This document shows positions 1-59,004 of a stretch of 59,004 bases of DNA, one piece after another. The notes beneath the pieces are model-generated. The model was given only the letters and a program-made list of their open reading frames with translations. It was not told the origin of the DNA and did not search any database. The stretch is from the NCBI GenBank assembly GCA_014874265.1, contig JACWAM010000118.1, forward strand, positions 1 to 59,004. Reading direction: 5' to 3'. The position numbers were made by a program, and so were the translations under genes. Numbering within the stretch: the stretch's first letter is position 1; each line of letters starts with the position of its first letter. The stretch comes from Thermoleophilia bacterium (GTDB taxonomy: Bacteria; Actinomycetota; Thermoleophilia; BMS3ABIN01).

Positions 1-60
1 GCAATCTTCCTCCGTTTTGTACATCTCCATAAATTCCATGAGTGTCTTGGGGCCGATCAT
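1..60 (-). CDS. N-terminus of probable transposase (partial)
   Basis: Only 20 residues are visible, starting MIGPKTLMEFMEMYKTEEDC, with an ideal AGGAGGT ribosome binding site 6 bases upstream of the ATG. The pattern of a short helix followed by an acidic stretch and Cys resembles the start of IS1595/ISXO2-type transposases, which continue into a zinc ribbon, but 20 residues cannot prove a family. The context (an inverted-repeat end 66 bases upstream that is shared with the miniature elements) supports a transposase. The reading frame continues beyond base 1. Confidence 0.4.
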   Translation of the reverse strand, partial: MIGPKTLMEFMEMYKTEEDC

Positions 61-138
61 GAGATACCTCCTGTTTTTGTTTACTAACAGAAGATATCAG
101 CCGGTTCGGACGGAACCTGAACGAGTTGTATGATCAGT
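1..138 (-). mobile_element. End of an insertion sequence (cut by window edge)
   Basis: The minus strand carries the 5' end of a transposase-like reading frame (start at 60) preceded by AGGAGGT. Upstream of it, at 126-136, is TTGTATGATCA, which read inward is TGATCATACAA followed by a TCAGGT block. The same terminal block bounds three miniature elements elsewhere in this window. By analogy with those, the outer end is placed at 138, and the neighbouring 8 bases (139-146, TAATCCAA) are the predicted target duplication. The other end lies outside the window. The shared ends are seen in the sequence; the element identity is inferred. Confidence 0.55.
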
Positions 139-175
139 TAATCCAAAGTCAAATATACAAAATCAAAATCCGCTT

Positions 176-466
176 TTACTTGACGTGCTGGATATATTTC
201 ATAAAAACTTCAAAAGCTTCATCAACCGCCAGATCATCGAGGCCCAATTCTTCCGTGCTCTGTCGGAGGCACTCTTTCATTCTGTTGCTGATCAGGAAGA
301 CCCCGACCCGGTCGAGGGCCGCCCGGGTGGCGACCAGTTGCGTTAGCACGTCCTCACAGCGTTTGTCTTCGGAAATCATCCTCTGAAGGCCGCGCACCTG
401 ACCTTCAATCCGCCTCAGCCTGTTGAGCACTTTCTCTGTGTCTGTCTTTGCTTCCGCTTCGATCAC
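176..466 (-). CDS. CsoR/CstR-family (DUF156) transcriptional repressor
   Basis: This is a 96-residue all-helical repressor of the CsoR/RcnR/FrmR/CstR family, recognised from LNRLRRIEGQVRGLQRMI near the N-terminus and VLTQLVATRAALDRVG in the middle. The longer open frame up to 628 has no family similarity before this point; the GTG at 466 gives the usual family length. The ligand fingerprint is Cys (KRCEDV), then Arg where CsoR has its copper-binding His, then Cys (MKECL). The Cys-x-Cys pattern without His matches the persulfide sensor CstR better than the copper sensor CsoR. It probably represses from the site at 608-621. No obvious sulfur-transferase target gene is adjacent. Confidence 0.85.
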   Translation of the reverse strand: MIEAEAKTDTEKVLNRLRRIEGQVRGLQRMISEDKRCEDVLTQLVATRAALDRVGVFLISNRMKECLRQSTEELGLDDLAVDEAFEVFMKYIQHVK

Positions 467-503
467 CTCATCACTAAATGTTAAACGAGCATAAGAGTCT
501 ATC

Positions 504-524
504 CCGGCAGGTGCATCCTGCCGG
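504..524. repeat. Perfect hairpin in the divergent intergenic region
   Basis: CCGGCAGG at 504-511 and CCTGCCGG at 517-524 form a perfect 8-bp inverted repeat with a 5-base spacer. It lies 38 bases upstream of the repressor start. There is no T-run, so it is not an intrinsic terminator. It could be a leader hairpin or a second regulatory site. Confidence 0.5.
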
Positions 525-607
525 AACAATCCCTTCGCTTCTTCGCAGGAAGTAATGCCAATCGAGCGCAGTGCAGGCTGTCCCAATTGCCTCCCTGACC
601 CCGGTCT

Positions 608-621
608 TACCCCTGCGGGTA
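608..621. promoter_or_regulatory. Operator of CsoR/CstR type
   Basis: TACCC-CTGC-GGGTA is a perfect inverted repeat with a 4-base spacer. It is the G-tract operator type bound by CsoR-family repressors (TACCC/GGGTA half sites). It sits between the repressor gene (minus strand) and the DUF1848 gene (plus strand), so it may control either or both. The match is seen directly; binding is inferred. Confidence 0.65.
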
Positions 622-708
622 TTATCACACGAGGTTTCCGGAGGCGTCAAGAATGAAAACACCGGCAATGCTACAATCAATCTGGCTTTCCACGAAGATG
701 ACACGATC

Positions 709-1581
709 ATGTTCAAGGTTCTGGACCCGCCAAGCAACAGGAATCATGCCGATAAAAAGGTAATCAGCTGTTCACGGCGCACCGACATCCCCAGGTGCCA
801 TTCCGGATGGCTGGAAGAAGCTCTCCGCGCCGGCAGCGTCAACTTTCGTTCTCCGAGAGGAATGGAAAAGGAGGTTTCTTTAAGGGAAGAGAATGTTCAT
901 TCGATTGTCCTCTGGTCGAAAGGCTACCGGCCGTTGCTTTGCCGCGCCGGGCTGGTTAACCGGCTGCATAATCTGAATCCATTTTTTCACTTCACCATAA
1001 CCGGTCTTGGCGGGACAGGGTGGGAGCCGGGGGTTCCACCGTGGACGGAGGCCATTATGGAAATGGCTGACCTGGTGAATATCTTTGGACCCGCACGCGT
1101 GAAATGGCGTTTTGACCCAGTGATTCACTGGCGCGATGAAAACGGCGCCCTCAAATCAAATCTGCCTCTTTTTTCCGTCATCGGAGAACGAGTCGCGGCT
1201 CTGGGCGTTCCGGAATGCACCTTCTCTTTTATCCACTGGTACACCAAAAGTAAGCACAGGGCTCAAAGAAGCAGACGTGAGTATCTCGAACTGACGGCTG
1301 AATCAAAGCTGGATGCGGCCCGTCAGCTTGCTCGTGAAGCCGGCCTCCTTGGAATAGGCTTAAGCAGCTGCTCAAACGATGACCTGCTGACAGTGGCGGG
1401 AATCACCAAAGCCAGCTGTGTTAACGGCCGTTTTCTCGCCGGGCTAAGAGAAGACGGGGAAGCCGTTTCCGTTGCCAAGGACCGTTCCCAGCGAGAGCAG
1501 TGCGGCTGCACCGTGAGCATCGATATCGGGAGCTACCAGCAATGCTGCGAAGCCCCCTGCGTTTACTGTTACGCCAACTAG
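709..1581 (+). CDS. DUF1848 family protein
   Basis: This 290-residue protein has the two hallmarks of DUF1848: an N-terminal SCSRRTDIPR motif and a C-terminal cysteine cluster CCEAPCVYCYAN, which is probably a metal site. Internal Cys residues (QREQCGC) precede it. The reaction is unknown; the family is sometimes likened to radical-SAM-type proteins because of the terminal CxYC cluster. The frame is open from 571, but the conserved region begins just after ATG 709, which gives the normal family length. Its ribosome binding site is weak. It is transcribed away from the repressor gene, with the CsoR/CstR-type operator between them. Confidence 0.8.
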   Translation: MFKVLDPPSNRNHADKKVISCSRRTDIPRCHSGWLEEALRAGSVNFRSPRGMEKEVSLREENVHSIVLWSKGYRPLLCRAGLVNRLHNLNPFFHFTITGLGGTGWEPGVPPWTEAIMEMADLVNIFGPARVKWRFDPVIHWRDENGALKSNLPLFSVIGERVAALGVPECTFSFIHWYTKSKHRAQRSRREYLELTAESKLDAARQLAREAGLLGIGLSSCSNDDLLTVAGITKASCVNGRFLAGLREDGEAVSVAKDRSQREQCGCTVSIDIGSYQQCCEAPCVYCYAN

Positions 1582-1602
1582 CCCGCAGGTGGCTGAGAAA
1601 AA

Positions 1603-1779
1603 CTATCTCTTCGCCGTCAGCAGGCTAAAGGTGGCGATTCCGATCAGCACGGTCACAAATCCAAAGATATACAGAGCGGTCGTTTTCTGGCTGTCAGAAA
1701 GCCACCAGGCGCTCGTGAAGATAATAATGCCGAAAATTATCTGAGCTGCTGCAACAATCGTAGCGCGGTCGGTTTTCAT
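1603..1779 (-). CDS. Small two-helix membrane protein
   Basis: A 58-residue protein with two hydrophobic helices (roughly residues 9-26 and 35-54) separated by a short polar turn (LSDSQKTT) and ending in TAKR. I do not recognise a family. The ATG at 1779 has GGAGG five bases upstream; the GTG at 1785 would overlap that ribosome site. It is convergent with the DUF1848 gene. Confidence 0.6.
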   Translation of the reverse strand: MKTDRATIVAAAQIIFGIIIFTSAWWLSDSQKTTALYIFGFVTVLIGIATFSLLTAKR

Positions 1780-1953
1780 CGCCACCTCCGGTTGGTTTGG
1801 AAAGTAATTCTAAAAGGATGCTATTTTTTCCTCTACAATCTGGCAGTTTCACCAGTCTCTTAAACATGACAGCTTAAGCCTTTCCCCAACCGGAGGGCCG
1901 TCTCTGATAATATATGCCTCTGCTAAAGGTATATTTTTTAAGACGTGGATTAA

Positions 1954-2508
1954 TTGGCAGACGTTAATCATAAATATGAGCGGCTCAGGGCGCTCCTGCT
2001 GGAGAAGGCTTACCTGACAGGCGATTTTGTTCTCACCTCCGGCAGGCACAGCAGGCATTATTTCGACTGCAAGCGTGTCACGCTCGATCCGGAAGGGCTC
2101 TCCATCGCCGCGGAGCTGATCGTTGAAAAAATGAAAGCGGCTGAAATTACCGTCATTGGCGGCCTTGCCATCGGGGCTGATCCGATTGTGGCCGGAACCG
2201 TCGCCGCCAGCTGGCGGATGGGATATCCGATATCAGGAGTGATAGTCAGGAAAGAACCCAAATCGCACGGGACCAGCAGATGGATCGAGGGCCCGGCGGC
2301 CCCAGGCGTTAAAGTCGCCGTGGTGGACGATGTTGCTACCAGCGGCGGCTCCATCATCAAGGCAATTGAAATCTGCCGCCAGGAAGGACTTCTGCCCGTG
2401 GTTGCTTACTCCCTCGTCGACCGCGAGGAAGGCGGCGCCGGCGCGATCATGTCAGACGGTAAGGTTCCGTTTGATCCTTTGTTTAAATTTGGTGATCTTT
2501 TTAAGTGA
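1954..2508 (+). CDS. pyrE: Orotate phosphoribosyltransferase
   Basis: PyrE converts orotate plus PRPP to orotidine 5'-monophosphate in pyrimidine synthesis. The 184-residue length is normal. The PRPP-binding motif VAVVDDVATSGGS is intact at about residues 110-122, preceded by the Lys-rich flexible loop (VRKEPKSHGT) and an N-terminal FVLTSGRHS substrate motif. The start is TTG at 1954, the only start codon close to the conserved N-terminus, and its ribosome site is weak. It stands alone, away from other pyr genes, and is convergent with the archaemetzincin gene. Confidence 0.95.
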   Translation: MADVNHKYERLRALLLEKAYLTGDFVLTSGRHSRHYFDCKRVTLDPEGLSIAAELIVEKMKAAEITVIGGLAIGADPIVAGTVAASWRMGYPISGVIVRKEPKSHGTSRWIEGPAAPGVKVAVVDDVATSGGSIIKAIEICRQEGLLPVVAYSLVDREEGGAGAIMSDGKVPFDPLFKFGDLFK

Positions 2509-2551
2509 CGTTTACGCTGCGTCACAGGTAAAGACCAGGTTAAAAATCCGG

Positions 2552-3112
2552 TCAAACCGGCCCCTGGAAAAGCAGCCGGCTGCAAACGGCGCAGAACCCA
2601 GGCCCCTTGCGGTCAGTATCTTCAATCGTGTTGGAGAAGTGCATGATACATGCCGGGTTGGGACAGTGGGCGAGCCCAAAGACGTGGCCCAGCTCATGCA
2701 CCACCTCCTTTTCAGTTCTTTCCTCAAACAGCTGTCTATTGGGCGGCTTTGCGTAAAACTCAGGCCGCAACCGCGCCAGTGAGACAAGGGCGCAGCCTCT
2801 TGCCTGATCGGTCTGGCCAAACACGTAATTAAGGCGGGGGACAAATAGGTCCAGGTCCGTGATGCCGAGAAGGGCAAACGGTCCCCCGGTTAATTCATCC
2901 GCTGCGGGCATTCGGGACAGCAGGGAGCCAGACCGGTACTGGCGCCGGCCCTTGTCGAGAGCGCCCCATGGGGGTTCCAGCAGATCGCCGGTGCGCGCAG
3001 TCAGGTTGAAAGTTGCGGCGGCGCTGCGTCCTACCATGGCGGCAAAATCCGCTCCGATCCCGGAAAATGGATATACGATCAATCCCCGGGCGTTCTTGAG
3101 AAACAACGTCAT
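2552..3112 (-). CDS. amzA: Archaemetzincin-type zinc metalloprotease
   Basis: The C-terminal half carries the archaemetzincin signature HELGHVFGLAHC: the three zinc-binding His and the catalytic Glu. It is followed by CxM (ACIMHF) and a further CAVC pair that forms the family's structural zinc site. ATG 3112 gives 186 residues, the usual length for bacterial and archaeal members; the frame is open further upstream to 3211 but without family-like sequence. Its peptide substrate is unknown. The family is common in archaea and scattered in bacteria. Confidence 0.9.
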   Translation of the reverse strand: MTLFLKNARGLIVYPFSGIGADFAAMVGRSAAATFNLTARTGDLLEPPWGALDKGRRQYRSGSLLSRMPAADELTGGPFALLGITDLDLFVPRLNYVFGQTDQARGCALVSLARLRPEFYAKPPNRQLFEERTEKEVVHELGHVFGLAHCPNPACIMHFSNTIEDTDRKGPGFCAVCSRLLFQGPV

Positions 3113-3297
3113 GTTAGCCCTGGCTATTTTCTTCCTCTGACTCTTGTACTCTAACACGGCGGCGAAGATGCGGCCGGCACCGGCGCCATTCCAGGCAAAG
3201 GGGTAGAACATGGCTTAAAGTAAATGAAAGGATCCGTCATCTTGCTTTGCTAAACTGAATTCAGGTCTTCGGGTCTTAAATTCATTTCCATTTATCC

Positions 3298-4467
3298 ATG
3301 CATAATGCCGACAAACTCGACCTTTTAACTTCGGGCGCCAGCTATGACCTGGCCTGCGCCTGCGGAGGCGAGCAGCAAGCGCGCATCCGCGGCTCGTGGG
3401 GCCGCTGGATATATCCTGCTGTTCTTCCCGATGGAAGAAGGGTGCCTCTTCTTAAAATTCTGCTGTCTAATTCATGCTCGCAAGACTGCGCCTATTGCGC
3501 GAACCGGAGGGGAAGGAAATTCGTCCGGACCTCATTTCGTCCCAAAGAGATGGCGCAAATTTTTATGGAGCTCAACCGTCAGGGGCGCGTCGGCGGCCTG
3601 TTTCTCAGCTCGGCGATTAGCGGCAGCGCAATTAACAGCATGGAGCAGATGCTCAAGACGATCGAGCTGGTCCGGTTCTGGCGCGGATACAAAGGCTGGG
3701 TGCACCTGAAGATCCTTCCCGGCGCTTCCCGCCAACAGGTCGAGCGCGCCGCCAGGCTTGCCAACCGCCTTTCCCTGAACCTGGAAGCTCCAAGCCCGGC
3801 ACGACTTAAGGCCATCTCATCGAAAAAGCGATTCACGGAGGATATTTACCGGCGGATGGAGTGGATTAAAAATCTGGCCAGCTCCGGCGGTTACCGTTGC
3901 CGCGGGCAGACAACCCAGTTTGTCGTGGGCGCCGGCGAGGAAACAGATCGTGAGTTTGCTTTCCTGTCCGGCAAACTTTACGGCAGTCTCGGTCTGTCGC
4001 GCGTCTACTTTAGTGCTTTTCAACCAGTAAAGAATACGCCCCTATGGTCCAGGCCGCCGGCGGCTTTTGAGCGGGAGCACCGGCTTTATCAAGCAGATTT
4101 TCTGCTGAGAAAATATGGATTTACCGCAGACGAACTCGTTTTTGACCGAAACGGAAATCTTCCTCTGGGAAATGATCCGAAAACTTCCTGGGCGAGCATC
4201 CATCCTGAGGCATTTCCGGTGGAAGTTAACACGGCGCCGCGCCAACAACTTTTAAGGGTTCCGGGAATTGGACCTGTCGCCGCGGCCCGAATCATCAGGA
4301 GCAGAAGACAGGGAAAACTTTTGACCCTGGATCACCTAAAATCCACTGGCGCCCGGGCTGACTGCGCTCCTTTTATCCTGCTTGACGGCAAGCGTCCAGC
4401 GGATGTTCGCGGCGCCCAACTTAGCCTGTTTGTGCCGGCCGCGGGCTTCAGCGCGGTTTCGGGCTGA
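3298..4467 (+). CDS. Radical SAM protein of putative DNA modification/repair type with C-terminal HhH
   Basis: A 389-residue radical-SAM protein. SNSCSQDCAYCANR gives the CxxxCxxC ligand set for the [4Fe-4S]-SAM cluster. The C-terminal region (EVNTAPRQQLLRVPGIGPVA) is a helix-hairpin-helix, which suggests nucleic-acid contact. Together these match the family whose genes usually sit next to a uracil-DNA-glycosylase-like partner. No such partner is adjacent here: the next gene encodes a membrane protein. The substrate is unknown. ATG 3298 lacks a clear ribosome site. Confidence 0.85.
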   Translation: MHNADKLDLLTSGASYDLACACGGEQQARIRGSWGRWIYPAVLPDGRRVPLLKILLSNSCSQDCAYCANRRGRKFVRTSFRPKEMAQIFMELNRQGRVGGLFLSSAISGSAINSMEQMLKTIELVRFWRGYKGWVHLKILPGASRQQVERAARLANRLSLNLEAPSPARLKAISSKKRFTEDIYRRMEWIKNLASSGGYRCRGQTTQFVVGAGEETDREFAFLSGKLYGSLGLSRVYFSAFQPVKNTPLWSRPPAAFEREHRLYQADFLLRKYGFTADELVFDRNGNLPLGNDPKTSWASIHPEAFPVEVNTAPRQQLLRVPGIGPVAAARIIRSRRQGKLLTLDHLKSTGARADCAPFILLDGKRPADVRGAQLSLFVPAAGFSAVSG

Positions 4468-4794
4468 GTTTGAACTGATAATATAACTTGCCTCCCGCGT
4501 TTCTCTCCTGCAGGAAAGGTTATGATATAAATTAGGCCAGGGATATTATCATTCGTCCACTAATCAAAGGATAACTTTATCAACCGGCAGAAACAACATA
4601 TTGTTGCCGTCCATTACTTCTTCCTTCTAAAGCAAGATGAAGAGGACCTCCGAAAGCTCTGGAGCGCTCTTGGCTCTCAAGCAGGTCCTGCTGGCGGCGA
4701 GTCTCATGTAAATGCCGGTGCCGCCGAACTGGTCTCGGCAGGCCGGTGCCGCCTGATTCACCGCGCTTACGGCTCCGACAAGGACTTTTGTCTG
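4468..4794 (+). other. Gene-poor stretch with an in-frame extension of the next gene
   Basis: From the stop TAA at 4561 the reading frame of the following gene stays open to its first ATG at 4795. Its translation looks protein-like (for example HIVAVHYFFLLKQDEEDLRK). There is no ATG, GTG or TTG in frame in this stretch. An AAAGGA at 4567-4572 sits 6 bases before an ATC codon at 4579, and an ATT codon follows at 4600. The first 90 bases (4468-4560) show no gene. Confidence 0.5.
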
Positions 4795-6021
4795 ATGATG
4801 CTTGCCGATTTGGCTCTGGTGGAGGTTTTATACCGGCGCAGTTCTCCCGTGGTTTCCGACCAGGAGTGGCGGCAGGTTCTAAATGAGATCGAAGCGGGCC
4901 GCTCGCTGGTTGAAAAAGAGAATATCACGCTTTACGGGGAAACGACCGCGCTAGCCGTGGACGCGGGCGGCGCCCGGGAAGCGCTCATACTGGCGGTATC
5001 AAGGGAGCGACGCGGCGGCCAGAGCGATTTCGAGACAGGTCTGCCTCCCATGGAACCGTTGCTTGGAAGCGAGCTGGACCCGGATCTCGGCAATGGCGCC
5101 GCGGTTCTTTTCAACATCCCTCAAGCCTCGCCGGCGACTCGCGATTATTATGCGGTTTCGGGCGGGGATCCTGACCGGGTGCTTACACTAGTATTGCCGG
5201 AGATCGACGCCGCCATTAAAAACTTGCGGTATCAAGTTGCTTACTTTTCCCACCAACGGCTGACGATCGCGGATGAGCGCGCCCAGATCGATGAAAAGGT
5301 GGGCGGGCTGCTTCACGAGCGAGTAGTCAGGGTAATTGATGAACCCGAGGGCGCCGGTCATCTGGAAGAAATGATCGCGAGCCTTTCCCGTATGTTTGGA
5401 ATGCTGGCAACTGATTCTCTGCTTGTCCGCCGTTCTGAGGACAACCTGAAAATGAGGAAGCAGGCGCTGGAATCGGTGCTGAATCTGAACTTGAACAGGA
5501 AGAACGGCGCCAGGGACGAAATCGGAGCATATTGCCTGCAAGCAGCGGCTAGCGACCTGGAAGGGGTACACGCAGAGGGGAAAAAACTTGAGCTCTCCAG
5601 GCAGAACGCCGCGGCGGCCATCGAGGTTGTCAGAACCCAGGTGGAGCTGCTCAGGACCAGAGAAGAAGCCGTTATCCAGGAGCAAACGAAAGAACTGCTT
5701 TCGCGTAGCCTGCTGGTGCAGCAGGAGCGGCTTGCCCTCCAGGTCGCGGCCGGCCTTGTCGAGTTTGTCCTCATTTTTTACTACGTGCTAAAATCTTGGG
5801 AAGGAATTGCCGGACAGGCAGTGTTTGACCGGGCGCCGGCGATGATACGGCTGCTTGCCGTTGGCGGCATGAGCACCGGAGCAGCGATTGGCACGCACTT
5901 TCTGGCCCAGGCGCTTTACAACCGTGCCTGGAAAGCTGCTGGTCTGTGGATCTCGGCAGCAGTTTTGGCTGCGTCTTTTACGGCAATGCTTGTATTGACG
6001 CTCGTGTCGCAACGGGGTTAA
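4795..6021 (+). CDS. Unrecognised coiled-coil membrane protein
   Basis: 408 residues from ATG 4795, possibly about 70 more if a rare start (ATC 4579 or ATT 4600) is used. I do not recognise a family. The middle (about residues 150-320) is rich in Glu, Arg, Leu and Gln with heptad-like spacing, suggesting long helices or coiled coil. The last 90 residues hold about three hydrophobic segments (starting near VAAGLVEFVLIFYYVL, MIRLLAVGGMSTGAAIG and LWISAAVLAASFTAMLVL), so this is a C-terminally anchored protein with a large soluble head. The mini-ferritin gene begins 21 bases after its stop, so the two are probably co-transcribed. Confidence 0.7.
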   Translation: MMLADLALVEVLYRRSSPVVSDQEWRQVLNEIEAGRSLVEKENITLYGETTALAVDAGGAREALILAVSRERRGGQSDFETGLPPMEPLLGSELDPDLGNGAAVLFNIPQASPATRDYYAVSGGDPDRVLTLVLPEIDAAIKNLRYQVAYFSHQRLTIADERAQIDEKVGGLLHERVVRVIDEPEGAGHLEEMIASLSRMFGMLATDSLLVRRSEDNLKMRKQALESVLNLNLNRKNGARDEIGAYCLQAAASDLEGVHAEGKKLELSRQNAAAAIEVVRTQVELLRTREEAVIQEQTKELLSRSLLVQQERLALQVAAGLVEFVLIFYYVLKSWEGIAGQAVFDRAPAMIRLLAVGGMSTGAAIGTHFLAQALYNRAWKAAGLWISAAVLAASFTAMLVLTLVSQRG

Positions 6022-6041
6022 ATTCTGGCAGGGAGAGGTTT

Positions 6042-6239
6042 TTGGACGCAATTGAGCTCATCGAGCAGGCAATCGAGAACGAGAGGCTCGCGGCACAGCG
6101 ATACCGCGAAGGCGCCGGGTCGGCGGATGATCCTGAAACCAGATCGATGTTTGAACAGCTGGCCAGATGGGAGCAAGATCACGAGCGCGTTTTACGGGAA
6201 CGGCTGGCAACACTAAAGCTGATTCGCGGCCAGCGCTGA
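6042..6239 (+). CDS. Mini ferritin-like / half-rubrerythrin protein
   Basis: A 65-residue two-helix protein: the first helix has IENERLAAQRYREGA, the second MFEQLARWEQDHERVL with an ExxH pair. This is half of a ferritin or rubrerythrin four-helix bundle, so a dimer would be needed to make a di-iron site, as in encapsulated ferritins. The frame is open from 5946, but TTG 6042 is preceded by GGGAG at a good distance and starts right at the first helix. It directly follows the membrane protein gene. Iron binding is inferred from the residues. Confidence 0.65.
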   Translation: MDAIELIEQAIENERLAAQRYREGAGSADDPETRSMFEQLARWEQDHERVLRERLATLKLIRGQR

Positions 6240-6256
6240 AAGTTCAGGACTCTCGC

Positions 6257-6460
6257 TCAGCGCTGACGGCCAAAAAGAGCCAGAAAACCAACCGGCGCCA
6301 GCCACAATAAGACCCAAAAACCAACAGTGATGGCAAGAGGAAAGATGGCGCCGCCGCCATCCGAACCGGGGCCAACCGCCTCAAACAAAAACACTCCGGC
6401 ACCTGACAGGCAGATGACAGACCATACGATTATTAGCTGAATTCTGTTTTTTGCTGACAT
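6257..6460 (-). CDS. Small two-helix membrane protein
   Basis: 67 residues with two hydrophobic segments (about 8-27 and 39-62) and a glycine-rich link (GPGSDGGG). It ends in FGRQR, so both termini are probably on the cytoplasmic side. No family is recognised. It is convergent with the mini-ferritin gene and follows the PAPS-reductase-like gene on the minus strand. Confidence 0.5.
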   Translation of the reverse strand: MSAKNRIQLIIVWSVICLSGAGVFLFEAVGPGSDGGGAIFPLAITVGFWVLLWLAPVGFLALFGRQR

Positions 6461-6542
6461 GAATTACCTAAGCCCCGTCAATCCCGACTGAAATAAAACA
6501 TCCTGACTCATTGGCCGCGGCTGTTGCGGTCATCCCGCGTTC

Positions 6543-7247
6543 TTAAAAATAGCCCAGATCGCGCAGTTGCGCCATTATCTGCTCTTTTTCCTGGGCTCTG
6601 CCTTCGCGTTCCGGTCCGTCGCCGCGCGGGCGCGAACTCTTGACCGTGCAGGGCTGGCAGCCGAGACTGCGGTAACCCTGATCATATAGGGAGCAATAGG
6701 GAAGGTTATACTTCTTGATGTATGCCCAAATGTCAAGCTCGCTAAAATGAAGAATTGGCTGCACCCGGGTATGCTCCGTCCGGTCCGAGAAATATTCCTC
6801 ATCCTCACGAGCCGGCTGCTCGTCCCAGCGAACGCCCGTGATCAGCGCTTTCCATCCGTTTTTTGCAACCGCCATGTCGATTGCCTCCGCCTTTAGCACC
6901 AAGCAGCATTGCTCATGGTCTTCGGCAATCTTGATTTTTTTAAGCCCTTCGTGATTCGTGGTAATAACCAGAACAAGGTTCCACTCCCGGGCCAGGCGGT
7001 CACGGAACTCGATAACCTCTTTGAATTTAACAGTGGTGTCAAGGTTAAGCACCGGGATGGGGACGTTGCCTGCACCGATGCGCTTTAGCATATGCAAAAC
7101 AGTGAGCGAGTCTTTCCCGCCGGTGAAGGTAGTCGCTATCTTTCCCTGGAAGCGCTCCAGCGCCTGCCTGAGCACCTCGAGGCTTCGCGCTTCTTTCTCT
7201 TCCAGAGCCTGTTCCTGCTCTGGGAGGCCGCCTGCTTTGTCAGTCAT
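6543..7247 (-). CDS. PAPS-reductase-like PP-loop protein with four-cysteine cluster motif
   Basis: 234 residues of the PAPS reductase / ATP sulfurylase small-subunit superfamily. The PP-loop FTGGKDSL binds an adenylyl nucleotide. A CC pair (HEQCCLVLK) and a later GCQPC give the four cysteines that hold a [4Fe-4S] cluster in APS reductases. The C-terminal catalytic ECGLH motif of true reductases is absent; the protein ends at AQLRDLGYF. So it is probably not a standard thioredoxin-dependent sulfate-assimilation reductase. ATG 7247 has AGGG five bases upstream. The frame continues up to 7373, but its first codons there lie in a miniature element. Confidence 0.8.
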   Translation of the reverse strand: MTDKAGGLPEQEQALEEKEARSLEVLRQALERFQGKIATTFTGGKDSLTVLHMLKRIGAGNVPIPVLNLDTTVKFKEVIEFRDRLAREWNLVLVITTNHEGLKKIKIAEDHEQCCLVLKAEAIDMAVAKNGWKALITGVRWDEQPAREDEEYFSDRTEHTRVQPILHFSELDIWAYIKKYNLPYCSLYDQGYRSLGCQPCTVKSSRPRGDGPEREGRAQEKEQIMAQLRDLGYF

Positions 7248-7352
7248 TTTTTCCCTAGAACTCTGGCCGGTCAGTCTGTGGAGGCCGGCTGCTTTATGAA
7301 TTATTGTACCGCAACCGGAACAATTAGTCGCCATTTTTTTGGAATCTAAGCA

Positions 7353-7360
7353 TTCAGAAA
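7353..7360. repeat. Target site duplication, left copy
   Basis: TTCAGAAA here and at 7503-7510 are identical 8-bp direct repeats immediately flanking the miniature element at 7361-7502. They are the expected scar of its insertion. Confidence 0.8.
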
Positions 7361-7502
7361 ATTGATCATACAAATGGCTCAGGTAAGCCTGTCATCCTAA
7401 GCAAAAGCGAAGGATCTGGGGTTTAATCCCATATTCTTCACCGCCTGCAGCGACCCAGAATGACAAATCATTATCTGTCCTTTAGTGAATTGTATGATCA
7501 TG
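7361..7502. mobile_element. MITE copy 1 (142 bp, inverted terminal repeats)
   Basis: The ends are TGATCATACAA (7363-7373) and TTGTATGATCA (7490-7500), perfect 11-bp inverted repeats, flanked by identical 8-bp duplications TTCAGAAA. The left end continues ATGGCTCAGGT, like the insertion-sequence end at 126-136. The interior has two inverted arms related to GTCATCC-(C/T)-GAGCGAAGCGAAGGATCTG, a motif type common between genes in several bacterial phyla. No protein is encoded. It lies between the PAPS-reductase-like and ABC-class ATPase genes. It is probably mobilised in trans by the transposase cut at the window start. Confidence 0.85.
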
Positions 7503-7510
7503 TTCAGAAA
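7503..7510. repeat. Target site duplication, right copy
   Basis: TTCAGAAA, identical to 7353-7360, on the other side of MITE copy 1. Confidence 0.8.
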
Positions 7511-7590
7511 ATTTATCAGGCAACCCTGGTAGACGAACGGATTAAACTGTTTCCCATTGCCGCAGGCGGATTTGCTAAAAAAGTGTTTTT

Positions 7591-9384
7591 CTACTTTACC
7601 TGCAGGCTGCGCATCCGGTTAAAGGCAGCCGCGATCTCGAAACGGCGCGGAAGCGCATAGTCTCCGGGATGCCCATCCGGGGAAGCCGCGGCCGGGGCAC
7701 CGGCCTCGCCACCAGACTCAGGTCGGAATCCGTTAACTGCCCCGCCGGGGCCGCCAAAGGGACTGATGATCCCCAGGCCGCCAAGCTCAACATCGGCAAG
7801 CAGCCTGTCAAGAATCTGCTTTATGTCTGTCTGACCATCATAATAGCCGCGCCTGAGCCCATACAGGATCAGATCGCCGATAGCGCGGGTTTGGCTTAGA
7901 TCAACGAGCTGTTCCAGACCATCAAGGTTTACAACCTGTCCTCCGAAATGGATCGTCTTCAGATCCCGGGCTCCTACTTTTTCCCGCCGGCCGCGGCGGG
8001 GATCGATGCCATGAGCGAGCGGCACTCTGGCAGTTAGCGCTCCAAACCCTTGCGGCGCCTCAACTCTACGTACATCTTGGCGGGAAGCAGCCACCCGGTG
8101 GGCTTCTGCGGTGATTATTTCCGGCCGGTAATTTTTCATGGCAATTACCGTATCTGCAACTTCAAAATAATCCCCCGATCCGCCCATCACCAGGACCGTA
8201 GAGACGCCATGCTCTTTCTTGAGATCACGAACCCTGTCAATAAACGGCGTAATCGGCTCTGAGCTTTTGGGAATCAGCCTTTGCATAAGCTCGTCACGAA
8301 TCATGAAATTGCTGGCCGACGTATCTTCATCGATCAGAAGCAGCCGCGACCCGGCTTCCAGGGCCTCGATAATGTTCGCCGCCTGGGAAGTGCTGCCGCT
8401 GGCATTTTCAGTACGGAATCGGACTGTATCAACGCCAAATGGGAGATTGGATATGAAAGGACTGATATTCACGCGCTCAACGCGGCGCCCGTCCTCCGCT
8501 CTTATTTTGACAGCGTCGCCGCGGGTGACGACGCCTTCCCGCCCATCCCCCGGAATATGGCAATAAACCGAGCGTTCGAGCGCATTCATCAGCGTTGATT
8601 TGCCGTGGTAGCCGCCGCCTACTATTAACGTTACCCCTTCCGCAATTCCCATTCCGCAGGTCCGGCCGCCGTTGGGCAAATCAACACATATTCGTAACTG
8701 TTCCGGGCTTTGAAAGCCCACCACCGGATCAGCCGCAAGCGGCCGGTCGCTAACCCCGCTTTCGCGGGGCAGGATTGCGCCGTCCGCCACAAAAGCAATC
8801 AGTCCCAAGCCGGGCAGCCGGCCGCGCAGCCACTCCTGGTCCTCGGCGGCCTCCACGTGAGCTTTAAGACCGGCTGCGGTATGTCCCTCGAAATAAAGAG
8901 ATGCGTCAACCAGGAGAGGAAGCTCCCCCAGAAGAATGGCTGCCGCGTCTTTCCCGCGGCAGCGCCGGCCCGAAGCAGGCAGCCCGACTGCAAACCTGAC
9001 CTCAACGAAGGATTCATTTACAACCGCCGCCGTGCGCTCGAGAATCTCCTGGCCGCCGCTGTCGACGGTGACCAGGCCTGACTTGCCTGTTCCCCGGTGT
9101 CCTTTGACATAACGGCTGACTGCTGAATCAAATGCCCGGGCAATGTAATCTTCCAGCGCGGTCTTGCGCACGTCAGTGCAGTAAAGCCGCGGCTCAAAAC
9201 CAGCGTCAGGCTGATGGACACGAACCCGCATCCGGGAAGGAGCCGCAAATGGATCCGACTGGACGTGATCCACAAAAAAGGTGAAACGGGGAAAAAGATA
9301 AGACCCTTTAATTTTGCGGTACGCTTTGTAGCCACCGCCATCGAGCTGTTCAAGTTTCTGTTTGAGGCCAGCTGCATCCATCAT
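7591..9384 (-). CDS. ABC-class ATPase, COG3044 type
   Basis: A 597-residue cytoplasmic protein of the predicted ABC-class ATPase family COG3044. Walker A is GGGYHGKSTL, an ABC-like signature lies in GSTSQAANIIEALE, and Walker B is LLLIDEDTSASNFM. The N-terminal IDHVQ-type stretch (VDHVQSDPFAAPSRMRVRV) is also characteristic. There are no membrane segments, so it is not a transporter by itself. The function of the family is not established; it resembles RNA- or DNA-associated ABC ATPases. The start is one of two adjacent ATG codons (9384 or 9381) with AAAGG upstream. It stands alone between MITE copy 1 and fxsA. Confidence 0.9.
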   Translation of the reverse strand: MMDAAGLKQKLEQLDGGGYKAYRKIKGSYLFPRFTFFVDHVQSDPFAAPSRMRVRVHQPDAGFEPRLYCTDVRKTALEDYIARAFDSAVSRYVKGHRGTGKSGLVTVDSGGQEILERTAAVVNESFVEVRFAVGLPASGRRCRGKDAAAILLGELPLLVDASLYFEGHTAAGLKAHVEAAEDQEWLRGRLPGLGLIAFVADGAILPRESGVSDRPLAADPVVGFQSPEQLRICVDLPNGGRTCGMGIAEGVTLIVGGGYHGKSTLMNALERSVYCHIPGDGREGVVTRGDAVKIRAEDGRRVERVNISPFISNLPFGVDTVRFRTENASGSTSQAANIIEALEAGSRLLLIDEDTSASNFMIRDELMQRLIPKSSEPITPFIDRVRDLKKEHGVSTVLVMGGSGDYFEVADTVIAMKNYRPEIITAEAHRVAASRQDVRRVEAPQGFGALTARVPLAHGIDPRRGRREKVGARDLKTIHFGGQVVNLDGLEQLVDLSQTRAIGDLILYGLRRGYYDGQTDIKQILDRLLADVELGGLGIISPFGGPGGAVNGFRPESGGEAGAPAAASPDGHPGDYALPRRFEIAAAFNRMRSLQVK

Positions 9385-9558
9385 TTACTTTAACCTTTGG
9401 CTTCTAAAAATCCGGACGCGATTTAATATATCACCCGGTGTGGACGGACAATCTGTCTGTAGCAGGGATCTCTACAACACAAAAAGGCCTCAGGCACAAC
9501 TCTATAAGCGCCTTGGGGCCCCCTTATTTGATGATATCAGTTCGCAGGTCGCCCGTCG

Positions 9559-9582
9559 TCGAACTTCAGTTCGATCTTTTTC
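9559..9582 (+). terminator. Possible terminator/attenuator upstream of fxsA
   Basis: TCGAACT and AGTTCGA form a tight inverted repeat, followed by TCTTTTT on the plus strand. It lies about 95 bases before the fxsA start. It could stop transcription entering from the left or act as an attenuator. The stem is short (5-7 bp), so support is moderate. Confidence 0.4.
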
Positions 9583-9611
9583 CGTAAAAAGGTAGTATTT
9601 TTTTCCCGGCG

Positions 9612-9660
9612 CCAGCTGAAAGCTTCCGGGCTTGCCGATCTTGTTTTTGCCTTCAGCTGG
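9612..9660. repeat. 9-bp inverted repeat with 31-base loop before fxsA
   Basis: CCAGCTGAA at 9612-9620 and TTCAGCTGG at 9652-9660 are perfectly complementary. The right arm ends 15 bases before the fxsA GTG, so folding would cover the region where the ribosome binds. No known leader motif was recognised. Confidence 0.45.
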
Positions 9661-9675
9661 GTAGATATTATTATT

Positions 9676-10137
9676 GTGTTTGCCAGGCTGCTGATACTCT
9701 TCATAATCGTCCCTCTGCTTGAGCTGCTGGTGATCATCCAGATCGGTTCAAGGATCGGGTATTTTTATACAATTCTGCTGCTGGTGCTCATCAGCTTTTC
9801 CGGAGCGGCGCTCGCCAAGCGCGAGGGTTACCACGCGGTGTCCCAGATACAGTCCGAAGTCGCCGCGGGCCGCATGCCCACCGATTCACTCATCGACGGA
9901 GGCCTAATTTTAACGGCGGCGGCGCTTCTGATTACCCCGGGATATCTAACCGACGCCGCCGGCCTGGCACTCCTGACTCCTCCCGTCCGCCGGCTGGTGC
10001 AGATTTATGTTCGCCGGCGCCTAAAAAAAGCCGTTGCCGACCGGACCGTTCATTATTGGACAAGCGGCCCACCGCCTGACGCGAGCGGAGGAGCACCCCG
10101 CGAGCCGGAGCAACGGCGCAAAGAGATAGATCGCTAG
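9676..10137 (+). CDS. fxsA: FxsA family membrane protein
   Basis: A 153-residue inner-membrane protein with the FxsA pattern: three hydrophobic segments (LLILFIIVPLLELLVII, FYTILLLVLISFSGAALA and a GGLILTAAALLITPGYLTD block with the conserved TPGYLTD). The C-terminus is hydrophilic and basic. FxsA in E. coli lessens exclusion of phage T7 by the F plasmid; its normal role is unknown. The start is GTG 9676. The next gene begins 4 bases after its stop, so they form an operon. Confidence 0.85.
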   Translation: MFARLLILFIIVPLLELLVIIQIGSRIGYFYTILLLVLISFSGAALAKREGYHAVSQIQSEVAAGRMPTDSLIDGGLILTAAALLITPGYLTDAAGLALLTPPVRRLVQIYVRRRLKKAVADRTVHYWTSGPPPDASGGAPREPEQRRKEIDR

Positions 10138-10141
10138 GTCA

Positions 10142-11629
10142 ATGAACCGCTTCCTGCTATACGTCATAGTCTTTACCGGTGGTATGACGACGATGGCCGT
10201 GGAGATGTCGGCGTCGCGGCTGCTTGGCCCTTACTTCGGGAATTCACTCTTTATCTGGGCGAATCTCATCGGCCTGATCCTGATTTATCTGACCGCCGGC
10301 TACTACCTGGGAGGCCGGGTCGCGGACCGGTGGCCGCAGCCGCGCCTGCTTTTTACCCTCACACTCTTTGCTTCGGTTGCTATTGCGATTGTGCCGTTTA
10401 TTGCGAAACCGATCATGAGCGTGGCCATCCGCGGCATTGATCAAGTAAACGCCGGCGCTTTTCTCGGCTCGTTTGGCGTCACGGTGCTTCTTTTTGTCGT
10501 CCCCGTCACTGTCCTGGGCATGGTGGCGCCATTCGCCATCCGGCTAAATATCACCAGCATTGAGACATCGGGAAACGTCTCCGGCAGTCTTTACGCCCTC
10601 TCGACGGTGGGAAGTATAATTGGCACATTCTTACCCGTTTTTCTGTTCATCCCCTGGATCGGCACCAGGGATACGATGCTGCTGTTTGCGGGGGCGCTGG
10701 CTGTGATCTCAGCAGCCGGCCTCAGACGTGGTTACCATGTGGCAGCGCCGATCCTGATATTTGCCGCCTTGCTGATACCCACGGGGGAGATTAAACCGAC
10801 GCCGGGAGCAATTTATGAGGGAGAATCGCCCTATCAATACGTTCAGGTGATCCAGAAAGACGGCACCCGCTACCTGCAGCTGAATGAAGGCTGGGCGGTT
10901 CACTCGGAGTATAACCCGAGCCAGCCGCTGACGGGAGGCTACTGGGATTACTTTCTGGTCGCGCCCTGGTTTGGATCGAGCCGGCCGCCGGGGGAAGTGT
11001 TAAATATCGGCAGCGCCGCCGGCACCATCTGCAAAGAGTTACTCGATGTATACCCCGCAGCCCATGTAGACGCTGTGGAACTCGATCCCGACGTCGTTGC
11101 GGTAGGGCGCAAATATTTTGGCATGAATGAAAAAAACCTGACAGTCTATATTGGCGACGGCCGGCCGTATATCAAGACCTGCCGGAAGAGTTATGACATG
11201 ATTGCCATTGACGCTTTCCGCCAGCCTTACATCCCTTTCTATCTGACGACGAGAGAATTCTTCCAGGAGGTCAATAATCATCTCAATCCTGGCGGCACAG
11301 TGATGATCAATGTGGGCACCGTTCCGGGCGATACGAAGCTGGCCGACGCCATCGCAGCCACCATGCGTGATGTCTATCCGTCTGTCTACTCATTCTCTGC
11401 CGGCGAGTTCAACCAGTTGATCGTGGCGACAAAAAACCCGTCCAGGGCCGGCCAGCTGGCCGCCAGAAAGAACGCCATGCCGGCCCCGGTGGCCTCGCTG
11501 GCGGATGACGCGCTGGCTCATCTATCGGTGGTGCGTCCTGGCGGCACCATACTCACCGACGACAAAGCGCCGGTGGAGTGGCTTACAGATCAGATGATTG
11601 TGCACTACGCTGAAAGCGGCAGCCCCTGA
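10142..11629 (+). CDS. Membrane-anchored spermidine-synthase-like protein
   Basis: 495 residues: an N-terminal domain of about seven transmembrane helices (residues 1-220) fused to a spermidine-synthase-like Rossmann methyltransferase fold (about 230-480). In the latter, LNIGSAAGTICKELL is the nucleotide-binding loop and VDAVELDPDVVAVGRKYF carries the acidic residue that binds the ribose. IAIDAFRQPYIPFYLTTREFF is the usual catalytic-side loop. Such fusions are widespread and often called spermidine synthases, but activity is rarely shown, so polyamine synthesis here is an inference. It is translated right after fxsA. Confidence 0.8.
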   Translation: MNRFLLYVIVFTGGMTTMAVEMSASRLLGPYFGNSLFIWANLIGLILIYLTAGYYLGGRVADRWPQPRLLFTLTLFASVAIAIVPFIAKPIMSVAIRGIDQVNAGAFLGSFGVTVLLFVVPVTVLGMVAPFAIRLNITSIETSGNVSGSLYALSTVGSIIGTFLPVFLFIPWIGTRDTMLLFAGALAVISAAGLRRGYHVAAPILIFAALLIPTGEIKPTPGAIYEGESPYQYVQVIQKDGTRYLQLNEGWAVHSEYNPSQPLTGGYWDYFLVAPWFGSSRPPGEVLNIGSAAGTICKELLDVYPAAHVDAVELDPDVVAVGRKYFGMNEKNLTVYIGDGRPYIKTCRKSYDMIAIDAFRQPYIPFYLTTREFFQEVNNHLNPGGTVMINVGTVPGDTKLADAIAATMRDVYPSVYSFSAGEFNQLIVATKNPSRAGQLAARKNAMPAPVASLADDALAHLSVVRPGGTILTDDKAPVEWLTDQMIVHYAESGSP

Positions 11630-11710
11630 GCCGGCAAGAATTGAGGCCAAGCTGGCCGAATCTGATTGATACCATAAGGAAATCCGTTTTTCTGAGAGCC
11701 GCACCGCTGC

Positions 11711-11716
11711 TATAAT
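11711..11716 (+). promoter_or_regulatory. Extended -10 promoter for the crcB riboswitch transcript
   Basis: TGCTATAAT is a perfect -10 box with the TGn extension. The -35 region is poor, as expected for extended -10 promoters. Transcription would begin near 11723, a few bases before the first riboswitch stem. Confidence 0.65.
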
Positions 11717-11725
11717 TTTCTCAAC

Positions 11726-11797
11726 ATGGTGATGAAGCTCACCCAAATGCGCCGGCGGCGCTGATGGCTTCTACAGATTTTCTGTAGGAGTTTTTTT
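11726..11797 (+). ncRNA. Fluoride riboswitch 1 (crcB motif) with terminator
   Basis: GGTGATGAAGCTCACC opens the motif, followed by CAAAT, a GCGCC/GGCGC stem and TGATGGCTTCTACAG. The pseudoknot pairs GAAGC with GCTTC. The same CTTCTACAGA strand can instead pair with TCTGTAGGAG to make a 10-bp hairpin followed by seven T, which is an intrinsic terminator. Aptamer and terminator are therefore mutually exclusive: fluoride binding should turn expression on. The downstream genes encode the fluoride channel and a DUF190 protein. Confidence 0.95.
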
Positions 11798-11836
11798 ATG
11801 CCCGCATCCAGTTTGATGACTAGACGAAGTAGTTGA
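11798..11836 (+). CDS. 12-residue leader ORF between riboswitch and crcB
   Basis: ATG right after the terminator T-run, encoding MPASSLMTRRSS. Its ribosome site (AGGAG, 11786-11790) is part of the terminator stem. Its stop lies 6 bases before the crcB ATG, which has no good ribosome site of its own. Translational coupling from this leader to crcB is likely but inferred. Confidence 0.45.
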   Translation: MPASSLMTRRSS

Positions 11837-11842
11837 TTTGAT

Positions 11843-12217
11843 ATGGAAAACATTCTGGTAATAGGGACTGGCGGCTTCTTCGGCGCCGTCAGCCGCTACG
11901 CCGTCGCCCTCTGGATCGGCGAGCGCTGGGGGCGCAGCTTCCCACTGGGAACGCTGGTGATCAATGTCAGCGGCAGCTTCCTCATCGGTCTGCTGATGTT
12001 CATTCTCAGCCAGAAGGTGCTGGTCAATCCCCTCTGGCGTTCGCTGCTGGTGATCGGCTTCCTGGGCGCCTACACCACTTTCTCCACCTTCGAGTACGAA
12101 ACAGGTAATCTGTTGACCGATGGCGAACTCCTCTACGCAATGGTAAATGTCGTGGCCAGCGTGCTGGTCGGTTTAATGGCGCTGAAGCTCGGCGAGCTGA
12201 TTGCGAAAATAATATAG
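11843..12217 (+). CDS. crcB: Fluoride ion channel Fluc/CrcB
   Basis: A 124-residue, four-helix membrane protein that exports fluoride as a dual-topology homodimer. The family motifs are present: GGFFGAVSRY near the N-terminus, GTLVINVSGSFLIG with the pore Asn, and GFLGAYTTFSTFEYE with the central Phe/Thr pore residues. The length is typical. Its transcript carries fluoride riboswitch 1. There is no clear ribosome site upstream; the preceding leader ORF may provide coupling. DUF190 follows 7 bases after the stop. Confidence 0.95.
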   Translation: MENILVIGTGGFFGAVSRYAVALWIGERWGRSFPLGTLVINVSGSFLIGLLMFILSQKVLVNPLWRSLLVIGFLGAYTTFSTFEYETGNLLTDGELLYAMVNVVASVLVGLMALKLGELIAKII

Positions 12218-12224
12218 GAGCAAG

Positions 12225-12566
12225 GTGTTCACGGGTCCCGCGAAAAAACTGACAATTTATGTGGATGAAAGGGACAAATTTCATCATAAGCCGGTGTACG
12301 AGGCTGTGGTCGATATCCTTTACCAGAACCACATCATGGGACTGAGCGTCTTTAGAGGGATCGGCGGCTATGGCTCCAATGGCGTCCTGCACACTGCCAA
12401 GATCCTCGAACTTTCAACCGATCTGCCGGTAAAAGTGGAGGCAATCGATGCCGCGGACAAGATCTACGAAGTGCTGCCGGAGATCGCCGAGGTCGTCGAA
12501 AAGGGTCTCATTGAAGTTTCTGACACAAATGTAATCAAGTGCTGCCGTTCGAAAGAGGATACCTGA
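12225..12566 (+). CDS. DUF190 family protein, PII-like fold
   Basis: 113 residues of the DUF190 family, seen from KLTIYVDERDKFHHKPVYEAVV and the conserved GLSVFRGIGGYG. These proteins have a ferredoxin-like fold related to PII signalling proteins and are very often encoded with crcB, but their role in fluoride resistance is not settled. The GTG start at 12225 has AGGAG four bases upstream. It is co-transcribed with crcB under riboswitch 1. Confidence 0.9.
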   Translation: MFTGPAKKLTIYVDERDKFHHKPVYEAVVDILYQNHIMGLSVFRGIGGYGSNGVLHTAKILELSTDLPVKVEAIDAADKIYEVLPEIAEVVEKGLIEVSDTNVIKCCRSKEDT

Positions 12567-12649
12567 CCGGGAGATAGAATCAAATTACAGCTGATCCCGG
12601 GCAGGGCTGTTTTGCCGGCCTGTTTTCAGGGAAAAAACCAATAAAAAGC

Positions 12650-12728
12650 GGCGATGAAGCTCGCCCTTAAGCGTCCTCACGGGGACTAATGGCTTCTACA
12701 GACCGGCAGATCTGTGGGAGCTATTTTT
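12650..12728 (+). ncRNA. Fluoride riboswitch 2 with terminator, before dynamin-like gene
   Basis: GGCGATGAAGCTCGCC, a GTCC/GGAC stem and TAATGGCTTCTACAG match the crcB motif. The pseudoknot GAAGC/GCTTC is conserved. CTTCTACAGA can pair with TCTGTGGGAG (10 bp with G-T pairs), followed by CTATTTTT: a terminator that competes with the aptamer. The stem also covers the GGGAG ribosome site of the next gene. I see no convincing promoter of its own between DUF190 and this element, so it may sit inside the crcB transcript. Confidence 0.93.
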
Positions 12729-14492
12729 ATGGAAAAACTGGATACATACTCATCGACCAGACAGCGCCTTGAAGAGATTCTGGCCCACCTGGCGGGAAGC
12801 GTCAGGGAAGAATCTTCCCGTCAGGCACTGGCGGATGTCAGCAGCCAACTGGCTGACAACCGCTTTTCGCTGGTCGTGGCCGGGCAGTTCAAGCGGGGCA
12901 AGACTACCTTTATCAACGCACTTCTGGGCAGCAACCTGCTGCCGGTCGCCATCATTCCGGTGACCTCGATCATCACCGTCGTTGGTTATGGCGAAGAGCT
13001 GAAGATCGAGCTGTTTCTTAAAGACGGCTACCACCAGGACATTGACCGGGATCAGCTGCCGCAGTACATCACGGAAAAACAGAACCCGGACAACATGAAG
13101 CAGGTCGACCGGGTCGAGATCCTCTATCCGTCACCATATCTCAAAAATCATGTTCAGCTGATCGACACCCCCGGCGTCGCTTCCATCCACAGCCACAATA
13201 CGGAGACAACATACGGTTTCCTGCCCAAGGCCGACGCCGCGGTCTTCATGGTCAGCGTCGACCCGCCCCTGACCGAGGCCGAGCTCCACTTCCTCGCGGA
13301 CCTGAAGGAGTACGCCGCCCGCATCTTCTTTGTCCAGAACAAGATCGATACCGTGGATGAAAAGGACCGGGCCGAGTCGCTGGCCTTCACCCGCAGCGTC
13401 ATTGGGGAACGGCTGGGATTTGACAATGCCACGATCTATCCGCTTTCGGCAAAAAACGCTCTGGAGGGCAAGCTGTCGGGCGATCCGGAGATGGTTACCG
13501 GCAGCGGCCTGCCCGTGTTCGAGGAAATGCTGGACCGGTTCCTGATGAATGAAAAGGGCAGTGTAATCCTGGCTTCTGCCGCCGGCAAAACGCAGAACAT
13601 CATCGCTCAGGAGACCTTTTCATCACGCCTGATGCAACAATCGCTTCAGGAACCGCTAAGTAACCTGGAAGAAAAGATCGCCCTCTTCCAGGAGTCCCTC
13701 AAGGAAATCAGCCTGGAACGATCCGACAGCAAGCTTTTAGTCAGGCAGGAGGCCAACCGCCTGGTCAATGAAATTCTTCTGCCGGATCTGGAAGCGTTGA
13801 AGGAGCGGGAAACGCGGCAGCTTCAGACAGAGCTTGACATTATGGCAGAAACAGCAGGCGATCTGGGCAATCGCGATTTTGCCGAGGCGCTTGATGAACT
13901 GCTCAGGGAACGGGTCCATGACATCTTCAACCACTGGCGCCTCCACGAACAGGAGCAGCTTAACGGCAGCCTGGCCCGGATGCTCAGGCGGCTGGTGGAG
14001 CGGACCAACCGCATCATCGAGCGTCTGGCGGCGGTCTCTTCAGAGCTTTTCGGCACTGAGATGAGCGGCTTCACCGTCGACGAGTCCCTGGCGGGGGAAT
14101 CTTCTTTCAGCTTCAAGCTTGATGAGGATGTGAAGATCGCCCTGGAAAGCATGACGGAAGCAGCAGCGCTGATGCTGCCGAAGCGGCTGGCCCACCGCCG
14201 CATCCTGGGCGAGGCGCGGGAGCGCGCCGCCAAGCAGATCGACCGTCACTGCGGCCGGATGCGCCATGACCTCACCGGCAGGATTGAGGTGACGGTGGCG
14301 GATTTTAGCCGGCGGCTGGACGGCGCTGTCGACGCCGCCATCCGCGGCATCGACGAGGCGCTTATGGCAGGCCAAGAGGCACGCACGAAAAGCGCGGCCG
14401 AGCTGGAAAGCTTTGAAATCGAACTGGCCCGGCGGCTGAGCGCTCTGGAGGAGGCGTCGGCGGAAATCAGGCAGCTGGTGCGGGAACTTTAA
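12729..14492 (+). CDS. Bacterial dynamin-like GTPase under a fluoride riboswitch
   Basis: 587 residues. The N-terminal GTPase domain has G1 GQFKRGKTTF, G2 PVTSIITV, G3 DTPGVAS and G4 VQNKID. The rest is long amphipathic helices (neck and trunk) without clear membrane-spanning segments, as in bacterial dynamin-like proteins that bind and remodel membranes. Its target is unknown. ATG 12729 follows GGGAG at a good distance; the GTG at 12714 would lie in the terminator stem. It is the first gene after riboswitch 2, and the hydrogenase-related operon follows 54 bases later. A role in protecting or remodelling membrane during fluoride stress is inferred. Confidence 0.88.
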   Translation: MEKLDTYSSTRQRLEEILAHLAGSVREESSRQALADVSSQLADNRFSLVVAGQFKRGKTTFINALLGSNLLPVAIIPVTSIITVVGYGEELKIELFLKDGYHQDIDRDQLPQYITEKQNPDNMKQVDRVEILYPSPYLKNHVQLIDTPGVASIHSHNTETTYGFLPKADAAVFMVSVDPPLTEAELHFLADLKEYAARIFFVQNKIDTVDEKDRAESLAFTRSVIGERLGFDNATIYPLSAKNALEGKLSGDPEMVTGSGLPVFEEMLDRFLMNEKGSVILASAAGKTQNIIAQETFSSRLMQQSLQEPLSNLEEKIALFQESLKEISLERSDSKLLVRQEANRLVNEILLPDLEALKERETRQLQTELDIMAETAGDLGNRDFAEALDELLRERVHDIFNHWRLHEQEQLNGSLARMLRRLVERTNRIIERLAAVSSELFGTEMSGFTVDESLAGESSFSFKLDEDVKIALESMTEAAALMLPKRLAHRRILGEARERAAKQIDRHCGRMRHDLTGRIEVTVADFSRRLDGAVDAAIRGIDEALMAGQEARTKSAAELESFEIELARRLSALEEASAEIRQLVREL

Positions 14493-14500
14493 CGGCATCC

Positions 14501-14523
14501 CCATGCGGCTTTGACCCGCATGG
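14501..14523 (+). repeat. Hairpin between dynamin-like gene and Ehr operon
   Basis: CCATGCGG (14501-14508) and CCGCATGG (14516-14523) form a perfect 8-bp stem with a 7-base loop. There is no T-run after it, so it is not a normal terminator. It might be an RNA processing or stability element that separates the two parts of one transcript. Confidence 0.55.
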
Positions 14524-14546
14524 CGGCAACGCCGGACAGGAGCCTT

Positions 14547-15497
14547 GTGGCAGACAGAATCGCATTTAACATGATACAGGTACTGGTTGTCATGGCGTTC
14601 GCGCCGCTGGCCTCCGGCGTGCTCTCCCGCCTCAAGGAATTGGTTCAGTCCAAACGCGGTCCGAGCATTTTTCAGCCCTATCGCGATCTGTGGAAACTAT
14701 TTCACAAGGATGAGATTGTTTCCGAAGACAGTTCCTGGATCTTCCTGTTTACGCCTTACATGATTTTTATCACACCCATTTTCGTGACGCTGCTGATCCC
14801 GGTGCTGACTAATTATCCGCTCTTCTTTGCTTTCATGGGCGACATGATCGGCGGCGGGTTCGTACTGGCACTGGGCGGATTCTTCGCCACCCTGGCAGCG
14901 ATTGACACAGCCAATCCCTACGGCCCCATGGGCGCCAGCCGCACGCGGATGGTGGGCTTCCTGGCCGAGCCGGTGTTCATGATCGTTTTCTTCACCGTCT
15001 CATTTGTCGCCGGCTCCACCATTCCCTATATCGTCCAGGAAAAATGGGTGACCCCGGTGGCGAATTTCTTCATGCCGTCGCACGTGCTGCTGATGCTGGC
15101 ATTCCTGATGCTGATCCTGGCCGAAGGCGGCCGCATCCCGGTGGATAATCCCACCGGCCATTTTGAGTTGGCGATGATTGACGAATCTAAATCGCTCGAA
15201 TACTCAGGCCGGGGGTTCGCGCTGGTGAAGTGGGGCGGCTTCATGAAAATGTTCGTGCTGATGTCCATCTTCCTCAACGTCCTCGTGACACCCTGGGGGC
15301 TGGCTGCTGAAGTGTCGGCCGGCGACATTCTGTTGTCCATTCCGCAAGTGCTGCTGAAGATCTTCATCTTTTTGTTACTTCTGGTTGTCATCGAGTCTTC
15401 GCTCTCCAAGCTGCGGCTGTTTCGCATCAGCGAATTTCTGGGAGCCGCGTTCATTATCTGCGTAGCGGCGATGATCGCGCAGGTTTTTACATATTGA
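14547..15497 (+). CDS. Ehr complex membrane subunit, HyfC/NuoH-like
   Basis: 316 residues, about eight transmembrane helices, homologous to HyfC/HycD and complex I NuoH, the subunit joining the membrane arm to the peripheral arm. Family features include LVQSKRGPSIFQPYRDLWKLF in the first loop, and AEGGRIPVDNPTGHFELAMID and ESKSLEYSGRGFAL, with the charged residues of the coupling region. GTG 14547 is four bases after AGGAG; the frame is open from a TTG at 14511 without family-like sequence. It is the first gene of the complex. Confidence 0.9.
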   Translation: MADRIAFNMIQVLVVMAFAPLASGVLSRLKELVQSKRGPSIFQPYRDLWKLFHKDEIVSEDSSWIFLFTPYMIFITPIFVTLLIPVLTNYPLFFAFMGDMIGGGFVLALGGFFATLAAIDTANPYGPMGASRTRMVGFLAEPVFMIVFFTVSFVAGSTIPYIVQEKWVTPVANFFMPSHVLLMLAFLMLILAEGGRIPVDNPTGHFELAMIDESKSLEYSGRGFALVKWGGFMKMFVLMSIFLNVLVTPWGLAAEVSAGDILLSIPQVLLKIFIFLLLLVVIESSLSKLRLFRISEFLGAAFIICVAAMIAQVFTY

Positions 15498-15515
15498 CCG
15501 ATTATTAATGGAACC

Positions 15516-16220
15516 ATGAACTCGACCAATCAGCTACTGGATAACCTCAATGCCCTGGCAGCAGCGTTGTTTCTGCTGACTGCTTTTGGCATGGTGGCGA
15601 TGCGCCAGGCGCGGGGCGTTCTCAACCTGTTCATCGCTCAGTCCCTGCTGCTGTCCGCCTCCGCTCTGTTTTTGGGTCTGCGTTTCCACTCGGACCATCT
15701 TTACGGCGTTGCTCTGGTGGATATCATCATCAAGCCGGTAATCATTCCCTGGCTGCTGAGGCGGACAGCGCCGGCAGAGATCTATACGCGCCGGGAGGTC
15801 AACCAGGCGCTGAATATCCCCACCGCCTTGCTGGCCGCGCTGGCGCTGGCAATCCTCGCCTACTTTCTGGCACAGCCCATTCTTGGCGCAGTGGCGCCTC
15901 AGTTCCGCAACCCCAACGTTCCGATCGGCATCGCTGGTTTGCTGCTGGGGGCATTCACGATCACGGTCCGGCGAGAAGCCGTGCCGCTGCTGGTTGGCCT
16001 CCTGGCCATGGAAAACGGCGCCTTCCTGGCGGGCATCGCCATCGCCCGCGACCTGCCGCTGATCGTCGAACTGGCCGTGGCCTCGGATGGTCTTATTGTC
16101 GTCTTCATCATGGGGGTACTCACCCGTGCCGTCTATCGGCAGATTGGTTCGACGGCGGTCGGCGAGCTGGCGAGCCTGAAAGAGGCTCCGGAAACGGCGG
16201 GAGAGGAGAGGACCGCATGA
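15516..16220 (+). CDS. Ehr complex membrane subunit, HyfE-like
   Basis: A 234-residue very hydrophobic protein resembling HyfE and, in its first half, NuoK (VDIIIKPVIIPWLLRR). About seven membrane helices are apparent. HyfE-type subunits belong to the membrane arm of group 4 hydrogenase-like complexes. Its end overlaps the next start by ATGA, so they are translationally coupled. Confidence 0.85.
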   Translation: MNSTNQLLDNLNALAAALFLLTAFGMVAMRQARGVLNLFIAQSLLLSASALFLGLRFHSDHLYGVALVDIIIKPVIIPWLLRRTAPAEIYTRREVNQALNIPTALLAALALAILAYFLAQPILGAVAPQFRNPNVPIGIAGLLLGAFTITVRREAVPLLVGLLAMENGAFLAGIAIARDLPLIVELAVASDGLIVVFIMGVLTRAVYRQIGSTAVGELASLKEAPETAGEERTA

Positions 16221-17710
16221 GCGTCGTCCTCCTTCTGCTGCTCCCCGTGATTGCCGCGGCCCTGGTGTTGCTTCCCTTCAGGAAATTATGGGCGCCAGCC
16301 GTAACCATTGCTTCCTCGCTGGTGATCCTGGTCCTGGCAGCGCGGATCGCCTGGCAGGCTTCACAAGGGGAATCCGTGACCTCGGTTCTGGGAACCGGCT
16401 TTTTCAAATGGATTAATGTAGACAGCCTCAGCGCTCTGATCCTGCTGCTCATCGCCTTTGTCAGCACCACGGCGGCCATTTACTCCGCCGGTTATATGGC
16501 GCATGGAGATTACTCATCCTGGAGGCTGCGCATCTACTATGTCAACTTCAACGCGTTCGTCTTCTCCATGCTTGCCATTCCCGTTCTTTCCGAACCGACG
16601 CTGGTCTGGATCGCCGTCGCCCTGACAACCCTGACGTCGGCGCTGATCGTCTCTTTTGAAAACACACGCGACGCGCTGGAAGCGGCATGGAAGTACGTGG
16701 TGCTGTCACTCATGGGAGCCGGCATGGCGCTATTCGGTTTCCTGCTGCTGTTCGCCGCCTTTGAGGCCTCCGGCAGCACGGCGGCGTTTACCTGGAATGA
16801 TCTGGGCAACGCCGCGCCCGGGATGCCGCCGGTCCTGCTCATGACCGCTTTCCTTTTCATCCTCATTGGCCTTGGCACTAAAACCGGTCTGGTGCCGATG
16901 CACGCGTGGCTGCCGGATGCTCACAGCCAGGCGCCCTCGCCGGTCTGCGCCCTGCTTTCCGGGATCGAGACGTCGGTCATCCTTTACGTGATCATGCGCC
17001 TGTTTCCAATCATGCGGGCGGTGCCGGGGTCCCATGCCGCGACATGGGCAATCGTGCTGGGCCTGATATCTGTGGGTACCGCCGCGTTCCTGCTCTTGCA
17101 GGTAAACGATTACAAGCGCATGTTTGCCTTTTCCACGGTGGAGCACATGGGCATCATCCTGACGGCGATCGGGCTGGGCGCCAGTAACGCCAATTACGGG
17201 GCGCTTGAGCAGGTCGTCAGCCACAGCGTCACCAAGTCATTTTGCTTTTTTGCCGCCGGCGCCGTTTTGCTGGCGGTGGAAACGCGGCAGATCGCCTCGG
17301 TGCGCGGGCTCATCCGCCGCTCGCCCGCGGCCGGGGCGGCCCTCGTTTTTGGCGGCCTGGCCATAGCCGGAGCGCCGCCCCTGGCCGTCTTCCTCAGCGA
17401 ATTCTCCATCATGAAGGCCGGCCTGGCAGAGGGCAGCTACGCAGTCATCGGCCTGCTTTCGTTTTTTATCCTGATCGCGTTTTTTGGCGTCATGATGCAG
17501 ATCAACCGGATGGTCTTCAGCGCCGGGAATACTGAATCAGCGGGCGTGGCTTCGGGAGTTTCTTCCCGCCCTGGCAAGAAATTTCATCTGCCCTTTAGCT
17601 GCCGGCTGGCGCTTGCCATTTCCGGCGCACCTGTCATTTTACTTGGCTTTTATATTCCCCCGCCCATGCAGGACCTGCTGGCTCACGCGACCGCTATTTT
17701 GACAAAATGA
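16217..17710 (+). CDS. Ehr complex antiporter-like subunit, HyfF/NuoM-like
   Basis: 497 residues with about 13-14 transmembrane helices of the Mrp/NuoL-M-N antiporter type. The typical LPDAHSQAPSPVCALLSG segment carries proton-channel residues and FAFSTVEHMGIIL the conserved helix after it; LGTKTGLVPMHAWLPDAH has the channel Lys. It is likely to move H+ or Na+ when the peripheral arm is oxidised or reduced. It overlaps its neighbours by 4 bases on both sides. Confidence 0.9.
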   Translation: MSVVLLLLLPVIAAALVLLPFRKLWAPAVTIASSLVILVLAARIAWQASQGESVTSVLGTGFFKWINVDSLSALILLLIAFVSTTAAIYSAGYMAHGDYSSWRLRIYYVNFNAFVFSMLAIPVLSEPTLVWIAVALTTLTSALIVSFENTRDALEAAWKYVVLSLMGAGMALFGFLLLFAAFEASGSTAAFTWNDLGNAAPGMPPVLLMTAFLFILIGLGTKTGLVPMHAWLPDAHSQAPSPVCALLSGIETSVILYVIMRLFPIMRAVPGSHAATWAIVLGLISVGTAAFLLLQVNDYKRMFAFSTVEHMGIILTAIGLGASNANYGALEQVVSHSVTKSFCFFAAGAVLLAVETRQIASVRGLIRRSPAAGAALVFGGLAIAGAPPLAVFLSEFSIMKAGLAEGSYAVIGLLSFFILIAFFGVMMQINRMVFSAGNTESAGVASGVSSRPGKKFHLPFSCRLALAISGAPVILLGFYIPPPMQDLLAHATAILTK

Positions 17711-19278
17711 TCAATTTAACCGATCAGATTGAAGAACGCTGGGGAGGCAAGGCCCAGGCGGGTTTTAACGTTATCAATTCCGCCTGGGAAGTAACCTGCT
17801 CTCAAACGGCGCTGGTGGAGATATGCGAATGGATTTTTGCTGATCTCGATTTTAGTTTTGCCACTCTGGTTGTCGAGGAAGAAGCGGATGAGTGGCGCCT
17901 GCGTTACATCTTTTATGGGGGGAGTAACGGTTGGGTCCACGTGCTGGCCAGCTCGCCTCGTTCAGAACAGACCTTTCCCAGTATCGTCGGTCCCGTGCAC
18001 GCCGCCGACTGGCATGAGCGTGAAGCCGAGGACATGTTCGGCCTCAACTTTGAGGGCCATCCTCGCCTGGGAGATTTTATCCTCCACGATGACGCCTGGC
18101 AGGAGGGCGTCGAGCCGATGCGCCATCAGTTTGACCCGCAGATGGCACTGCTTTACCGCAAGCCGGTTGAGGACTGGCGGCCACGGCGCATCGTCCAGGA
18201 GCCCGGCGCCTTTATCATGCCCGTCGGACCAAAATATTCCGGAGTCGCCGAGTCGGCTCAGTTCCTGCTCGAGACCGTCGGCGAAGACGTCATTCGGTTC
18301 TCGCCGCGGCTGTATTACAAGTGGCGCGCGGTAGAGAAGCTTGCTGAGGGAAAGACAGCAGATGAAGTCCTGCTGCTTGCCGAGCGCTTTGCGGCCACGA
18401 CGGCGTTTGCCCATGGCCTCGCCTTCTGCCAGGCAGTCGAGAAAATCTGCGGCGCAAAGGTCCCGCAACGGGCCAGGGCGCTGCGCGTGTTTTTGGCGGA
18501 GCTGGAGCGGCTGCGGCAGCACACCGGCCAGGTTCAGGCGATCTGCGAATCGACGGCGCTGGTGGTCGCGGACAGCCAGAGCGGCATCCTGGAGGAAGAC
18601 CTGCTCCGCATCAGTGGCGAGCTGGCCGGCCACCGTTACCTCTTCGGCCTGCTGGCGCCGGGCGGTCTGACTACCGACCTTTCGGATCAGGCATGTCAGC
18701 ATGCGCTTGAGCGTTCGCGAGAGGCGCTGGCCGGCCTGGATGAGCTGGAAACGCAGCTGCGCGTCTCCAGCAGCTTTCTTGACCGCCTGGAAGAGGTTGG
18801 TTTCGTGCCGACCGGCACCGCCCTGGATTATGGCCTTCTAGGGCCGGTGGCGCGCGCGGCCGCGGTCACCGACGACCTGCGCCGCAAGCAGCCCTACCTG
18901 GGATATGACCTGTTTCAGTTCGAGGTGCCCAGCGAGCGGGAGGGCGACGGTTACGCGCGGCTGCGGGTGCTGTTCTCAGAATGCCGGCAATCCGTGCTTA
19001 TCATGGGACAGGCGCTGGCAGCGCTCGCGGAGGGCAGGGTGCGCGAACCGGTCCGGTTTCATGCAGGCGCCGCGCTGGGTTATGTAGAGGCGCCGCGCGG
19101 CGGCGCTTTCCACTGGGTGCGACTGGACGAAGGGGGAAGGGTGCTTCGCTACCATATCACTTCGCCTTCTTTTGTCAACTGGCACGGTTTTCACCTCGCC
19201 GTGGAAAATTTTGCGTTTCAGGACTTTCCCATCATGCTCGCTTCTTTCTACCTTTCCGTCGCGGAGAATGACAGGTGA
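17707..19278 (+). CDS. Ehr large subunit: NuoC-NuoD/HycE-like without Ni ligands
   Basis: 523 residues. A NuoC-like domain (about 1-160, with HEREAEDMFGLNFEGHP) is fused to a NuoD / [NiFe] large-subunit domain. In hydrogenases the first Ni motif is CGxC before SxxH. Here the aligned stretch is ERFAATTAFAHGLAFCQAVE, so both cysteines are Ala and Thr. The last motif, DPCxxC, aligns to ASFYLSVAENDR, so those cysteines are Ser and Glu. All four Ni ligands are missing while the flanking residues are well kept. It therefore cannot bind a NiFe centre and belongs to the energy-converting-hydrogenase-related (Ehr) group; its redox partner is unknown. Confidence 0.9.
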   Translation: MINLTDQIEERWGGKAQAGFNVINSAWEVTCSQTALVEICEWIFADLDFSFATLVVEEEADEWRLRYIFYGGSNGWVHVLASSPRSEQTFPSIVGPVHAADWHEREAEDMFGLNFEGHPRLGDFILHDDAWQEGVEPMRHQFDPQMALLYRKPVEDWRPRRIVQEPGAFIMPVGPKYSGVAESAQFLLETVGEDVIRFSPRLYYKWRAVEKLAEGKTADEVLLLAERFAATTAFAHGLAFCQAVEKICGAKVPQRARALRVFLAELERLRQHTGQVQAICESTALVVADSQSGILEEDLLRISGELAGHRYLFGLLAPGGLTTDLSDQACQHALERSREALAGLDELETQLRVSSSFLDRLEEVGFVPTGTALDYGLLGPVARAAAVTDDLRRKQPYLGYDLFQFEVPSEREGDGYARLRVLFSECRQSVLIMGQALAALAEGRVREPVRFHAGAALGYVEAPRGGAFHWVRLDEGGRVLRYHITSPSFVNWHGFHLAVENFAFQDFPIMLASFYLSVAENDR

Positions 19279-19282
19279 CCGC

Positions 19283-20044
19283 ATGAGCCGCTGGGTTATA
19301 AAAGGGATTCGCACAGGAATAAAAACCACCACATACCCGCGCGGCACTGAGAGTGCACCCGGCACGACCCCTGGCCTCCCCGGCAGCGGCGCGCCTGATA
19401 GCGAGGCAGCACAAGCACTAGTGGAAATTTGCCCCACGGGTGTATTCACGGTCGCCGGCGGCGAACTGGTGGCGGACGTGCGCGGCTGTATTCATTGCCT
19501 GCGATGCGTCCGCCTGACCCATCAGCCGGCGAACTGGCAAGCCGGTTCTTTTGAGTGGGCAGCGGAAACAGTGCCGGTAAATAAACTTCCGGGCGCATTT
19601 AAAAAATCCGTACATATCTGCGTCGTTGACACCGGCGACTGCGGCGCCTGCTTAAACGAAGTAAGGCAGCTCAACAATCCCTACTACAACATGCATCGCC
19701 TGGGACTCTTCATCACGCCCACGCCGCGCCACGCCGACATCCTGCTGATAGTGGGCCCGGGCACCGACCACATGCGGTACGCCCTCCAGAAAATCTACGC
19801 CGCCATGCCCTCCCCAAAGCGCGTGGTGGCTGCCGGCGCCTGCGCGCTTTCAGGCGGAGTTTTTGCCGGGAGCTTTACCTGCAGTGAGGGTATTGGTGAA
19901 ACAATGCCGGTGGACGTGGAAATTCCCGGATGTCCGCCGCCGCCTCTGGCAATTTTGCACGGCTTGCTGGTGGCGGCCGGGCGCAGACCGCCAGCCGGCA
20001 GCCCCGCTACCACGGCAAAGACGGAAACGCCCGGAACGGCATGA
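19283..20044 (+). CDS. Ehr small subunit: ferredoxin domain fused to NuoB-like domain
   Basis: 253 residues from ATG 19283; the frame is open from 19172 but only inside the previous gene. The N-terminal part carries ALVEICPTG and GCIHCLRC, which give four cysteines for one [4Fe-4S] cluster, as in HyfH/HycF. The C-terminal part is NuoB/HycG-like with DTGDCGACLNEV, AAGACALSGG and IPGCPPPP, the full set for the proximal (N2-like) cluster. So the electron path is kept even though the large subunit lost nickel. It overlaps the next gene by ATGA. Confidence 0.88.
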   Translation: MSRWVIKGIRTGIKTTTYPRGTESAPGTTPGLPGSGAPDSEAAQALVEICPTGVFTVAGGELVADVRGCIHCLRCVRLTHQPANWQAGSFEWAAETVPVNKLPGAFKKSVHICVVDTGDCGACLNEVRQLNNPYYNMHRLGLFITPTPRHADILLIVGPGTDHMRYALQKIYAAMPSPKRVVAAGACALSGGVFAGSFTCSEGIGETMPVDVEIPGCPPPPLAILHGLLVAAGRRPPAGSPATTAKTETPGTA

Positions 20045-22236
20045 TGGACGCCTTGATGCTCATCATCATTTTTCTGGGGCTTTGCGGCGCCGGCGTCTTG
20101 CTGTCCCTCCTGGCGCCGCCGGCGAGGCAGGGAAGTGTGCTAGCCTGGACGGGGTGCCCGGCGGCCCTGGCGCTGGTCCTGGCGGGAGGGGCAGCGCTGC
20201 TGGCGGGAGATACCTTTAGTCAGGCGCTCTGGTCGCTGCCGGGATTGTCAACCCTGACTCTCAGCCTCGATCCGGTGTCGGCGCCGTTTCTGGTCGTGAC
20301 CGGCCTGGTGCTGTTCCCGGCTTCAATCTTTGCCGCCAGCGAGCTAAACCGCGAACCGGGACGGGGCGGCTCTGCCAAACGTTTGCTTCCTTTCTCGTTT
20401 TCTTATCACAAGCGCGCCTTCACCGTGATGCTGCTGGGGCTGTACGCCGCCATTGGCCTGATCTTCGTGGCCGGAGACGTTCTCTTGTTTATGCTCGCCT
20501 GGGAAGTCATGTCAATTCTGGCGTATCTGCTGATCGTATCCTTAAGCAGCGGGGAAAAAGACGGGGCGGGCGCCGGCTATCTTTTGCTGGCCATGGGTGA
20601 AGCGGGGACCCTGGCCGCAGTTGTTGGTTTTCTGCTCATGGCCGCCGGCGCCGGGTCGCTTGATTTCGGCGCGATCCATGCCGCGGCTCCAGGTTTTAGC
20701 AACGGACTGAAGTGGTCGGTCTTTCTGCTCTCGTTTTTTGGTTTTGGCGTAAAAGCAGGTTTGCTGCCGGTTAATTTCTGGTTGCCCAGAGCTTATGTTG
20801 CCGCATCCCGCGCTTTTGTCCCGGTGCTGGCCGGGGCCACTCTCAACCTGGGCCTGTACGGGATTATGCGGGTAAACGCCGGCCTGATGCCGGCGACCAG
20901 CGCCGGGCCGGGCCTGATCGCGCTCGTCATCGGCGCGCTCACAGCCCTGATTGGCATCCTTTATGCGACCATAGACAAGGATCTCAAGCTCGTGCTGGCG
21001 CATAGCTCAATTGAAAATGCCGGCATTGTTATCGCTGGTTTTGGCGCGGGGATGGTGTTTGTGGCCACCTCACACCCGGTGCCGGCCGCGATTGCTTTTA
21101 TGGCGTCAATCTACCATCTGATCAATCATTCGCTTTACAAGACGCTTTTGTTTTTCGGGGCCGGCGTGGTGGAGACCGGGACCGGCATCCGCAATATCAA
21201 CAAGCTTGGCGGCCTCATCAAGTGGATGCCATGGACGGCGGCCGCCTTCCTTGCCGGGGCCCTGGCGATCTCGGCCCTGCCGCCACTTAACGGCTTTGTC
21301 AGCGAGTGGCTCACGCTGCAGACTTTGCTGCGCGCCGCCGATTTGTCCTCGGCTGCAGAAAAGCTGTCTTTCGCGCTGGCCGGGGCCGGCCTGGCGCTGA
21401 CGGCGGCGCTGGCCGTTACCTGCTTTGTCAGAACCTTCGCCATGAGCTTCCTGGGCATGCGGCGTACAAGAGAAAATCAGCCTGTCCAGGAGGCTAAAAT
21501 GGGCGCGCTGGCGCCAATGTTTATTCTCGCCGTTCTCTGCCTCGGCCTGGGCGTTTTGCCCACGTATGTGATTTCCGCGCTCAGTCCGGCAACGACCCAG
21601 CTGGCCGGCGCCAGCGCCGCTGATGCCCTGGTGCCGCCCTTCTTCTCATCCAATCCGGAGCATAGTCAGCTGCCGGCCGGTTTTGTTCAGGACTTTCATA
21701 ATCTGGGAGCCCAAGTGGGGCAAAGCCTCTTGCCCGGCCGCGGCCTGGTGGTGCTTCACCGCGGTGGTGAGGACAACCCGGTGGTTTTTGCCATGTCAAC
21801 ATCTTACATGGCAGTTGTTTTAATCATCCTGCTGGGCGCGACTTTCGTTGTTACCCGGGTCTGGTTAACTCGCAGGCGGAGGCTGCTTAGGCGAAAGCGC
21901 TGGGATGGGGGGATGCGCCGGCTGCTGCCGGAGATGACCTACACGGCGACCGGCTTCTCCAACCCGGTGCGAGTGATTTTCGACGCCGTCTTCAGGCCCA
22001 CAACCGTGGAGGACACCCGCGAGACGGTTAGCAGGCATTTCCGCACCGCCATACTGCGCGAGCGTGATCGAACCTATCTCGCTGATAAGCTTGTTTTTCG
22101 CCCGGCAAGAGCGGCGCTGTTAAAAGTCGCGCGCGCACTGGCATATCTACACCAGGGCAAGCTCAACGCTTACGCGGCTTACGCGCTTTTTGCGCTCCTG
22201 GCCGTGCTCGTCGTCTATTTAATCCAGACATCATGA
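20041..22236 (+). CDS. Ehr complex large antiporter-like subunit, HyfB/HycC-like
   Basis: 731 residues with about 15-16 transmembrane helices. It has the NuoL/M antiporter core (FFGFGVKAGLLPVNFWLPRA, then LVLAHSSIENAGIVIAG and INHSLYKTLLFFGAGVV) and a long C-terminal part with a last helix (ALFALLAVLVVYLIQT), as in HycC/HyfB. With the HyfF-like protein this makes two ion-pumping modules in the complex. The start at 20041 overlaps the previous stop; the next start codon would be 20044. Confidence 0.9.
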   Translation: MMDALMLIIIFLGLCGAGVLLSLLAPPARQGSVLAWTGCPAALALVLAGGAALLAGDTFSQALWSLPGLSTLTLSLDPVSAPFLVVTGLVLFPASIFAASELNREPGRGGSAKRLLPFSFSYHKRAFTVMLLGLYAAIGLIFVAGDVLLFMLAWEVMSILAYLLIVSLSSGEKDGAGAGYLLLAMGEAGTLAAVVGFLLMAAGAGSLDFGAIHAAAPGFSNGLKWSVFLLSFFGFGVKAGLLPVNFWLPRAYVAASRAFVPVLAGATLNLGLYGIMRVNAGLMPATSAGPGLIALVIGALTALIGILYATIDKDLKLVLAHSSIENAGIVIAGFGAGMVFVATSHPVPAAIAFMASIYHLINHSLYKTLLFFGAGVVETGTGIRNINKLGGLIKWMPWTAAAFLAGALAISALPPLNGFVSEWLTLQTLLRAADLSSAAEKLSFALAGAGLALTAALAVTCFVRTFAMSFLGMRRTRENQPVQEAKMGALAPMFILAVLCLGLGVLPTYVISALSPATTQLAGASAADALVPPFFSSNPEHSQLPAGFVQDFHNLGAQVGQSLLPGRGLVVLHRGGEDNPVVFAMSTSYMAVVLIILLGATFVVTRVWLTRRRRLLRRKRWDGGMRRLLPEMTYTATGFSNPVRVIFDAVFRPTTVEDTRETVSRHFRTAILRERDRTYLADKLVFRPARAALLKVARALAYLHQGKLNAYAAYALFALLAVLVVYLIQTS

Positions 22237-22254
22237 AGGCCATCTGCGACTCAA

Positions 22255-22488
22255 ATGAATTCTTCCGGACATGAAAATTTGCTGGCGTTGTTTCTTGTCT
22301 TAGGCCTGGTATTCGGTGTTCTTGCGGGATTGATGGCTTTTCTGATTACTTATAACGAGTACAGTCACCATTATCATGAAAGCAGAGCGCCGCTCTCTGC
22401 GTCGTTACGTACGGCCCTTTTCGCATTTGCGGTCATGTTCGCCGTGACTATCATCGCGGGTTATGTTTTAGCCAGCTACATTCTTTAG
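22255..22488 (+). CDS. Small two-helix membrane protein at the end of the Ehr operon
   Basis: 77 residues with two hydrophobic helices (about 9-31 and 50-74) and a His/Glu-rich loop between them (YNEYSHHYHESRAP). No family is recognised. It begins 18 bases after the HyfB-like gene, on the same strand. It could be an accessory subunit of the complex. MITE copy 2 is inserted directly after its stop codon. Confidence 0.6.
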   Translation: MNSSGHENLLALFLVLGLVFGVLAGLMAFLITYNEYSHHYHESRAPLSASLRTALFAFAVMFAVTIIAGYVLASYIL

Positions 22489-22628
22489 ACTGGTCATGCA
22501 GGTAACTCAGGTAAACTGTCGTTCTTGAGGAGCGCAGCGACGAAGAATCTGATTTTTAAACCGGATATCCTTCGGCTTCGCCTCAGGATGACGATCAGGG
22601 CAGCACCTGAGCCAATTGTATGATCAGT
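22489..22628. mobile_element. MITE copy 2 (140 bp)
   Basis: The right end is TTGTATGATCA (22616-22626), preceded by ACCTGAGCCAA, identical in layout to copy 1. The left end has decayed to TGGTCATGCA plus GGTAACTCAGGT. The interior has inverted arms of the GAGCGAAGCGAAGGATCTG type. The flanks TTCTTTAG (22481-22488) and TTTCTTAG (22628-22635) are similar but not identical, so the target duplication is doubtful or old. It lies between the last Ehr-operon gene and the phosphoesterase gene. Confidence 0.75.
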
Positions 22629-22717
22629 TTCTTAGTTAGGGTAGGCCGGCGTGGGAAAGCCGGGACTGCGTTGACAGATTTACAAACCGCAAACCACGGG
22701 AAATTCAAGGAGTCATA

Positions 22718-23416
22718 ATGCGCACTCTGGTTTTATCCGACATCCACGCCAATATTGACGCCCTTGAAGCCATTGATGAACCCTGCGACGCGGTCCTGTT
22801 TCTGGGGGACGTGGTTGACTACGGCCCCGAACCGGCCGCCTGCATCAACTGGCTGCGGGAGCGCGGCGCCAAACGCGTGCGCGGCAACCACGATAACGCC
22901 GTGGCCTTCCGGATGGACTGCGGCTGCGGTGAAGCTTACAGGCATCTTTCGGTGCAAACGCGAGAGTACATGTGGCAAGTGCTGGATCAGGAAAGGCTCG
23001 ACTGGCTGGGGGCGGCGCCCATCAGCCTGGAGCTGGAAAGCGGCGGACACCGCGTCCTTGCCGTCCACGCCGCGCCCAGCGATAACCTGTTCAGGTATGT
23101 AACTCCGGAGGCCAGCGACGCCGATCTGGCCGCCGAAGCAGCGCTGACGGATGCGGACATCATCCTCATGGGCCATACCCACCGTCCTTTTATCCGCGAA
23201 GCCGGCGGCAAACTGCTGGTCAATGTCGGCAGCGTTGGCCAGCCCCGGGACGGCATTCCCATGGCTAGTTACGCCGTCATCGAGGGCGGCCAGGTGGAGC
23301 TAAACCAGGCGCAGTACGATGTCGAAGCTGCCGTGGCCCGGCTCAGGCGCCTGCCCCTTGAGGAGAGGGCGATCAACGAACTCGCCTATATCCTTAGGAA
23401 CGCCGGCATGCCCTGA
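22718..23416 (+). CDS. Metallophosphoesterase, YfcE/MJ0936-like
   Basis: 232 residues with the dinuclear metal phosphoesterase motifs in order: SDIHAN, GDVVDYG, GNHDNA, and MGHTHRP near residue 150. The substrate is unknown; relatives act on cyclic or small phosphodiesters. AAGGAG is 5 bases before the ATG. It is the first gene after MITE copy 2 and has no obvious operon partner. Confidence 0.9.
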   Translation: MRTLVLSDIHANIDALEAIDEPCDAVLFLGDVVDYGPEPAACINWLRERGAKRVRGNHDNAVAFRMDCGCGEAYRHLSVQTREYMWQVLDQERLDWLGAAPISLELESGGHRVLAVHAAPSDNLFRYVTPEASDADLAAEAALTDADIILMGHTHRPFIREAGGKLLVNVGSVGQPRDGIPMASYAVIEGGQVELNQAQYDVEAAVARLRRLPLEERAINELAYILRNAGMP

Positions 23417-23552
23417 AGCGCATATTGGATTTAGGATATTAATATTGATGGAAAAAGACGCCCGAATAATTAAAATCTGCCAACCCTTGCAGATTGAAAA
23501 TTGGTAAATCCCCTTGTAGCAATAAGTGCCGTGCCCGTGTTTTAATCCATGG

Positions 23553-24797
23553 ATGGCCGAGAATAAGGAAACGGGGCTACCTGATGAGGCCCTCCCCGAT
23601 GCGGTAGCAGCGATGGTGGGCGAGAAGTCTCCCGTTCCCGGCATCAGCCGCAATGTCTTCATCCTGGGCATCACCAGCTTCTTTACCGATCTTTCGACCG
23701 AGGTTGTCTATCCACTGGTGCCACTGTTTCTGACCTCCGTTCTGGGGGCGCCTTTTTTTGTGGTTGGCTTGATCGAGGGCATCGCCGAAAGCACGGCCAG
23801 CCTGCTTAAGATCTTTTCCGGCTGGATATCTGACCGCATGCGCCGGCGGCTGCCGCTGACGGTGATCGGGTACAGCGTTTCCGGATTTGCCAAGCCTCTC
23901 CTCGCGCTAGCCACCGTATGGCCGGTTGTGCTTGTGCTCCGCTTTGGCGACCGCTTGGGAAAGGGGATCCGCAACCCGCCGCGCGACGCCCTCATCGCCG
24001 ATTCTTCCGAACCATTGAGGCGCGGCCGCGTCTTCGGCTTTCACCGGGCGATGGATACAGCCGGCGCCTCTTTAGGCGCGATCGCCGCACTGGCGGCGCT
24101 GGCGATCCTGGGCGAGCGGTACCGGATCATCTTCCTTCTTTCCGCGGTACCGGCGGTGCTGGGTGTGGTCAGCCTCTTTTTCATCCGTGAGCGCGTCCAC
24201 CCGCACCGGCAGACGCTGCCGCCCCGGCTCTCACTATCACAACTCGACCATCGCTTCAAAATATTCCTGCTGGCCAGCGCTATTTTTGCCCTGGGAAACT
24301 CCAGCGACGCTTTCCTGATTTTACGAGCAAAAAACCTGGGGCTCTCGGCGCTTGGAGCGGTGATGGCTTACGTGATTTACAACCTTGTTTACGGTTCCCT
24401 GTCGATGCCGGCGGGTTCGCTCTCCGACCGGATCGGCCGCCGGCTAGTGATCGCTGGCGGATTTGTCATCTTTTCATTGGTTTACGCCGGTTTTGCCCTG
24501 GCGGCGGGAGCCCTTTTTGTCTGGCCGCTGTTTGCTGTTTACGGCATCTACATGGCAATGACTGAGGGAGTCGGCAAGGCATTTGCCGCCGATATGGCGC
24601 CGGCCGGCGTCCGCGGCACCGCTTTGGGAGCTTATCAGACCGTGACCGGAGCCCTGACTTTTTTCTCCAGCCTGATCGCCGGGATCCTTTGGGATACGAT
24701 CGGGCCGTTTGCTCCCTTCCTTTTCGGGGCCGCCGCCGCGATCGTGGCGGCAGGCGTGCTCGTAAACGCTACACGGGTCCGCCCGTCAGCCTCCTGA
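23553..24797 (+). CDS. MFS transporter
   Basis: About 414 residues with 12 predicted membrane helices and the MFS loop motif GWISDRMRRRLPL between helices 2 and 3, repeated as GSLSDRIGRRLV in the second half. LGKGIRNPPRDALIADS is a signature of one MFS subgroup of unknown substrate. ATG 23553 starts a soluble N-terminus of about 40 residues; the longer frame from 23526 is less likely. It stands alone. Confidence 0.88.
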   Translation: MAENKETGLPDEALPDAVAAMVGEKSPVPGISRNVFILGITSFFTDLSTEVVYPLVPLFLTSVLGAPFFVVGLIEGIAESTASLLKIFSGWISDRMRRRLPLTVIGYSVSGFAKPLLALATVWPVVLVLRFGDRLGKGIRNPPRDALIADSSEPLRRGRVFGFHRAMDTAGASLGAIAALAALAILGERYRIIFLLSAVPAVLGVVSLFFIRERVHPHRQTLPPRLSLSQLDHRFKIFLLASAIFALGNSSDAFLILRAKNLGLSALGAVMAYVIYNLVYGSLSMPAGSLSDRIGRRLVIAGGFVIFSLVYAGFALAAGALFVWPLFAVYGIYMAMTEGVGKAFAADMAPAGVRGTALGAYQTVTGALTFFSSLIAGILWDTIGPFAPFLFGAAAAIVAAGVLVNATRVRPSAS

Positions 24798-24874
24798 GCG
24801 GTGGGAAGGCCAGACACTGTTCACCAGCCTTGCGCAGGTCCGGCATTTGTTTCAGCCAACATCCGTGCGGGGTA

Positions 24875-24880
24875 TATAAT
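24875..24880 (+). promoter_or_regulatory. -10 box upstream of the DUF6504-like gene
   Basis: A perfect TATAAT lies 49 bases before the ATG at 24929. No good -35 box is seen at the usual distance. Confidence 0.4.
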
Positions 24881-24928
24881 GTTCGCGTCAGAAATGCCGA
24901 TTAGGTCTCGCAAAGGTGGAGCTACTAG

Positions 24929-25258
24929 ATGGCCTTAGAGCAAAGCAAAGATGAAAATAAAACTCCGGCAGAGGCCGGCGAAGGAGGCGCGGCCGCTGGC
25001 AAGAATGCCGACACGCCGATAAAGGTTTACAGCCATGCCGGCTATAAACGCGATGAACGGCCGCGCGCTTTCGAGCTGGAAGGCAGGCGTCTGACAGTTC
25101 TTCGGGTCAAGAAGACCTGGCAGGAAGAATCCGCCACGAGCGGGCGCCGCAAGACCGTTTTTCGTGTGCATGCGCATGACGGCCGCAGTTACGACATCGC
25201 CCTGGACGGCGCCACCGGCCAGTGGACATTGGAGCCCTTTAATCGCAAGCGAACCTGA
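24929..25258 (+). CDS. Small soluble protein, DUF6504-like
   Basis: 109 residues. The first 35 are low-complexity and acidic or Ala-rich. The rest (FELEGRRLTVLRVKKTWQEE to VFRVHAHDGRSYDIALDGATGQWTLE) looks like a small beta-barrel domain of the DUF6504 type. The function is unknown. It overlaps the following galT-like frame by up to 95 bases. Confidence 0.6.
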   Translation: MALEQSKDENKTPAEAGEGGAAAGKNADTPIKVYSHAGYKRDERPRAFELEGRRLTVLRVKKTWQEESATSGRRKTVFRVHAHDGRSYDIALDGATGQWTLEPFNRKRT

Positions 25259-26258
25259 GGAACAGACGCCATCACAGCCGCAGCCGGAGCTGCGGCGAGA
25301 TCCGATCACCGGCGAATGGGTAATTCTCGCCGCCGGCCGGCTTAAGCGCCCTCGCCCCCCGGTAATTCCCGCACCGGCTCAACCCCGTGAGGAGTGTCCT
25401 TTCTGTCCCGGGCGCGAGGACTGCACGCCGCCGGAAATCTGCTCCGTGCGTGGCCACGGCCAGCGCAACGGACCGGGCTGGAGCGTCCGGACGCTACCAA
25501 ACAAATTCCCGATCCTGGTGAGTGAGGCTCCCCGCGCCGGCTTGGAGCGGGCGCTTTCCCCGGACCGGCGCCCGGCGCTGGGAACCAGCGAAGTAATCGT
25601 AGATACCCCCGAGCATGATCTGACACCGTGGGAATTGGGGCCCGGTCAGGTCAAGGAAATGCTGGCGATGTACCAGGAGCGGATACAGGCGCTGGCGAAG
25701 GAAGGGCGGACAAGCTACGTCCACCTTATCCGCAATCACGGCGCCGGCGCCGCCTCATCGCTAGAGCATCCACATTCCCAGCTTTTCGGCCTTCCCTTCA
25801 TCCCACCGACGATCGACGCCGAACTGGACGGGTTTGTCTCCGCCCACCCCGGGGAAGCCGGCTGCGTGCTTTGTGACATTGTCCGGGACGAGGAGGAAAC
25901 TGGCACGCAACTGGTGATGACTTCGGAGAACTTTGTTGTATTTTGCCCGTTTGCCTCGAGGCTGCCGTATGAGACCTGGATCGTACCTCGCCGGCATCAA
26001 TTGAGGTTTGAGAAGTGCCGGGAACTGGACGATCTGGCTGAAGTTTTCACGGACGTGCTCATGCGGTTCAAGGAACGGCTGAACGATCCTCCTTTCAATT
26101 ACTGGGTGCACACCTATCCTGTGAGCGGCGAGTCGCGCCCGTTTCACTGGCACATCGAAATCTTGCCGCGCCTGACGGTGCCGGGCGGCCTCGAGCTTGG
26201 CGCCGGCGTCTGGGTTAATACAGTGCCGCCCGAGGAAGCAGCCGCGCTGCTCAGGTAG
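25164..26258 (+). CDS. galT: Galactose-1-phosphate uridylyltransferase-like protein
   Basis: A GalT-family nucleotidyl transferase: ELRRDPITGEWVILAAGR at the start of the domain, zinc cysteines CPFCPGRE and CVLCD, and the active-site HPHSQ loop that becomes uridylylated. A second His motif, FHWHIEILPR, lies near the end. The conserved part begins only near 25280. The only normal start codons upstream (GTG 25164, ATG 25170, ATG 25176) lie inside the previous gene. An ATC at 25242 has GGAG six bases upstream. The exact start is therefore unclear. Confidence 0.88.
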   Translation: MCMRMTAAVTTSPWTAPPASGHWSPLIASEPEEQTPSQPQPELRRDPITGEWVILAAGRLKRPRPPVIPAPAQPREECPFCPGREDCTPPEICSVRGHGQRNGPGWSVRTLPNKFPILVSEAPRAGLERALSPDRRPALGTSEVIVDTPEHDLTPWELGPGQVKEMLAMYQERIQALAKEGRTSYVHLIRNHGAGAASSLEHPHSQLFGLPFIPPTIDAELDGFVSAHPGEAGCVLCDIVRDEEETGTQLVMTSENFVVFCPFASRLPYETWIVPRRHQLRFEKCRELDDLAEVFTDVLMRFKERLNDPPFNYWVHTYPVSGESRPFHWHIEILPRLTVPGGLELGAGVWVNTVPPEEAAALLR

Positions 26259-26277
26259 CCGGAGTTAAAGGACCGGG

Positions 26278-26850
26278 ATGACTGACAACGCCTTTGAACG
26301 TTTCCTGCTGACGGGCGAAGACCTGGCTAGGAACCGCCTGACGACCACACACGGTGGCAACATGAGCTTGCGCCATCGGGGCCGGATGGCAATCACTACC
26401 CACTTTTCCATGCCGGGACGGCTGCTGCCTGGTAACGTGGTCGAGATCCCGCTCAGGGAAGAGCCGGACCGCTTCGCCAGCGATGCATCGTGGGACGCGC
26501 CGCTGCACCAGCTAATCTATAAATTCACGCCGGCAATGGCCATAATTCACGCCCATTCAGCTTATGTCGTTGCTATTTCGTTGAGAAGTGACATTATTAC
26601 GCCCATCGATACCGAGGGCTCGGTACTGCTCAGGGAAGTTGCGGTAGTGGCTCCGGAGGATGCCTCCAGCCGGCTTCCCCAGGTGCTGCAAACAACAGTT
26701 GTCGCGATCGTGAGGGGGCATGGCAGCTACGCCGTAGGACGCACCTTGAACGAGGCGCTGGCCTTCACGGCGGCCATGGAATTCTCCTGCAAAGTATTGA
26801 TGCTAACCGCGCCAGAGGCAAAGATTTACCAGCGGCAGGCCGGCAGCTGA
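26278..26850 (+). CDS. Class II aldolase/adducin-family protein
   Basis: 190 residues of the class II aldolase fold, related to fuculose-phosphate aldolase. THGGNMSLR is the phosphate-binding N-terminal motif, IIHAHSAYV gives two zinc-binding His, and VRGHGSYAVG the third His region. The substrate cannot be named. It follows the galT-like gene by 19 bases, so a common transcript in sugar-phosphate metabolism is plausible. Confidence 0.85.
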   Translation: MTDNAFERFLLTGEDLARNRLTTTHGGNMSLRHRGRMAITTHFSMPGRLLPGNVVEIPLREEPDRFASDASWDAPLHQLIYKFTPAMAIIHAHSAYVVAISLRSDIITPIDTEGSVLLREVAVVAPEDASSRLPQVLQTTVVAIVRGHGSYAVGRTLNEALAFTAAMEFSCKVLMLTAPEAKIYQRQAGS

Positions 26851-26913
26851 AAACAGGTTTAAGCCTGGCGAAACATCAGCAGATGAAACACGAAATAATG
26901 ATATCCTCACGAC

Positions 26914-26942
26914 TTGAGAAAACTGATCGGTTTAATGATAAA
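26914..26942 (+). promoter_or_regulatory. Probable promoter of selD
   Basis: TTGAGA at 26914-26919 and GATAAA at 26937-26942 are separated by 17 bases, an ideal spacing. The selD start is 37 bases downstream of the -10 box. Confidence 0.45.
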
Positions 26943-26978
26943 GTGACGCAGGGTAAAAGACCGAGGTGGTGAGAAGTA

Positions 26979-28040
26979 GTGGCAACCGGTAAGAAGATCA
27001 GGCTTACCCGCCTGGCGCATGGCTCCGGCTGAGCCTGCAAGCTAAGTCCGTCGGACTTGGATGTGATTTTAAACACTCTGGCATTGCCGGCCGATCCGCG
27101 CGTTCTCGCGGGCATTCGCACCGGCGAGGATTGCGCCGTTTTTCAGATCTCGGAGGACACCGCGATCATCCAGACGGTCGATTACTTTACGCCGATTGTC
27201 GATGACCCCTATCAGTATGGCGCCATCGCCGTCGCCAACGCTTTAAGCGATGTCTACTCCATGGGAGCCGCGCCGCTATTTGCCTTGAACGTGGCCGGCT
27301 TTCACACGGAGGATCTGCCACTTGACACGCTTGCCGAAATTTTACGAGGCGGCGCCGACAAGGCCCGGGAGGCGGGAATCGAGATCATTGGCGGCCACAC
27401 CGTCGATGACAGGGAGCCAAAATACGGAGTCTCCGTAACCGGCGTTAGTGATCCGGGCAAGCTGATTTACAACTCAACGGCGCAGACCGGCGATGTGCTT
27501 TTTCTGACAAAGCCACTGGGGCTCGGCGTCATCACGACCGGCATCAAGCGCGGCACCTCCAGCGATGCCGCCATCAGCCGGGCGGTCGAAGTGATGATGC
27601 GTCTTAACCGCGACGCCTCCGAAGCGATGGTGGATGTTGGCGTCAACGCCTGCACTGACATCACCGGTTACGGCCTGCTGGGACACATGGGCGAGATGAC
27701 CCGGGCCAGCGGCGTCGGCGCCCGCGTCCATTCCCGCGCCGTGCCGGTCATTCAGGCAGCCAGGGATATGATCGAGGCCGACCTGGGCGCCGTCCCGAGA
27801 GGCTCGAAAAACAACCTCGAATACGTCAAGCGCTTCGTGAACTTCGATCCGGGAATCACGCAAGCGGAGAGGCTGCTGCTGGCCGACGCCCAGACTTCTG
27901 GCGGCCTGCTGATATCGTGTCCACCGGAAAAAGCAGACCGCCTGGAAAAGGCGCTTCGGAACGCGGGCACGATCACCGCAGCCCGCATCGGCGTCATGGA
28001 AGCGGAAGACGATACCGGGCGTATTGATGTAGTGCCTTAG
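26979..28040 (+). CDS. selD: Selenide, water dikinase containing selenocysteine
   Basis: SelD makes selenophosphate from selenide and ATP. The long uninterrupted frame starts at 27057 and lacks the catalytic N-terminus. Reading upstream in the same frame from GTG 26979 gives RLTRLAHGSG-U-ACKLSPSDL, where U is a TGA at 27030-27032. This is the conserved SelD active-site position (Sec/Cys followed by xCK), so the gene is itself a selenoprotein gene of 353 residues. The rest has the usual SelD domains (GEDCAVF, DVYSMGA, GGHTVDD, TDITGYGLLGH). A stem-loop follows the UGA. GAGGTGG lies upstream of the GTG. Confidence 0.92.
27030..27057 (+). promoter_or_regulatory. Sec codon and bacterial SECIS-like stem-loop in selD
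   Basis: TGA at 27030-27032 is followed about 10 bases later by AAGTCC-GTC-GGACTT, a perfect 6-bp stem with a small G/T-containing loop. Bacterial SECIS elements sit at this distance inside the coding region and bind SelB. The hairpin is seen directly; SelB binding is inferred. Confidence 0.65.
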
Positions 28041-28110
28041 AGTTGTTAGAACCTCCGGAGTTTAGCCTTCGCCTCGGACTTTATCACAAATCATCTGCCG
28101 AGCCAGGCTC

Positions 28111-31100
28111 TTATGACGCTTTGCGCTGCCGCCCTTCGCTGCCAAGAATCGCCTGGATATGCTTTCCCAGCTCGCTCGGGTCAAAAGGCTTTACCAGATA
28201 CGGGGTCCCCAGCTTGCTTAGGTAAGTCTGGGTCTTTGGATTTACGGAATCGCCCGAGATGAAGATAAACCTGCGGGCCAGCTCCGGATTCATCTGCCGG
28301 ATCGCTTCCAGCAAAGTTGGGCCATCCATCCGCGGCATCCGCACATCACTGACGACGCAGTCATAGCGCTCCCGCTTAAGCATCTTCAGGGCGACGTTGC
28401 CATCCCTGGCGGTATCAACGCTGTGGCCCATCTTGCGCATGGCTTCGGCCAGCACCTTCCGTACCGTCGCCTCATCATCCACCAGCAATACCTTTCCCGA
28501 AGCCCGGCCGTCCGCCGGCGTTTGAGCATCAGAAGGCTTCTGCTCGCTGACCTGTACAATCGGCAACTCCACTAACATCTTCGCCCCCGCGTCGCTGCCC
28601 GGCTCCAGCCAGATGCGGCCGTTGTGCTCCTCGATGATTCCGTAACAGATGCTCAAGCCGAGGCCGGTTCCCTTGCCGACATCCTTGGTGGTAAAGAAGG
28701 GGTCAAAAACTCTGTCTCTTAGCTCTTCCGGGACCCCGGGACCGCTGTCGCTGAATTCAATCCGGATCGCGCCACGGGAAATGCCGGTGGAAATCACGAT
28801 TCTGCCGGAGCCCTGACCCTCCAGCATTGCCTGCTCCGCGTTTGTGATCAGATTGAGAAACACCTGCTGCATCTGGTGCGGATCGGCCATTGTCAGCGGG
28901 AGGCCCGCCTTCAGTCTGGTTTCAACGGTGATGTTGTTGACTTTCAAGTCGTAAGCTTTGAGCTCTATTGATTCCCGGACCAGATTGTTAATATCGACAG
29001 CTTTCTGCTCTGGAGCGTGCTTGCGCGCAAATGAAAGCAGGTGCCTGACGATCTTGGTCGCTCGCTGGGCCTCACTGTAAATCGCCTCGGCATCCTTCTT
29101 TGCCTCCTCGCCAATTTCCTGGGAAAGCAACAGCTGGGAGTAACCGATAACGCCCGTGAGCGGGTTGTTGATCTCGTGGGCGACTCCTGACACTAGCTGT
29201 CCCACGGCCACCATCTTCTCCGACTGGATCAACTGCTGTCGCAACCTCTTGGATTCGGTAATATCGCGGAGAAAATGAACGGCGCCGATTTTTTGGCCGT
29301 CTGCATCGAACATGGGATCAACGGTCAACTCCAGCGTACGCCCGTCGGGAGTCACCTGCTCCGCCTTTGACGGCGAATCTCCCGGCGCCGCCTTGTACAG
29401 CGGACAGCTGGGCGGCTCGCAGCAGAGATTGTGAATCACCTTGTGACACCTCTCACCGAGAAGGTCATTGATCCGCCCACCGAGCATCCGCGCCGCCGCT
29501 TCATTCATCCGTTTGATGCGGCGGTCCTGACCAACGATGACGATTCCGTCGGTAACGCTGTCAAAGGTGGTCTCCCATTCTTTCTTGGCCCTGGAAATGT
29601 CCTCAAACAGCCTCTGGTTCGCAATCGACAGGGCCATGTGCGCCGCAATCGGGCTCAGCTCGTCCAGGTCGTCCTTGCTGAAAGCATTTCTGTCCTTGCT
29701 CGCGAGATTCAGGGTCCCGATCACTTCACCCTTGGCAAACAACGGGATGATCAACTGCGAGTGGTAGCCCGTCGCCGCCAGCTGCTTTTGCCTTTCGCAA
29801 ACCGGGGCTCGGGTGATATCGCCGGACAGGTACGGCTTGCCCGTCAGCATGACGATTCCCGGGAGCGAATCTTTAGCGGGAAAAGCCGACTCGTCTTTCC
29901 ACTCTTCGGGTCTATCGCCGTTTTGAGCAAGCAGCCTGACCATCCCCCCATCCGCAACGGTGGTCACGCTGATCCGGTCAAAGGTGATCAGCTTCTTTGT
30001 CTGCGCCAGGAAATCATCCCAAACGGCGCTCATGTCGAAGCTGGAGGACAGAGCCATGATAATGTGGTTCTTGGCCAGCGCTTTTCTGGCATGCTTGACT
30101 GACTCCAGGTACAGCATCGAGTTCTCAATCGCCACGCCGATCTGGTTTCCAATCAATCTCAACAGACGAGCGTCATCCTGGGAAAAGTAGCCGACGGCGC
30201 TTGACGCAAGAACCAGGCTTCCGACCACTTTGTCGCTTGCCGTCAAAGGGATGCCCAAAACCGACCGAATCCCTGTGTCGATAATTGCGGGAACCATCTT
30301 TTCTTCATCAAGCGTGTCCTTGATGATCTCCACTTCACCGCTTTCATATACTTTCCAGGCAACACCCATGCCTGACGCGGCCTTTTCCAGGCCATCTCTT
30401 GTTTCATCTGAGAGATTGCTCCACGCTATCAGCTGTAGCTGTCCGGTAGTACGATTCATGATATGAACCCCGCCGGAATAAGCTTCCCAGGCATCGAGCA
30501 GTTTATCCAGGACGGTCGCGAGCATGCGGTCCAGGTTAAGCGAGCTGGAAACCGCCTCGCCGATCTCATTTAGCAGCTCCTGCTCGGCTCGCTTATGTTC
30601 CAAATCTTCATTGGCGTGTTGCAGTTCCGTGACATTATGCATGACGATCGTACGGCCGCGCTCCTGCCCTTCGTTATCGAGGATGGGCACTATCTCGATG
30701 CTGTAATAACGGTCGTTGATCTTTGTCTCCAGTTTCTGGACCGCGTTATGATGGAAAACGTCGCAGCGCTCGCAGGCATCGCGCTTCTGCCGGAATGTTC
30801 CCTGTATCTGATTATTGCAATAGGTGCCGCATTGTAGCCAGCAGCGCTGATCCGTGCTATGAAATGCGGGACAACCGGCCTTGCTGCACTGTTTTGCCTC
30901 CCAGCAACTGACCATCTCTGCGGACTTGATCTCGCGGCAGATCTCTTCCTGCAGCTCGGCGACGCCTGTATCACGGCTTCGCTCCAGCTCCAGCGCCGTC
31001 TTTCCCAGCGCCGCTTCCGCGGCCGGATTCGCTGAAATAATGATTCCGTCGCGGTCAACCACCACGATGCCGTCACCAATGCTCTGGTGAATCGATCTGA

Positions 31101-31968
31101 TGCGAGCCCGTTCCTGCTCCTGCTGTTCGATCTGCTGCTCGAGCGACGCGGCCATATTGTTGAAGGAGTTGGCCAGCACTGCCATCTCGTCGCGCCCCCT
31201 TCCGGCGGGAATCCGGTGGTCGAGATTGCCGCGAGAAATTTTTTCCGCTCCTTTCACCATGTTCTTCACGGGTATCAACAGCCGCCTCGTTAGCAAGCCG
31301 GCGGCCAGCAGGCCGAGCAAAACGCCGCCGATGGCGCTAAAGAATCCCCAGGTCTCAAGGGCTTCCCGATGGTCGGATTGTGACCGGAGGGTGGCATCCC
31401 TATCCGCATTAAAAGAGCTGAGCAACTTCGTATGGATTCCGAGCATGGTGTTAAAAATACCGTCGAGCCTTTTTTCCAATGAATCCAGATCGGCACCAGG
31501 ATGCGCCGACAGCGGCACGAGCTGATTGGAAAATATATCCTTGAATTGATGGTCTAACGACTGGCAACTGTCCAGCTGCTTTCGCTCGGAGGCCGTCACG
31601 GCGTAGCGGTAGGACTCGCTCCGTTTTTCCTCAGCTTGAGCCGCCGCAGCGTTAAAATCACTAACGAACTGCCGGCTGTCAAACCTGCCCTCGTAATGAT
31701 CGAGAAGGACCTCGTGGACGTCGAGCATCTCCTGCCGCGACTGCGTGTCCATCGCCGAAACGCTCGTAACCGCCTTCTCGCTGACAGCGATTGCTCCCTG
31801 GGATGAAAGATCAGCGTTGCTCTCGAAATGAAAATAAAAGAAGACGGGCGTCATGAGGGCCGCCATGGCGATAACCAGCGGCAAGGAGAGCTTGAGTCCC
31901 AGCCGGCTGCGGAATACGCCGAGAAATTCTTTCAGCAGCTTCACCTTTGAATGTCCCCCCACACTCAC
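28111..31968 (-). CDS. Hybrid sensor histidine kinase (HAMP-PAS-GAF-GAF-PAS-HK-REC)
   Basis: 1285 residues. TM1 is near 30-46, an outside helical sensor domain 48-205, and TM2 209-226. HAMP lies at 229-282, PAS 1 at about 290-450, GAF 1 at about 475-620, GAF 2 at about 640-790 and PAS 2 at about 800-905. The kinase follows with [12 protein letters not shown] (phospho-His 931), [10 protein letters not shown] and TGLGLSI. A C-terminal receiver (about 1158-1275) has Asp 1208 in [11 protein letters not shown] 1 contains a cysteine-rich insert (355-402: [29 protein letters not shown]) that looks like a metal or redox site; PAS 2 also has CC and CPL. The start may be GTG 31968 or the GTG at 31944. 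Confidence 0.92.
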
Positions 31969-32033
31969 CCGTGTTTTTTAACCTACTCCCTGATATCGAC
32001 CTTCATGGCAGTACCTTTACAGGATTAAGGGCG

Positions 32034-32058
32034 AAAAAGCCGGCAAAGGAGCCGGCTG
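32034..32058 (-). terminator. Intrinsic terminator after proA
   Basis: On the minus strand AGCCGGC-TCCTTT-GCCGGCT is followed by TTTTC. The 7-bp GC-rich stem with a U-run lies 29 bases beyond the proA stop, in front of the histidine kinase gene. Confidence 0.8.
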
Positions 32059-32086
32059 GAAGTCGCCTTAGGTTTTTTTCTGCGGG

Positions 32087-33337
32087 TTATTCCCTGACCT
32101 GGCCGCTGCCCCGGATAATGTAGCGGGTGCCGGTCATTTCCTCGAGTCCCATCGGACCCCGCGGGTAGACCCTGTCGGTGTTGATGCCGCTGGCCGGGCC
32201 GATTCCGAAGGGAAGGCCGTCCGTGAGGCGGGTAGAGGCGTTCCAGTAGGTGGCGGCGCTGTCGACCTGCGCCAGAAACTGCTCCGCGGCGGCGCTGTCT
32301 TGGGAGATAATTGCGTCCGCCAGGCCCGAGTGATATTTGTGGATGTGGTCGATTGCCTCATCCAGGCCGGACACGATTTTGAGCGAGAGGATGAGATTGA
32401 GGTATTCCGTGTCCCAGTCGGCATCTGTCGCCGGCTGCCAGGCCGGAACGATTGCCCGCGCCGCCTCGTCGGCCCTCACCTCAACACCGGCAGCGCCCAG
32501 GCTTGACGCGAGCAAGGGCAGTATTTTTACCGCGGCCGCCTCAACGACAAGAACCGTCTCCACCGAATTACAGGTACTGGGCCGGTTGACTTTGGCGTTT
32601 AGCACGATTTTTTCCGCCATGGCGGGATCGGCCGTCGCATCGATGTAAATATGACAGAGGCCCCGGTAATGCTTCATTACGGGGATTTTCGACTGCTCCG
32701 TGACCGCCGTGATCAGCCGGTGGCTGCCGCGGGCAATCACCAGGTCGATCAGCCCTGCCAGACCGAGCAGCTCGCTGACGGCGGCCCGATCGGTGGTATC
32801 AATAAACTGGATGGCGCCGGCGGGGAGGCCCTCCCGCTCGCCCGCCTCGTGCATTAGCCTGGCCAGCACCCTGTTGGAGTGGATCGCCTCCGAGCCGCCC
32901 CGCAAGATGATGCAGTTGCCGGCCTTGATGCAAAGGCCGGCGGTCTCCGTCGTTACATTTGGTCTGGACTCATAGATGATGGCCATCACGCCGATGGGGC
33001 TTCGTACCCGGGACATGTGCATGCCGTTGGTCGCCGTCCACGATTTGACCACCTGCCCGACCGGATCGTCCATGGCGGCAATATTACGCAAGTTGCTGGC
33101 CATCAGCGCTACCCGGGCCCGGTCCAGCATCAGCCGGTCCAGCATGGCGATCGTCAGGCCCTTGGCTTTACCCGTACCCACGTCCTTGGCATTGGCCTCC
33201 TCGATCTCCGCCAGATTCTCCTCCAGGGCATCCGCCATTGCCATCAGGACCGCCTGCTTGGTCTCTGGCGCCAGAACTGAAAGCTGATGAAGCGCCCGGC
33301 GCGCCGCCTTTGCTTTTTCCGTTACTGATTCAGCCAT
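32087..33337 (-). CDS. proA: Glutamate-5-semialdehyde dehydrogenase
   Basis: ProA reduces gamma-glutamyl phosphate to the semialdehyde in proline synthesis, using NADPH. The length of 416 residues is normal. The catalytic Cys is in NRPSTCNSVETVLV. IGVMAIIYESRPNVT and ILRGGSEAIHSN are typical nucleotide and substrate segments. proB is not adjacent. A terminator closes the gene. Confidence 0.97.
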   Translation of the reverse strand: MAESVTEKAKAARRALHQLSVLAPETKQAVLMAMADALEENLAEIEEANAKDVGTGKAKGLTIAMLDRLMLDRARVALMASNLRNIAAMDDPVGQVVKSWTATNGMHMSRVRSPIGVMAIIYESRPNVTTETAGLCIKAGNCIILRGGSEAIHSNRVLARLMHEAGEREGLPAGAIQFIDTTDRAAVSELLGLAGLIDLVIARGSHRLITAVTEQSKIPVMKHYRGLCHIYIDATADPAMAEKIVLNAKVNRPSTCNSVETVLVVEAAAVKILPLLASSLGAAGVEVRADEAARAIVPAWQPATDADWDTEYLNLILSLKIVSGLDEAIDHIHKYHSGLADAIISQDSAAAEQFLAQVDSAATYWNASTRLTDGLPFGIGPASGINTDRVYPRGPMGLEEMTGTRYIIRGSGQVRE

Positions 33338-33534
33338 CTAATGTATTGTCGCGAACCTTGAGATTTGCCTGTTTAACATGTGATGAACCCGCATATTATA
33401 TAAAAAGTTGGACTTCCCGTTGGATTTTACCCGGTAGATAAAATATCCTTGACGACGGAAACCTTGCGGGCAGCGTCCAGCCTGTGTGGGACCTGCAAGA
33501 GGCAATATCGAATCGTTTGGAAAGGAGTTTTGTC

Positions 33535-34491
33535 ATGGCTAATGGAATGGACGTGCAGATACCGCTTGACGTTCCGAAGGAAAAGCGGGACGAATACGCG
33601 GAGAACTTCGCGGCGATGACTCACGGCACCGGCCGGCTGATGCTCTTTGCGGGAGATCAGAAAGTCGAGCATCTTAACAAGGATTTCGTGGGCAAGTACG
33701 AGCTTGGTGAAATTCCAGCCGACGACGCCGACCCGGAGCACCTCTTCCGTATCGCCCGGCAGGGAACCATTGGCGTATTTGCCACCCAGATTGGCATGGT
33801 CGCAAAATATGGCAATGATTATCGTGATGTAAACTACCTGGTCAAGCTCAACTCCAAGACCAACCTCGTCAAAACAGATACGATGGATCCTTTCAGCAAC
33901 CTGTGGCTGGAGGTTGACGCCGTTGCCCGCTTCAAACAAGACTCAGGCCTGCGGATCCCGGCAGTGGGTTACACGATTTACCTGGGCAGCGCCTATGAGC
34001 CGCAAATGCTTGAGCAGGCGGCCAGGCTGGTAAACGACGCCCACCGGCACGGGATGCTGAGCGTTCTCTGGATCTATCCCCGCGGCAAGAGCGTTGCCGA
34101 TGAAAAAGATCCACACCTCATCGCCGGCGCCACGGGCGTGGCGCTGACTCTGGGCTCTGATTTTGTTAAAGTCAACTATCCCAAAGCCGAGGGACAGGAG
34201 TCGAGCGAGATATTCAAGGAGGCGGTCGTGGCCGCCGGACGCACTCGCGTCGTGGCTGCGGGCGGCTCCTCAACCGACGCCCGCAGCTTCCTGCAGCGGC
34301 TGTATGACCAGATCCATATCAGCGGCGCCATTGGTAATGCCACAGGCAGGAACCTGCATCAAAAGCCGCTTGATGAAGCGGTAAGAATGTGTGACGCCAT
34401 CTCCGCCATCACCCTTGCCGATTATCCAGTTGATGAGGCAATCAAGGTATACGAAGGCAGCGAATGCCTCGATTTCAAAACGTTAGTTTAA
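33535..34491 (+). CDS. DhnA-type class I aldolase (archaeal FBP aldolase-like)
   Basis: 318 residues. LMLFAGDQKVEHLNKDF near the N-terminus and SDFVKVNYPKAEG, with the Schiff-base Lys, place it in the DhnA/archaeal class I fructose-bisphosphate aldolase family. VVAAGGSSTDARSFL is the phosphate-binding segment. AAAGGAG lies 8 bases before ATG 33535, which settles the start over the longer frame from 33484. It is divergent from proA. The activity could be FBP aldolase or a related sugar-phosphate aldolase. Confidence 0.85.
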   Translation: MANGMDVQIPLDVPKEKRDEYAENFAAMTHGTGRLMLFAGDQKVEHLNKDFVGKYELGEIPADDADPEHLFRIARQGTIGVFATQIGMVAKYGNDYRDVNYLVKLNSKTNLVKTDTMDPFSNLWLEVDAVARFKQDSGLRIPAVGYTIYLGSAYEPQMLEQAARLVNDAHRHGMLSVLWIYPRGKSVADEKDPHLIAGATGVALTLGSDFVKVNYPKAEGQESSEIFKEAVVAAGRTRVVAAGGSSTDARSFLQRLYDQIHISGAIGNATGRNLHQKPLDEAVRMCDAISAITLADYPVDEAIKVYEGSECLDFKTLV

Positions 34492-34501
34492 GCGGCCGGG
34501 C

Positions 34502-34535
34502 GGATATTGGGTTTCGGGTTTCGGGTTTTGGATTT
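34502..34535. repeat. Intergenic GGGTTTC-type repeat
   Basis: GGATATTGGGTTTCGGGTTT is followed by CGGGTTTTGGATTT: tandem 7-base units of the type GGGTTTC. Similar strings occur at 44257-44345, 47096-47146 and, weaker, at 23424-23440 and 36404-36430, always between genes. MITE copy 3 is inserted at its right edge. Confidence 0.6.
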
Positions 34536-34672
34536 AATAATCATATAACTTGCTCGGGAAACGCCCGAACATTGTCTTTCCGGGACAGCGAGCACCGGGG
34601 ATTCTGCTTAAAAAGCAGATCTCTCGCTGCGCTCGGGATGACAATTCTCCGTAACCTGGTTGTATGATCAGT
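34536..34672. mobile_element. MITE copy 3 (137 bp)
   Basis: The right end is TTGTATGATCA (34660-34670) with ACCTGG inside it; the left end is TAATCATATAAC (34538-34549), a decayed copy of TGATCATACAAC. The flanks TTGGATTT (34528-34535) and TTGGACTT (34673-34680) differ by one base, a near-perfect 8-bp duplication. The interior again has two inverted arms related to GAGCGCAGCGAGAGATCTGC. The element ends 97 bases before the amidohydrolase start. Confidence 0.8.
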
Positions 34673-34769
34673 TTGGACTTTGGAAATTGACATATAATTT
34701 ATCAAGATCAAGATGCTGGTTTTTATCCAAAGCCCGGCATCCAAGATTCATTATCTGCTTTCTGGCAGT

Positions 34770-35609
34770 ATGATCATTGATTTTCACACTCACATCCTGC
34801 CTCCGGAGATCATCGGACGCCGTGACGAGATTGCTGGCCGGGAAGAGTGGTTCGACGCCCTGTATAGTGATCCGGCGGCCCGGCTGGCGACGGCCGAAGA
34901 GCTGATCGCGGAAATGAACCGCACCGGCATTGACAAATCGGTGGTTTGCGGGTTTGCCTTTGACAGCCTGGACCTCTGCCGTGAATGCAATTCTTATGTT
35001 GCCGACGCTGTCAGGCGCTGGCCCGGGAGACTCTATGGCTTCGCGGTTATTCCTCCCCTGGTTCCGGGCTCTGGCGCCGAGCTGGAGCGCTGTGCCGCTC
35101 TCGGTTTTCGCGGCATCGGCGAGTTGATGCCGGACGGGCAGGGGTTTGACCTTGACGAACCTGAGCATTTAAGACCACTGGCGGAGACGGCTGAGTCGCT
35201 GCAGCTGCCGCTGCTCATCCACATGAGCGAGCCGGTTGGCCACCATTATCCGGGAAAGGGGCTGACCACGCCGGAGAAAGGGATCAGCTTTTCCCGCGCT
35301 TTTCCCGAACTGACTTTGATCTTCGCCCATTGGGGCGGCGGCCTTCCCTTCTATGAGCTGATGCCAGAGGTGCGCCGCGACCTGATGCGCGTATATTACG
35401 ATTGCGCCGCGGGGCCGTATCTTTATGAAAGCGCCGTCTTCCCCATTGCTGTGAAGATGGTAGGGCATGAGAAAATCTTGCTGGGAAGCGATTTTCCTCT
35501 GATGCCGCCGGATCGGTACCTCCGCGAGCTCGACGAGGCCGGCCTCGGAGAAAAGGAACTGGCGGCGATAACGGGAGGAAACGCCATGAGAATACTTGGT
35601 GAAGATTGA
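34770..35609 (+). CDS. Amidohydrolase-family metal-dependent hydrolase
   Basis: 279 residues of the amidohydrolase-2 TIM-barrel family. IIDFHTHILPP gives the first two metal His, LLIHMSEP and IFAHWGGGLPF the next His residues, and LLGSDFPLMPP the final Asp. The substrate is unknown; relatives are decarboxylases or lactonases. ATG 34770 begins right at the first strand; the longer frame from 34713 is unlikely. Its stop overlaps the larB start (TGATG). Confidence 0.85.
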   Translation: MIIDFHTHILPPEIIGRRDEIAGREEWFDALYSDPAARLATAEELIAEMNRTGIDKSVVCGFAFDSLDLCRECNSYVADAVRRWPGRLYGFAVIPPLVPGSGAELERCAALGFRGIGELMPDGQGFDLDEPEHLRPLAETAESLQLPLLIHMSEPVGHHYPGKGLTTPEKGISFSRAFPELTLIFAHWGGGLPFYELMPEVRRDLMRVYYDCAAGPYLYESAVFPIAVKMVGHEKILLGSDFPLMPPDRYLRELDEAGLGEKELAAITGGNAMRILGED

Positions 35610-36382
35610 TGAACGCGCGTGAAATTCTCGGGCAGCTGGCCGGTGGCGAGATCAGCATCGACGAAGCCGAGTCTCGCCTGTCCCTGGCCGGCCTGATGGC
35701 TATCGGCGAGTTTGCCCTCCTGGACACGGGCAGGCAGTCCCGCAAGGGCGTCCCGGAAGTTATTTTTGCTCCCGGCAAAACCAGCGGGCAGCTGATTCCA
35801 ATCTGTGAGGGGCTGTTGCGGTCAACAGGAAAGGCAATAGTTGCCAACTTCAGCGCCGACCAAAGGGAGGCCCTTGAGGACAGGTTTCAATCACAGCTGG
35901 CGCTGGTTTCGCAGGAAGCGAAAACGATGGTGCTTCGCGCTGCCGGCGGCGAACCGCAACGTTCCGGGGGCATGATCGGGATTCTCTCGGCCGGAACCGC
36001 GGACATTCCGGCCTCGGAGCAAGCGCGGATCATCGCCGAGGAAATGGGCTGCGAGGTGATCCGCTCCTTCGACGTCGGAGTCGCCGGAGTCCACCGGCTG
36101 GTGAAGCCGCTCGGCGGGATGATCGAGAACGGCGTCGCCGCGATCGTGGTTGCCGCCGGTATGGAGGGGGCGCTGCCCTCTGTTGTCACCGGCCTGGTTC
36201 CGGTGCCTGTGATCGGGCTGCCGACATCCGCGGGATACGGACTGGGCGGAGGCGGCGTCGCCGCGCTGCTGGCTATGCTGCAAAGCTGCTGCCCCGGGAT
36301 GGTCGTTGTCAATATCGACAACGGCGTCGGGGCCGGAGCCACGGCCGCGCTGATCGCCAACCGGTGCGCGGCCGGAGCTTGA
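35609..36382 (+). CDS. larB: LarB, nickel-pincer cofactor carboxylase
   Basis: 257 residues. LarB carboxylates and hydrolyses nicotinic acid adenine dinucleotide in the first step of the nickel-pincer nucleotide cofactor of lactate racemase and related enzymes. The C-terminal AIR-carboxylase-like domain has GILSAGTADIPASEQA, DVGVAGVHRL, VVAAGMEGALPSVV and GLPTSAGYG. larC, larE and larA are not in the window. It is coupled to the amidohydrolase gene. Confidence 0.9.
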   Translation: MNAREILGQLAGGEISIDEAESRLSLAGLMAIGEFALLDTGRQSRKGVPEVIFAPGKTSGQLIPICEGLLRSTGKAIVANFSADQREALEDRFQSQLALVSQEAKTMVLRAAGGEPQRSGGMIGILSAGTADIPASEQARIIAEEMGCEVIRSFDVGVAGVHRLVKPLGGMIENGVAAIVVAAGMEGALPSVVTGLVPVPVIGLPTSAGYGLGGGGVAALLAMLQSCCPGMVVVNIDNGVGAGATAALIANRCAAGA

Positions 36383-36485
36383 GAAGGTACTCGAGCAACC
36401 CGACATCCAAAGTCCAATACCGGGTTTAGGTCCTGACCGGGCACACCGATACTACAAACAAGCCGGCAAACTTCCTTGCTTTCCC

Positions 36486-36971
36486 ATGATATCGCTAACT
36501 TTTGCCAACGTCATCCGAGAGAATCATGAAGAGACGATTCAGCGCTGGCTCAAATCCATCCAGGGGCTGGTAGCGGAAGACTACCAGCAGGTGCTGGAGA
36601 CGCCGATGGGCAGGGCTGTGGCGACAACGCTGCTGGGACTTGTCATGGAGCTGCTGAGTGCGGAAGAATATCAGCGCGCCGAGATTCTACACAGAGTCCG
36701 CGACGCCGCCAATGATGACGCTTTTCGCCGCACCGCCGTTGGTTTTTACCTGCCGGACCTGATCACGGATGCCATGCTTTTTCGGCAGGCGCTCGAGGAG
36801 ACGCTCTTCAATCATGTAAATCCGGCATCGGCCGAAGAGTTTGCCGGTTTCCGCGACGCGTTTATGGCGCTTAACAAGCTCGGCGACGCCATGATCTCAG
36901 GCAAGGTGTCCGGTTACTTCACCTACCGCGATTTCCGGGACGAAAATGAGGAAGACTCCCGGCCGGTTTGA
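36486..36971 (+). CDS. Helical protein, RsbRD N-terminal-like
   Basis: 161 residues, predicted mostly helical, with no membrane segment. The pattern (ENHEETIQRWLKSI at the start, YLPDLITDAMLFRQALEETL later) resembles the N-terminal domain of RsbRD-type stress-sensor proteins. The resemblance is weak, and no STAS domain follows. It may be a stand-alone sensor domain. Convergent with accA. Confidence 0.45.
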   Translation: MISLTFANVIRENHEETIQRWLKSIQGLVAEDYQQVLETPMGRAVATTLLGLVMELLSAEEYQRAEILHRVRDAANDDAFRRTAVGFYLPDLITDAMLFRQALEETLFNHVNPASAEEFAGFRDAFMALNKLGDAMISGKVSGYFTYRDFRDENEEDSRPV

Positions 36972-36995
36972 CCAAAGGGCCACCAGCTTCTGTCC

Positions 36996-37994
36996 CTAGA
37001 AAAGGGTAAGACCCCCCTCAGACCAGACGCCCATTTGCCGAAATTTTTCCAGCCTCTGCCGCTTGCGGGCCTGCGGATGCATCGCTTCCAGCTCGCGCAG
37101 GTTATCTTCCAGCGCCTGCTTGATTATCGACGACGCCGCCGCGTGGTCTCGGTGTGCGCCTCCGCGCGGCTCGGGAAGGACCGCGTCCACAGCTCCGAGC
37201 TCGCTTAGATTCGCCGACGTCAGCCTGAGCGTCTGGGCGGCCAGATGCGCCTCTTCCGCGTCCTTCCACAGGATGGCCGCGCATGACTCCGGGGAAATTA
37301 CGGAATAAATCGCGTTCTCCAGCATTATCACCCGGTCCGCGAGAGCGAGGGCAAGAGCCCCGCCGCTACCTCCCTCTCCAATAATCACAGCGACGGTCGG
37401 AACGTCAAGGCGCGCCATGCAAAGCAGGCTCTGGGAGATCGCCGCTGCCTGCCCGCGCTCCTCCGCGGCGACGCCGGGATAAGCGCCCGCGGTGTCAATC
37501 AGGGTGAGAACAGGGATGCCGAATTTGTTCGCCAGATTCATCAGCCGCTGTGCCTTGCGGTAACCCTCCGGCCGTGGCATGCCGAAGTTCCGGCGCGTAC
37601 GCGCGGCCAGATCGCGCCCCTTCTGGTGGCCGATGACCATGATCGTCCTTCCCATATAAGCCGCCAGGCCGCCGACGATCGCCGGGTCATCGGCAAAACA
37701 TCTGTCCCCGCGCAGCTCGATAAACCCAGGGAACATGTGATGGATGTAATCGAGCGTGTAAGGGCGCTCCGGGTGGCGGGCCAATTCAACCCTGTCCCAG
37801 ACAGCCTTGTCAAGCCGCCGGTCATGGTTCAGCTCAATCAGCCTATGACTGATTTTGGCTATCTCATCTCTTAGATGAACGCCGGGAAGGGTTGGCAAGC
37901 GCTTTAATTCTGTCAAGCGCTTCCGCAAACGCCCCTCTTCGTCCTGGACTGCTTTTTTCTTCTTCCCAAAGGGGCTCAATGGCACAGGCGACAC
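36996..37994 (-). CDS. accA: Acetyl-CoA carboxylase carboxyltransferase alpha
   Basis: 332 residues of the carboxyltransferase alpha subunit, which with AccD moves CO2 from biotin to acetyl-CoA. ELARHPERPYTLDYI, FIELRGDRCFADD, NFGMPRPEGYRKAQRLM and GEGGSGGALALALADR are typical. The frame begins at GTG 37994 inside accD (131-base overlap); GGAAGGGGG lies just upstream. A shorter start at TTG 37898 would overlap by only 35 bases but has a poor ribosome site and would remove part of the N-terminal helix. Confidence 0.95.
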   Translation of the reverse strand: MSPVPLSPFGKKKKAVQDEEGRLRKRLTELKRLPTLPGVHLRDEIAKISHRLIELNHDRRLDKAVWDRVELARHPERPYTLDYIHHMFPGFIELRGDRCFADDPAIVGGLAAYMGRTIMVIGHQKGRDLAARTRRNFGMPRPEGYRKAQRLMNLANKFGIPVLTLIDTAGAYPGVAAEERGQAAAISQSLLCMARLDVPTVAVIIGEGGSGGALALALADRVIMLENAIYSVISPESCAAILWKDAEEAHLAAQTLRLTSANLSELGAVDAVLPEPRGGAHRDHAAASSIIKQALEDNLRELEAMHPQARKRQRLEKFRQMGVWSEGGLTLF

Positions 37995-38823
37995 CCCCTT
38001 CCAGCATTCCCAGAACCTGCACCAGCCTGTCCTTAAGCTCCGGGCGTGGCACGATCATGTCGATCTGGCCGTGGTCCAGATTCTTCTCGGCGCGTCCGAA
38101 ATCCGCCGGCAGCTTTTCCTTGATTGTCTGCTCGATCACGCGGGGTCCGGAGAAACAAAGCAGTGACCTGGGCTCGGCGATGACCACATCGGCGAGCGTG
38201 GCAAAGCTTGCCATCACACCGCCTGTGGTCGGATCGGTAAGGACGGAGACAAATGGCACCGCCGCCTCGCCCAGTATTTCGACCGCGCAGGTTGTCTTTG
38301 CCATCTGCAGCAGAGAGATAATTCCCTCCTGCATGCGGGCGCCGCCGGATGCGCAAACAACCACGAGAGGGTACCTGGTCTCGATAGCGGTATCAACTGC
38401 GCGCCAGAATTTTTCGCCCACGACGCTGCCCATGCTTCCTCCCATGAAGCCAAAATCCATCACCGCCAGCACTGTATCCATTTTGTGAATACGGCAGGTT
38501 CCTGCGATCATCGCTTCCGGCAGGCCTGTGTCGTATTCCGCTTCCTCAAGCCGGTCCGGATAGGGTCTGAGATCGAAGAAGTGCAACGGATCGGCCGAGC
38601 GAAGGCTGGCGGCGATCTCGTTCCAGGTTCCCCTGTCCGCCAGCTGGGCAACACGCTCGGCAGCGCTTATGCGGAAGTGATAATTGCAATGAGGACAGAC
38701 CTTGTAGTTGGCTTCCAGCTCCTCCGTGCTCAGGAGCTGCTTACAGGCAGGGCAGCTTTCTGCCCCCCTGAAGCCTGTGTCGCCGTTTCGGCGGCTTATG
38801 TCTATCGAGACTTTCTGCGCCAA
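37864..38823 (-). CDS. accD: Acetyl-CoA carboxylase carboxyltransferase beta
   Basis: 319 residues of the beta subunit. The zinc finger CPACKQLL and CPHCNYHF is intact, followed by the carboxyltransferase fold (GFMGGSMGSVVGEKFWRA, ASGGARMQEGIISLLQMAKT, LTDPTTGGVMASFA). The start is TTG 38823 with GAGG upstream, 12 bases after the fabF stop. The C-terminal 40 residues overlap the accA frame. Confidence 0.95.
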   Translation of the reverse strand: MAQKVSIDISRRNGDTGFRGAESCPACKQLLSTEELEANYKVCPHCNYHFRISAAERVAQLADRGTWNEIAASLRSADPLHFFDLRPYPDRLEEAEYDTGLPEAMIAGTCRIHKMDTVLAVMDFGFMGGSMGSVVGEKFWRAVDTAIETRYPLVVVCASGGARMQEGIISLLQMAKTTCAVEILGEAAVPFVSVLTDPTTGGVMASFATLADVVIAEPRSLLCFSGPRVIEQTIKEKLPADFGRAEKNLDHGQIDMIVPRPELKDRLVQVLGMLEGGVACAIEPLWEEEKSSPGRRGAFAEALDRIKALANPSRRSSKR

Positions 38824-38835
38824 GGCTGCCTCGCA

Positions 38836-40068
38836 TCATGGTGCCTGGAAGACCAGGGTGACATTATGGCCGCCAAAGCCAAAGGAGTTAGAAGCGGCGA
38901 CCCGCACTTTCTGCTCGCGCGCCCGGTTGGGCACATAGTCAAGGTCGCATTCCGGATCCGGGTTTTCCAGATTGATGGTGGGAGGAATAATATCATTCTC
39001 GATTGCCAGGATACAGGCCGCCGCCTCCAACGCACCGGAAGCTCCGAGGCAGTGGCCCATCATTGATTTGGTGGAGCTGACCGCGATCTCGCGGGCGTGT
39101 TCGCCCAGGGCGATCTTGATGCTCTTAGTCTCAATGGTGTCTCCCGGCGGGGTCGAAGTCCCGTGCGCGTTAATGTAGCCGACATCTTCCGGCCTGAGTC
39201 CTGCCTCCCTCAACGCCGCCAGAAGGGCCCGGGCCTGATTTTCGCCGCTTGGCTCGGGGTTTGTAATGTGGAAAGCGTCGCCGCTCATGCCATAACCGGA
39301 AATTTCCGCCCAGATACGGGCCCCCCGGGAAAGCGCCCGCGCCCGCTCTTCCAAAATCAGGATTGCCGACCCCTCGCCCATGACGAAGCCGTCGCGCTCA
39401 AGATCAAACGGACGGCTGGCCCGCTCCGGCTCGCCGTTGCGCATCGATAGCGCCCCCATCTGGGAAAATGCGGCGATGCTTACCGGGCTGATTGAAGCCT
39501 CGCTGCCACCGGCAAGCATGACATCGGCCGCCCCCCGCTTGATAATCTCAAAGGCGTCACCGATCGCGTTAGCCGCCGCGGAGCATGCTGTACAAGTGGT
39601 GCTTACCGGCCCCCTTGCTCCGAGGTGGATCGAGACCTGGGCGGAGGCCATGTTCGCTATCTCCATCGGGATGAAAAAAGGGCTGATCCGGTCCGGTCCC
39701 TTTTCCAGCAGGACGCCGGTTTCTTTCTCAAAGGTCTTGACGCCGCCGATGCCGCTGGCGACCAGGACACCGATATTCTCGGCGTCGGCCGCCACGTCGA
39801 GGCCGGCATGTTCCGCCGCCATTGCCGCCGCCACTACCGAGAGCTGGGCGAACCGGTCCATCCGCCGGGAGCTTTTCCGGTCGATGAAATCAGTCGGTTC
39901 AAAGCCTTTGACTTCACCGGCGATGCGCACCTTGTAGCCGCTTGTGTCAAACTGGGTGATCGGGCCGATTCCGGACCGGCCGGCGGCGAGCGCGCTCCAG
40001 TACTCCTCCACTCCTGTCCCCAAGGGGGAGATTATCCCCATGCCGGTGACTACGACGCGGCGGCTCAT
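38836..40068 (-). CDS. fabF: 3-oxoacyl-ACP synthase II
   Basis: 410 residues. FabF elongates acyl-ACP with malonyl-ACP. The catalytic Cys is in STTCTACSAAANAIGDAF and the His pair in NAHGTSTPPGD and MMGHCLGASGALEA. VVVTGMGIISPLGTG opens the protein. It overlaps fabG by 4 bases. acpP, which often sits between fabG and fabF, is missing here. Confidence 0.97.
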   Translation of the reverse strand: MSRRVVVTGMGIISPLGTGVEEYWSALAAGRSGIGPITQFDTSGYKVRIAGEVKGFEPTDFIDRKSSRRMDRFAQLSVVAAAMAAEHAGLDVAADAENIGVLVASGIGGVKTFEKETGVLLEKGPDRISPFFIPMEIANMASAQVSIHLGARGPVSTTCTACSAAANAIGDAFEIIKRGAADVMLAGGSEASISPVSIAAFSQMGALSMRNGEPERASRPFDLERDGFVMGEGSAILILEERARALSRGARIWAEISGYGMSGDAFHITNPEPSGENQARALLAALREAGLRPEDVGYINAHGTSTPPGDTIETKSIKIALGEHAREIAVSSTKSMMGHCLGASGALEAAACILAIENDIIPPTINLENPDPECDLDYVPNRAREQKVRVAASNSFGFGGHNVTLVFQAP

Positions 40069-40820
40069 ATTCCTAACCCTCCGTCAACCGGAATGACGGC
40101 GCCGGTAATGTAGCCGGCCGCCGGGGACGCCAGGAATGCGATCACTCCGGCAATTTCATCTGGCGCCGCCAGCCGTCCCAGCGGCGTATTTTTACGGATC
40201 TGTTCTTTCCTCTCTTCCGGCAAAGCCGCGGTCATGTCAGTTTCCACGTATCCGGGGGCCACAGCATTTACCCTGACGCCGCGCGGTCCCAGCTCGCGCG
40301 CCATCGATTTGGTGAGGCCGATAAGCCCTGCCTTGGCGGACGCATAGTTTGCCTGGCCGGCGTTGCCCCGGCGGCCGATGACACTGGACACGTTGATAAT
40401 AACGCCGAACCGCGCTTTCATCATCTGGCGGGAGACAGCCTTGCTGCACAAAAACGCTCCCCGGAGGCTGGCCGCGATGACGGCGTCGAAATCATCGGCG
40501 CTCATCCGCGCCAACAGCCCGTCCCGGGTGACGCCAGCGTTATTAACCAGGATGGAAACGGGACCAAGCTCTTCCTCAACCCGCCTGATCATCGCGCCGA
40601 CCTGGTCCGGATCGGCGACATCCGCCTGCACCGGAATCGCCCGGTTCCCATCTTGAACGAGGGTGCGGGCCATCTCTGCCGCCGCTTCGCCGCTACCAAG
40701 ATAATTAACCGCCACGGCGGCGCCGGCGCCGGCGAGAGATGCCGCCGTCGCCCGGCCGATTCCGCGCGAAGCGCCGGTCACCAGGGCCACCTGTCCATCC
40801 AGGCTGGCGCCGTTATTCAT
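40065..40820 (-). CDS. fabG: 3-oxoacyl-ACP reductase
   Basis: 251 residues, a short-chain dehydrogenase. VTGASRGIGRA binds NADPH, NNAG lies in VSILVNNAGVTRDG, and the catalytic Ser, Tyr and Lys are in NVSSVIGRRG and ANYASAKAG. It overlaps fabD by 8 bases and fabF by 4, so translation is tightly coupled. Confidence 0.97.
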   Translation of the reverse strand: MNNGASLDGQVALVTGASRGIGRATAASLAGAGAAVAVNYLGSGEAAAEMARTLVQDGNRAIPVQADVADPDQVGAMIRRVEEELGPVSILVNNAGVTRDGLLARMSADDFDAVIAASLRGAFLCSKAVSRQMMKARFGVIINVSSVIGRRGNAGQANYASAKAGLIGLTKSMARELGPRGVRVNAVAPGYVETDMTAALPEERKEQIRKNTPLGRLAAPDEIAGVIAFLASPAAGYITGAVIPVDGGLGI

Positions 40821-41754
40821 TTTTTAACTTCCCTTCCGACAATATCTCCATTGCTTTATCCAGGCTCTTCGGGTCGGAAGCATTGACCGCGGTCACGCTC
40901 TTGTCTATCCTGTGGATGAGCCCGCACAGCACCTTTCCGTTTCCCACTTCGAGAAACCTGTCAAAGCCGTCGGCAACCAGCGCTTGTACTGCCTGGCGCC
41001 AGCGAACCGGCGACACGATCTGCCCCGCGAGCAATCCGGCCATTCCTTTCACCGGCTCGTTCCGGCAGCTTATGGATGAGAAAAAGCCCGGCGCGGCCGC
41101 ACTGAAATTAACCGCCGCCAGGCGCTGCTCCATTTCTTCTGCTGCGGACTGCATCAGCGGCGTATGAAACGCGCCGCTGACCGGCAGCTTCACGACTTTG
41201 CGGGCGCCGGCATCCCTGGCCTTATCCATAGCCTGCCGCACCGCCTCGGCCTCGCCGCTGATTACCAGCTGTCCGGGGCAGTTATAGTTTACGGGCCAGA
41301 CCGCGCCCGATCCGCCGCAAATCCTTTCCACTTCTTCATCCGCAAGACCCAGGACGGCGGCCATGGATCCGGGCCGCCTGGCGGCCGCGGCGGCCATGGC
41401 GCTGCCCCGGCGCGATACCAGCTCCAGGCCTTCTTCAAAACTTATGACCCCGGCCGCGGCCAGAGCGCTGTATTCACCCAGGCTGTGGCCCAGGACAGCC
41501 TCTCCGGAAACTCCCCGCTCCGCGAGCACCGCCGCCACGGCGGCGCTGTTAACATATAGCACCACCTGAGCGAATTCAGTCTGGCTGAGCCGCTCTCCGG
41601 GTCCGCGGAAGGAAAGGTCCGCAACATCCCAGCCGACGACGCCAGCAGCGCGCCGGTAGAGGCTGGCGGCAGCCGCAAACGCAGCCGAGAGCTCCGCGCC
41701 CATGCCAACAGTCTGGGAGCCCTGGCCAGGAAAGACCAGCGCCAGCTTACCCAT
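40813..41754 (-). CDS. fabD: Malonyl-CoA:ACP transacylase
   Basis: 313 residues. LVFPGQGSQTVGMG at the N-terminus and GHSLGEYSAL with the catalytic Ser are intact; the later SGAFHTPLM holds the catalytic His. It supplies malonyl-ACP for the elongation enzymes next to it. It starts 9 bases after fabK. Confidence 0.97.
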   Translation of the reverse strand: MGKLALVFPGQGSQTVGMGAELSAAFAAAASLYRRAAGVVGWDVADLSFRGPGERLSQTEFAQVVLYVNSAAVAAVLAERGVSGEAVLGHSLGEYSALAAAGVISFEEGLELVSRRGSAMAAAAARRPGSMAAVLGLADEEVERICGGSGAVWPVNYNCPGQLVISGEAEAVRQAMDKARDAGARKVVKLPVSGAFHTPLMQSAAEEMEQRLAAVNFSAAAPGFFSSISCRNEPVKGMAGLLAGQIVSPVRWRQAVQALVADGFDRFLEVGNGKVLCGLIHRIDKSVTAVNASDPKSLDKAMEILSEGKLKNE

Positions 41755-41763
41755 TGGCGGCTT

Positions 41764-42726
41764 TCACCGGCTTAACACCATTCGCGACGGCAGGCCCCTG
41801 GCCACAGCTTCGGCTTCGGCGATGATCTCGGCAATAATTTCCGCCGCCGGCTGCGCTTTTTCCACGAGGGCCACACACTGTCCCGCCATCATGGATCCGT
41901 CTCTGACGTTGCCCTCACACATTGCCTCGCGCAGCTTTCCGAGGCCGAGGTTCTCCACATCCATGGCGGTGCACTTGCCCGCCATGTATTTCTTTTCCCA
42001 CTCGCTGTAAGAGTTTGCCAGCTTGTTCTTGATCGTTCGGACCGGGTAACCGATGCTCCGAGCCGTTACTACCGTGGCCCGGTCCCCGGCTCTGAGAAAC
42101 TTTTCCTTGACGGCGGCGTGAACGGTGCATTCTTCCGCGACAACAAAGCGCGTCCCGAGCTGAACGCCTTCGGCGCCTAAAGCGAAGACGGCCGCGATGG
42201 CGCCGCCGCTGGCGATTCCACCCGCCGCAATCACAGGAATATCCACCATCCGGGAAATCAAAGGCGTCAGCACCATCGTCGTCGTCTCTCCGATATGGCC
42301 GCCGGATTCGGTCCCTTCCGCGATCACGGCGTCCGCCCCGTGCTGTTCGGCTCGGCGGGCAATCGCCGCGGCCGCCACAACGGGCAACACCTTGATCCCC
42401 CGCGACTTGAGCTCGCGGATGACGGCTGTGCTTTGCACCGCCCCCAGGGTAACAACCGGCGGCGCTTCGGCCATGACGACCTCCAGCTGCCGCTCGAACT
42501 CCGGGTTAATCATGATCAGATTGACCCCGAAGGGGCGGCTCGTCAGATCACGCGTCTTGCGGATCTCTTCCTTGAGCAGTGCGGCCGGCATGGCGCCGGC
42601 GCCGATGATGCCGAGACCGCCGCCGTTGGAAACTGCCGAAGCCAGGCTGGCGTCACTGACCCAGGTCATGCCTCCCTGAAGGATGGGATGATCGATATCC
42701 AGGATGTCACAGACTCTGTTTGGCAT
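41764..42726 (-). CDS. fabK: Enoyl-ACP reductase, FabK type
   Basis: 320 residues of the FMN-dependent FabK / nitronate monooxygenase family. PILQGGMTWVSD, VNLIMINPEF, EGTESGGHIGE and IAAGGIASGGAIAAVFALGAEGVQLGT contain the FMN phosphate contacts. Placement inside the fab operon favours enoyl-ACP reductase over nitronate monooxygenase. The 5' leader has the AACTTTGAACTGAG string also found before gyrA. No FabI is seen. Confidence 0.92.
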   Translation of the reverse strand: MPNRVCDILDIDHPILQGGMTWVSDASLASAVSNGGGLGIIGAGAMPAALLKEEIRKTRDLTSRPFGVNLIMINPEFERQLEVVMAEAPPVVTLGAVQSTAVIRELKSRGIKVLPVVAAAAIARRAEQHGADAVIAEGTESGGHIGETTTMVLTPLISRMVDIPVIAAGGIASGGAIAAVFALGAEGVQLGTRFVVAEECTVHAAVKEKFLRAGDRATVVTARSIGYPVRTIKNKLANSYSEWEKKYMAGKCTAMDVENLGLGKLREAMCEGNVRDGSMMAGQCVALVEKAQPAAEIIAEIIAEAEAVARGLPSRMVLSR

Positions 42727-42800
42727 AACTCAGTTCAAAGTTTAAAAACATAGTGATTATTTGTAACTTGTCAAATGATCCGCCATCTTCCATCTGCCTT

Positions 42801-43787
42801 CTACCACCGGGCCAGGCATGAGCCCCACGACAAGCCGCCGCCGAACCCAACCATCAGCACCAGATCTCCGCGCCTCAGCCGCCCCCCCGTTGCCGCCTCG
42901 TCCAGGCAAAGCGGGATCGAGGCGCAGGAAGTGTTGCCGTAGCGCTCCAGGTTGGAAAAGACCTTTTCGGGGGGAATGCCCAGCCGGCGCGCCGCCGAGT
43001 CAATGATCCTGATGTTGGCCTGGTGGGGGACAAACAGATCGACATCCTCCACCCGGCGCCCGTGATCCTGCAGCACTTGCCGCGCCGAAGATACGATAAT
43101 CCGGGAAGCAAACTTGTATACTTCGCGGCCGTTCATCTGTATAAAATGCATATGCTCAGCCACCGTCGTCTCTGTGGCGGGCAGGCGCGAGCCCCCGGCA
43201 GGGATGCTTAGCTGGTCCACACCGGCAGGATCGTTTCCCAGTGAAAAGCCGATGATTCCCTCCTCTCCCTCGCCGGCAGGCTCCAGCAGAACCGCGCCGG
43301 CGCCGTCGCCAAATAACACAGCGGTGCGGCGATCAGTCCAGTCTACCATTTTGGACGCTACGTCGGCACCTATAACCAGCACCCTTCCTGCCTGCTCCGA
43401 TGCAATATAAGCGGCGCCAACCGATAGCGCATAAATGAAACCGGTACAAGCGGCGGACAGGTCGAAGACGGGCGCCCGGCCCGCTCCGATGGCTGCCGAA
43501 ATATAGGATGCCGTAGGTGGAAACAGCGCGTCCGGCGACAGGCTAGCGACAATGATCAGATCCACCTCGCCAGCCCCAACACCGGCGGCATCGAGCGCCC
43601 GGCGGGCGGCTGCGGCGCCGAGGTCAGAGGCGGCTTCTTTGCCGGCAATATGCCGCTCACGGATGCCCGTGCGGGTAGCGATCCATTCGTCGGAGGTGTC
43701 CAGCGTCATGGAGAGCTCATCATTCGTGACGATTCTTTCAGGCACGAAGGTGCCCACAGCTGTGATTTTGGCTCGGCGAAGACTCAT
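42801..43787 (-). CDS. fabH: 3-oxoacyl-ACP synthase III
   Basis: 328 residues. FabH starts fatty-acid synthesis by condensing acetyl-CoA (or branched acyl-CoA) with malonyl-ACP. The catalytic Cys is in DLSAACTGFIYAL, the His in VPHQANIRII and the Asn in ERYGNTSCASIPL. The primer preference cannot be read from the sequence. It lies between fabZ and fabK. Confidence 0.97.
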   Translation of the reverse strand: MSLRRAKITAVGTFVPERIVTNDELSMTLDTSDEWIATRTGIRERHIAGKEAASDLGAAAARRALDAAGVGAGEVDLIIVASLSPDALFPPTASYISAAIGAGRAPVFDLSAACTGFIYALSVGAAYIASEQAGRVLVIGADVASKMVDWTDRRTAVLFGDGAGAVLLEPAGEGEEGIIGFSLGNDPAGVDQLSIPAGGSRLPATETTVAEHMHFIQMNGREVYKFASRIIVSSARQVLQDHGRRVEDVDLFVPHQANIRIIDSAARRLGIPPEKVFSNLERYGNTSCASIPLCLDEAATGGRLRRGDLVLMVGFGGGLSWGSCLARW

Positions 43788-43811
43788 GGTCGTGAATTTA
43801 TCGGGTTGCGC

Positions 43812-44249
43812 TCAGGCTTTCCTGCCGGTTACGGCGAAGGTCAGTTCGGCGCGGCAGGCAAGCTCGTCGTCTACAAACGCACTGGCTTCGGCGCGGCCCA
43901 CAGGCCCGCGAATTCTGGTCATCTCCACTTCGAGCCGCAGGGTATCTCCGGGAATGACCTGGCGCTTGAAACGGGCCCCGTCGATGCCGGCGAACAGGAC
44001 CAGCTTGCCCCGATTCTCCGGCAGGGAAAGTGCGGCGACCGCTCCCGCCTGCGCCAGCGCTTCCACGATCAGGACGCCCGGCATGATCGGCTGGCCGGGA
44101 AAGTGTCCCTGGAAATGCGGCTCATCGGCGCGCACGTTCTTGACCGCGATTACGCTCTTTCCCGGCTCGAGATGCGTTACCTCGTCCAGCAACAGAAACG
44201 GCTCGCGGTGCGGAATTATCTGCTTGATTTGTTCTTGTGAAAGCTTCAT
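43812..44249 (-). CDS. fabZ: 3-hydroxyacyl-ACP dehydratase
   Basis: 145 residues. The hot-dog-fold dehydratase has [14 protein letters not shown], and [23 protein letters not shown] with the catalytic His and Glu. It is the first gene of the fab-acc operon on the minus strand. No operator for a known fatty-acid regulator was recognised upstream. Confidence 0.96.
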
Positions 44250-44256
44250 AAACCGG

Positions 44257-44345
44257 ATCTTGGATATTGGGATTCGGATCAGAAATTTACTGCGCTTCTT
44301 AAGTCCAAAATCCGAGATCCAGGGTTTCAGGGTCCGGGTTTTGGA
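44257..44345. repeat. Intergenic GGATATTGGG/GGGTTTTGGA-type repeat
   Basis: GGATCTTGGATATTGGGATTCGG is followed by a second set, TCCAAAATCCGAGATCCAGG, then GGGTTTCAGGGTCCGGG and TTTTGGAG. The two halves contain inverted and direct versions of the same words. It lies in the 268-base gap between fabZ and gyrA; the rest of that gap (44346-44517) shows no gene. Confidence 0.55.
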
Positions 44346-44517
44346 GCTTACAAGAAGATTATCACAAAGGCAACACGTGTGGGTTCGCGCTATTTTACGG
44401 AGTCTGAGCAGCGAGACGGCGCTCCGTGGGACTACCGACCGCTAGGCGCACGGGCTAGGAAAAACCAAGCGTGACAACGTGCCGCGGGCGTTGAAGACCG
44501 CTTGCCCCCGGGCAGGG

Positions 44518-46986
44518 CTATTCGGCTTCTATTTCTTCTTCCTGCGTGCCGGTCTGGCTCGCGACGACGCGGGCCACGGCGCTGACATGGTCTCCCTCGC
44601 GCAGATTCATCACGCGAACTCCCTGTGTGGCGCGGCCCATGACGGAAACGTCTTTTACCGGGATGCGGATGACTGTGCCAAAACTGGAGATGAGCACCAG
44701 TTCGTGGTTGTCGCGCACGGCCCGGGCGGCGATCAGTGAACCCTTGCCCTCGGCGGGCTTAATCGTCTTGACGCCGATGCCGCCCCGGTTGTGCCGCGGG
44801 TACTCGCTGATATGCGTGCGCTTGCCGTAGCCGCCGTCAGTGACTACGAACAGGTCGGCATCATCCTGGGCCACAATCATGGAAAGGAGGCGGTCGTCCT
44901 TTCGCAGCTTCATGCCCTTGACGCCACTGGTGGCCCGGCCAGTCGGCCGTACCTGGCTCTCATTGAAGCGGATCGCCTGTCCTCCCTCGCTCACAAGCAG
45001 GATATCATCGCTGCCTTTGGACAGCCGCACCCCGATTAACTGGTCGCCCTCCCGGATGTTGATGGCGATGATGCCATCAGCCTTGAGCACAGTGTTGTAT
45101 TCCTTAAACGCGGTTTTTTTGATCATGCCGCTGCGGGTCGCCATCAGCAGGTACTCAGCGTCAGTGTAATCTCGGGTAGCGATAACGGCCCTGATTCTCT
45201 CGTCGCTTCTGAGGGGCAGCAGGTTGACCACGGCGCGGCCCTTGGAGGCGCGGCTACCGAGGGGAATCTCGTGCACCTTGAGGCGGTAAACCTTGCCAAC
45301 ACTGGTAAAGAAAAGCAGGTAGTGATGGGTAGTAGTGATAAACAGGTGCTCTAGGAAGTCTTCTTCCTTGACATCCATGCCCATGACGCCGACGCCGCCG
45401 CGGCGCTGCTTGCGATAGGTGTTCAAAGGCAGCCGCTTGATGTAGCCGGCATGCGTAATCGAGATTACCATCTCTTCCTCGGCGATCAGGTCTTCGATCT
45501 CGAAGCCGCTCTCGTCGGGAGCAATCTGCGTCCGGCGCTCATCGCCATACATCCGTTTCAGCTCAAGCAACTCTTCCTTGATCAGTTTGTAAACCTCTGC
45601 CTCGTCGGCCAGGATTCCCTTCAGCCAGGCGATTCGCTCCACAAGGTCTTTATGCTCGGATTTGATCTTGTCCCGCTCCAGGCCCGTCAACCGCTGGAGG
45701 CGCAAATCGAGGATGGCCTGAGCCTGGACCTCGGTGAGCTTGAACTTCTTTATCAGGCCCGAGCGCGCCGTCTCCGCGTCGCGGGCGGCACGGATCAGTT
45801 TAACAACCGCATCGAGATTTGACAGGGCGGTAAGCAGCCCCTCCAGAATATGCGCTCGTTTTTGCGCCTTTTCCAGCTCAAAACGCGTTCGCCTGACGAC
45901 GACTTCGCGCTGATGCGCGATATACGCTCTCAACATCTCGCGCAGCGACATGTAACGCGGCACGCCGCCCAACAGCGCCAGGTTGATGATGCCGAAAGTG
46001 CTTTGCATCGCCGTGTGCTTGTAAAGCTTGTTTAGAACAACCTTGGAGATCGCCTCACGCTTTAGCTCTACCACAACCCGCATACCGCTCCTGTCAGACT
46101 CATCGCGCAGATCAGAGATTTCGGTGATCTTCCTCTCCCGCACCAATTCAGCGATCTTCTCAATCAGCGAGGCCTTGTTGACCTGGTAGGGCAACTCGGT
46201 GACAATGATGGCGTTGCGATTCCCCTTGATCGGCTCCGTGTGGGCCTTGGCCCGCACCTTGACCAGGCCGCGACCGCTGGTGTAGGCGTCACGGATGCCC
46301 CGGCTGCCGAGGATGATGCCGCCGGTGGGAAAGTCAGGTCCAGGAACGTGCTGCATCAGCTCGCCTACGGAAACGCCGGGATTGTCGATCATCATCACCG
46401 CGGCGTCGATCACCTCGCCAAGATTGTGCGGCGGAATATTTGTGGCCATGCCCACGGCGATGCCGCTGGAGCCGTTCACCAGCAAATTGGGAAAGCGGGA
46501 CGGGAGGACCGTCGGCTCCGAGGTGCTCTCATCGAAATTAGGCACGAAGTCAACTGTGTCCTCATCAATGTCCCGCAGCATCTCCATCGCCAGCTTCGAC
46601 AGGCGGGCCTCGGTGTAACGGTAGGCGGCGGGACTGTCGCCATCGACGCTGCCGAAATTGCCCTGTCCGTCGATGAGGGGGTAGCGCATGGAAAAATCCT
46701 GCACCAGGCGCACCATGGTGTCGTAGACGGCCGCGTCGCCGTGCGGATGGTACTTGCCGATGACATCGCCGACGATGCGGGCGCTTTTCTTGTATGGCTT
46801 GTTGTAGGCCAGCCCCAGCTGCTGCATGGCGTAAAGCACGCGCCGGTGCACCGGCTTGAGGCCATCGCGAACGTCTGGCAGCGCCCGGCCTACGATTACA
46901 CTCATGGCATAATCGAGGTACGAAGACCTCATCTCTTCTTCGAGCTCTCTGGGCTCTATTCTTCCGTCAAGATTGGAAACAGCCAT
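44518..46986 (-). CDS. gyrA: DNA gyrase subunit A
   Basis: 822 residues. The winged-helix domain has the catalytic Tyr in [10 protein letters not shown], and the quinolone region reads [15 protein letters not shown], with Ala where E. coli has Ser83, as in mycobacteria. The C-terminal beta-pinwheel has the GyrA box as QRRGGVG, so it is a true gyrase rather than topoisomerase IV. It follows gyrB on the minus strand with a 163-base gap filled by short repeats. The leader carries the TTTGAACTTTGAACTGAG string. Confidence 0.98.
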
Positions 46987-47149
46987 AAAATCTCAGTTCA
47001 AAGTTCAAAGTTCAAAAATGGGCTACAACTTATTCGATTGTGACAAGCCTGTCTGCGGAAAGCATTATTTTTTTCTTCTGGTTCACACGATCGGTTCGGT
47101 ATCCGGATTCCGGGTTTTCAACTTGTAACCTTGAACCCGGAACCTGGCG
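46987..47149. repeat. Repeat-rich gap between gyrB and gyrA
   Basis: AGTTCAAAGTTCAAAGTTC at 46991-47009 is a tandem 7-base repeat immediately upstream of gyrA on the minus strand. At 47096-47146 GGTATCCGGATTCCGGG and TTGAACCCGGAACCTGG give another inverted pair of the intergenic repeat type. No gene is seen. Confidence 0.55.
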
Positions 47150-49582
<2,433 letters not shown>

Positions 49583-49708
49583 TCAGCAAGCTCATTCAAA
49601 CTGCGGGGACCCCGAAAGACCGGGAAGCACTGGAAACAACCGCGATTCAGATAGAGTCTAACTTCCGGCCTCCCCCGGGGCTGAAATCTGCGGAAAAATC
49701 ACTTTTTT

Positions 49709-49714
49709 ATTATA
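49709..49714 (-). promoter_or_regulatory. Extended -10 promoter for gyrB
   Basis: On the minus strand TGGTATAAT is a perfect -10 box with TGn extension. It would start a leader of about 125 bases before gyrB. No strong -35 is visible. Confidence 0.55.
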
Positions 49715-49760
49715 CCATATTCTTGTATTTGCTCCCAGCGACGGTCAGTAAACTTTCCCG

Positions 49761-50072
49761 CTATTTGCGTGATTTCCAGGAGGTGGCCGCCTGATGAACA
49801 AAGCGTATTTCCGTGATTTTCTCCGGTGGCTCCAGCCTGTTTAACCGCCGGGCGATGGCCGTGGCGGACAGTTTCAGCTCGCACGCCCATCCCCCGGAAG
49901 AACAACCAACGATCATGATGCCCTGCCGCATGTAGATTATGGATGTATTAGCGGCTATATCAGCTCCAACAACCTGCTGCCAGAGGCCTTGCAGGCCCAG
50001 CCCCGGGCTCCTCTTCCAGAGTCGTCGCCGCTCGCCGCTGACAATTGCCCCAATTTGTTTAAATTCAGACAC
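49761..50072 (-). CDS. dciA: DciA/DUF721 family protein
   Basis: 103 residues of the DUF721 family next to recF, the usual place for DciA, the helicase-loader-like protein of bacteria lacking DnaC. GLQGLWQQVVGADIAANTSI and a KH-like core (GIMIVGCSSGGWACELKLSATAIARRLN) are seen. GTG 50072 overlaps the recF stop by 8 bases and has GGAG upstream; the frame is open to 50105 without need. Confidence 0.85.
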   Translation of the reverse strand: MSEFKQIGAIVSGERRRLWKRSPGLGLQGLWQQVVGADIAANTSIIYMRQGIMIVGCSSGGWACELKLSATAIARRLNRLEPPEKITEIRFVHQAATSWKSRK

Positions 50073-51171
50073 CTGCCACTCCAGCGCCGATTGACCCGGC
50101 CTCAAGCTCCAGGACGAGGGCGCCGCTAAGCTCCTCGCGGGAAAACAATGATGAGTCAGTGGCGGTTATGATCGCCTGACCTTCGCCACCGATAGCGGCC
50201 ATCAACAGCCGGCGCCGCTCCGGATCCAGCTCGCTCATGACATCGTCAAGCAGCAGCAACGGCAGCGTCAGCCCCTGGTCACGGGCCAGATTCCGGGAAG
50301 CGAGCAGCAGCGCCAGCACCGCTCCGCGCTGCTCTCCCTGCGAGCCGTACTCGCGCAGGGGTTTACCTCCCAGTAAAAACTTCAGGTCGTCGCGGTGGCT
50401 GCCAAAGCTCGACGAGAGGCGCTCCATGTCTGCCGCCCAGGCGTCCGTGATCAACCTTACCGCCTCAGCTTCCGGATCGGGAGCCGCCGCCGGCTGCTCC
50501 AGCTGAGATTGGTAGATCATCTCAAGACCCTCCTTACCGCCGGCTATCTCCTTCCAGGCCAGATCCAGATAATCCGATAGAAGTGAGCAGTACTCCCGCC
50601 GGAAGCGGTAAATTTCCAGAGCGGCCGCCGCCGTCTGCCTGTCCCAGGGAGAAATGGCAGCGATGGGTACGAACCCGGCGCGGGCCCGCCCCAGAAAACT
50701 GTTGCGCTGCGCCAGGATTTTCCGGTAACTGGCCGTGATTTCCCGGTATCGCGGGCGGTTTCTGGAAATACTCTCATCCAAGAAGCGGCGCCGGAGCGCC
50801 GGGGGTCCTTTGATCAGCTGCAGGTCGTCGGGCGAGAAACACAGCACAGCACCATGGTTCAGCCATTCGGGGCCACCGCCGGGATCGATTCTTGCCGCCG
50901 ATCCCCTCGGCAGGCTGACGGAGCGGCTGAATGGAGCGCCTCCGTAGCTGCCTTCTGCCTTCAACCTCATAAAGTCTGCGTCCGCAGCCACCATCTCCCC
51001 GAGCTGCTTCGTCCGGAATGACCTGCCGCAAACCGCGTACTGCGCCGCCTCCAGCAGATTCGTTTTACCGGCTCCATTGGCGCCGGTAATTATGGTGATA
51101 TTTTCACCAAATTCCAGCGAGGCGGCAACATGATTTCTGAAATTGGTCAGCTTTAGATAGTTAAGCAGCAC
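50065..51171 (-). CDS. recF: DNA replication and repair protein RecF
   Basis: 368 residues. Walker A is GANGAGKTNLLEA, the ABC signature lies around YGSQGEQRGAVLALLL, and Walker B is LLLLDDVMSELDPERR. RecF loads RecA at gaps. GTG start at 51171, 15 bases after dnaN. Confidence 0.97.
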   Translation of the reverse strand: MLLNYLKLTNFRNHVAASLEFGENITIITGANGAGKTNLLEAAQYAVCGRSFRTKQLGEMVAADADFMRLKAEGSYGGAPFSRSVSLPRGSAARIDPGGGPEWLNHGAVLCFSPDDLQLIKGPPALRRRFLDESISRNRPRYREITASYRKILAQRNSFLGRARAGFVPIAAISPWDRQTAAAALEIYRFRREYCSLLSDYLDLAWKEIAGGKEGLEMIYQSQLEQPAAAPDPEAEAVRLITDAWAADMERLSSSFGSHRDDLKFLLGGKPLREYGSQGEQRGAVLALLLASRNLARDQGLTLPLLLLDDVMSELDPERRRLLMAAIGGEGQAIITATDSSLFSREELSGALVLELEAGSIGAGVAGV

Positions 51172-51186
51172 CCTGATTCAAACCGA

Positions 51187-52296
51187 TCAGCTCGTTAAAC
51201 GCACCGGCATCACCAGGTAAAGAAAATCATCTCCGGAACCCTTGATCAGCCCCGGCCGCAGAGGACTGATAATCCGGATAAAGATATGCTCTTCATCAAC
51301 ACTCTCAATTCCTTCTCGCAAGTATTCTGCGTTAAAACCAATCTCCGTTTCCTCTCCGTCAAATGCGATCGCCAGCGTCTCTTGCGCCTCTCCCACCTGG
51401 GGAGTCTGCGCCGAGACATTTAGCTCTCCGGGTGAAAATTTAAGACGGAGAGGTACATTTTTCTGAGCCATAAGCCCGACTCTGCCAACAACCTCAAGTA
51501 ACTCCTCCTTTTCAAATTCCACTTCATGCTTTAACTCGTCCGGCAACAGTTGCTGGTAATTGGGAAACTGTCCCTCAATCAGCCTCGAAGTCAAAAGGGT
51601 ATCCCCCGCGGCAAACAGAATCTGCCCGTCGGCAGCACCAACGCTAATTTTTTCCGCACCCGATATGGTTCCCAGGCGGGCCAGCTCTTCCATGGAGGAC
51701 TTGGGCACGATGACTTCTTTTTTCTGCGTCAGCGTGCTGTCTACCTTTGTTTCCCTGACGCTGAGGCGGTAGCTGTCAGTAGCCACCATCTTGACACTGT
51801 CACTGCCAAACTTGACAAGTATTCCTGTCAGCACCGGTCTGGTCTCATCACGGGAGGCTGCCCTGGCAACCGTATTGATGGTCGCCAGCAAAGGCTCTGC
51901 CTTAACCTGAAATACGTCATCTTCCGGCATGTCTACCAACCGCGGAAAGTCAGACGCCGGCAGGCAGTTGAGCTTGAAGCTGACTTGCGCGGAAGTGATC
52001 AGAGCCTGCTGCTCTTTTTCGTCAACTTCCACTCTGATGTCTCCTACCGGCATGCTTCTGATCACATCTGTGAGCAGACGTCCCGGAAGAACCGCCGACC
52101 CCGGCCCTTCCACTGTTGCCGGCAGCTTCAACCTCAGAGACAGCTCCATATTCGTGCTTGCCAGCTCCACCGGTTCGTCTCCGGCCGCAGTGAACTTGAT
52201 TCCCGAAAGAACCGGTAGCGTGCTCTTGGTGGCTACTGTCTTGAGAACTATTTGCAGCTTCTCCAGCAGTATGTCTTTCGGACATATCAGTTGCAT
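51187..52296 (-). CDS. dnaN: DNA polymerase III beta sliding clamp
   Basis: 369 residues with the three-fold clamp repeat. LPVLSGIKFTA, RPVLTGILVKF and the C-terminal FLYLVMPVRL are typical. GGAGG lies just before the ATG. It follows dnaA with a 249-base gap. Confidence 0.98.
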   Translation of the reverse strand: MQLICPKDILLEKLQIVLKTVATKSTLPVLSGIKFTAAGDEPVELASTNMELSLRLKLPATVEGPGSAVLPGRLLTDVIRSMPVGDIRVEVDEKEQQALITSAQVSFKLNCLPASDFPRLVDMPEDDVFQVKAEPLLATINTVARAASRDETRPVLTGILVKFGSDSVKMVATDSYRLSVRETKVDSTLTQKKEVIVPKSSMEELARLGTISGAEKISVGAADGQILFAAGDTLLTSRLIEGQFPNYQQLLPDELKHEVEFEKEELLEVVGRVGLMAQKNVPLRLKFSPGELNVSAQTPQVGEAQETLAIAFDGEETEIGFNAEYLREGIESVDEEHIFIRIISPLRPGLIKGSGDDFLYLVMPVRLTS

Positions 52297-52545
52297 TAAC
52301 CTGCCTCCAACATCAAAGAGTTATTTTAAAAAATCACATTCATAGCAGTATGGTCGCCAAAACTGGGGAAAACGCAAATTTCCCTCGAAACGGGAGGGAT
52401 TTTCTCCATGCTTCCTGTGGGAAGGCCGGCGGAAAAAAAGCCCGTCCAGAGGATAACATTGATCAAACCCGTCGTGGTAAAAAAAGTGGGGAAAAATAAG
52501 GCAAATTTAAACAGGATTTCCCCGCCTTATTCACAACCTTTTTAT
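52297..52545. other. dnaA-dnaN gap with one DnaA-box-like site
   Basis: TTATTCACA at 52528-52536 differs from the DnaA box TTATCCACA by one base. The rest is A-rich with several short A-runs. It may hold a dnaN promoter, but none is clear, and no gene is seen. Confidence 0.4.
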
Positions 52546-53901
52546 CTACCGCGTGTTCTTCAGCTTGGAGGTAAGCTGCTGCACCCGAGTATATACTTCC
52601 CGCTCTTGTTTAATAAGCTTGGCGATCTTATTGACGGCATAAAGTACAGTTGAGTGATCGCGTCCGCCAAACTTCCTGCCGATATGCGGCAAAGAAGAAT
52701 CGGTCAGTTCCCGGCACAGGTACATAGCGATCTGACGGGGATAGACAATGCTCTGGCTTCGCTTGTCGCCCTTGAGATCACTCATGGAGATGCCGAAAGT
52801 GCGGCAGATTTCATTCTGGATCATGTCGATGGTGATTCTTGTTTCCATGTTTGCCGGCAGCAGATTTTTCAGTGCTTCCTTGGCTAGCGGCAAGGAAATC
52901 TCCGTGCGCGTCAGGGAGGCAAGCGCGACGACGCGGATCAAAGCTCCTTCGAGCTCGCGAATGTTTGAGGGAACACCACCTGCGATAAAACCTAGCACTT
53001 CATCAACAGACGTTTCCGGGATGACAATTCCGTCTGCTTTCACCTTCTTTTTCAGGATGGCGATACGGGTCTCGATATCGGGAGGTTGAATATCAGTAAT
53101 CAACCCCGATTCAAAACGGCTGCGAAGCCTCTCCTCAAGGGTGGCGATCTCCTTGGGAGGCCGGTCGCTGGCAATGGCAATCTGGTTGCCGGCCTCGTAT
53201 AAAGTATTGAAAGTATGAAAAAATTCTTCCTGCGTTCCTTCCTTATCTTCCAGAAACTGGATGTCGTCAATGAGAAGGATGTCGTTGTTACGGTACTTGC
53301 GCTTGAAGCTCTCCATCTTCTTGTCCATGACCGAGTTGATAAAATCATTGGTAAACATTTCCGTCGTCATGTACTTGACTGACATCTCAGGGTTGTTAGT
53401 AGCGGCATAGTGGCCGATCGCCTGCAGTAGATGCGTCTTGCCTAAGCCAACGCCGCCGTAGATGAACAAGGGATTGTAGGCACGCGCGGGCGCTTCGGCA
53501 ACTGCGAGCGCGGCTGCATGAGAGAAACGGTTGCTGGACCCGATGACAAAACTGTCAAAAGTATATTTTGGATTAAGTTCTTTGAGAATCGCCGGCTCGG
53601 AGACGGGGGGGAGGGGAATGGGAGCCGCCGGCTCTCTGGGATTGTCGGCGCGAGGCGGGACTACCACCAGCCGCACCGGCATTTCCTCGCCCAGGACCTC
53701 CTGCAGAGAATCTTCAATTAGAGGCATGAACCGGCTTTCAATGCGGCTTTTGGTAAAGTCATTCGGCACCGAGAGGAGAAACGTATTTTCCTCCATCCCG
53801 GCCGCATCGGCTCTTTCAAACCAGATCTCGTAGGCAGAGGTGCTGAGCGTCTCGCGGATTGATTCCTTGGCGCGGCGCCAGATGGTTTGTGGTTGTTCCA
53901 T
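52546..53901 (-). CDS. dnaA: Chromosomal replication initiator DnaA
   Basis: 451 residues. Domain III has Walker [17 protein letters not shown] and Walker [20 protein letters not shown]; domain IV ends with the DNA-binding signature [16 protein letters not shown]. Domain I is at the N-terminus ([14 protein letters not shown]) and domain II is a short Pro-rich linker. ATG 53901 follows AGGAG by 6 bases; a TTG at 53904 is less likely. It is divergent from parA across oriC. Confidence 0.98.
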
Positions 53902-54373
53902 CAAGGGCTCCTGTTTTTATGTGTTATCAGAAAAAAGCTCCCTAGCGGTGCACGGGGCGTGGGCATCAGTCACCGATGTCCTTAATATCCACAACTAGGA
54001 AGAAGCGCCGCTGGAGGATGTGGGCGAAATTTTACAAGCCGACGCAGAAGAAAACAAGATGGAAGAAGAGGGGTCCACCAGGGAAGTTATCCACAGTCTC
54101 TGTGGAAAATTCTGGTGGGAAATATTCGCAAAAAGCGGCGAAAAAGGAACCATGAAAGAATGTGAAAAATACGTTTATTTGCAGGAAGAAAAACTAATTT
54201 ATCAATTTATCCACAGGTGTTGAAAGTCTGTGGAGAAAAAAATGCCGCTGCCGGCCCGGTATCCAGAATTGACGACGGATTTCCGCAGGGAAAAGGAATT
54301 TTAATGTCCGGCTAGAAGAAATAGCGGCAGGAGTGTCCTCCAGGCGGAATTCCGCGCTAACCGGGAGAGTCAC
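53902..54373. other. Replication origin oriC (dnaA-parA intergenic)
   Basis: Perfect DnaA boxes TTATCCACA lie at 54087-54095 and 54207-54215. One-mismatch boxes are ATATCCACA at 53985-53993, TGTGGAAAA (reverse) at 54101-54109 and TGTGGAGAA (reverse) at 54229-54237. The stretch 54150-54215 is AT-rich and could be the unwinding element. The boxes pair up around short spacers. No convincing gene is present, though a 67-codon frame at 54020-54223 exists. Confidence 0.85.
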
Positions 54374-55186
54374 GTGACGACAATTTTAGTCTTTGCCAAT
54401 CAAAAGGGCGGGGTTGCCAAGACCACCTCGACCCTGAATACTGGTGTTGCCCTGCGGGAGATGAATCACAAGGTTTTGGCGGTGGACCTGGATCCCCAGG
54501 GAAATCTCTCCATGAGTCAGGGAATCGATCCGGATTCGTTGACAAATAGCATGTACAACGTGCTCATCCAGCGCGAATCGATCGACGGTATAATTCAGAG
54601 GCGAGAAATTGAGGTGGCGCCTGCGAGTATTGATCTTGCCGGCGCGGAGCTGGCTCTCTCGAGCGCAATCGGCCGCGAACGGGCCCTTGAGAAGGCGTTG
54701 ATGGAAGTAAAGCACCGCTACGATTTCATCCTGATTGACACGCCGCCGTCCTTGGGACTTTTAACCATCAATGCTTTTACCGCGGCCGACGGCGTCATCG
54801 TGCCGGTGCAGTGCGAGTATCTTTCTCTCAGAGGGCTGGCACAGCTGGAGAAAACACTGGAGATGATTCGGGAGAACCTCAACCCGCACGTCGAGATCAA
54901 AGGCATCTTGCCGACCATGTTCGATGCGCGGACCGTCCACGGCCGCGAGGCGATTGAGATCCTCCGGGACAGCTTCGGCGGCCTCGTCTTTAATACCGTG
55001 GTGAGAAAAACAATAAAGTTTGCGGAAGCTCCGGTTCAAGGCCGTTCAATCCTGTCATACGAGCCGGAGGGGAAAGCCGCGGAGACCTACCGTACCCTGG
55101 CAAAGGAGTTGCTAAATGGGAACACGAGCCAGCATGAGGAAAGGCGTTTTAGCGAGCCTCTTCCAGTCCACGGAGCATATATCTGA
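54374..55186 (+). CDS. parA: ParA/Soj-type ATPase
   Basis: 270 residues. The deviant Walker A is QKGGVAKTTST, with the signature Lys, followed by VDLDPQGNLS and FILIDTPPSLGLLTINA. ParA ATPases bind DNA and position chromosomes or proteins. The GTG start has GGGAGAG upstream. The usual family end is near AKELL; the last 23 residues lie over the ftsZ start (71-base overlap). parB is not next to it, which is unusual at an origin; ftsZ is instead. Confidence 0.93.
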   Translation: MTTILVFANQKGGVAKTTSTLNTGVALREMNHKVLAVDLDPQGNLSMSQGIDPDSLTNSMYNVLIQRESIDGIIQRREIEVAPASIDLAGAELALSSAIGRERALEKALMEVKHRYDFILIDTPPSLGLLTINAFTAADGVIVPVQCEYLSLRGLAQLEKTLEMIRENLNPHVEIKGILPTMFDARTVHGREAIEILRDSFGGLVFNTVVRKTIKFAEAPVQGRSILSYEPEGKAAETYRTLAKELLNGNTSQHEERRFSEPLPVHGAYI

Positions 55187-56240
55187 AGATTTAAGCATCG
55201 AGGAAAAAAGGCCGGCGCCGCGGGAAACCACATCTCCACGGCGGGAAGAAGCTTACATTGCGGCCATCAAGGTAGTCGGAGTCGGCGGTGGGGGAACCAA
55301 TGCTGTCAACAGGATGGTGCGCGCCGGCATCAGGGGCGTGGAGTTTGTAGCTGTCAATACTGACGCTCAGTCGCTGGCAATGTGCGAGGCCGACGTGAAG
55401 ATACACGTCGGTGGCGAACTGACTCGCGGCCTGGGCGGGGGCGCCGACCCCAAAGTGGGCATCGAGGCGATGGAGCGCAGCCGCGATGAAGTCAAACAGG
55501 TGCTCCGCGGCGCGGATCTCGTTTTCGTCACCGCCGGTGAAGGGGGCGGCACCGGCACCGGGGCGGCGCCGGTAATTGCCGCGGCGGCCCGCGAGAGCGG
55601 CGCGCTGACGGTCGGAATCGTCACCCGGCCGTTCAGTTTTGAAGGAACCAGGCGCAACATCCAGGCGGAAGAGGGAATCCGCCGCCTGCGCGAAGCCTCT
55701 GACACCGTAATTATTGTTCCCAACGACAGGCTGCTCCAGGTGGTTGAGCCGGGCACCAGCCTGCTGGACGCCTTTGCCGTGGCGGACGACGTGCTCCGGC
55801 AGGGCGTGCAGAGCATCTGCGACCTTATCAATCTTCCGGGACTTATCAACCTTGATTTTGCCGACGTCCGCACGATCATGCGCGGCGCCGGCAGCGCCCT
55901 GATGGGGATCGGCACAGCCGGCGGCGAGAACCGCGCCGTCGAGGCTGCCCGGCAGGCAATCGGGTCGCCGCTTCTGGAGACCTCGATCGAGGGAGCGAGG
56001 GGTATTCTGTTAAATGTGAAGGGAAGCGGCGACTGTGCCCTTTACGAAGCCAACGAGGCCGCCCAGGTTGTGGCGGAGGCCGCCACCGAGGACGCCAACA
56101 TCATCTTTGGCACAGTGGTTGACGAAAGCATGGGCGACATGATCCAGGTCACCGTCATCGCCACGGGATTTGATCGGGCACAGCCGGGCGAGAGGGAGCA
56201 GAGGGACGTATTCGAGATGCCCCATTTTCTCAACGGCTAG
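55116..56240 (+). CDS. ftsZ: Cell division protein FtsZ with short C-terminal linker
   Basis: 374 residues. The tubulin-like GTPase has VVGVGGGGTNAVNRM, AGEGGGTGTGAAPVIA (the signature loop) and the T7 segment LINLDFADVRTIM. About 47 residues precede the core. After the globular domain (ATGFDRAQ) only about 12 residues separate it from the terminal peptide DVFEMPHFLNG, which resembles the FtsA/SepF-binding tail (DIPAFL). So the disordered linker is much shorter than usual. ATG 55116 has AAGGAG upstream and lies inside parA. It is not in a division (dcw) cluster. Confidence 0.96.
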   Translation: MGTRASMRKGVLASLFQSTEHISEDLSIEEKRPAPRETTSPRREEAYIAAIKVVGVGGGGTNAVNRMVRAGIRGVEFVAVNTDAQSLAMCEADVKIHVGGELTRGLGGGADPKVGIEAMERSRDEVKQVLRGADLVFVTAGEGGGTGTGAAPVIAAAARESGALTVGIVTRPFSFEGTRRNIQAEEGIRRLREASDTVIIVPNDRLLQVVEPGTSLLDAFAVADDVLRQGVQSICDLINLPGLINLDFADVRTIMRGAGSALMGIGTAGGENRAVEAARQAIGSPLLETSIEGARGILLNVKGSGDCALYEANEAAQVVAEAATEDANIIFGTVVDESMGDMIQVTVIATGFDRAQPGEREQRDVFEMPHFLNG

Positions 56241-56309
56241 AGCAAATTCGCGAAAAACGACAACGCTCAAGCAGGGTAGCCTGCTCTCAGCGCGACGCCG
56301 GGCTCCTCG

Positions 56310-57512
56310 TCACACCAGGTATGCCAGCCCGCGGCGCGTTTTCCACAGGAAGTACTTTTCCAGCATCTGTTTGCCAAGGTCAGCCACCGGGATGGGAATC
56401 ATCAGCGCAAGCTGCCGCGGCTTCAGCAGGTGGTTGGACAGGATGACCACCTCCTTGTGGCCGGCGTCCAGGACGCACAGGCCAGGAATCTTGCCCCAGG
56501 GTTTAACCTTGAGCTCGCCGGCCTTGCCGCTTACCAGGCTGACGATGTTGCTCGCTGCGATCTTGGCGCTCTTCTCGGAGGGAAAGCCGGTCTTGGGCAT
56601 GCCCATCGGCACCGGTGTCGGCAAGCCCGCCACCGCCACGGCCAGGCCGGCCGCAAAGATGTTGCCGTACTTTTTGTGACGGAAACTGACGTCGACCGGG
56701 ATGAAACCCTTTTCGTCGCCCAGATCGCCGGAGGACTTAACAAACCCGGCGCCGTTGAACGGGGGCACGATCATCGAGTATTTAAAAGGAAGGCGGCGAC
56801 CATCCTTGAGCATAACCGTGTCCCCCGTAATCGTCTCAATCTCCGAGTTGGCGACATAGTTGATGTTGAACCTCTTCATGAATGTCTTCAGCATTGCCTC
56901 GCCGCCGGCCATGCCGCCGATGCCAAAGTGACCCAGAAACGGCTCGGGGGTGATCCAGGTGATGTCAACCTTGTCGCGGATTCCTCCCTTGCGCGCCGCG
57001 TATTCCAGGTTGAAAAGGAACTCATAGCCGGCGCCAATGCAACTGGCCCCCTGGCTGGCGCCGACGACCACCGGACCTGGGTCCTGGACCAGCTTTTCCC
57101 AGCCGCGTCGCGCCTCTTCCGCATGCCCCGGCGTGCAGATGGAGTAAGTGTTTCCGTCTGGCCCCAACCCTTCGATGAGGTCAAAGCGGAGGCTGACCCC
57201 GGAAGCAACCAGCAGGTAGTCGTAAGTGATTTCGCCTTCGCGAGTGTAAATTGTGTTGCTATCCGGGTCTACCCGTGTTACCTCGTCATGAACGAACTCG
57301 ACGCTGGCTTTTTCCAGAACCGGCTTCAGGGGGACGGTTATGTCCTTGACTTCGCGCCAGCCGAACGGGACCCAGATGAGAGAGGGAATGTAAACAAAGT
57401 TGGCTGACCGTGAGATGAGCACCACATCGTGCTCCGGACCCAGCTTGCGCCGGGCCTCCAGGGCGCCGGTGATCCCGGCAAAGTTTCCTCCAATTACGGC
57501 AATTTTCGCCAT
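56310..57512 (-). CDS. Sulfide:quinone oxidoreductase-like flavoprotein
   Basis: 400 residues. The FAD motif VIGGNFAGITGA starts the protein and a second nucleotide region reads LLVASGVSLRFDLIEG. GASQGASCIGAGYEF and GLCVLDAGHKEV hold Cys residues where SQR enzymes have redox cysteines. This fits an SQR-like (type III or related) or NDH-2-like enzyme that passes electrons to quinone; the substrate is not proven. The C-terminus has a hydrophobic/basic helix (LALMIPIPVADLGKQML) suited to membrane contact. Convergent with ftsZ. Confidence 0.8.
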   Translation of the reverse strand: MAKIAVIGGNFAGITGALEARRKLGPEHDVVLISRSANFVYIPSLIWVPFGWREVKDITVPLKPVLEKASVEFVHDEVTRVDPDSNTIYTREGEITYDYLLVASGVSLRFDLIEGLGPDGNTYSICTPGHAEEARRGWEKLVQDPGPVVVGASQGASCIGAGYEFLFNLEYAARKGGIRDKVDITWITPEPFLGHFGIGGMAGGEAMLKTFMKRFNINYVANSEIETITGDTVMLKDGRRLPFKYSMIVPPFNGAGFVKSSGDLGDEKGFIPVDVSFRHKKYGNIFAAGLAVAVAGLPTPVPMGMPKTGFPSEKSAKIAASNIVSLVSGKAGELKVKPWGKIPGLCVLDAGHKEVVILSNHLLKPRQLALMIPIPVADLGKQMLEKYFLWKTRRGLAYLV

Positions 57513-57689
57513 CGTCTTTCACTCGACCGCAAGGCGAATCTCCTTTTAAAAATGTTTTCACAAAGTCCGCAGAGCCTTGACCCCTTGGTAAGAAACGCGG
57601 CCGCAAGGGCCGCGCATCAGGGAATTCAGTGCCTTGCTGTTGGGGCTGAATCTAACTGCGTGCTGTCATCATTAAGACGATTCGCAAAC

Positions 57690-57725
57690 GGGGAGGGTTC
57701 GAAAAATCGAAAACCCTAAGGGTTT
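57690..57725 (-). terminator. Probable terminator after the RAM-domain gene
   Basis: On the minus strand AAACCC-TTA-GGGTTT is followed by TCGATTTTTC. The 6-bp stem plus T-run lies about 45 bases beyond the stop of the RAM protein. Overlapping GGGTT/AACCC words allow an alternative stem. Confidence 0.45.
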
Positions 57726-57769
57726 AATGGGCCCGCGTGGAGACCCGGCCGGAGTCATTCCGAGGGGCG

Positions 57770-58006
57770 TCAGGGAAGCTCGACAACCACGCAGGTCATC
57801 GTCTGTGTCACCCCTTCAATTGACTGGATCTGGGAAACAACCTTGTTGCCCAGTTCGCTGATATCCAGACCCTCGATGTGAACGATGATGTCGTATGCTC
57901 CCGTGACCGCTTCGGCGCTCTTCACGCCGGGAATTTCCCGCATCTGGTGACGGGCGTCACCGGTCCGCCCCGGAGCGGCATTGACAAGCACGTATGCGGC
58001 TGCCAT
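57770..58006 (-). CDS. Stand-alone Lrp/AsnC ligand-binding (RAM) domain
   Basis: 78 residues of the Lrp/AsnC ligand-binding domain without the DNA-binding part. AYVLVNAAPGRTGDARHQM, VKSAEAVTGAYDIIVHIEG and the C-terminal VTQTMTCVVV fit the alpha-beta sandwich. Such small proteins bind amino acids and form rings; the regulator they affect is unknown. GGAGG lies before the ATG. Confidence 0.88.
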   Translation of the reverse strand: MAAAYVLVNAAPGRTGDARHQMREIPGVKSAEAVTGAYDIIVHIEGLDISELGNKVVSQIQSIEGVTQTMTCVVVELP

Positions 58007-58170
58007 TTTGACCCCTCCTTTCTCGAATTCATGGTTCGCCTACAGATAGCTCGGCCAAGAAAATATTTCCATAAAGTTCGGGGACGAAACTTTAGCCGCC
58101 GCAAGACCAATGACGTTAAAAAGAAAATAATGAGCAGGAGCGTGCTGCCCTTGGGTGCCGTCCCGGGTGT

Positions 58171-58671
58171 TCAGGCAGACTGGTTGAAGTCTTCGGGCGC
58201 GACGTTGTTGAGAAATTCGCGGAATTTTTCTACGACCTCATCCACAATTTCCTCCGAGTCTTCAACCTCGTGGTCAAACTCGATGGCGTTCTCTTCGATG
58301 AGCTGCTCCGAAGCAAAAATGGGGGCATTGGTTCTGACCGCCAGCGCCAGAGCATCGCTGGGGCGTGAATCGACATCGACATCGCCGCCGGCAAGCCGCA
58401 ACGTCAAAAGGGCGTAAAACGTGTTTTCCCGCAACTCGGTGACGGTTACCCTGAGAACTTCAGCATCCAGGTTGGAGATGATGGCGGTCATTAAATCGTG
58501 GGTCATCGGCCGCGGCAACTCGGTTCCCTGTAGCTTCATCAAGATGGCCGCTGCTTCTTGATGGCCGATCCAGATCGGGAGGAACTTATTGGCATCAGTT
58601 GTTTTGAGCAGAATGATCGGCTGTTTTCCGATCACATCAAAGCTGATACCGTAAAGAATCATTTCTATCAT
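58171..58671 (-). CDS. Bifunctional nuclease family (DUF151) protein
   Basis: 166 residues. The family is recognised from LPIWIGHQEAAAILMKLQG and RPMTHDLMTAII in the first half and DVDSRPSDALALAVRTNAPIF later; the C-terminus is acidic (EVEDSEEIVDEVVEKF). Some relatives have RNase/DNase activity, but the role in bacteria is unclear. It starts downstream of a TATAAT box on the minus strand. Confidence 0.9.
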   Translation of the reverse strand: MIEMILYGISFDVIGKQPIILLKTTDANKFLPIWIGHQEAAAILMKLQGTELPRPMTHDLMTAIISNLDAEVLRVTVTELRENTFYALLTLRLAGGDVDVDSRPSDALALAVRTNAPIFASEQLIEENAIEFDHEVEDSEEIVDEVVEKFREFLNNVAPEDFNQSA

Positions 58672-58691
58672 GGCGCTAACCCTAGTATTTC

Positions 58692-58697
58692 ATTATA
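58692..58697 (-). promoter_or_regulatory. -10 box for the DUF151 gene
   Basis: TATAAT on the minus strand, 21-26 bases before the ATG at 58671, so the leader would be very short. TGGCAT lies at a 17-base spacing upstream. The remainder of the gap to the tRNA (58698-58959) shows no gene. Confidence 0.5.
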
Positions 58698-58959
58698 GTG
58701 CAGAGCCCGAATCCATGCCAGACCATTATAATTAATTTCCCGTTTCTCGCATTAATGAAGCCAAGAATCTGTCTCAGCGAGCATATTCTGCTGGAACACG
58801 ATTGGAGGAGGGGCCAAGGGCAAGTTGTTGCAAGTTTATTTGCCAGCGTCCGCCGGCAGTATGCTAAACTACAGACTGCCGTAGTGCGCCTGCGCTTTTA
58901 AGCGAATGGATTTACGCTGCGGTATTTGTGTCCGGCATTCAGCACCCAGCGAACGTTTA

Positions 58960-59004
58960 GGGCGTATAGCTCAGTTGGTTAGAGCGCATCTCTGATAAGG
59001 ATGA
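58960..59004 (+). tRNA. tRNA-Ile(GAT), 5' part
   Basis: GGGCGTATAGCTCAGTTGGT is the acceptor and D arm; CTGATAA carries the GAT anticodon in the expected place. The window ends in the anticodon stem, so the 3' half is missing. Isoleucine tRNA of this type often sits near tRNA-Ala or an rRNA operon. Confidence 0.95.

Follow-up and report, generated by a model that had tools for sequence, protein, structure and literature searches.

A dynamin-like GTPase subfamily linked to fluoride riboswitches in Bacteria and Archaea, and its Ehr neighbour in a Thermoleophilia genome

Fluoride riboswitches serve to discover fluoride-resistance genes. The partners of the crcB motif (RF01734) named in the accessible text of two studies include crcB, Na+/H+ antiporters, enolase, mutS and formate hydrogenlyase-type genes (PMC2864571; PMC11139923). 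Among bacterial dynamins, B. subtilis DynA functions in membrane surveillance and fusion (PMC8844932). Here we describe a window of 59,004 nt, the whole stretch of DNA analysed, from a Thermoleophilia bacterium (contig JACWAM010000118.1), in which a gene for a dynamin-like GTPase (DLP) directly follows a fluoride riboswitch and precedes the genes of an Ehr-type complex (Table 1).

The whole 2.0-Mb genome (G000) contains two fluoride riboswitches, both inside the window. The first one forms, together with crcB and a DUF190 gene, a unit located just upstream of the DLP riboswitch that was absent from the earlier, sequence-only reading of this DNA. That reading had placed a crcB-motif riboswitch with a competing terminator directly before DLP, and covariance-model scoring against the curated Rfam cut-off for RF01734 (34 bits), together with folding, bears this out. 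The pseudoknot of the DLP-side aptamer pairs GAAGC of the P1 loop (12656-12660) with GCUUC of the 3' strand (12692-12696). The latter strand lies within the 5' arm of the terminator hairpin, so that the two structures are predicted to be mutually exclusive; none of 200 shuffled sequences folded as stably as this terminator. A likely Shine-Dalgarno sequence (GGGAG, 12716-12720) is located inside the 3' arm of the terminator, and the U-tract reaches the ATG of DLP. Judged by its sequence, the leader is an ON switch, possibly acting on both transcription and translation. No consensus promoter was found in the sequence just 5' of the DLP riboswitch, and transcription may thus partly originate from the crcB unit.

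Table 1. Features of the fluoride-linked region of the window (positions in the window; all on the + strand).
Feature	Position	Strand	Evidence
First fluoride riboswitch aptamer (RF01734), 5' of crcB	11719-11780	+	39.8 bits, cut-off 34
Intrinsic terminator overlapping 3' end of first aptamer	11766-11792	+	12-bp stem, then T run
crcB (Fluc fluoride channel)	11843-12217	+	Pfam CRCB 3.3e-28; TIGR00494 above cut-off
DUF190 protein	12225-12566	+	Pfam DUF190 2.3e-32
Second fluoride riboswitch aptamer (RF01734)	12641-12705	+	43 bits, cut-off 34, E 1.3e-8
Terminator hairpin and U-tract before DLP	12688-12728	+	fold -20.4 kcal/mol, z -5.6
Dynamin-like GTPase F-DLP, 587 aa	12729-14492	+	Pfam Dynamin_N 4.2e-27
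ehrB-like membrane subunit (NuoH/HyfC-like), GTG start	14547-15497	+	NADHdh 2.4e-32
ehrC-like subunit (HyfE-like)	15516-16220	+	hydrogenase 4 membrane subunit 3.5e-24
ehrD-like antiporter-like subunit (HyfF-like)	16217-17710	+	Proton_antipo_M 1.7e-44, HyfF models
ehrL large subunit (HycE/NuoCD-like), NiFe cysteines missing	17707-19278	+	FHL subunit 5 match 4.5e-50
ehrS small subunit (NuoB-like)	19283-20044	+	Oxidored_q6 7.9e-24
ehrA antiporter-like subunit (HyfB-like)	20041-22236	+	Proton_antipo_M 2.2e-41, HyfB models
Small membrane protein, 77 aa	22255-22488	+	no Pfam match; homologues beside phosphoesterase in G002, G003
Calcineurin-like phosphoesterase, probable distal operon gene	22718-23416	+	Metallophos_2 1e-22
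MFS transporter	23526-24797	+	MFS_1 7.8e-39; homologue of MFS behind DLP in other genera

The GTPase, designated F-DLP, comprises a G domain (residues 46-250 approximately), a helical stalk (276-441 and 485-586) and a tip predicted with low confidence (442-484). Its G1 to G4 motifs are intact, with GQFKRGKT, T83, DTPG and NKID conserved, and 20 columns are invariant. The AlphaFold model (pLDDT 87, pTM 0.74) shows a dynamin fold with a long helical stalk, for which Foldseek retrieved BDLP (6.6e-22) and IniA (3.8e-21); the same two proteins were matched in a PDB profile search. Global TM-scores between F-DLP and these structures are low (0.39-0.44), as flexible domain angles can cause. The poorly modelled stalk tip is only mildly hydrophobic and carries a nearly invariant proline (P484), and no transmembrane helix was found in the stalk. 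Superfamily homology suggests that F-DLP acts on membranes. Plasmid-borne spread of the gene was rejected, since no plasmid record covered 80% of DLP.

A first search with the protein only yielded 14 loci from named genomes, among them Desulfobacterota, Armatimonadota, Actinomycetota, Bacillota, a cyanobacterium and the archaeon Methanolinea; an additional record carrying the label Parcubacteria may be a binning error. An aptamer scoring above the Rfam cut-off was present just upstream of DLP in 10 of the 14. The gene order in a Bacillota MAG is riboswitch-crcB-DUF190-DLP, and no fluoride riboswitch was found at this cut-off in the cyanobacterial locus. The closest DLP relatives in the window's family likewise show the riboswitch linkage. 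We next used a profile made from 23 DLPs to search samples of four phyla, whose names were inferred from the named loci serving as search centres, and scanned the genomes found with RF01734. This profile was built on protein similarity alone, and is therefore not selected for riboswitches. The sequence-only reading had proposed to look for crcB-motif RNAs near dynamin-like genes; an aptamer was found on the same strand within 350 nt upstream of 67 of 89 F-DLPs (at least 300 bits), at a median distance of 54 nt (range 8-301), and within 4 kb for 12 more. Among 24 dynamin relatives with weaker scores (100-250 bits), a single one has an upstream aptamer, and chance adjacency was rejected on this contrast. 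Adjacent aptamers occur in 20/22 cases in Actinomycetota, 11/11 in Halobacteriota, 30/38 in Desulfobacterota and 6/18 in Bacillota, where many of the remaining F-DLPs are operonic. At the threshold searched, some F-DLPs show no riboswitch in their vicinity; weak aptamers may have escaped the batch RNA searches, in which filtering was stricter. DLP is sporadic (42/247, 12/197, 42/296 and 18/199 genomes in the four samples, some weak relatives included), and 85 of 87 carriers possess at least one fluoride riboswitch as compared to 28 of 103 sampled DLP-free genomes. Since related genomes are not independent, Fisher values overstate the significance of such contrasts. The genomes are probably mostly MAGs.

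Riboswitch-linked DLPs are clustered yet spread across the whole protein tree. Among the linked aptamers, 50 of the 51 that could be parsed retain the complete pseudoknot (11 others were not parsed by our simple pattern), and compensatory changes at two covarying positions give four combinations of base pairs. Of the 60 adjacent aptamers, 34 are overlapped by a hairpin with a U-rich tail, in a scan without shuffled control: 5/5 in Bacillota, 14/20 in Actinomycetota, 14/24 in Desulfobacterota and 1/11 in Halobacteriota. Given this last figure, the archaeal switches probably use a different platform. The proposal that DLP is under fluoride control thus extends to a linkage conserved in the four surveyed phyla and an Armatimonadota MAG, Archaea included, and such control is strongly supported by these sequence comparisons. 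More distant dynamins from the window's class, about 20% identical (L028/L056 in G062 and L029/L057 in G052), are also preceded by a fluoride riboswitch at a distance of about 60-120 nt, and the linkage may therefore reach beyond the main subfamily. We also observed back-to-back fluoride riboswitches on opposite strands, about 40-165 nt apart (G190, G249, G154, G324, G412, G398, G559, G597 and G678), serving divergent genes, often with DLP on one side.

The commonest neighbours of DLP in 41 loci were MFS transporters (12), CPA2-type exchangers (11), a second exchanger group (4), DUF190 (9), enolase (9), CrcB (7), MutS-V proteins (4) and UspA (4), among which crcB, DUF190, enolase, CPA2, MutS-V and UspA are known fluoride-resistance genes. 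The operon is modular in the window's family, DLP being followed by Ehr (window, G001, G004) or CPA2 and then, in some members, by enolase, phosphoesterase and MFS. The phosphoesterase also occurs downstream of DLP in G002, G003, G004 and G013, and the window MFS is 54-79% identical to those downstream of DLP in L011, L201, L048, L049 and L051; these two genes, with homologues behind DLP in sister species, had not been included in the earlier reading. The gap of 229 nt between the small membrane protein and phosphoesterase genes contains a repeat-like stretch, ccttcggcttcgcctcaggatgac (22525-22600), that might end the transcript. Enolase is intact in G013, whereas in G001 and G004 the DLP-Ehr cluster ends with broken remnants of the gene (L050, about 17743-18343; L047, about 2-907). 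Tandem pairs of short proteins whose sole Pfam match is MutS domain V were seen beside fluoride riboswitches (L188 9041-12219, L199 2094-5119, L200 9623-12672, L216 17216-19470), and may correspond to the mutS-like target reported in 2010. Three contigs (L216, which is G643:C39; G592:C89; G968:C12) carry islands of at least six fluoride riboswitches within about 11-39 kb; G643 has Ehr and tandem MutS-V genes and no DLP match. Near an archaeal F-DLP, L193 encodes a plasma-membrane-type H+-pumping P-type ATPase (4355-6829), a possible proton-balance partner.

The six-subunit Ehr-type complex and small membrane protein previously noted behind DLP were recovered in the order ehrB-C-D-L-S-A (14547-22236). 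RVCGIC aligns with RFAATT in EhrL, whose C-terminal SFYLSVAENDR has no DPCxxC, and no CxxC was found in L1 or at the EhrL C-terminus in any of 11 loci compared. As both NiFe-ligating motifs are missing, a NiFe hydrogenase function was rejected; hydrogenase activity is not to be expected of the complex. We identified no gene for formate dehydrogenase among the six of the cluster.

DLP and ehrB are separated by 54 nt containing a GC-rich hairpin without U-tract and no promoter match, in agreement with the earlier view that no intrinsic terminator lies between them, and DLP and ehr are likely co-transcribed in the window. The hairpin could also be taken to favour a window riboswitch that controls DLP alone, ehr being separately controlled and a chance neighbour, as could the absence of Ehr after DLP in G002, G003, G013, G015 and G018, where a CPA2 antiporter occupies the Ehr slot. 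However, besides the features of the gap, the close Ehr type adjoins DLP in the three out of three genus members that have Ehr and in G639 outside the family, and a fluoride riboswitch is located directly 5' of ehrB in five other genomes (L215, L216, L218, L219, L221). These five genomes mark Ehr as an independent fluoride target and make an unrelated passenger unlikely, and we regard control of DLP alone as rather improbable. No riboswitch was found in short flanks of Ehr-like paralogues of family members, nor before the other type of Ehr, in which EhrA comes first (L217, L220, L222), or the L223 paralogue. Ehr follows DLP in three of the six species of the window's genus; apart from the window, close Ehr homologues in the family are found only in G001 and G004, both directly behind DLP. 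Ehr was rejected as the main conserved partner since it stands behind DLP in these three species only, the riboswitch-DLP pair being the constant element. G639 has neighbouring but separately switched units, riboswitch-ehrBCDLSA and then riboswitch-DLP-MFS, and in four genomes (G643, G653, G662, G633) a riboswitch precedes ehrB by 346-354 nt, at loci where DLP gave no match. The joint fluoride-controlled DLP-Ehr system of the sequence-only reading is therefore supported as regards fluoride control of each part, and narrowed as regards their union, a local one: adjacency is conserved in half of the genus and not in other family members.

The subfamily is almost always under fluoride riboswitches, amid CrcB, enolase, CPA2, MFS and MutS-V genes, and on these grounds we take DLP to be a dedicated fluoride-stress protein. 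Our main reading, to which we assign a probability of roughly 0.6, is that the locus is a fluoride-inducible resistance operon in which DLP acts on the membrane and Ehr or CPA2 restores ion balance. The prevalence of MAGs could suggest a linkage arising by assembly artefact or chance, or a degenerate aptamer, but aptamer scores exceed the Rfam cut-off, the pseudoknot covaries, carriers include apparently complete single-contig genomes and the arrangement recurs in unrelated phyla; the chance of such an explanation is negligible. GTPases bind GDP-AlF4-, and riboswitch-driven resupply of a fluoride-inhibited enzyme has been proposed for enolase and pyrophosphatase. DLP could likewise be inhibited by the transition-state mimics AlF4- and MgF3-, the riboswitch compensating for this loss and the normal task of the protein being unrelated to fluoride; the presence of enolase, a classic fluoride target, in DLP operons fits this idea. 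However, DLP is sporadic and nearly confined to fluoride-riboswitch genomes, unlike a topped-up housekeeping enzyme, which favours a dedicated role, and we consider resupply unlikely. DLP might instead cluster, stabilise or traffic CrcB/CLC-F or antiporters rather than repair lipid damage, since CrcB-DUF190 or CPA2 genes often adjoin it and L014 is a single riboswitch-crcB-DUF190-DLP array. Many DLP loci nevertheless have no nearby channel gene, and different transporters serve as partner (CrcB, CPA2, MFS, P-type ATPase), which argues against one specific client and leaves this role quite improbable.

Returning to a dedicated membrane-acting DLP, its most likely function, judged by homology, is to protect or reseal the membrane, and a combination of membrane remodelling with an ion pump fits the Ehr-to-CPA2 swap in sister species. 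HF entering the cell would release protons and fluoride, and fluoride would bind the nascent leader. In its absence, the leader would form the terminator and bury the DLP ribosome-binding site; in its presence, the aptamer pseudoknot would capture the shared strand and block the terminator, and read-through would yield DLP and downstream genes, as in the established crcB riboswitch mechanism. In the window's genus Ehr would be among these, possibly along with the phosphoesterase and MFS. With an architecture like that of BDLP and IniA, DLP would respond to HF/fluoride stress by assembling on the cytoplasmic membrane to tether, reseal or reorganise it. Ehr, or the CPA2 antiporter instead, would restore ion or proton balance, enolase would substitute for the inhibited enzyme and CrcB would export fluoride, roles that are either established or plausible. 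The broader idea that fluoride toxicity includes membrane injury, countered by a dedicated bacterial and archaeal dynamin subfamily through tethering or resealing, is more tentative and we rate it slightly below even odds.

A dynamin subfamily almost wholly under a fluoride switch in four surveyed phyla, Archaea among them, suggests that fluoride toxicity has a membrane component, and that many microbes may make a dedicated membrane-remodelling protein once fluoride turns toxic. Bacterial and archaeal dynamins, most of which lack a defined chemical inducer, would thereby gain one. If true, the fluoride response would have a membrane-remodelling arm that had so far escaped notice, combined with ion-pumping modules that can replace each other (Ehr or CPA2). 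A dedicated dynamin subfamily as a major target of a known riboswitch class is apparently undescribed. The sequence-only reading knew of no dynamin-like target, and our literature search for fluoride riboswitch or crcB with dynamin, which gave no paper linking both, contains nothing against this; the gene tables of Baker 2012 lay outside that search, and priority is not certain.

The locus shares with the described crcB-motif regulons (Weinberg 2010, PMC2864571; Baker 2012 as cited in PMC11139923) the aptamer class, the overlapping terminator and the ON logic, and differs by its dynamin-like GTPase, a target that the accessible portions of PMC2864571 and PMC11139923 do not mention. The window Ehr has in common with Ehr and Mbx complexes (PMC6349859) a NuoB/CD/H-like core, Mrp-antiporter-like subunits and the loss of NiFe ligands; unlike those described, it is linked to a fluoride riboswitch and DLP. 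It belongs to the same protein superfamily as the formate hydrogenlyase genes reported downstream of crcB-motif RNAs (PMC2864571), from which it differs by a large subunit without NiFe cysteines, and Ehr may be what was listed there as formate hydrogenlyase. F-DLP shares the dynamin G domain and long helical stalk with Nostoc BDLP, mycobacterial IniA, the Campylobacter DLP pair and B. subtilis DynA. BDLP and IniA are its best structural and profile matches among bacterial dynamins, and both IniA and DynA have been associated with envelope stress. In contrast to these proteins, F-DLP constitutes a subfamily of its own, in which a conserved N-P-x-N segment separates G2 from G3, is mostly encoded by a single, unpaired gene, and is predicted to be controlled by fluoride riboswitches.

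Follow-up and report, generated by a model that had tools for sequence, protein, structure and literature searches.

Ehr complexes, according to the literature (PMC6349859, PMC10284858, PMC4378227, PMC10432482), are widespread and of unknown function. They share a large and a small subunit resembling those of group 4 hydrogenases, NuoH-, HyfE- and antiporter-like subunits, and the lack of nickel ligands. Redox-coupled ion translocation is presumed for them in print. Independently of this, "formate hydrogen lyase" is listed among the genes associated with fluoride riboswitches by Weinberg 2010 and by a 2024 review, and one reading in the fluoride literature takes this association as a shift to anaerobic metabolism. 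The main texts of the searched papers that name Ehr complexes contain no mention of fluoride, and no link between fluoride riboswitches and Ehr complexes was found in the literature searched; the single paper there that brings up both fluoride riboswitches and hydrogenases deals with E. coli and PFAS.

Here we describe an ehr operon in a contig of a Thermoleophilia bacterium (JACWAM010000118.1, assembly GCA_014874265.1; positions 1–59,004, i.e. the window). The gene order is dynamin, followed by H-E-F-L-S-B. An earlier note, made from the sequence alone, dealt with the large subunit L; it missed two fluoride riboswitches and a crcB/DUF190/dynamin neighbourhood, which give the complex a physiological context.

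The large subunit lacks nickel and quinone ligands

L (17707–19278, forward strand, 523 aa, exact ORF bounds) is a NuoC-NuoD/HycE-like protein without nickel or quinone ligands. In a phmmer search against PDB the best match was HycE (7z0s_E, E 4.5e-50, query residues 67–514), and Nqo4 of complex I was also matched (2fug_4, E 4.7e-37). The AlphaFold model (mean pLDDT 78, pTM 0.83) aligned with HycE 7z0s_E at a Z score of 39.9 over 480 residues. Values of pLDDT <50 occur at residues 157–201, 500–507, and 516–523, i.e. the region around the old active site. In the alignment, VCGIC of HycE corresponds to F228-A-A-T-T232 of L, and DPCYSC of the E. coli locus (L085) to Y515-L-S-V-A-E520, so that the nickel ligand positions are occupied by A229, T232, S517, and E520. 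The claim of the earlier note that all four ligands of a hydrogenase-like large subunit are replaced is thus borne out.

The loss is a property of the clade. A cysteine pair is present at either nickel site in none of 37 clade rows, and displaced cysteines, which the earlier note had named as the outcome that would overturn its reading, were not found: no CxxC has shifted into residues 210–250 or into the C-terminus from residue 490 in any of these rows. Of the 34 readable rows, 33 have S at position 517 and all have E at position 520. Y515 is private to the L of the window, and nearly all relatives have D or G there. A sequencing error is excluded because the frame is open and the ligand loss is conserved across the 37 clade rows, and a pseudogene is excluded by six intact subunits in the window and an operon conserved across phyla.

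The complex I type of site is also absent. The quinone-binding residues His38 and Tyr87 of Nqo4 correspond to A181 and A230 of L, both positions being confirmed by alignment. The histidine of the GPxH motif, present in all hydrogenase (7/7), other Ehr (5/5), and complex I rows (19/19), has given way to Y or F in every one of the 35 clade rows, while Glu182 is kept in all seven hydrogenase rows and all 35 clade rows. The old NiFe/quinone cavity is predicted to contain conserved non-metal residues, namely Ser517, Glu520, Thr/Ser232, and Tyr/Phe177.

In the tree, the large subunits of this type form one clade (SH-aLRT 97), separate from hydrogenases and from other Ehr proteins. L is homologous to the large subunit of group 4 hydrogenases and lacks the NiFe-binding CxxC pairs of group 4 [NiFe] hydrogenases and formate hydrogenlyase. 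Judged from sequence, the protein encoded at 17707–19278 is the large subunit of a nickel-free Ehr complex, and Ehr is the correct family.

The earlier note had also adduced the lack of hyp maturation genes nearby. HypD is indeed absent from the contig, but the argument is weak, since HypD is encoded elsewhere in the same genome (C55:39153–40178). By eye, the ORFs beside it look like a set of hyp genes accompanied by a cytochrome b and maturation proteases. Within the genus, HypD was found in 3/3 ehr carriers and 0/3 non-carriers; with n=6 this co-occurrence was read as chance, because HypD of the window's genome sits in a separate cluster.

Membrane arm, small subunit, and search for an electron donor

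All genes of the operon are on the forward strand. The first encodes a dynamin-like GTPase (12714–14492, start GTG 12714 or ATG 12729; PF00350, E 4e-27). It is followed by the membrane subunits H (NuoH/HycD-like, 14511–15497, likely start GTG 14547; PF00146, E 2e-32; 7z0s_D, E 3e-41) and E (HyfE-like, 15516–16220; NF008556, E 3.5e-24) and the antiporter subunit F (HyfF/MrpD-like, 16217–17710; PF00361, E 2e-44), and a second antiporter subunit, B, lies behind L and S (HyfB/HycC-like, 20038–22236; NF005086, E 1e-139; 7z0s_C, E 3e-53). L thus clusters with NuoH-like and Mrp/antiporter-like subunits, as is typical of Ehr complexes. The Pfam families of the six subunits are exclusively those of complex I, hydrogenases and antiporters plus ferredoxin-like ones, and none belongs to CrcB or CLC. 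In H, E, F, and B, the acids and lysines of the ion pathway are conserved in alignments, including K222, K300, K340, and E395 of F and E156, K239, K368, and E423 of B. The TM5 glutamate of MbhH is missing from F, and B has Asn at the TM8 lysine position of MbhH and HycC; both deviations speak against the cation-translocating role discussed below. The intact antiporter-like subunits and the missing ligand pairs agree with the assignment, made in the earlier note, to an Ehr-type complex instead of a hydrogenase.

In the small subunit S (19262–20044, forward strand; PF01058, E 8e-24; 7z0s_G, E 8e-27), an N-terminal [4Fe-4S] half-ferredoxin with C57, C76, C79, and C82 is fused to a NuoB/HycG-like part. 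The proximal-cluster cysteines reported as kept are all present (C127, C130, C194, C224). Cysteine counts in the clade revealed that the half-ferredoxin cysteines are kept in 35, 35, 33, and 35 of 35 rows, and three of the proximal ones are similarly conserved in the main clade (C127 35/35, C130 34/35, C194 35/35). The fourth, C224, is a cysteine in only 10 of 35 rows and N, S, A, H, Q, F or G elsewhere. The more distant Mycobacterium branderi member (L088) has none of the four proximal-cluster cysteines. The earlier note had stated that the complex can still move electrons and pump ions. Electron transfer is not established, C224 being kept in so few rows and L088 having lost all four cysteines. 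The half-ferredoxin fusion was considered as a hallmark of the type and rejected: in L102 and L104 the half-ferredoxin reads as a separate ORF ahead of S, and L082, a locus without riboswitch, also has such a half-ferredoxin.

A dedicated electron donor next door was not found. Pfam scans of 30 flanking proteins, among them 11 of the 20 flanking ORFs of at least 600 aa that carry no label, yielded enolase, MutS-like proteins, helicases, P-type ATPases, a UvrD helicase, a CMAS methyltransferase, and others, and no formate dehydrogenase. Molybdopterin oxidoreductases (PF00384) were present in all 11 genomes searched, away from L, and none was found near L in the eight carrier genomes.

Fluoride riboswitches precede the operon in the window and in related loci

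The dynamin-ehr operon is headed by a fluoride riboswitch aptamer (RF01734, 12641–12705, forward strand; cmscan 43.0 bits, full model 1–64, cut-off 34). Another one (11719–11780, forward strand, 39.8 bits, same cut-off) precedes crcB, and no further RF01734 instance was found in the 2.0 Mb genome. The gene crcB (11843–12217, forward strand; PF02537 at G000:C109:11855–12193, 97.9 bits) encodes a Fluc-type fluoride channel, and the next gene (12225–12566, forward strand) a small protein related to the DUF190 proteins found repeatedly in loci of this kind (L035, L038, L059, L062, L063, L070, L088, and L100; the one in L088 is annotated as DUF190). Behind the operon lies a metallophosphoesterase gene (22718–23416, forward strand; PF12850, E 1e-22), also a recurrent neighbour (L059, L062, L070).

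A terminator-like hairpin with a U-run (11766–11792) overlaps the crcB riboswitch. At the operon, a predicted expression platform hairpin (12690–12723, forward strand; −18.9 kcal/mol, z −4.7) has the 3′ end of the aptamer as its 5′ arm, is followed by a U-rich run, and covers the likely ribosome site. From the RNA family and the overlapping hairpin we infer that the riboswitch is an ON switch. The gap between dynamin and H is 18–54 bp and contains no terminator-like site.

In all 27 testable loci, H is preceded by a fluoride riboswitch on the same strand. Of these riboswitches, 26 reach the Rfam gathering score and one falls 0.2 bits short of it (L054, 33.8 bits vs 34, E 2.5e-7); the close-relative loci were all found with one query and are not independent. 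In 21 of the 27 loci the riboswitch lies at most 350 bp from H without an intervening gene. The other same-genus loci (L069, L070; 2/2) and the distantly related operons that share the gene order (L081 Burkholderia, L087 Caballeronia, L088 Mycobacterium; 3/3) also have it, while 0 of 15 control loci with other Ehr types, true group 4 hydrogenases, or formate hydrogenlyases do. Among 296 genomes of the phylum, sampled by taxonomy, the riboswitch accompanied all seven H-E-F-L-S-B operons, on the same strand and 3.3–5.0 kb upstream of L, and none of three operons of other order. Neighbours in related loci include the fluoride genes enolase (L036, L047, L059, L068, L088), pyrophosphatase (L081), and a MutS-like gene (L036, L044, L068).

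Discussion

We moderately favour the view that the operon encodes a nickel-free, cation-translocating Ehr complex that is switched on by fluoride and has a role in pH or proton-motive force. Fluoride would bind the aptamer at 12641–12705, the overlapping terminator/ribosome-site hairpin could then not form, and the operon, adjoining crcB with its separate riboswitch, would be expressed. The complex would translocate cations (H+ or Na+/H+) via the membrane arm that keeps the ion-carrying residues of antiporters, and may expel protons brought in by HF and restore the gradient spent by fluoride export via Fluc or CLC-F. A 2024 review (PMC11139923) describes an acidification of the cytoplasm under fluoride stress and ranks Na+/H+ antiporters directly behind exporters in frequency among the genes with this riboswitch.

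A fluoride-induced, redox-driven pump is possible, albeit rather doubtful. Electrons would pass from a cytoplasmic donor via the half-ferredoxin cluster of S and the proximal cluster to a quinone or another acceptor in the altered cavity, and H+ or Na+ would be pumped as in complex I or Mbx. Seven of the eight iron-sulfur cysteines are kept in nearly all 35 clade rows, the pathway acids and lysines are conserved, and so is Glu182, which speaks for such a pump; the absence of the quinone residues of Nqo4, the loss of the fourth proximal cysteine in most rows (of all four in L088), and the lack of a formate dehydrogenase among the 30 flanking proteins scanned and of a molybdopterin oxidoreductase near L in the eight carrier genomes speak against it. 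As to the cation-translocating complex that we favour, it could be driven by electrons, from the ferredoxin-like cluster via the proximal cluster to an acceptor, or act as a gradient-driven antiporter. Since the clade can do without the fourth proximal cysteine, we lean slightly towards a complex that transfers few electrons or none, while the conservation of nearly all other iron-sulfur cysteines in the main clade argues that electrons still matter.

Direct export of fluoride by the complex, as F− or HF and perhaps together with cations, through a repurposed antiporter-type subunit is unlikely. The CLC transporters are an example of such repurposing for fluoride (PMC7266159), and three related carriers (G140, G160, G169; 96–99% complete) have the riboswitch-ehr operon without a CrcB or CLC-family match. 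However, inspection by eye points to nearby ORFs of MFS-like and MutS-like type as other candidates, and these draft assemblies may miss genes. Moreover, in the window's genome the operon adjoins crcB, and the residues of the membrane arm correspond to those of cation antiporters.

The annotation in the literature implies a fluoride-induced formate hydrogenlyase that shifts the cell to anaerobic production of H2, which is highly improbable for this type. Among solved structures, L, H, B, and S each match a formate hydrogenlyase subunit best, but the nickel ligand pairs are absent from all 37 clade rows, no formate dehydrogenase was found beside the operon in the flanking proteins and carrier genomes searched, the real formate hydrogenlyase locus (E. 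coli, L085) has no riboswitch, and members of the type occur in Mycobacterium and Burkholderia, which are aerobes. Scarcely credible, too, is an ordinary Ehr complex of central energy metabolism with a riboswitch that serves dynamin only: in the window the riboswitch directly precedes dynamin, 1.9 kb before H, but it directly precedes H in the 21 loci mentioned above, and the short dynamin–H gap is free of terminator-like sites.

Thus, the complex is probably part of bacterial fluoride survival and not a route to hydrogen. A whole Ehr clade, with riboswitch-linked nickel-free operons across many bacterial phyla, is tied to fluoride, which offers a specific candidate inducer for complexes of unknown function and questions the reading of riboswitch-linked "formate hydrogen lyase" as an anaerobic shift. 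The clade is also a case in nature that can show what a complex I scaffold is capable of after both the metal site and the quinone ligands have been lost.

The type can be compared with four known systems. With E. coli formate hydrogenlyase and hydrogenase 4 (group 4a) it shares the best fold match of L and the best sequence matches of L, H, B, and S, but not the NiFe ligands, the formate dehydrogenase partner, or the absence of a riboswitch. Respiratory complex I has a similar fold in Nqo4/NuoD (Z 36–37) and similar membrane acids and lysines, but the type has neither His38/Tyr87 nor an NADH module in the operon. With the fluoride riboswitch (crcB motif) regulon it has the riboswitch, crcB, enolase, pyrophosphatase, and MutS in common; every riboswitch-linked formate hydrogenlyase-like operon examined was a nickel-free Ehr operon. 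On the sequence evidence, the type cannot be the formate hydrogen lyase enzyme of the printed entry. The other Ehr complexes examined have GPVHAG, mostly SGD and NxSYxGND; in their operons B precedes H, and a fluoride riboswitch is absent. The fluoride-linked type is set apart by its riboswitch, the order H-E-F-L-S-B, and Y, F or R at the histidine position of GPxH, and its main clade by LSxxE as well.

Fluoride riboswitches upstream of the ehr operon

The large subunit L (17707-19278), a fused NuoC-NuoD/HycE-like protein, is encoded by the fourth gene of the run H-E-F-L-S-B on contig C109 of a draft genome (G000; 2.0 Mb, 97% complete). The other genes encode NuoH/HycD-like (H), HyfE-like (E), HyfF-like (F) and HyfB-like (B) subunits and a half-ferredoxin fused to a NuoB/HycG-like subunit (S). 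Two fluoride riboswitches were identified with Rfam, one at 11719-11780, 5′ of crcB and DUF190, and one at 12641-12705, directly 5′ of a dynamin-like gene that precedes H, with a gap of 18-54 bp between its stop codon and H. At its 3′ end each aptamer leads into a hairpin (−18.9 kcal/mol, z −4.7 for 12641-12705; −14.2 kcal/mol, z −5.5 for 11719-11780) with U-rich runs after it. Fluoride ON switches have this arrangement; the putative ligand is assigned from the RNA family. An RNA search of the whole genome revealed no further fluoride riboswitches.

The linkage was analyzed in loci fetched by protein only, i.e. 28 loci with H (window included), 27 of them with sufficient upstream DNA. The close-relative loci all stem from one query and are not independent of each other. 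All 27 have a fluoride riboswitch upstream on the same strand; 26 reach the gathering score of 34 bits, and L054 has 33.8 bits (E 2.5e-7). In 21 of the 27, the riboswitch lies at most 350 bp from H without an intervening gene, and the distance is 0.7-1.0 kb in L058 and L068. In four loci it heads a longer gene run, which contains crcB/DUF190 (L035), DUF190 (L038), metallophosphoesterase and enolase (L059), or dynamin (window). Nine loci were left out, L066 because only 23 bp of sequence precede H, and L040, L046, L051, L052, L060, L061, L064 and L067 because they are without H. The riboswitch is also present in L069 and L070, which belong to the genus of the window. For comparison, it was found in none of 15 control loci, i.e. 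ten loci of the same class, which encode true group 4 hydrogenases or Ehr of other types, and five plasmid loci including E. coli formate hydrogenlyase, with upstream regions covered only in part for L072, L073 and L078 because of short or cut stretches.

A second test used 296 genomes of the phylum, chosen by taxonomy. The protein search (threshold E 1e-60) retrieved ten large-subunit genes in nine genomes, and the RNA search found a fluoride riboswitch match in 66 genomes. For each of the seven genes in H-E-F-L-S-B order, a riboswitch lies on the same strand at 3.3-5.0 kb upstream of L; a rough density estimate predicts about 4e-4 per gene within 6 kb by chance. The riboswitch is absent for all three genes of other type (G092, G136, G004:C24). 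Two of the seven (G000 and G004) are also in the protein-fetched set.

Clade and gene neighbourhood

A phylogeny of 69 large subunits, built with a quick method and containing some long branches but not L101-L104, groups the 32 close relatives together (SH-aLRT 100). They belong to one clade (SH-aLRT 97) that also takes in the second L048 copy and the rows from Burkholderia, Caballeronia and Mycobacterium, and that is separate from complex I, hydrogenases and the other Ehr. MAGs of the clade are labelled Acidobacteriota, Pseudomonadota, Planctomycetota, Spirochaetota, Nitrospirota, Verrucomicrobiota, Bacillota, and others.

Genes behind further fluoride riboswitches or within the same island encode CrcB, DUF190, dynamin-like and MFS proteins, enolase (L036, L047, L059, L068, L088), pyrophosphatase (L081) and MutS-like proteins (L036, L044, L068). 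The MFS transporter (23526-24797) recurs near the ehr operon, with homologues in L041, L065 (directly behind a fluoride riboswitch) and L067. The dynamin-like GTPase (12714-14492) occurs beside fluoride riboswitches and the ehr operon in several phyla (window, L035, L036, L041, L047, L049, L062, L069, L070, L081, L100) and is possibly a fluoride-stress membrane protein. L048 carries a tandem pair of different Ehr clusters on one contig (1-6700 and 6663-14500), the second behind a fluoride riboswitch.

Nickel, quinone and ion sites

Alignment with HycE places A229, T232, S517 and E520 at the nickel-ligand positions of L, bearing out the earlier note, which had all four ligands replaced. A Cys pair was found at neither place in 37 clade rows (the window, two loci from its genus, and 34 of 35 protein-fetched related loci; the short L067 stretch was omitted). 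Among the rows reaching each site, Ser517 is present in 33/34, Glu520 in 34/34, and Thr or Ser at position 232 in 34/35. Because Cys pairs are missing and these residues are near-invariant, the replacement is, as judged from the alignment, old and selected for. His38 and Tyr87, the quinone residues of Nqo4 (complex I), correspond to Ala181 and Ala230. The GPxH histidine is Tyr or Phe in 35/35 clade rows, and is kept in 7/7 hydrogenase, 5/5 other-Ehr and 19/19 complex I rows. The predicted model of L, unreliable right at the old nickel site, superposes on 480 residues of HycE at Z 39.9 and on NuoD of complex I at Z about 36-37.

Elsewhere in the window genome, HypD (G000:C55:39153-40178, L089) lies with ORFs read as hyp genes, cytochrome b and maturation proteases, and the region reads as a hydrogenase cluster. 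Among six genomes of the genus, HypD occurs in 3/3 ehr carriers versus 0/3 non-carriers.

In the antiporter-type and channel subunits, charged residues show little or no variation: E156 (32/33), K239 (33/33), K368 and E423 (32/32 each) in B; K222, K340 and E395 (36/36 each) in F; E166 and E185 (31/31) in E; and E153, E219, E225 and E230 (30/30) in H. The half-ferredoxin cysteines of S are kept in 35, 35, 33 and 35 of 35 rows. The window has all four proximal-cluster cysteines, as the earlier note described; in the clade rows C127 is kept in 35/35, C130 in 34/35 and C194 in 35/35, but C224 in only 10/35. In L088 (Mycobacterium branderi plasmid), the small subunit (8932-9726) has none of the four, and the ehr operon and fluoride riboswitch are still present. 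In another Ehr type, from the same bacterial family (L071, L073-L075), it has a single proximal cysteine; this type has the motifs ISGDSS / NLSYSGND and no fluoride riboswitch. Because the antiporter residues are invariant or nearly so and proximal cysteines are variably lost, the ion machinery is strictly selected and electron transfer, although plausible, is dispensable at least at one ligand. Judged by sequence, hydrogen and quinone chemistry is gone.

Proposed role and comparison with known systems

The complex is most likely a fluoride-induced cation pump or antiporter alongside CrcB. HF, a weak acid, acidifies the cell on entry and dissipates the gradient on which exporters depend; if induced together with CrcB, a multisubunit pump or antiporter for cations would meet this need. 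In a 2024 review (PMC11139923), Na+/H+ antiporters are the commonest fluoride-riboswitch gene class after exporters. A bolder and less likely idea is that the complex itself handles fluoride, for which the ehr carriers G140, G160 and G169 leave room, having neither a CrcB nor a CLC match. These loci (L104, L102 and L103, respectively) contain the riboswitch-ehr operon in genomes that are 96-99% complete.

In Weinberg 2010 (PMC2864571) and in the review, 'formate hydrogen lyase' is listed with the crcB-motif genes; the review reads it as anaerobic formate metabolism. Ehr descriptions report the missing ligands and either assign no function or propose formate dehydrogenase as a partner, with no mention of fluoride in their main text (PMC6349859, PMC10284858, PMC4378227, PMC10432482, PMC7304191, PMC7894505, PMC3569383). 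No link between the Ehr and fluoride-riboswitch literatures was found in the literature searched. The hyf-like operon of comammox Nitrospira is described as hydrogenase-4 of unclear role (PMC5596200); a Nitrospira MAG (L041) has the clade operon behind a fluoride riboswitch, which does not imply identity of the two operons. Among solved structures, L, H, B and S match subunits of E. coli formate hydrogenlyase best, and F matches MbhH best.
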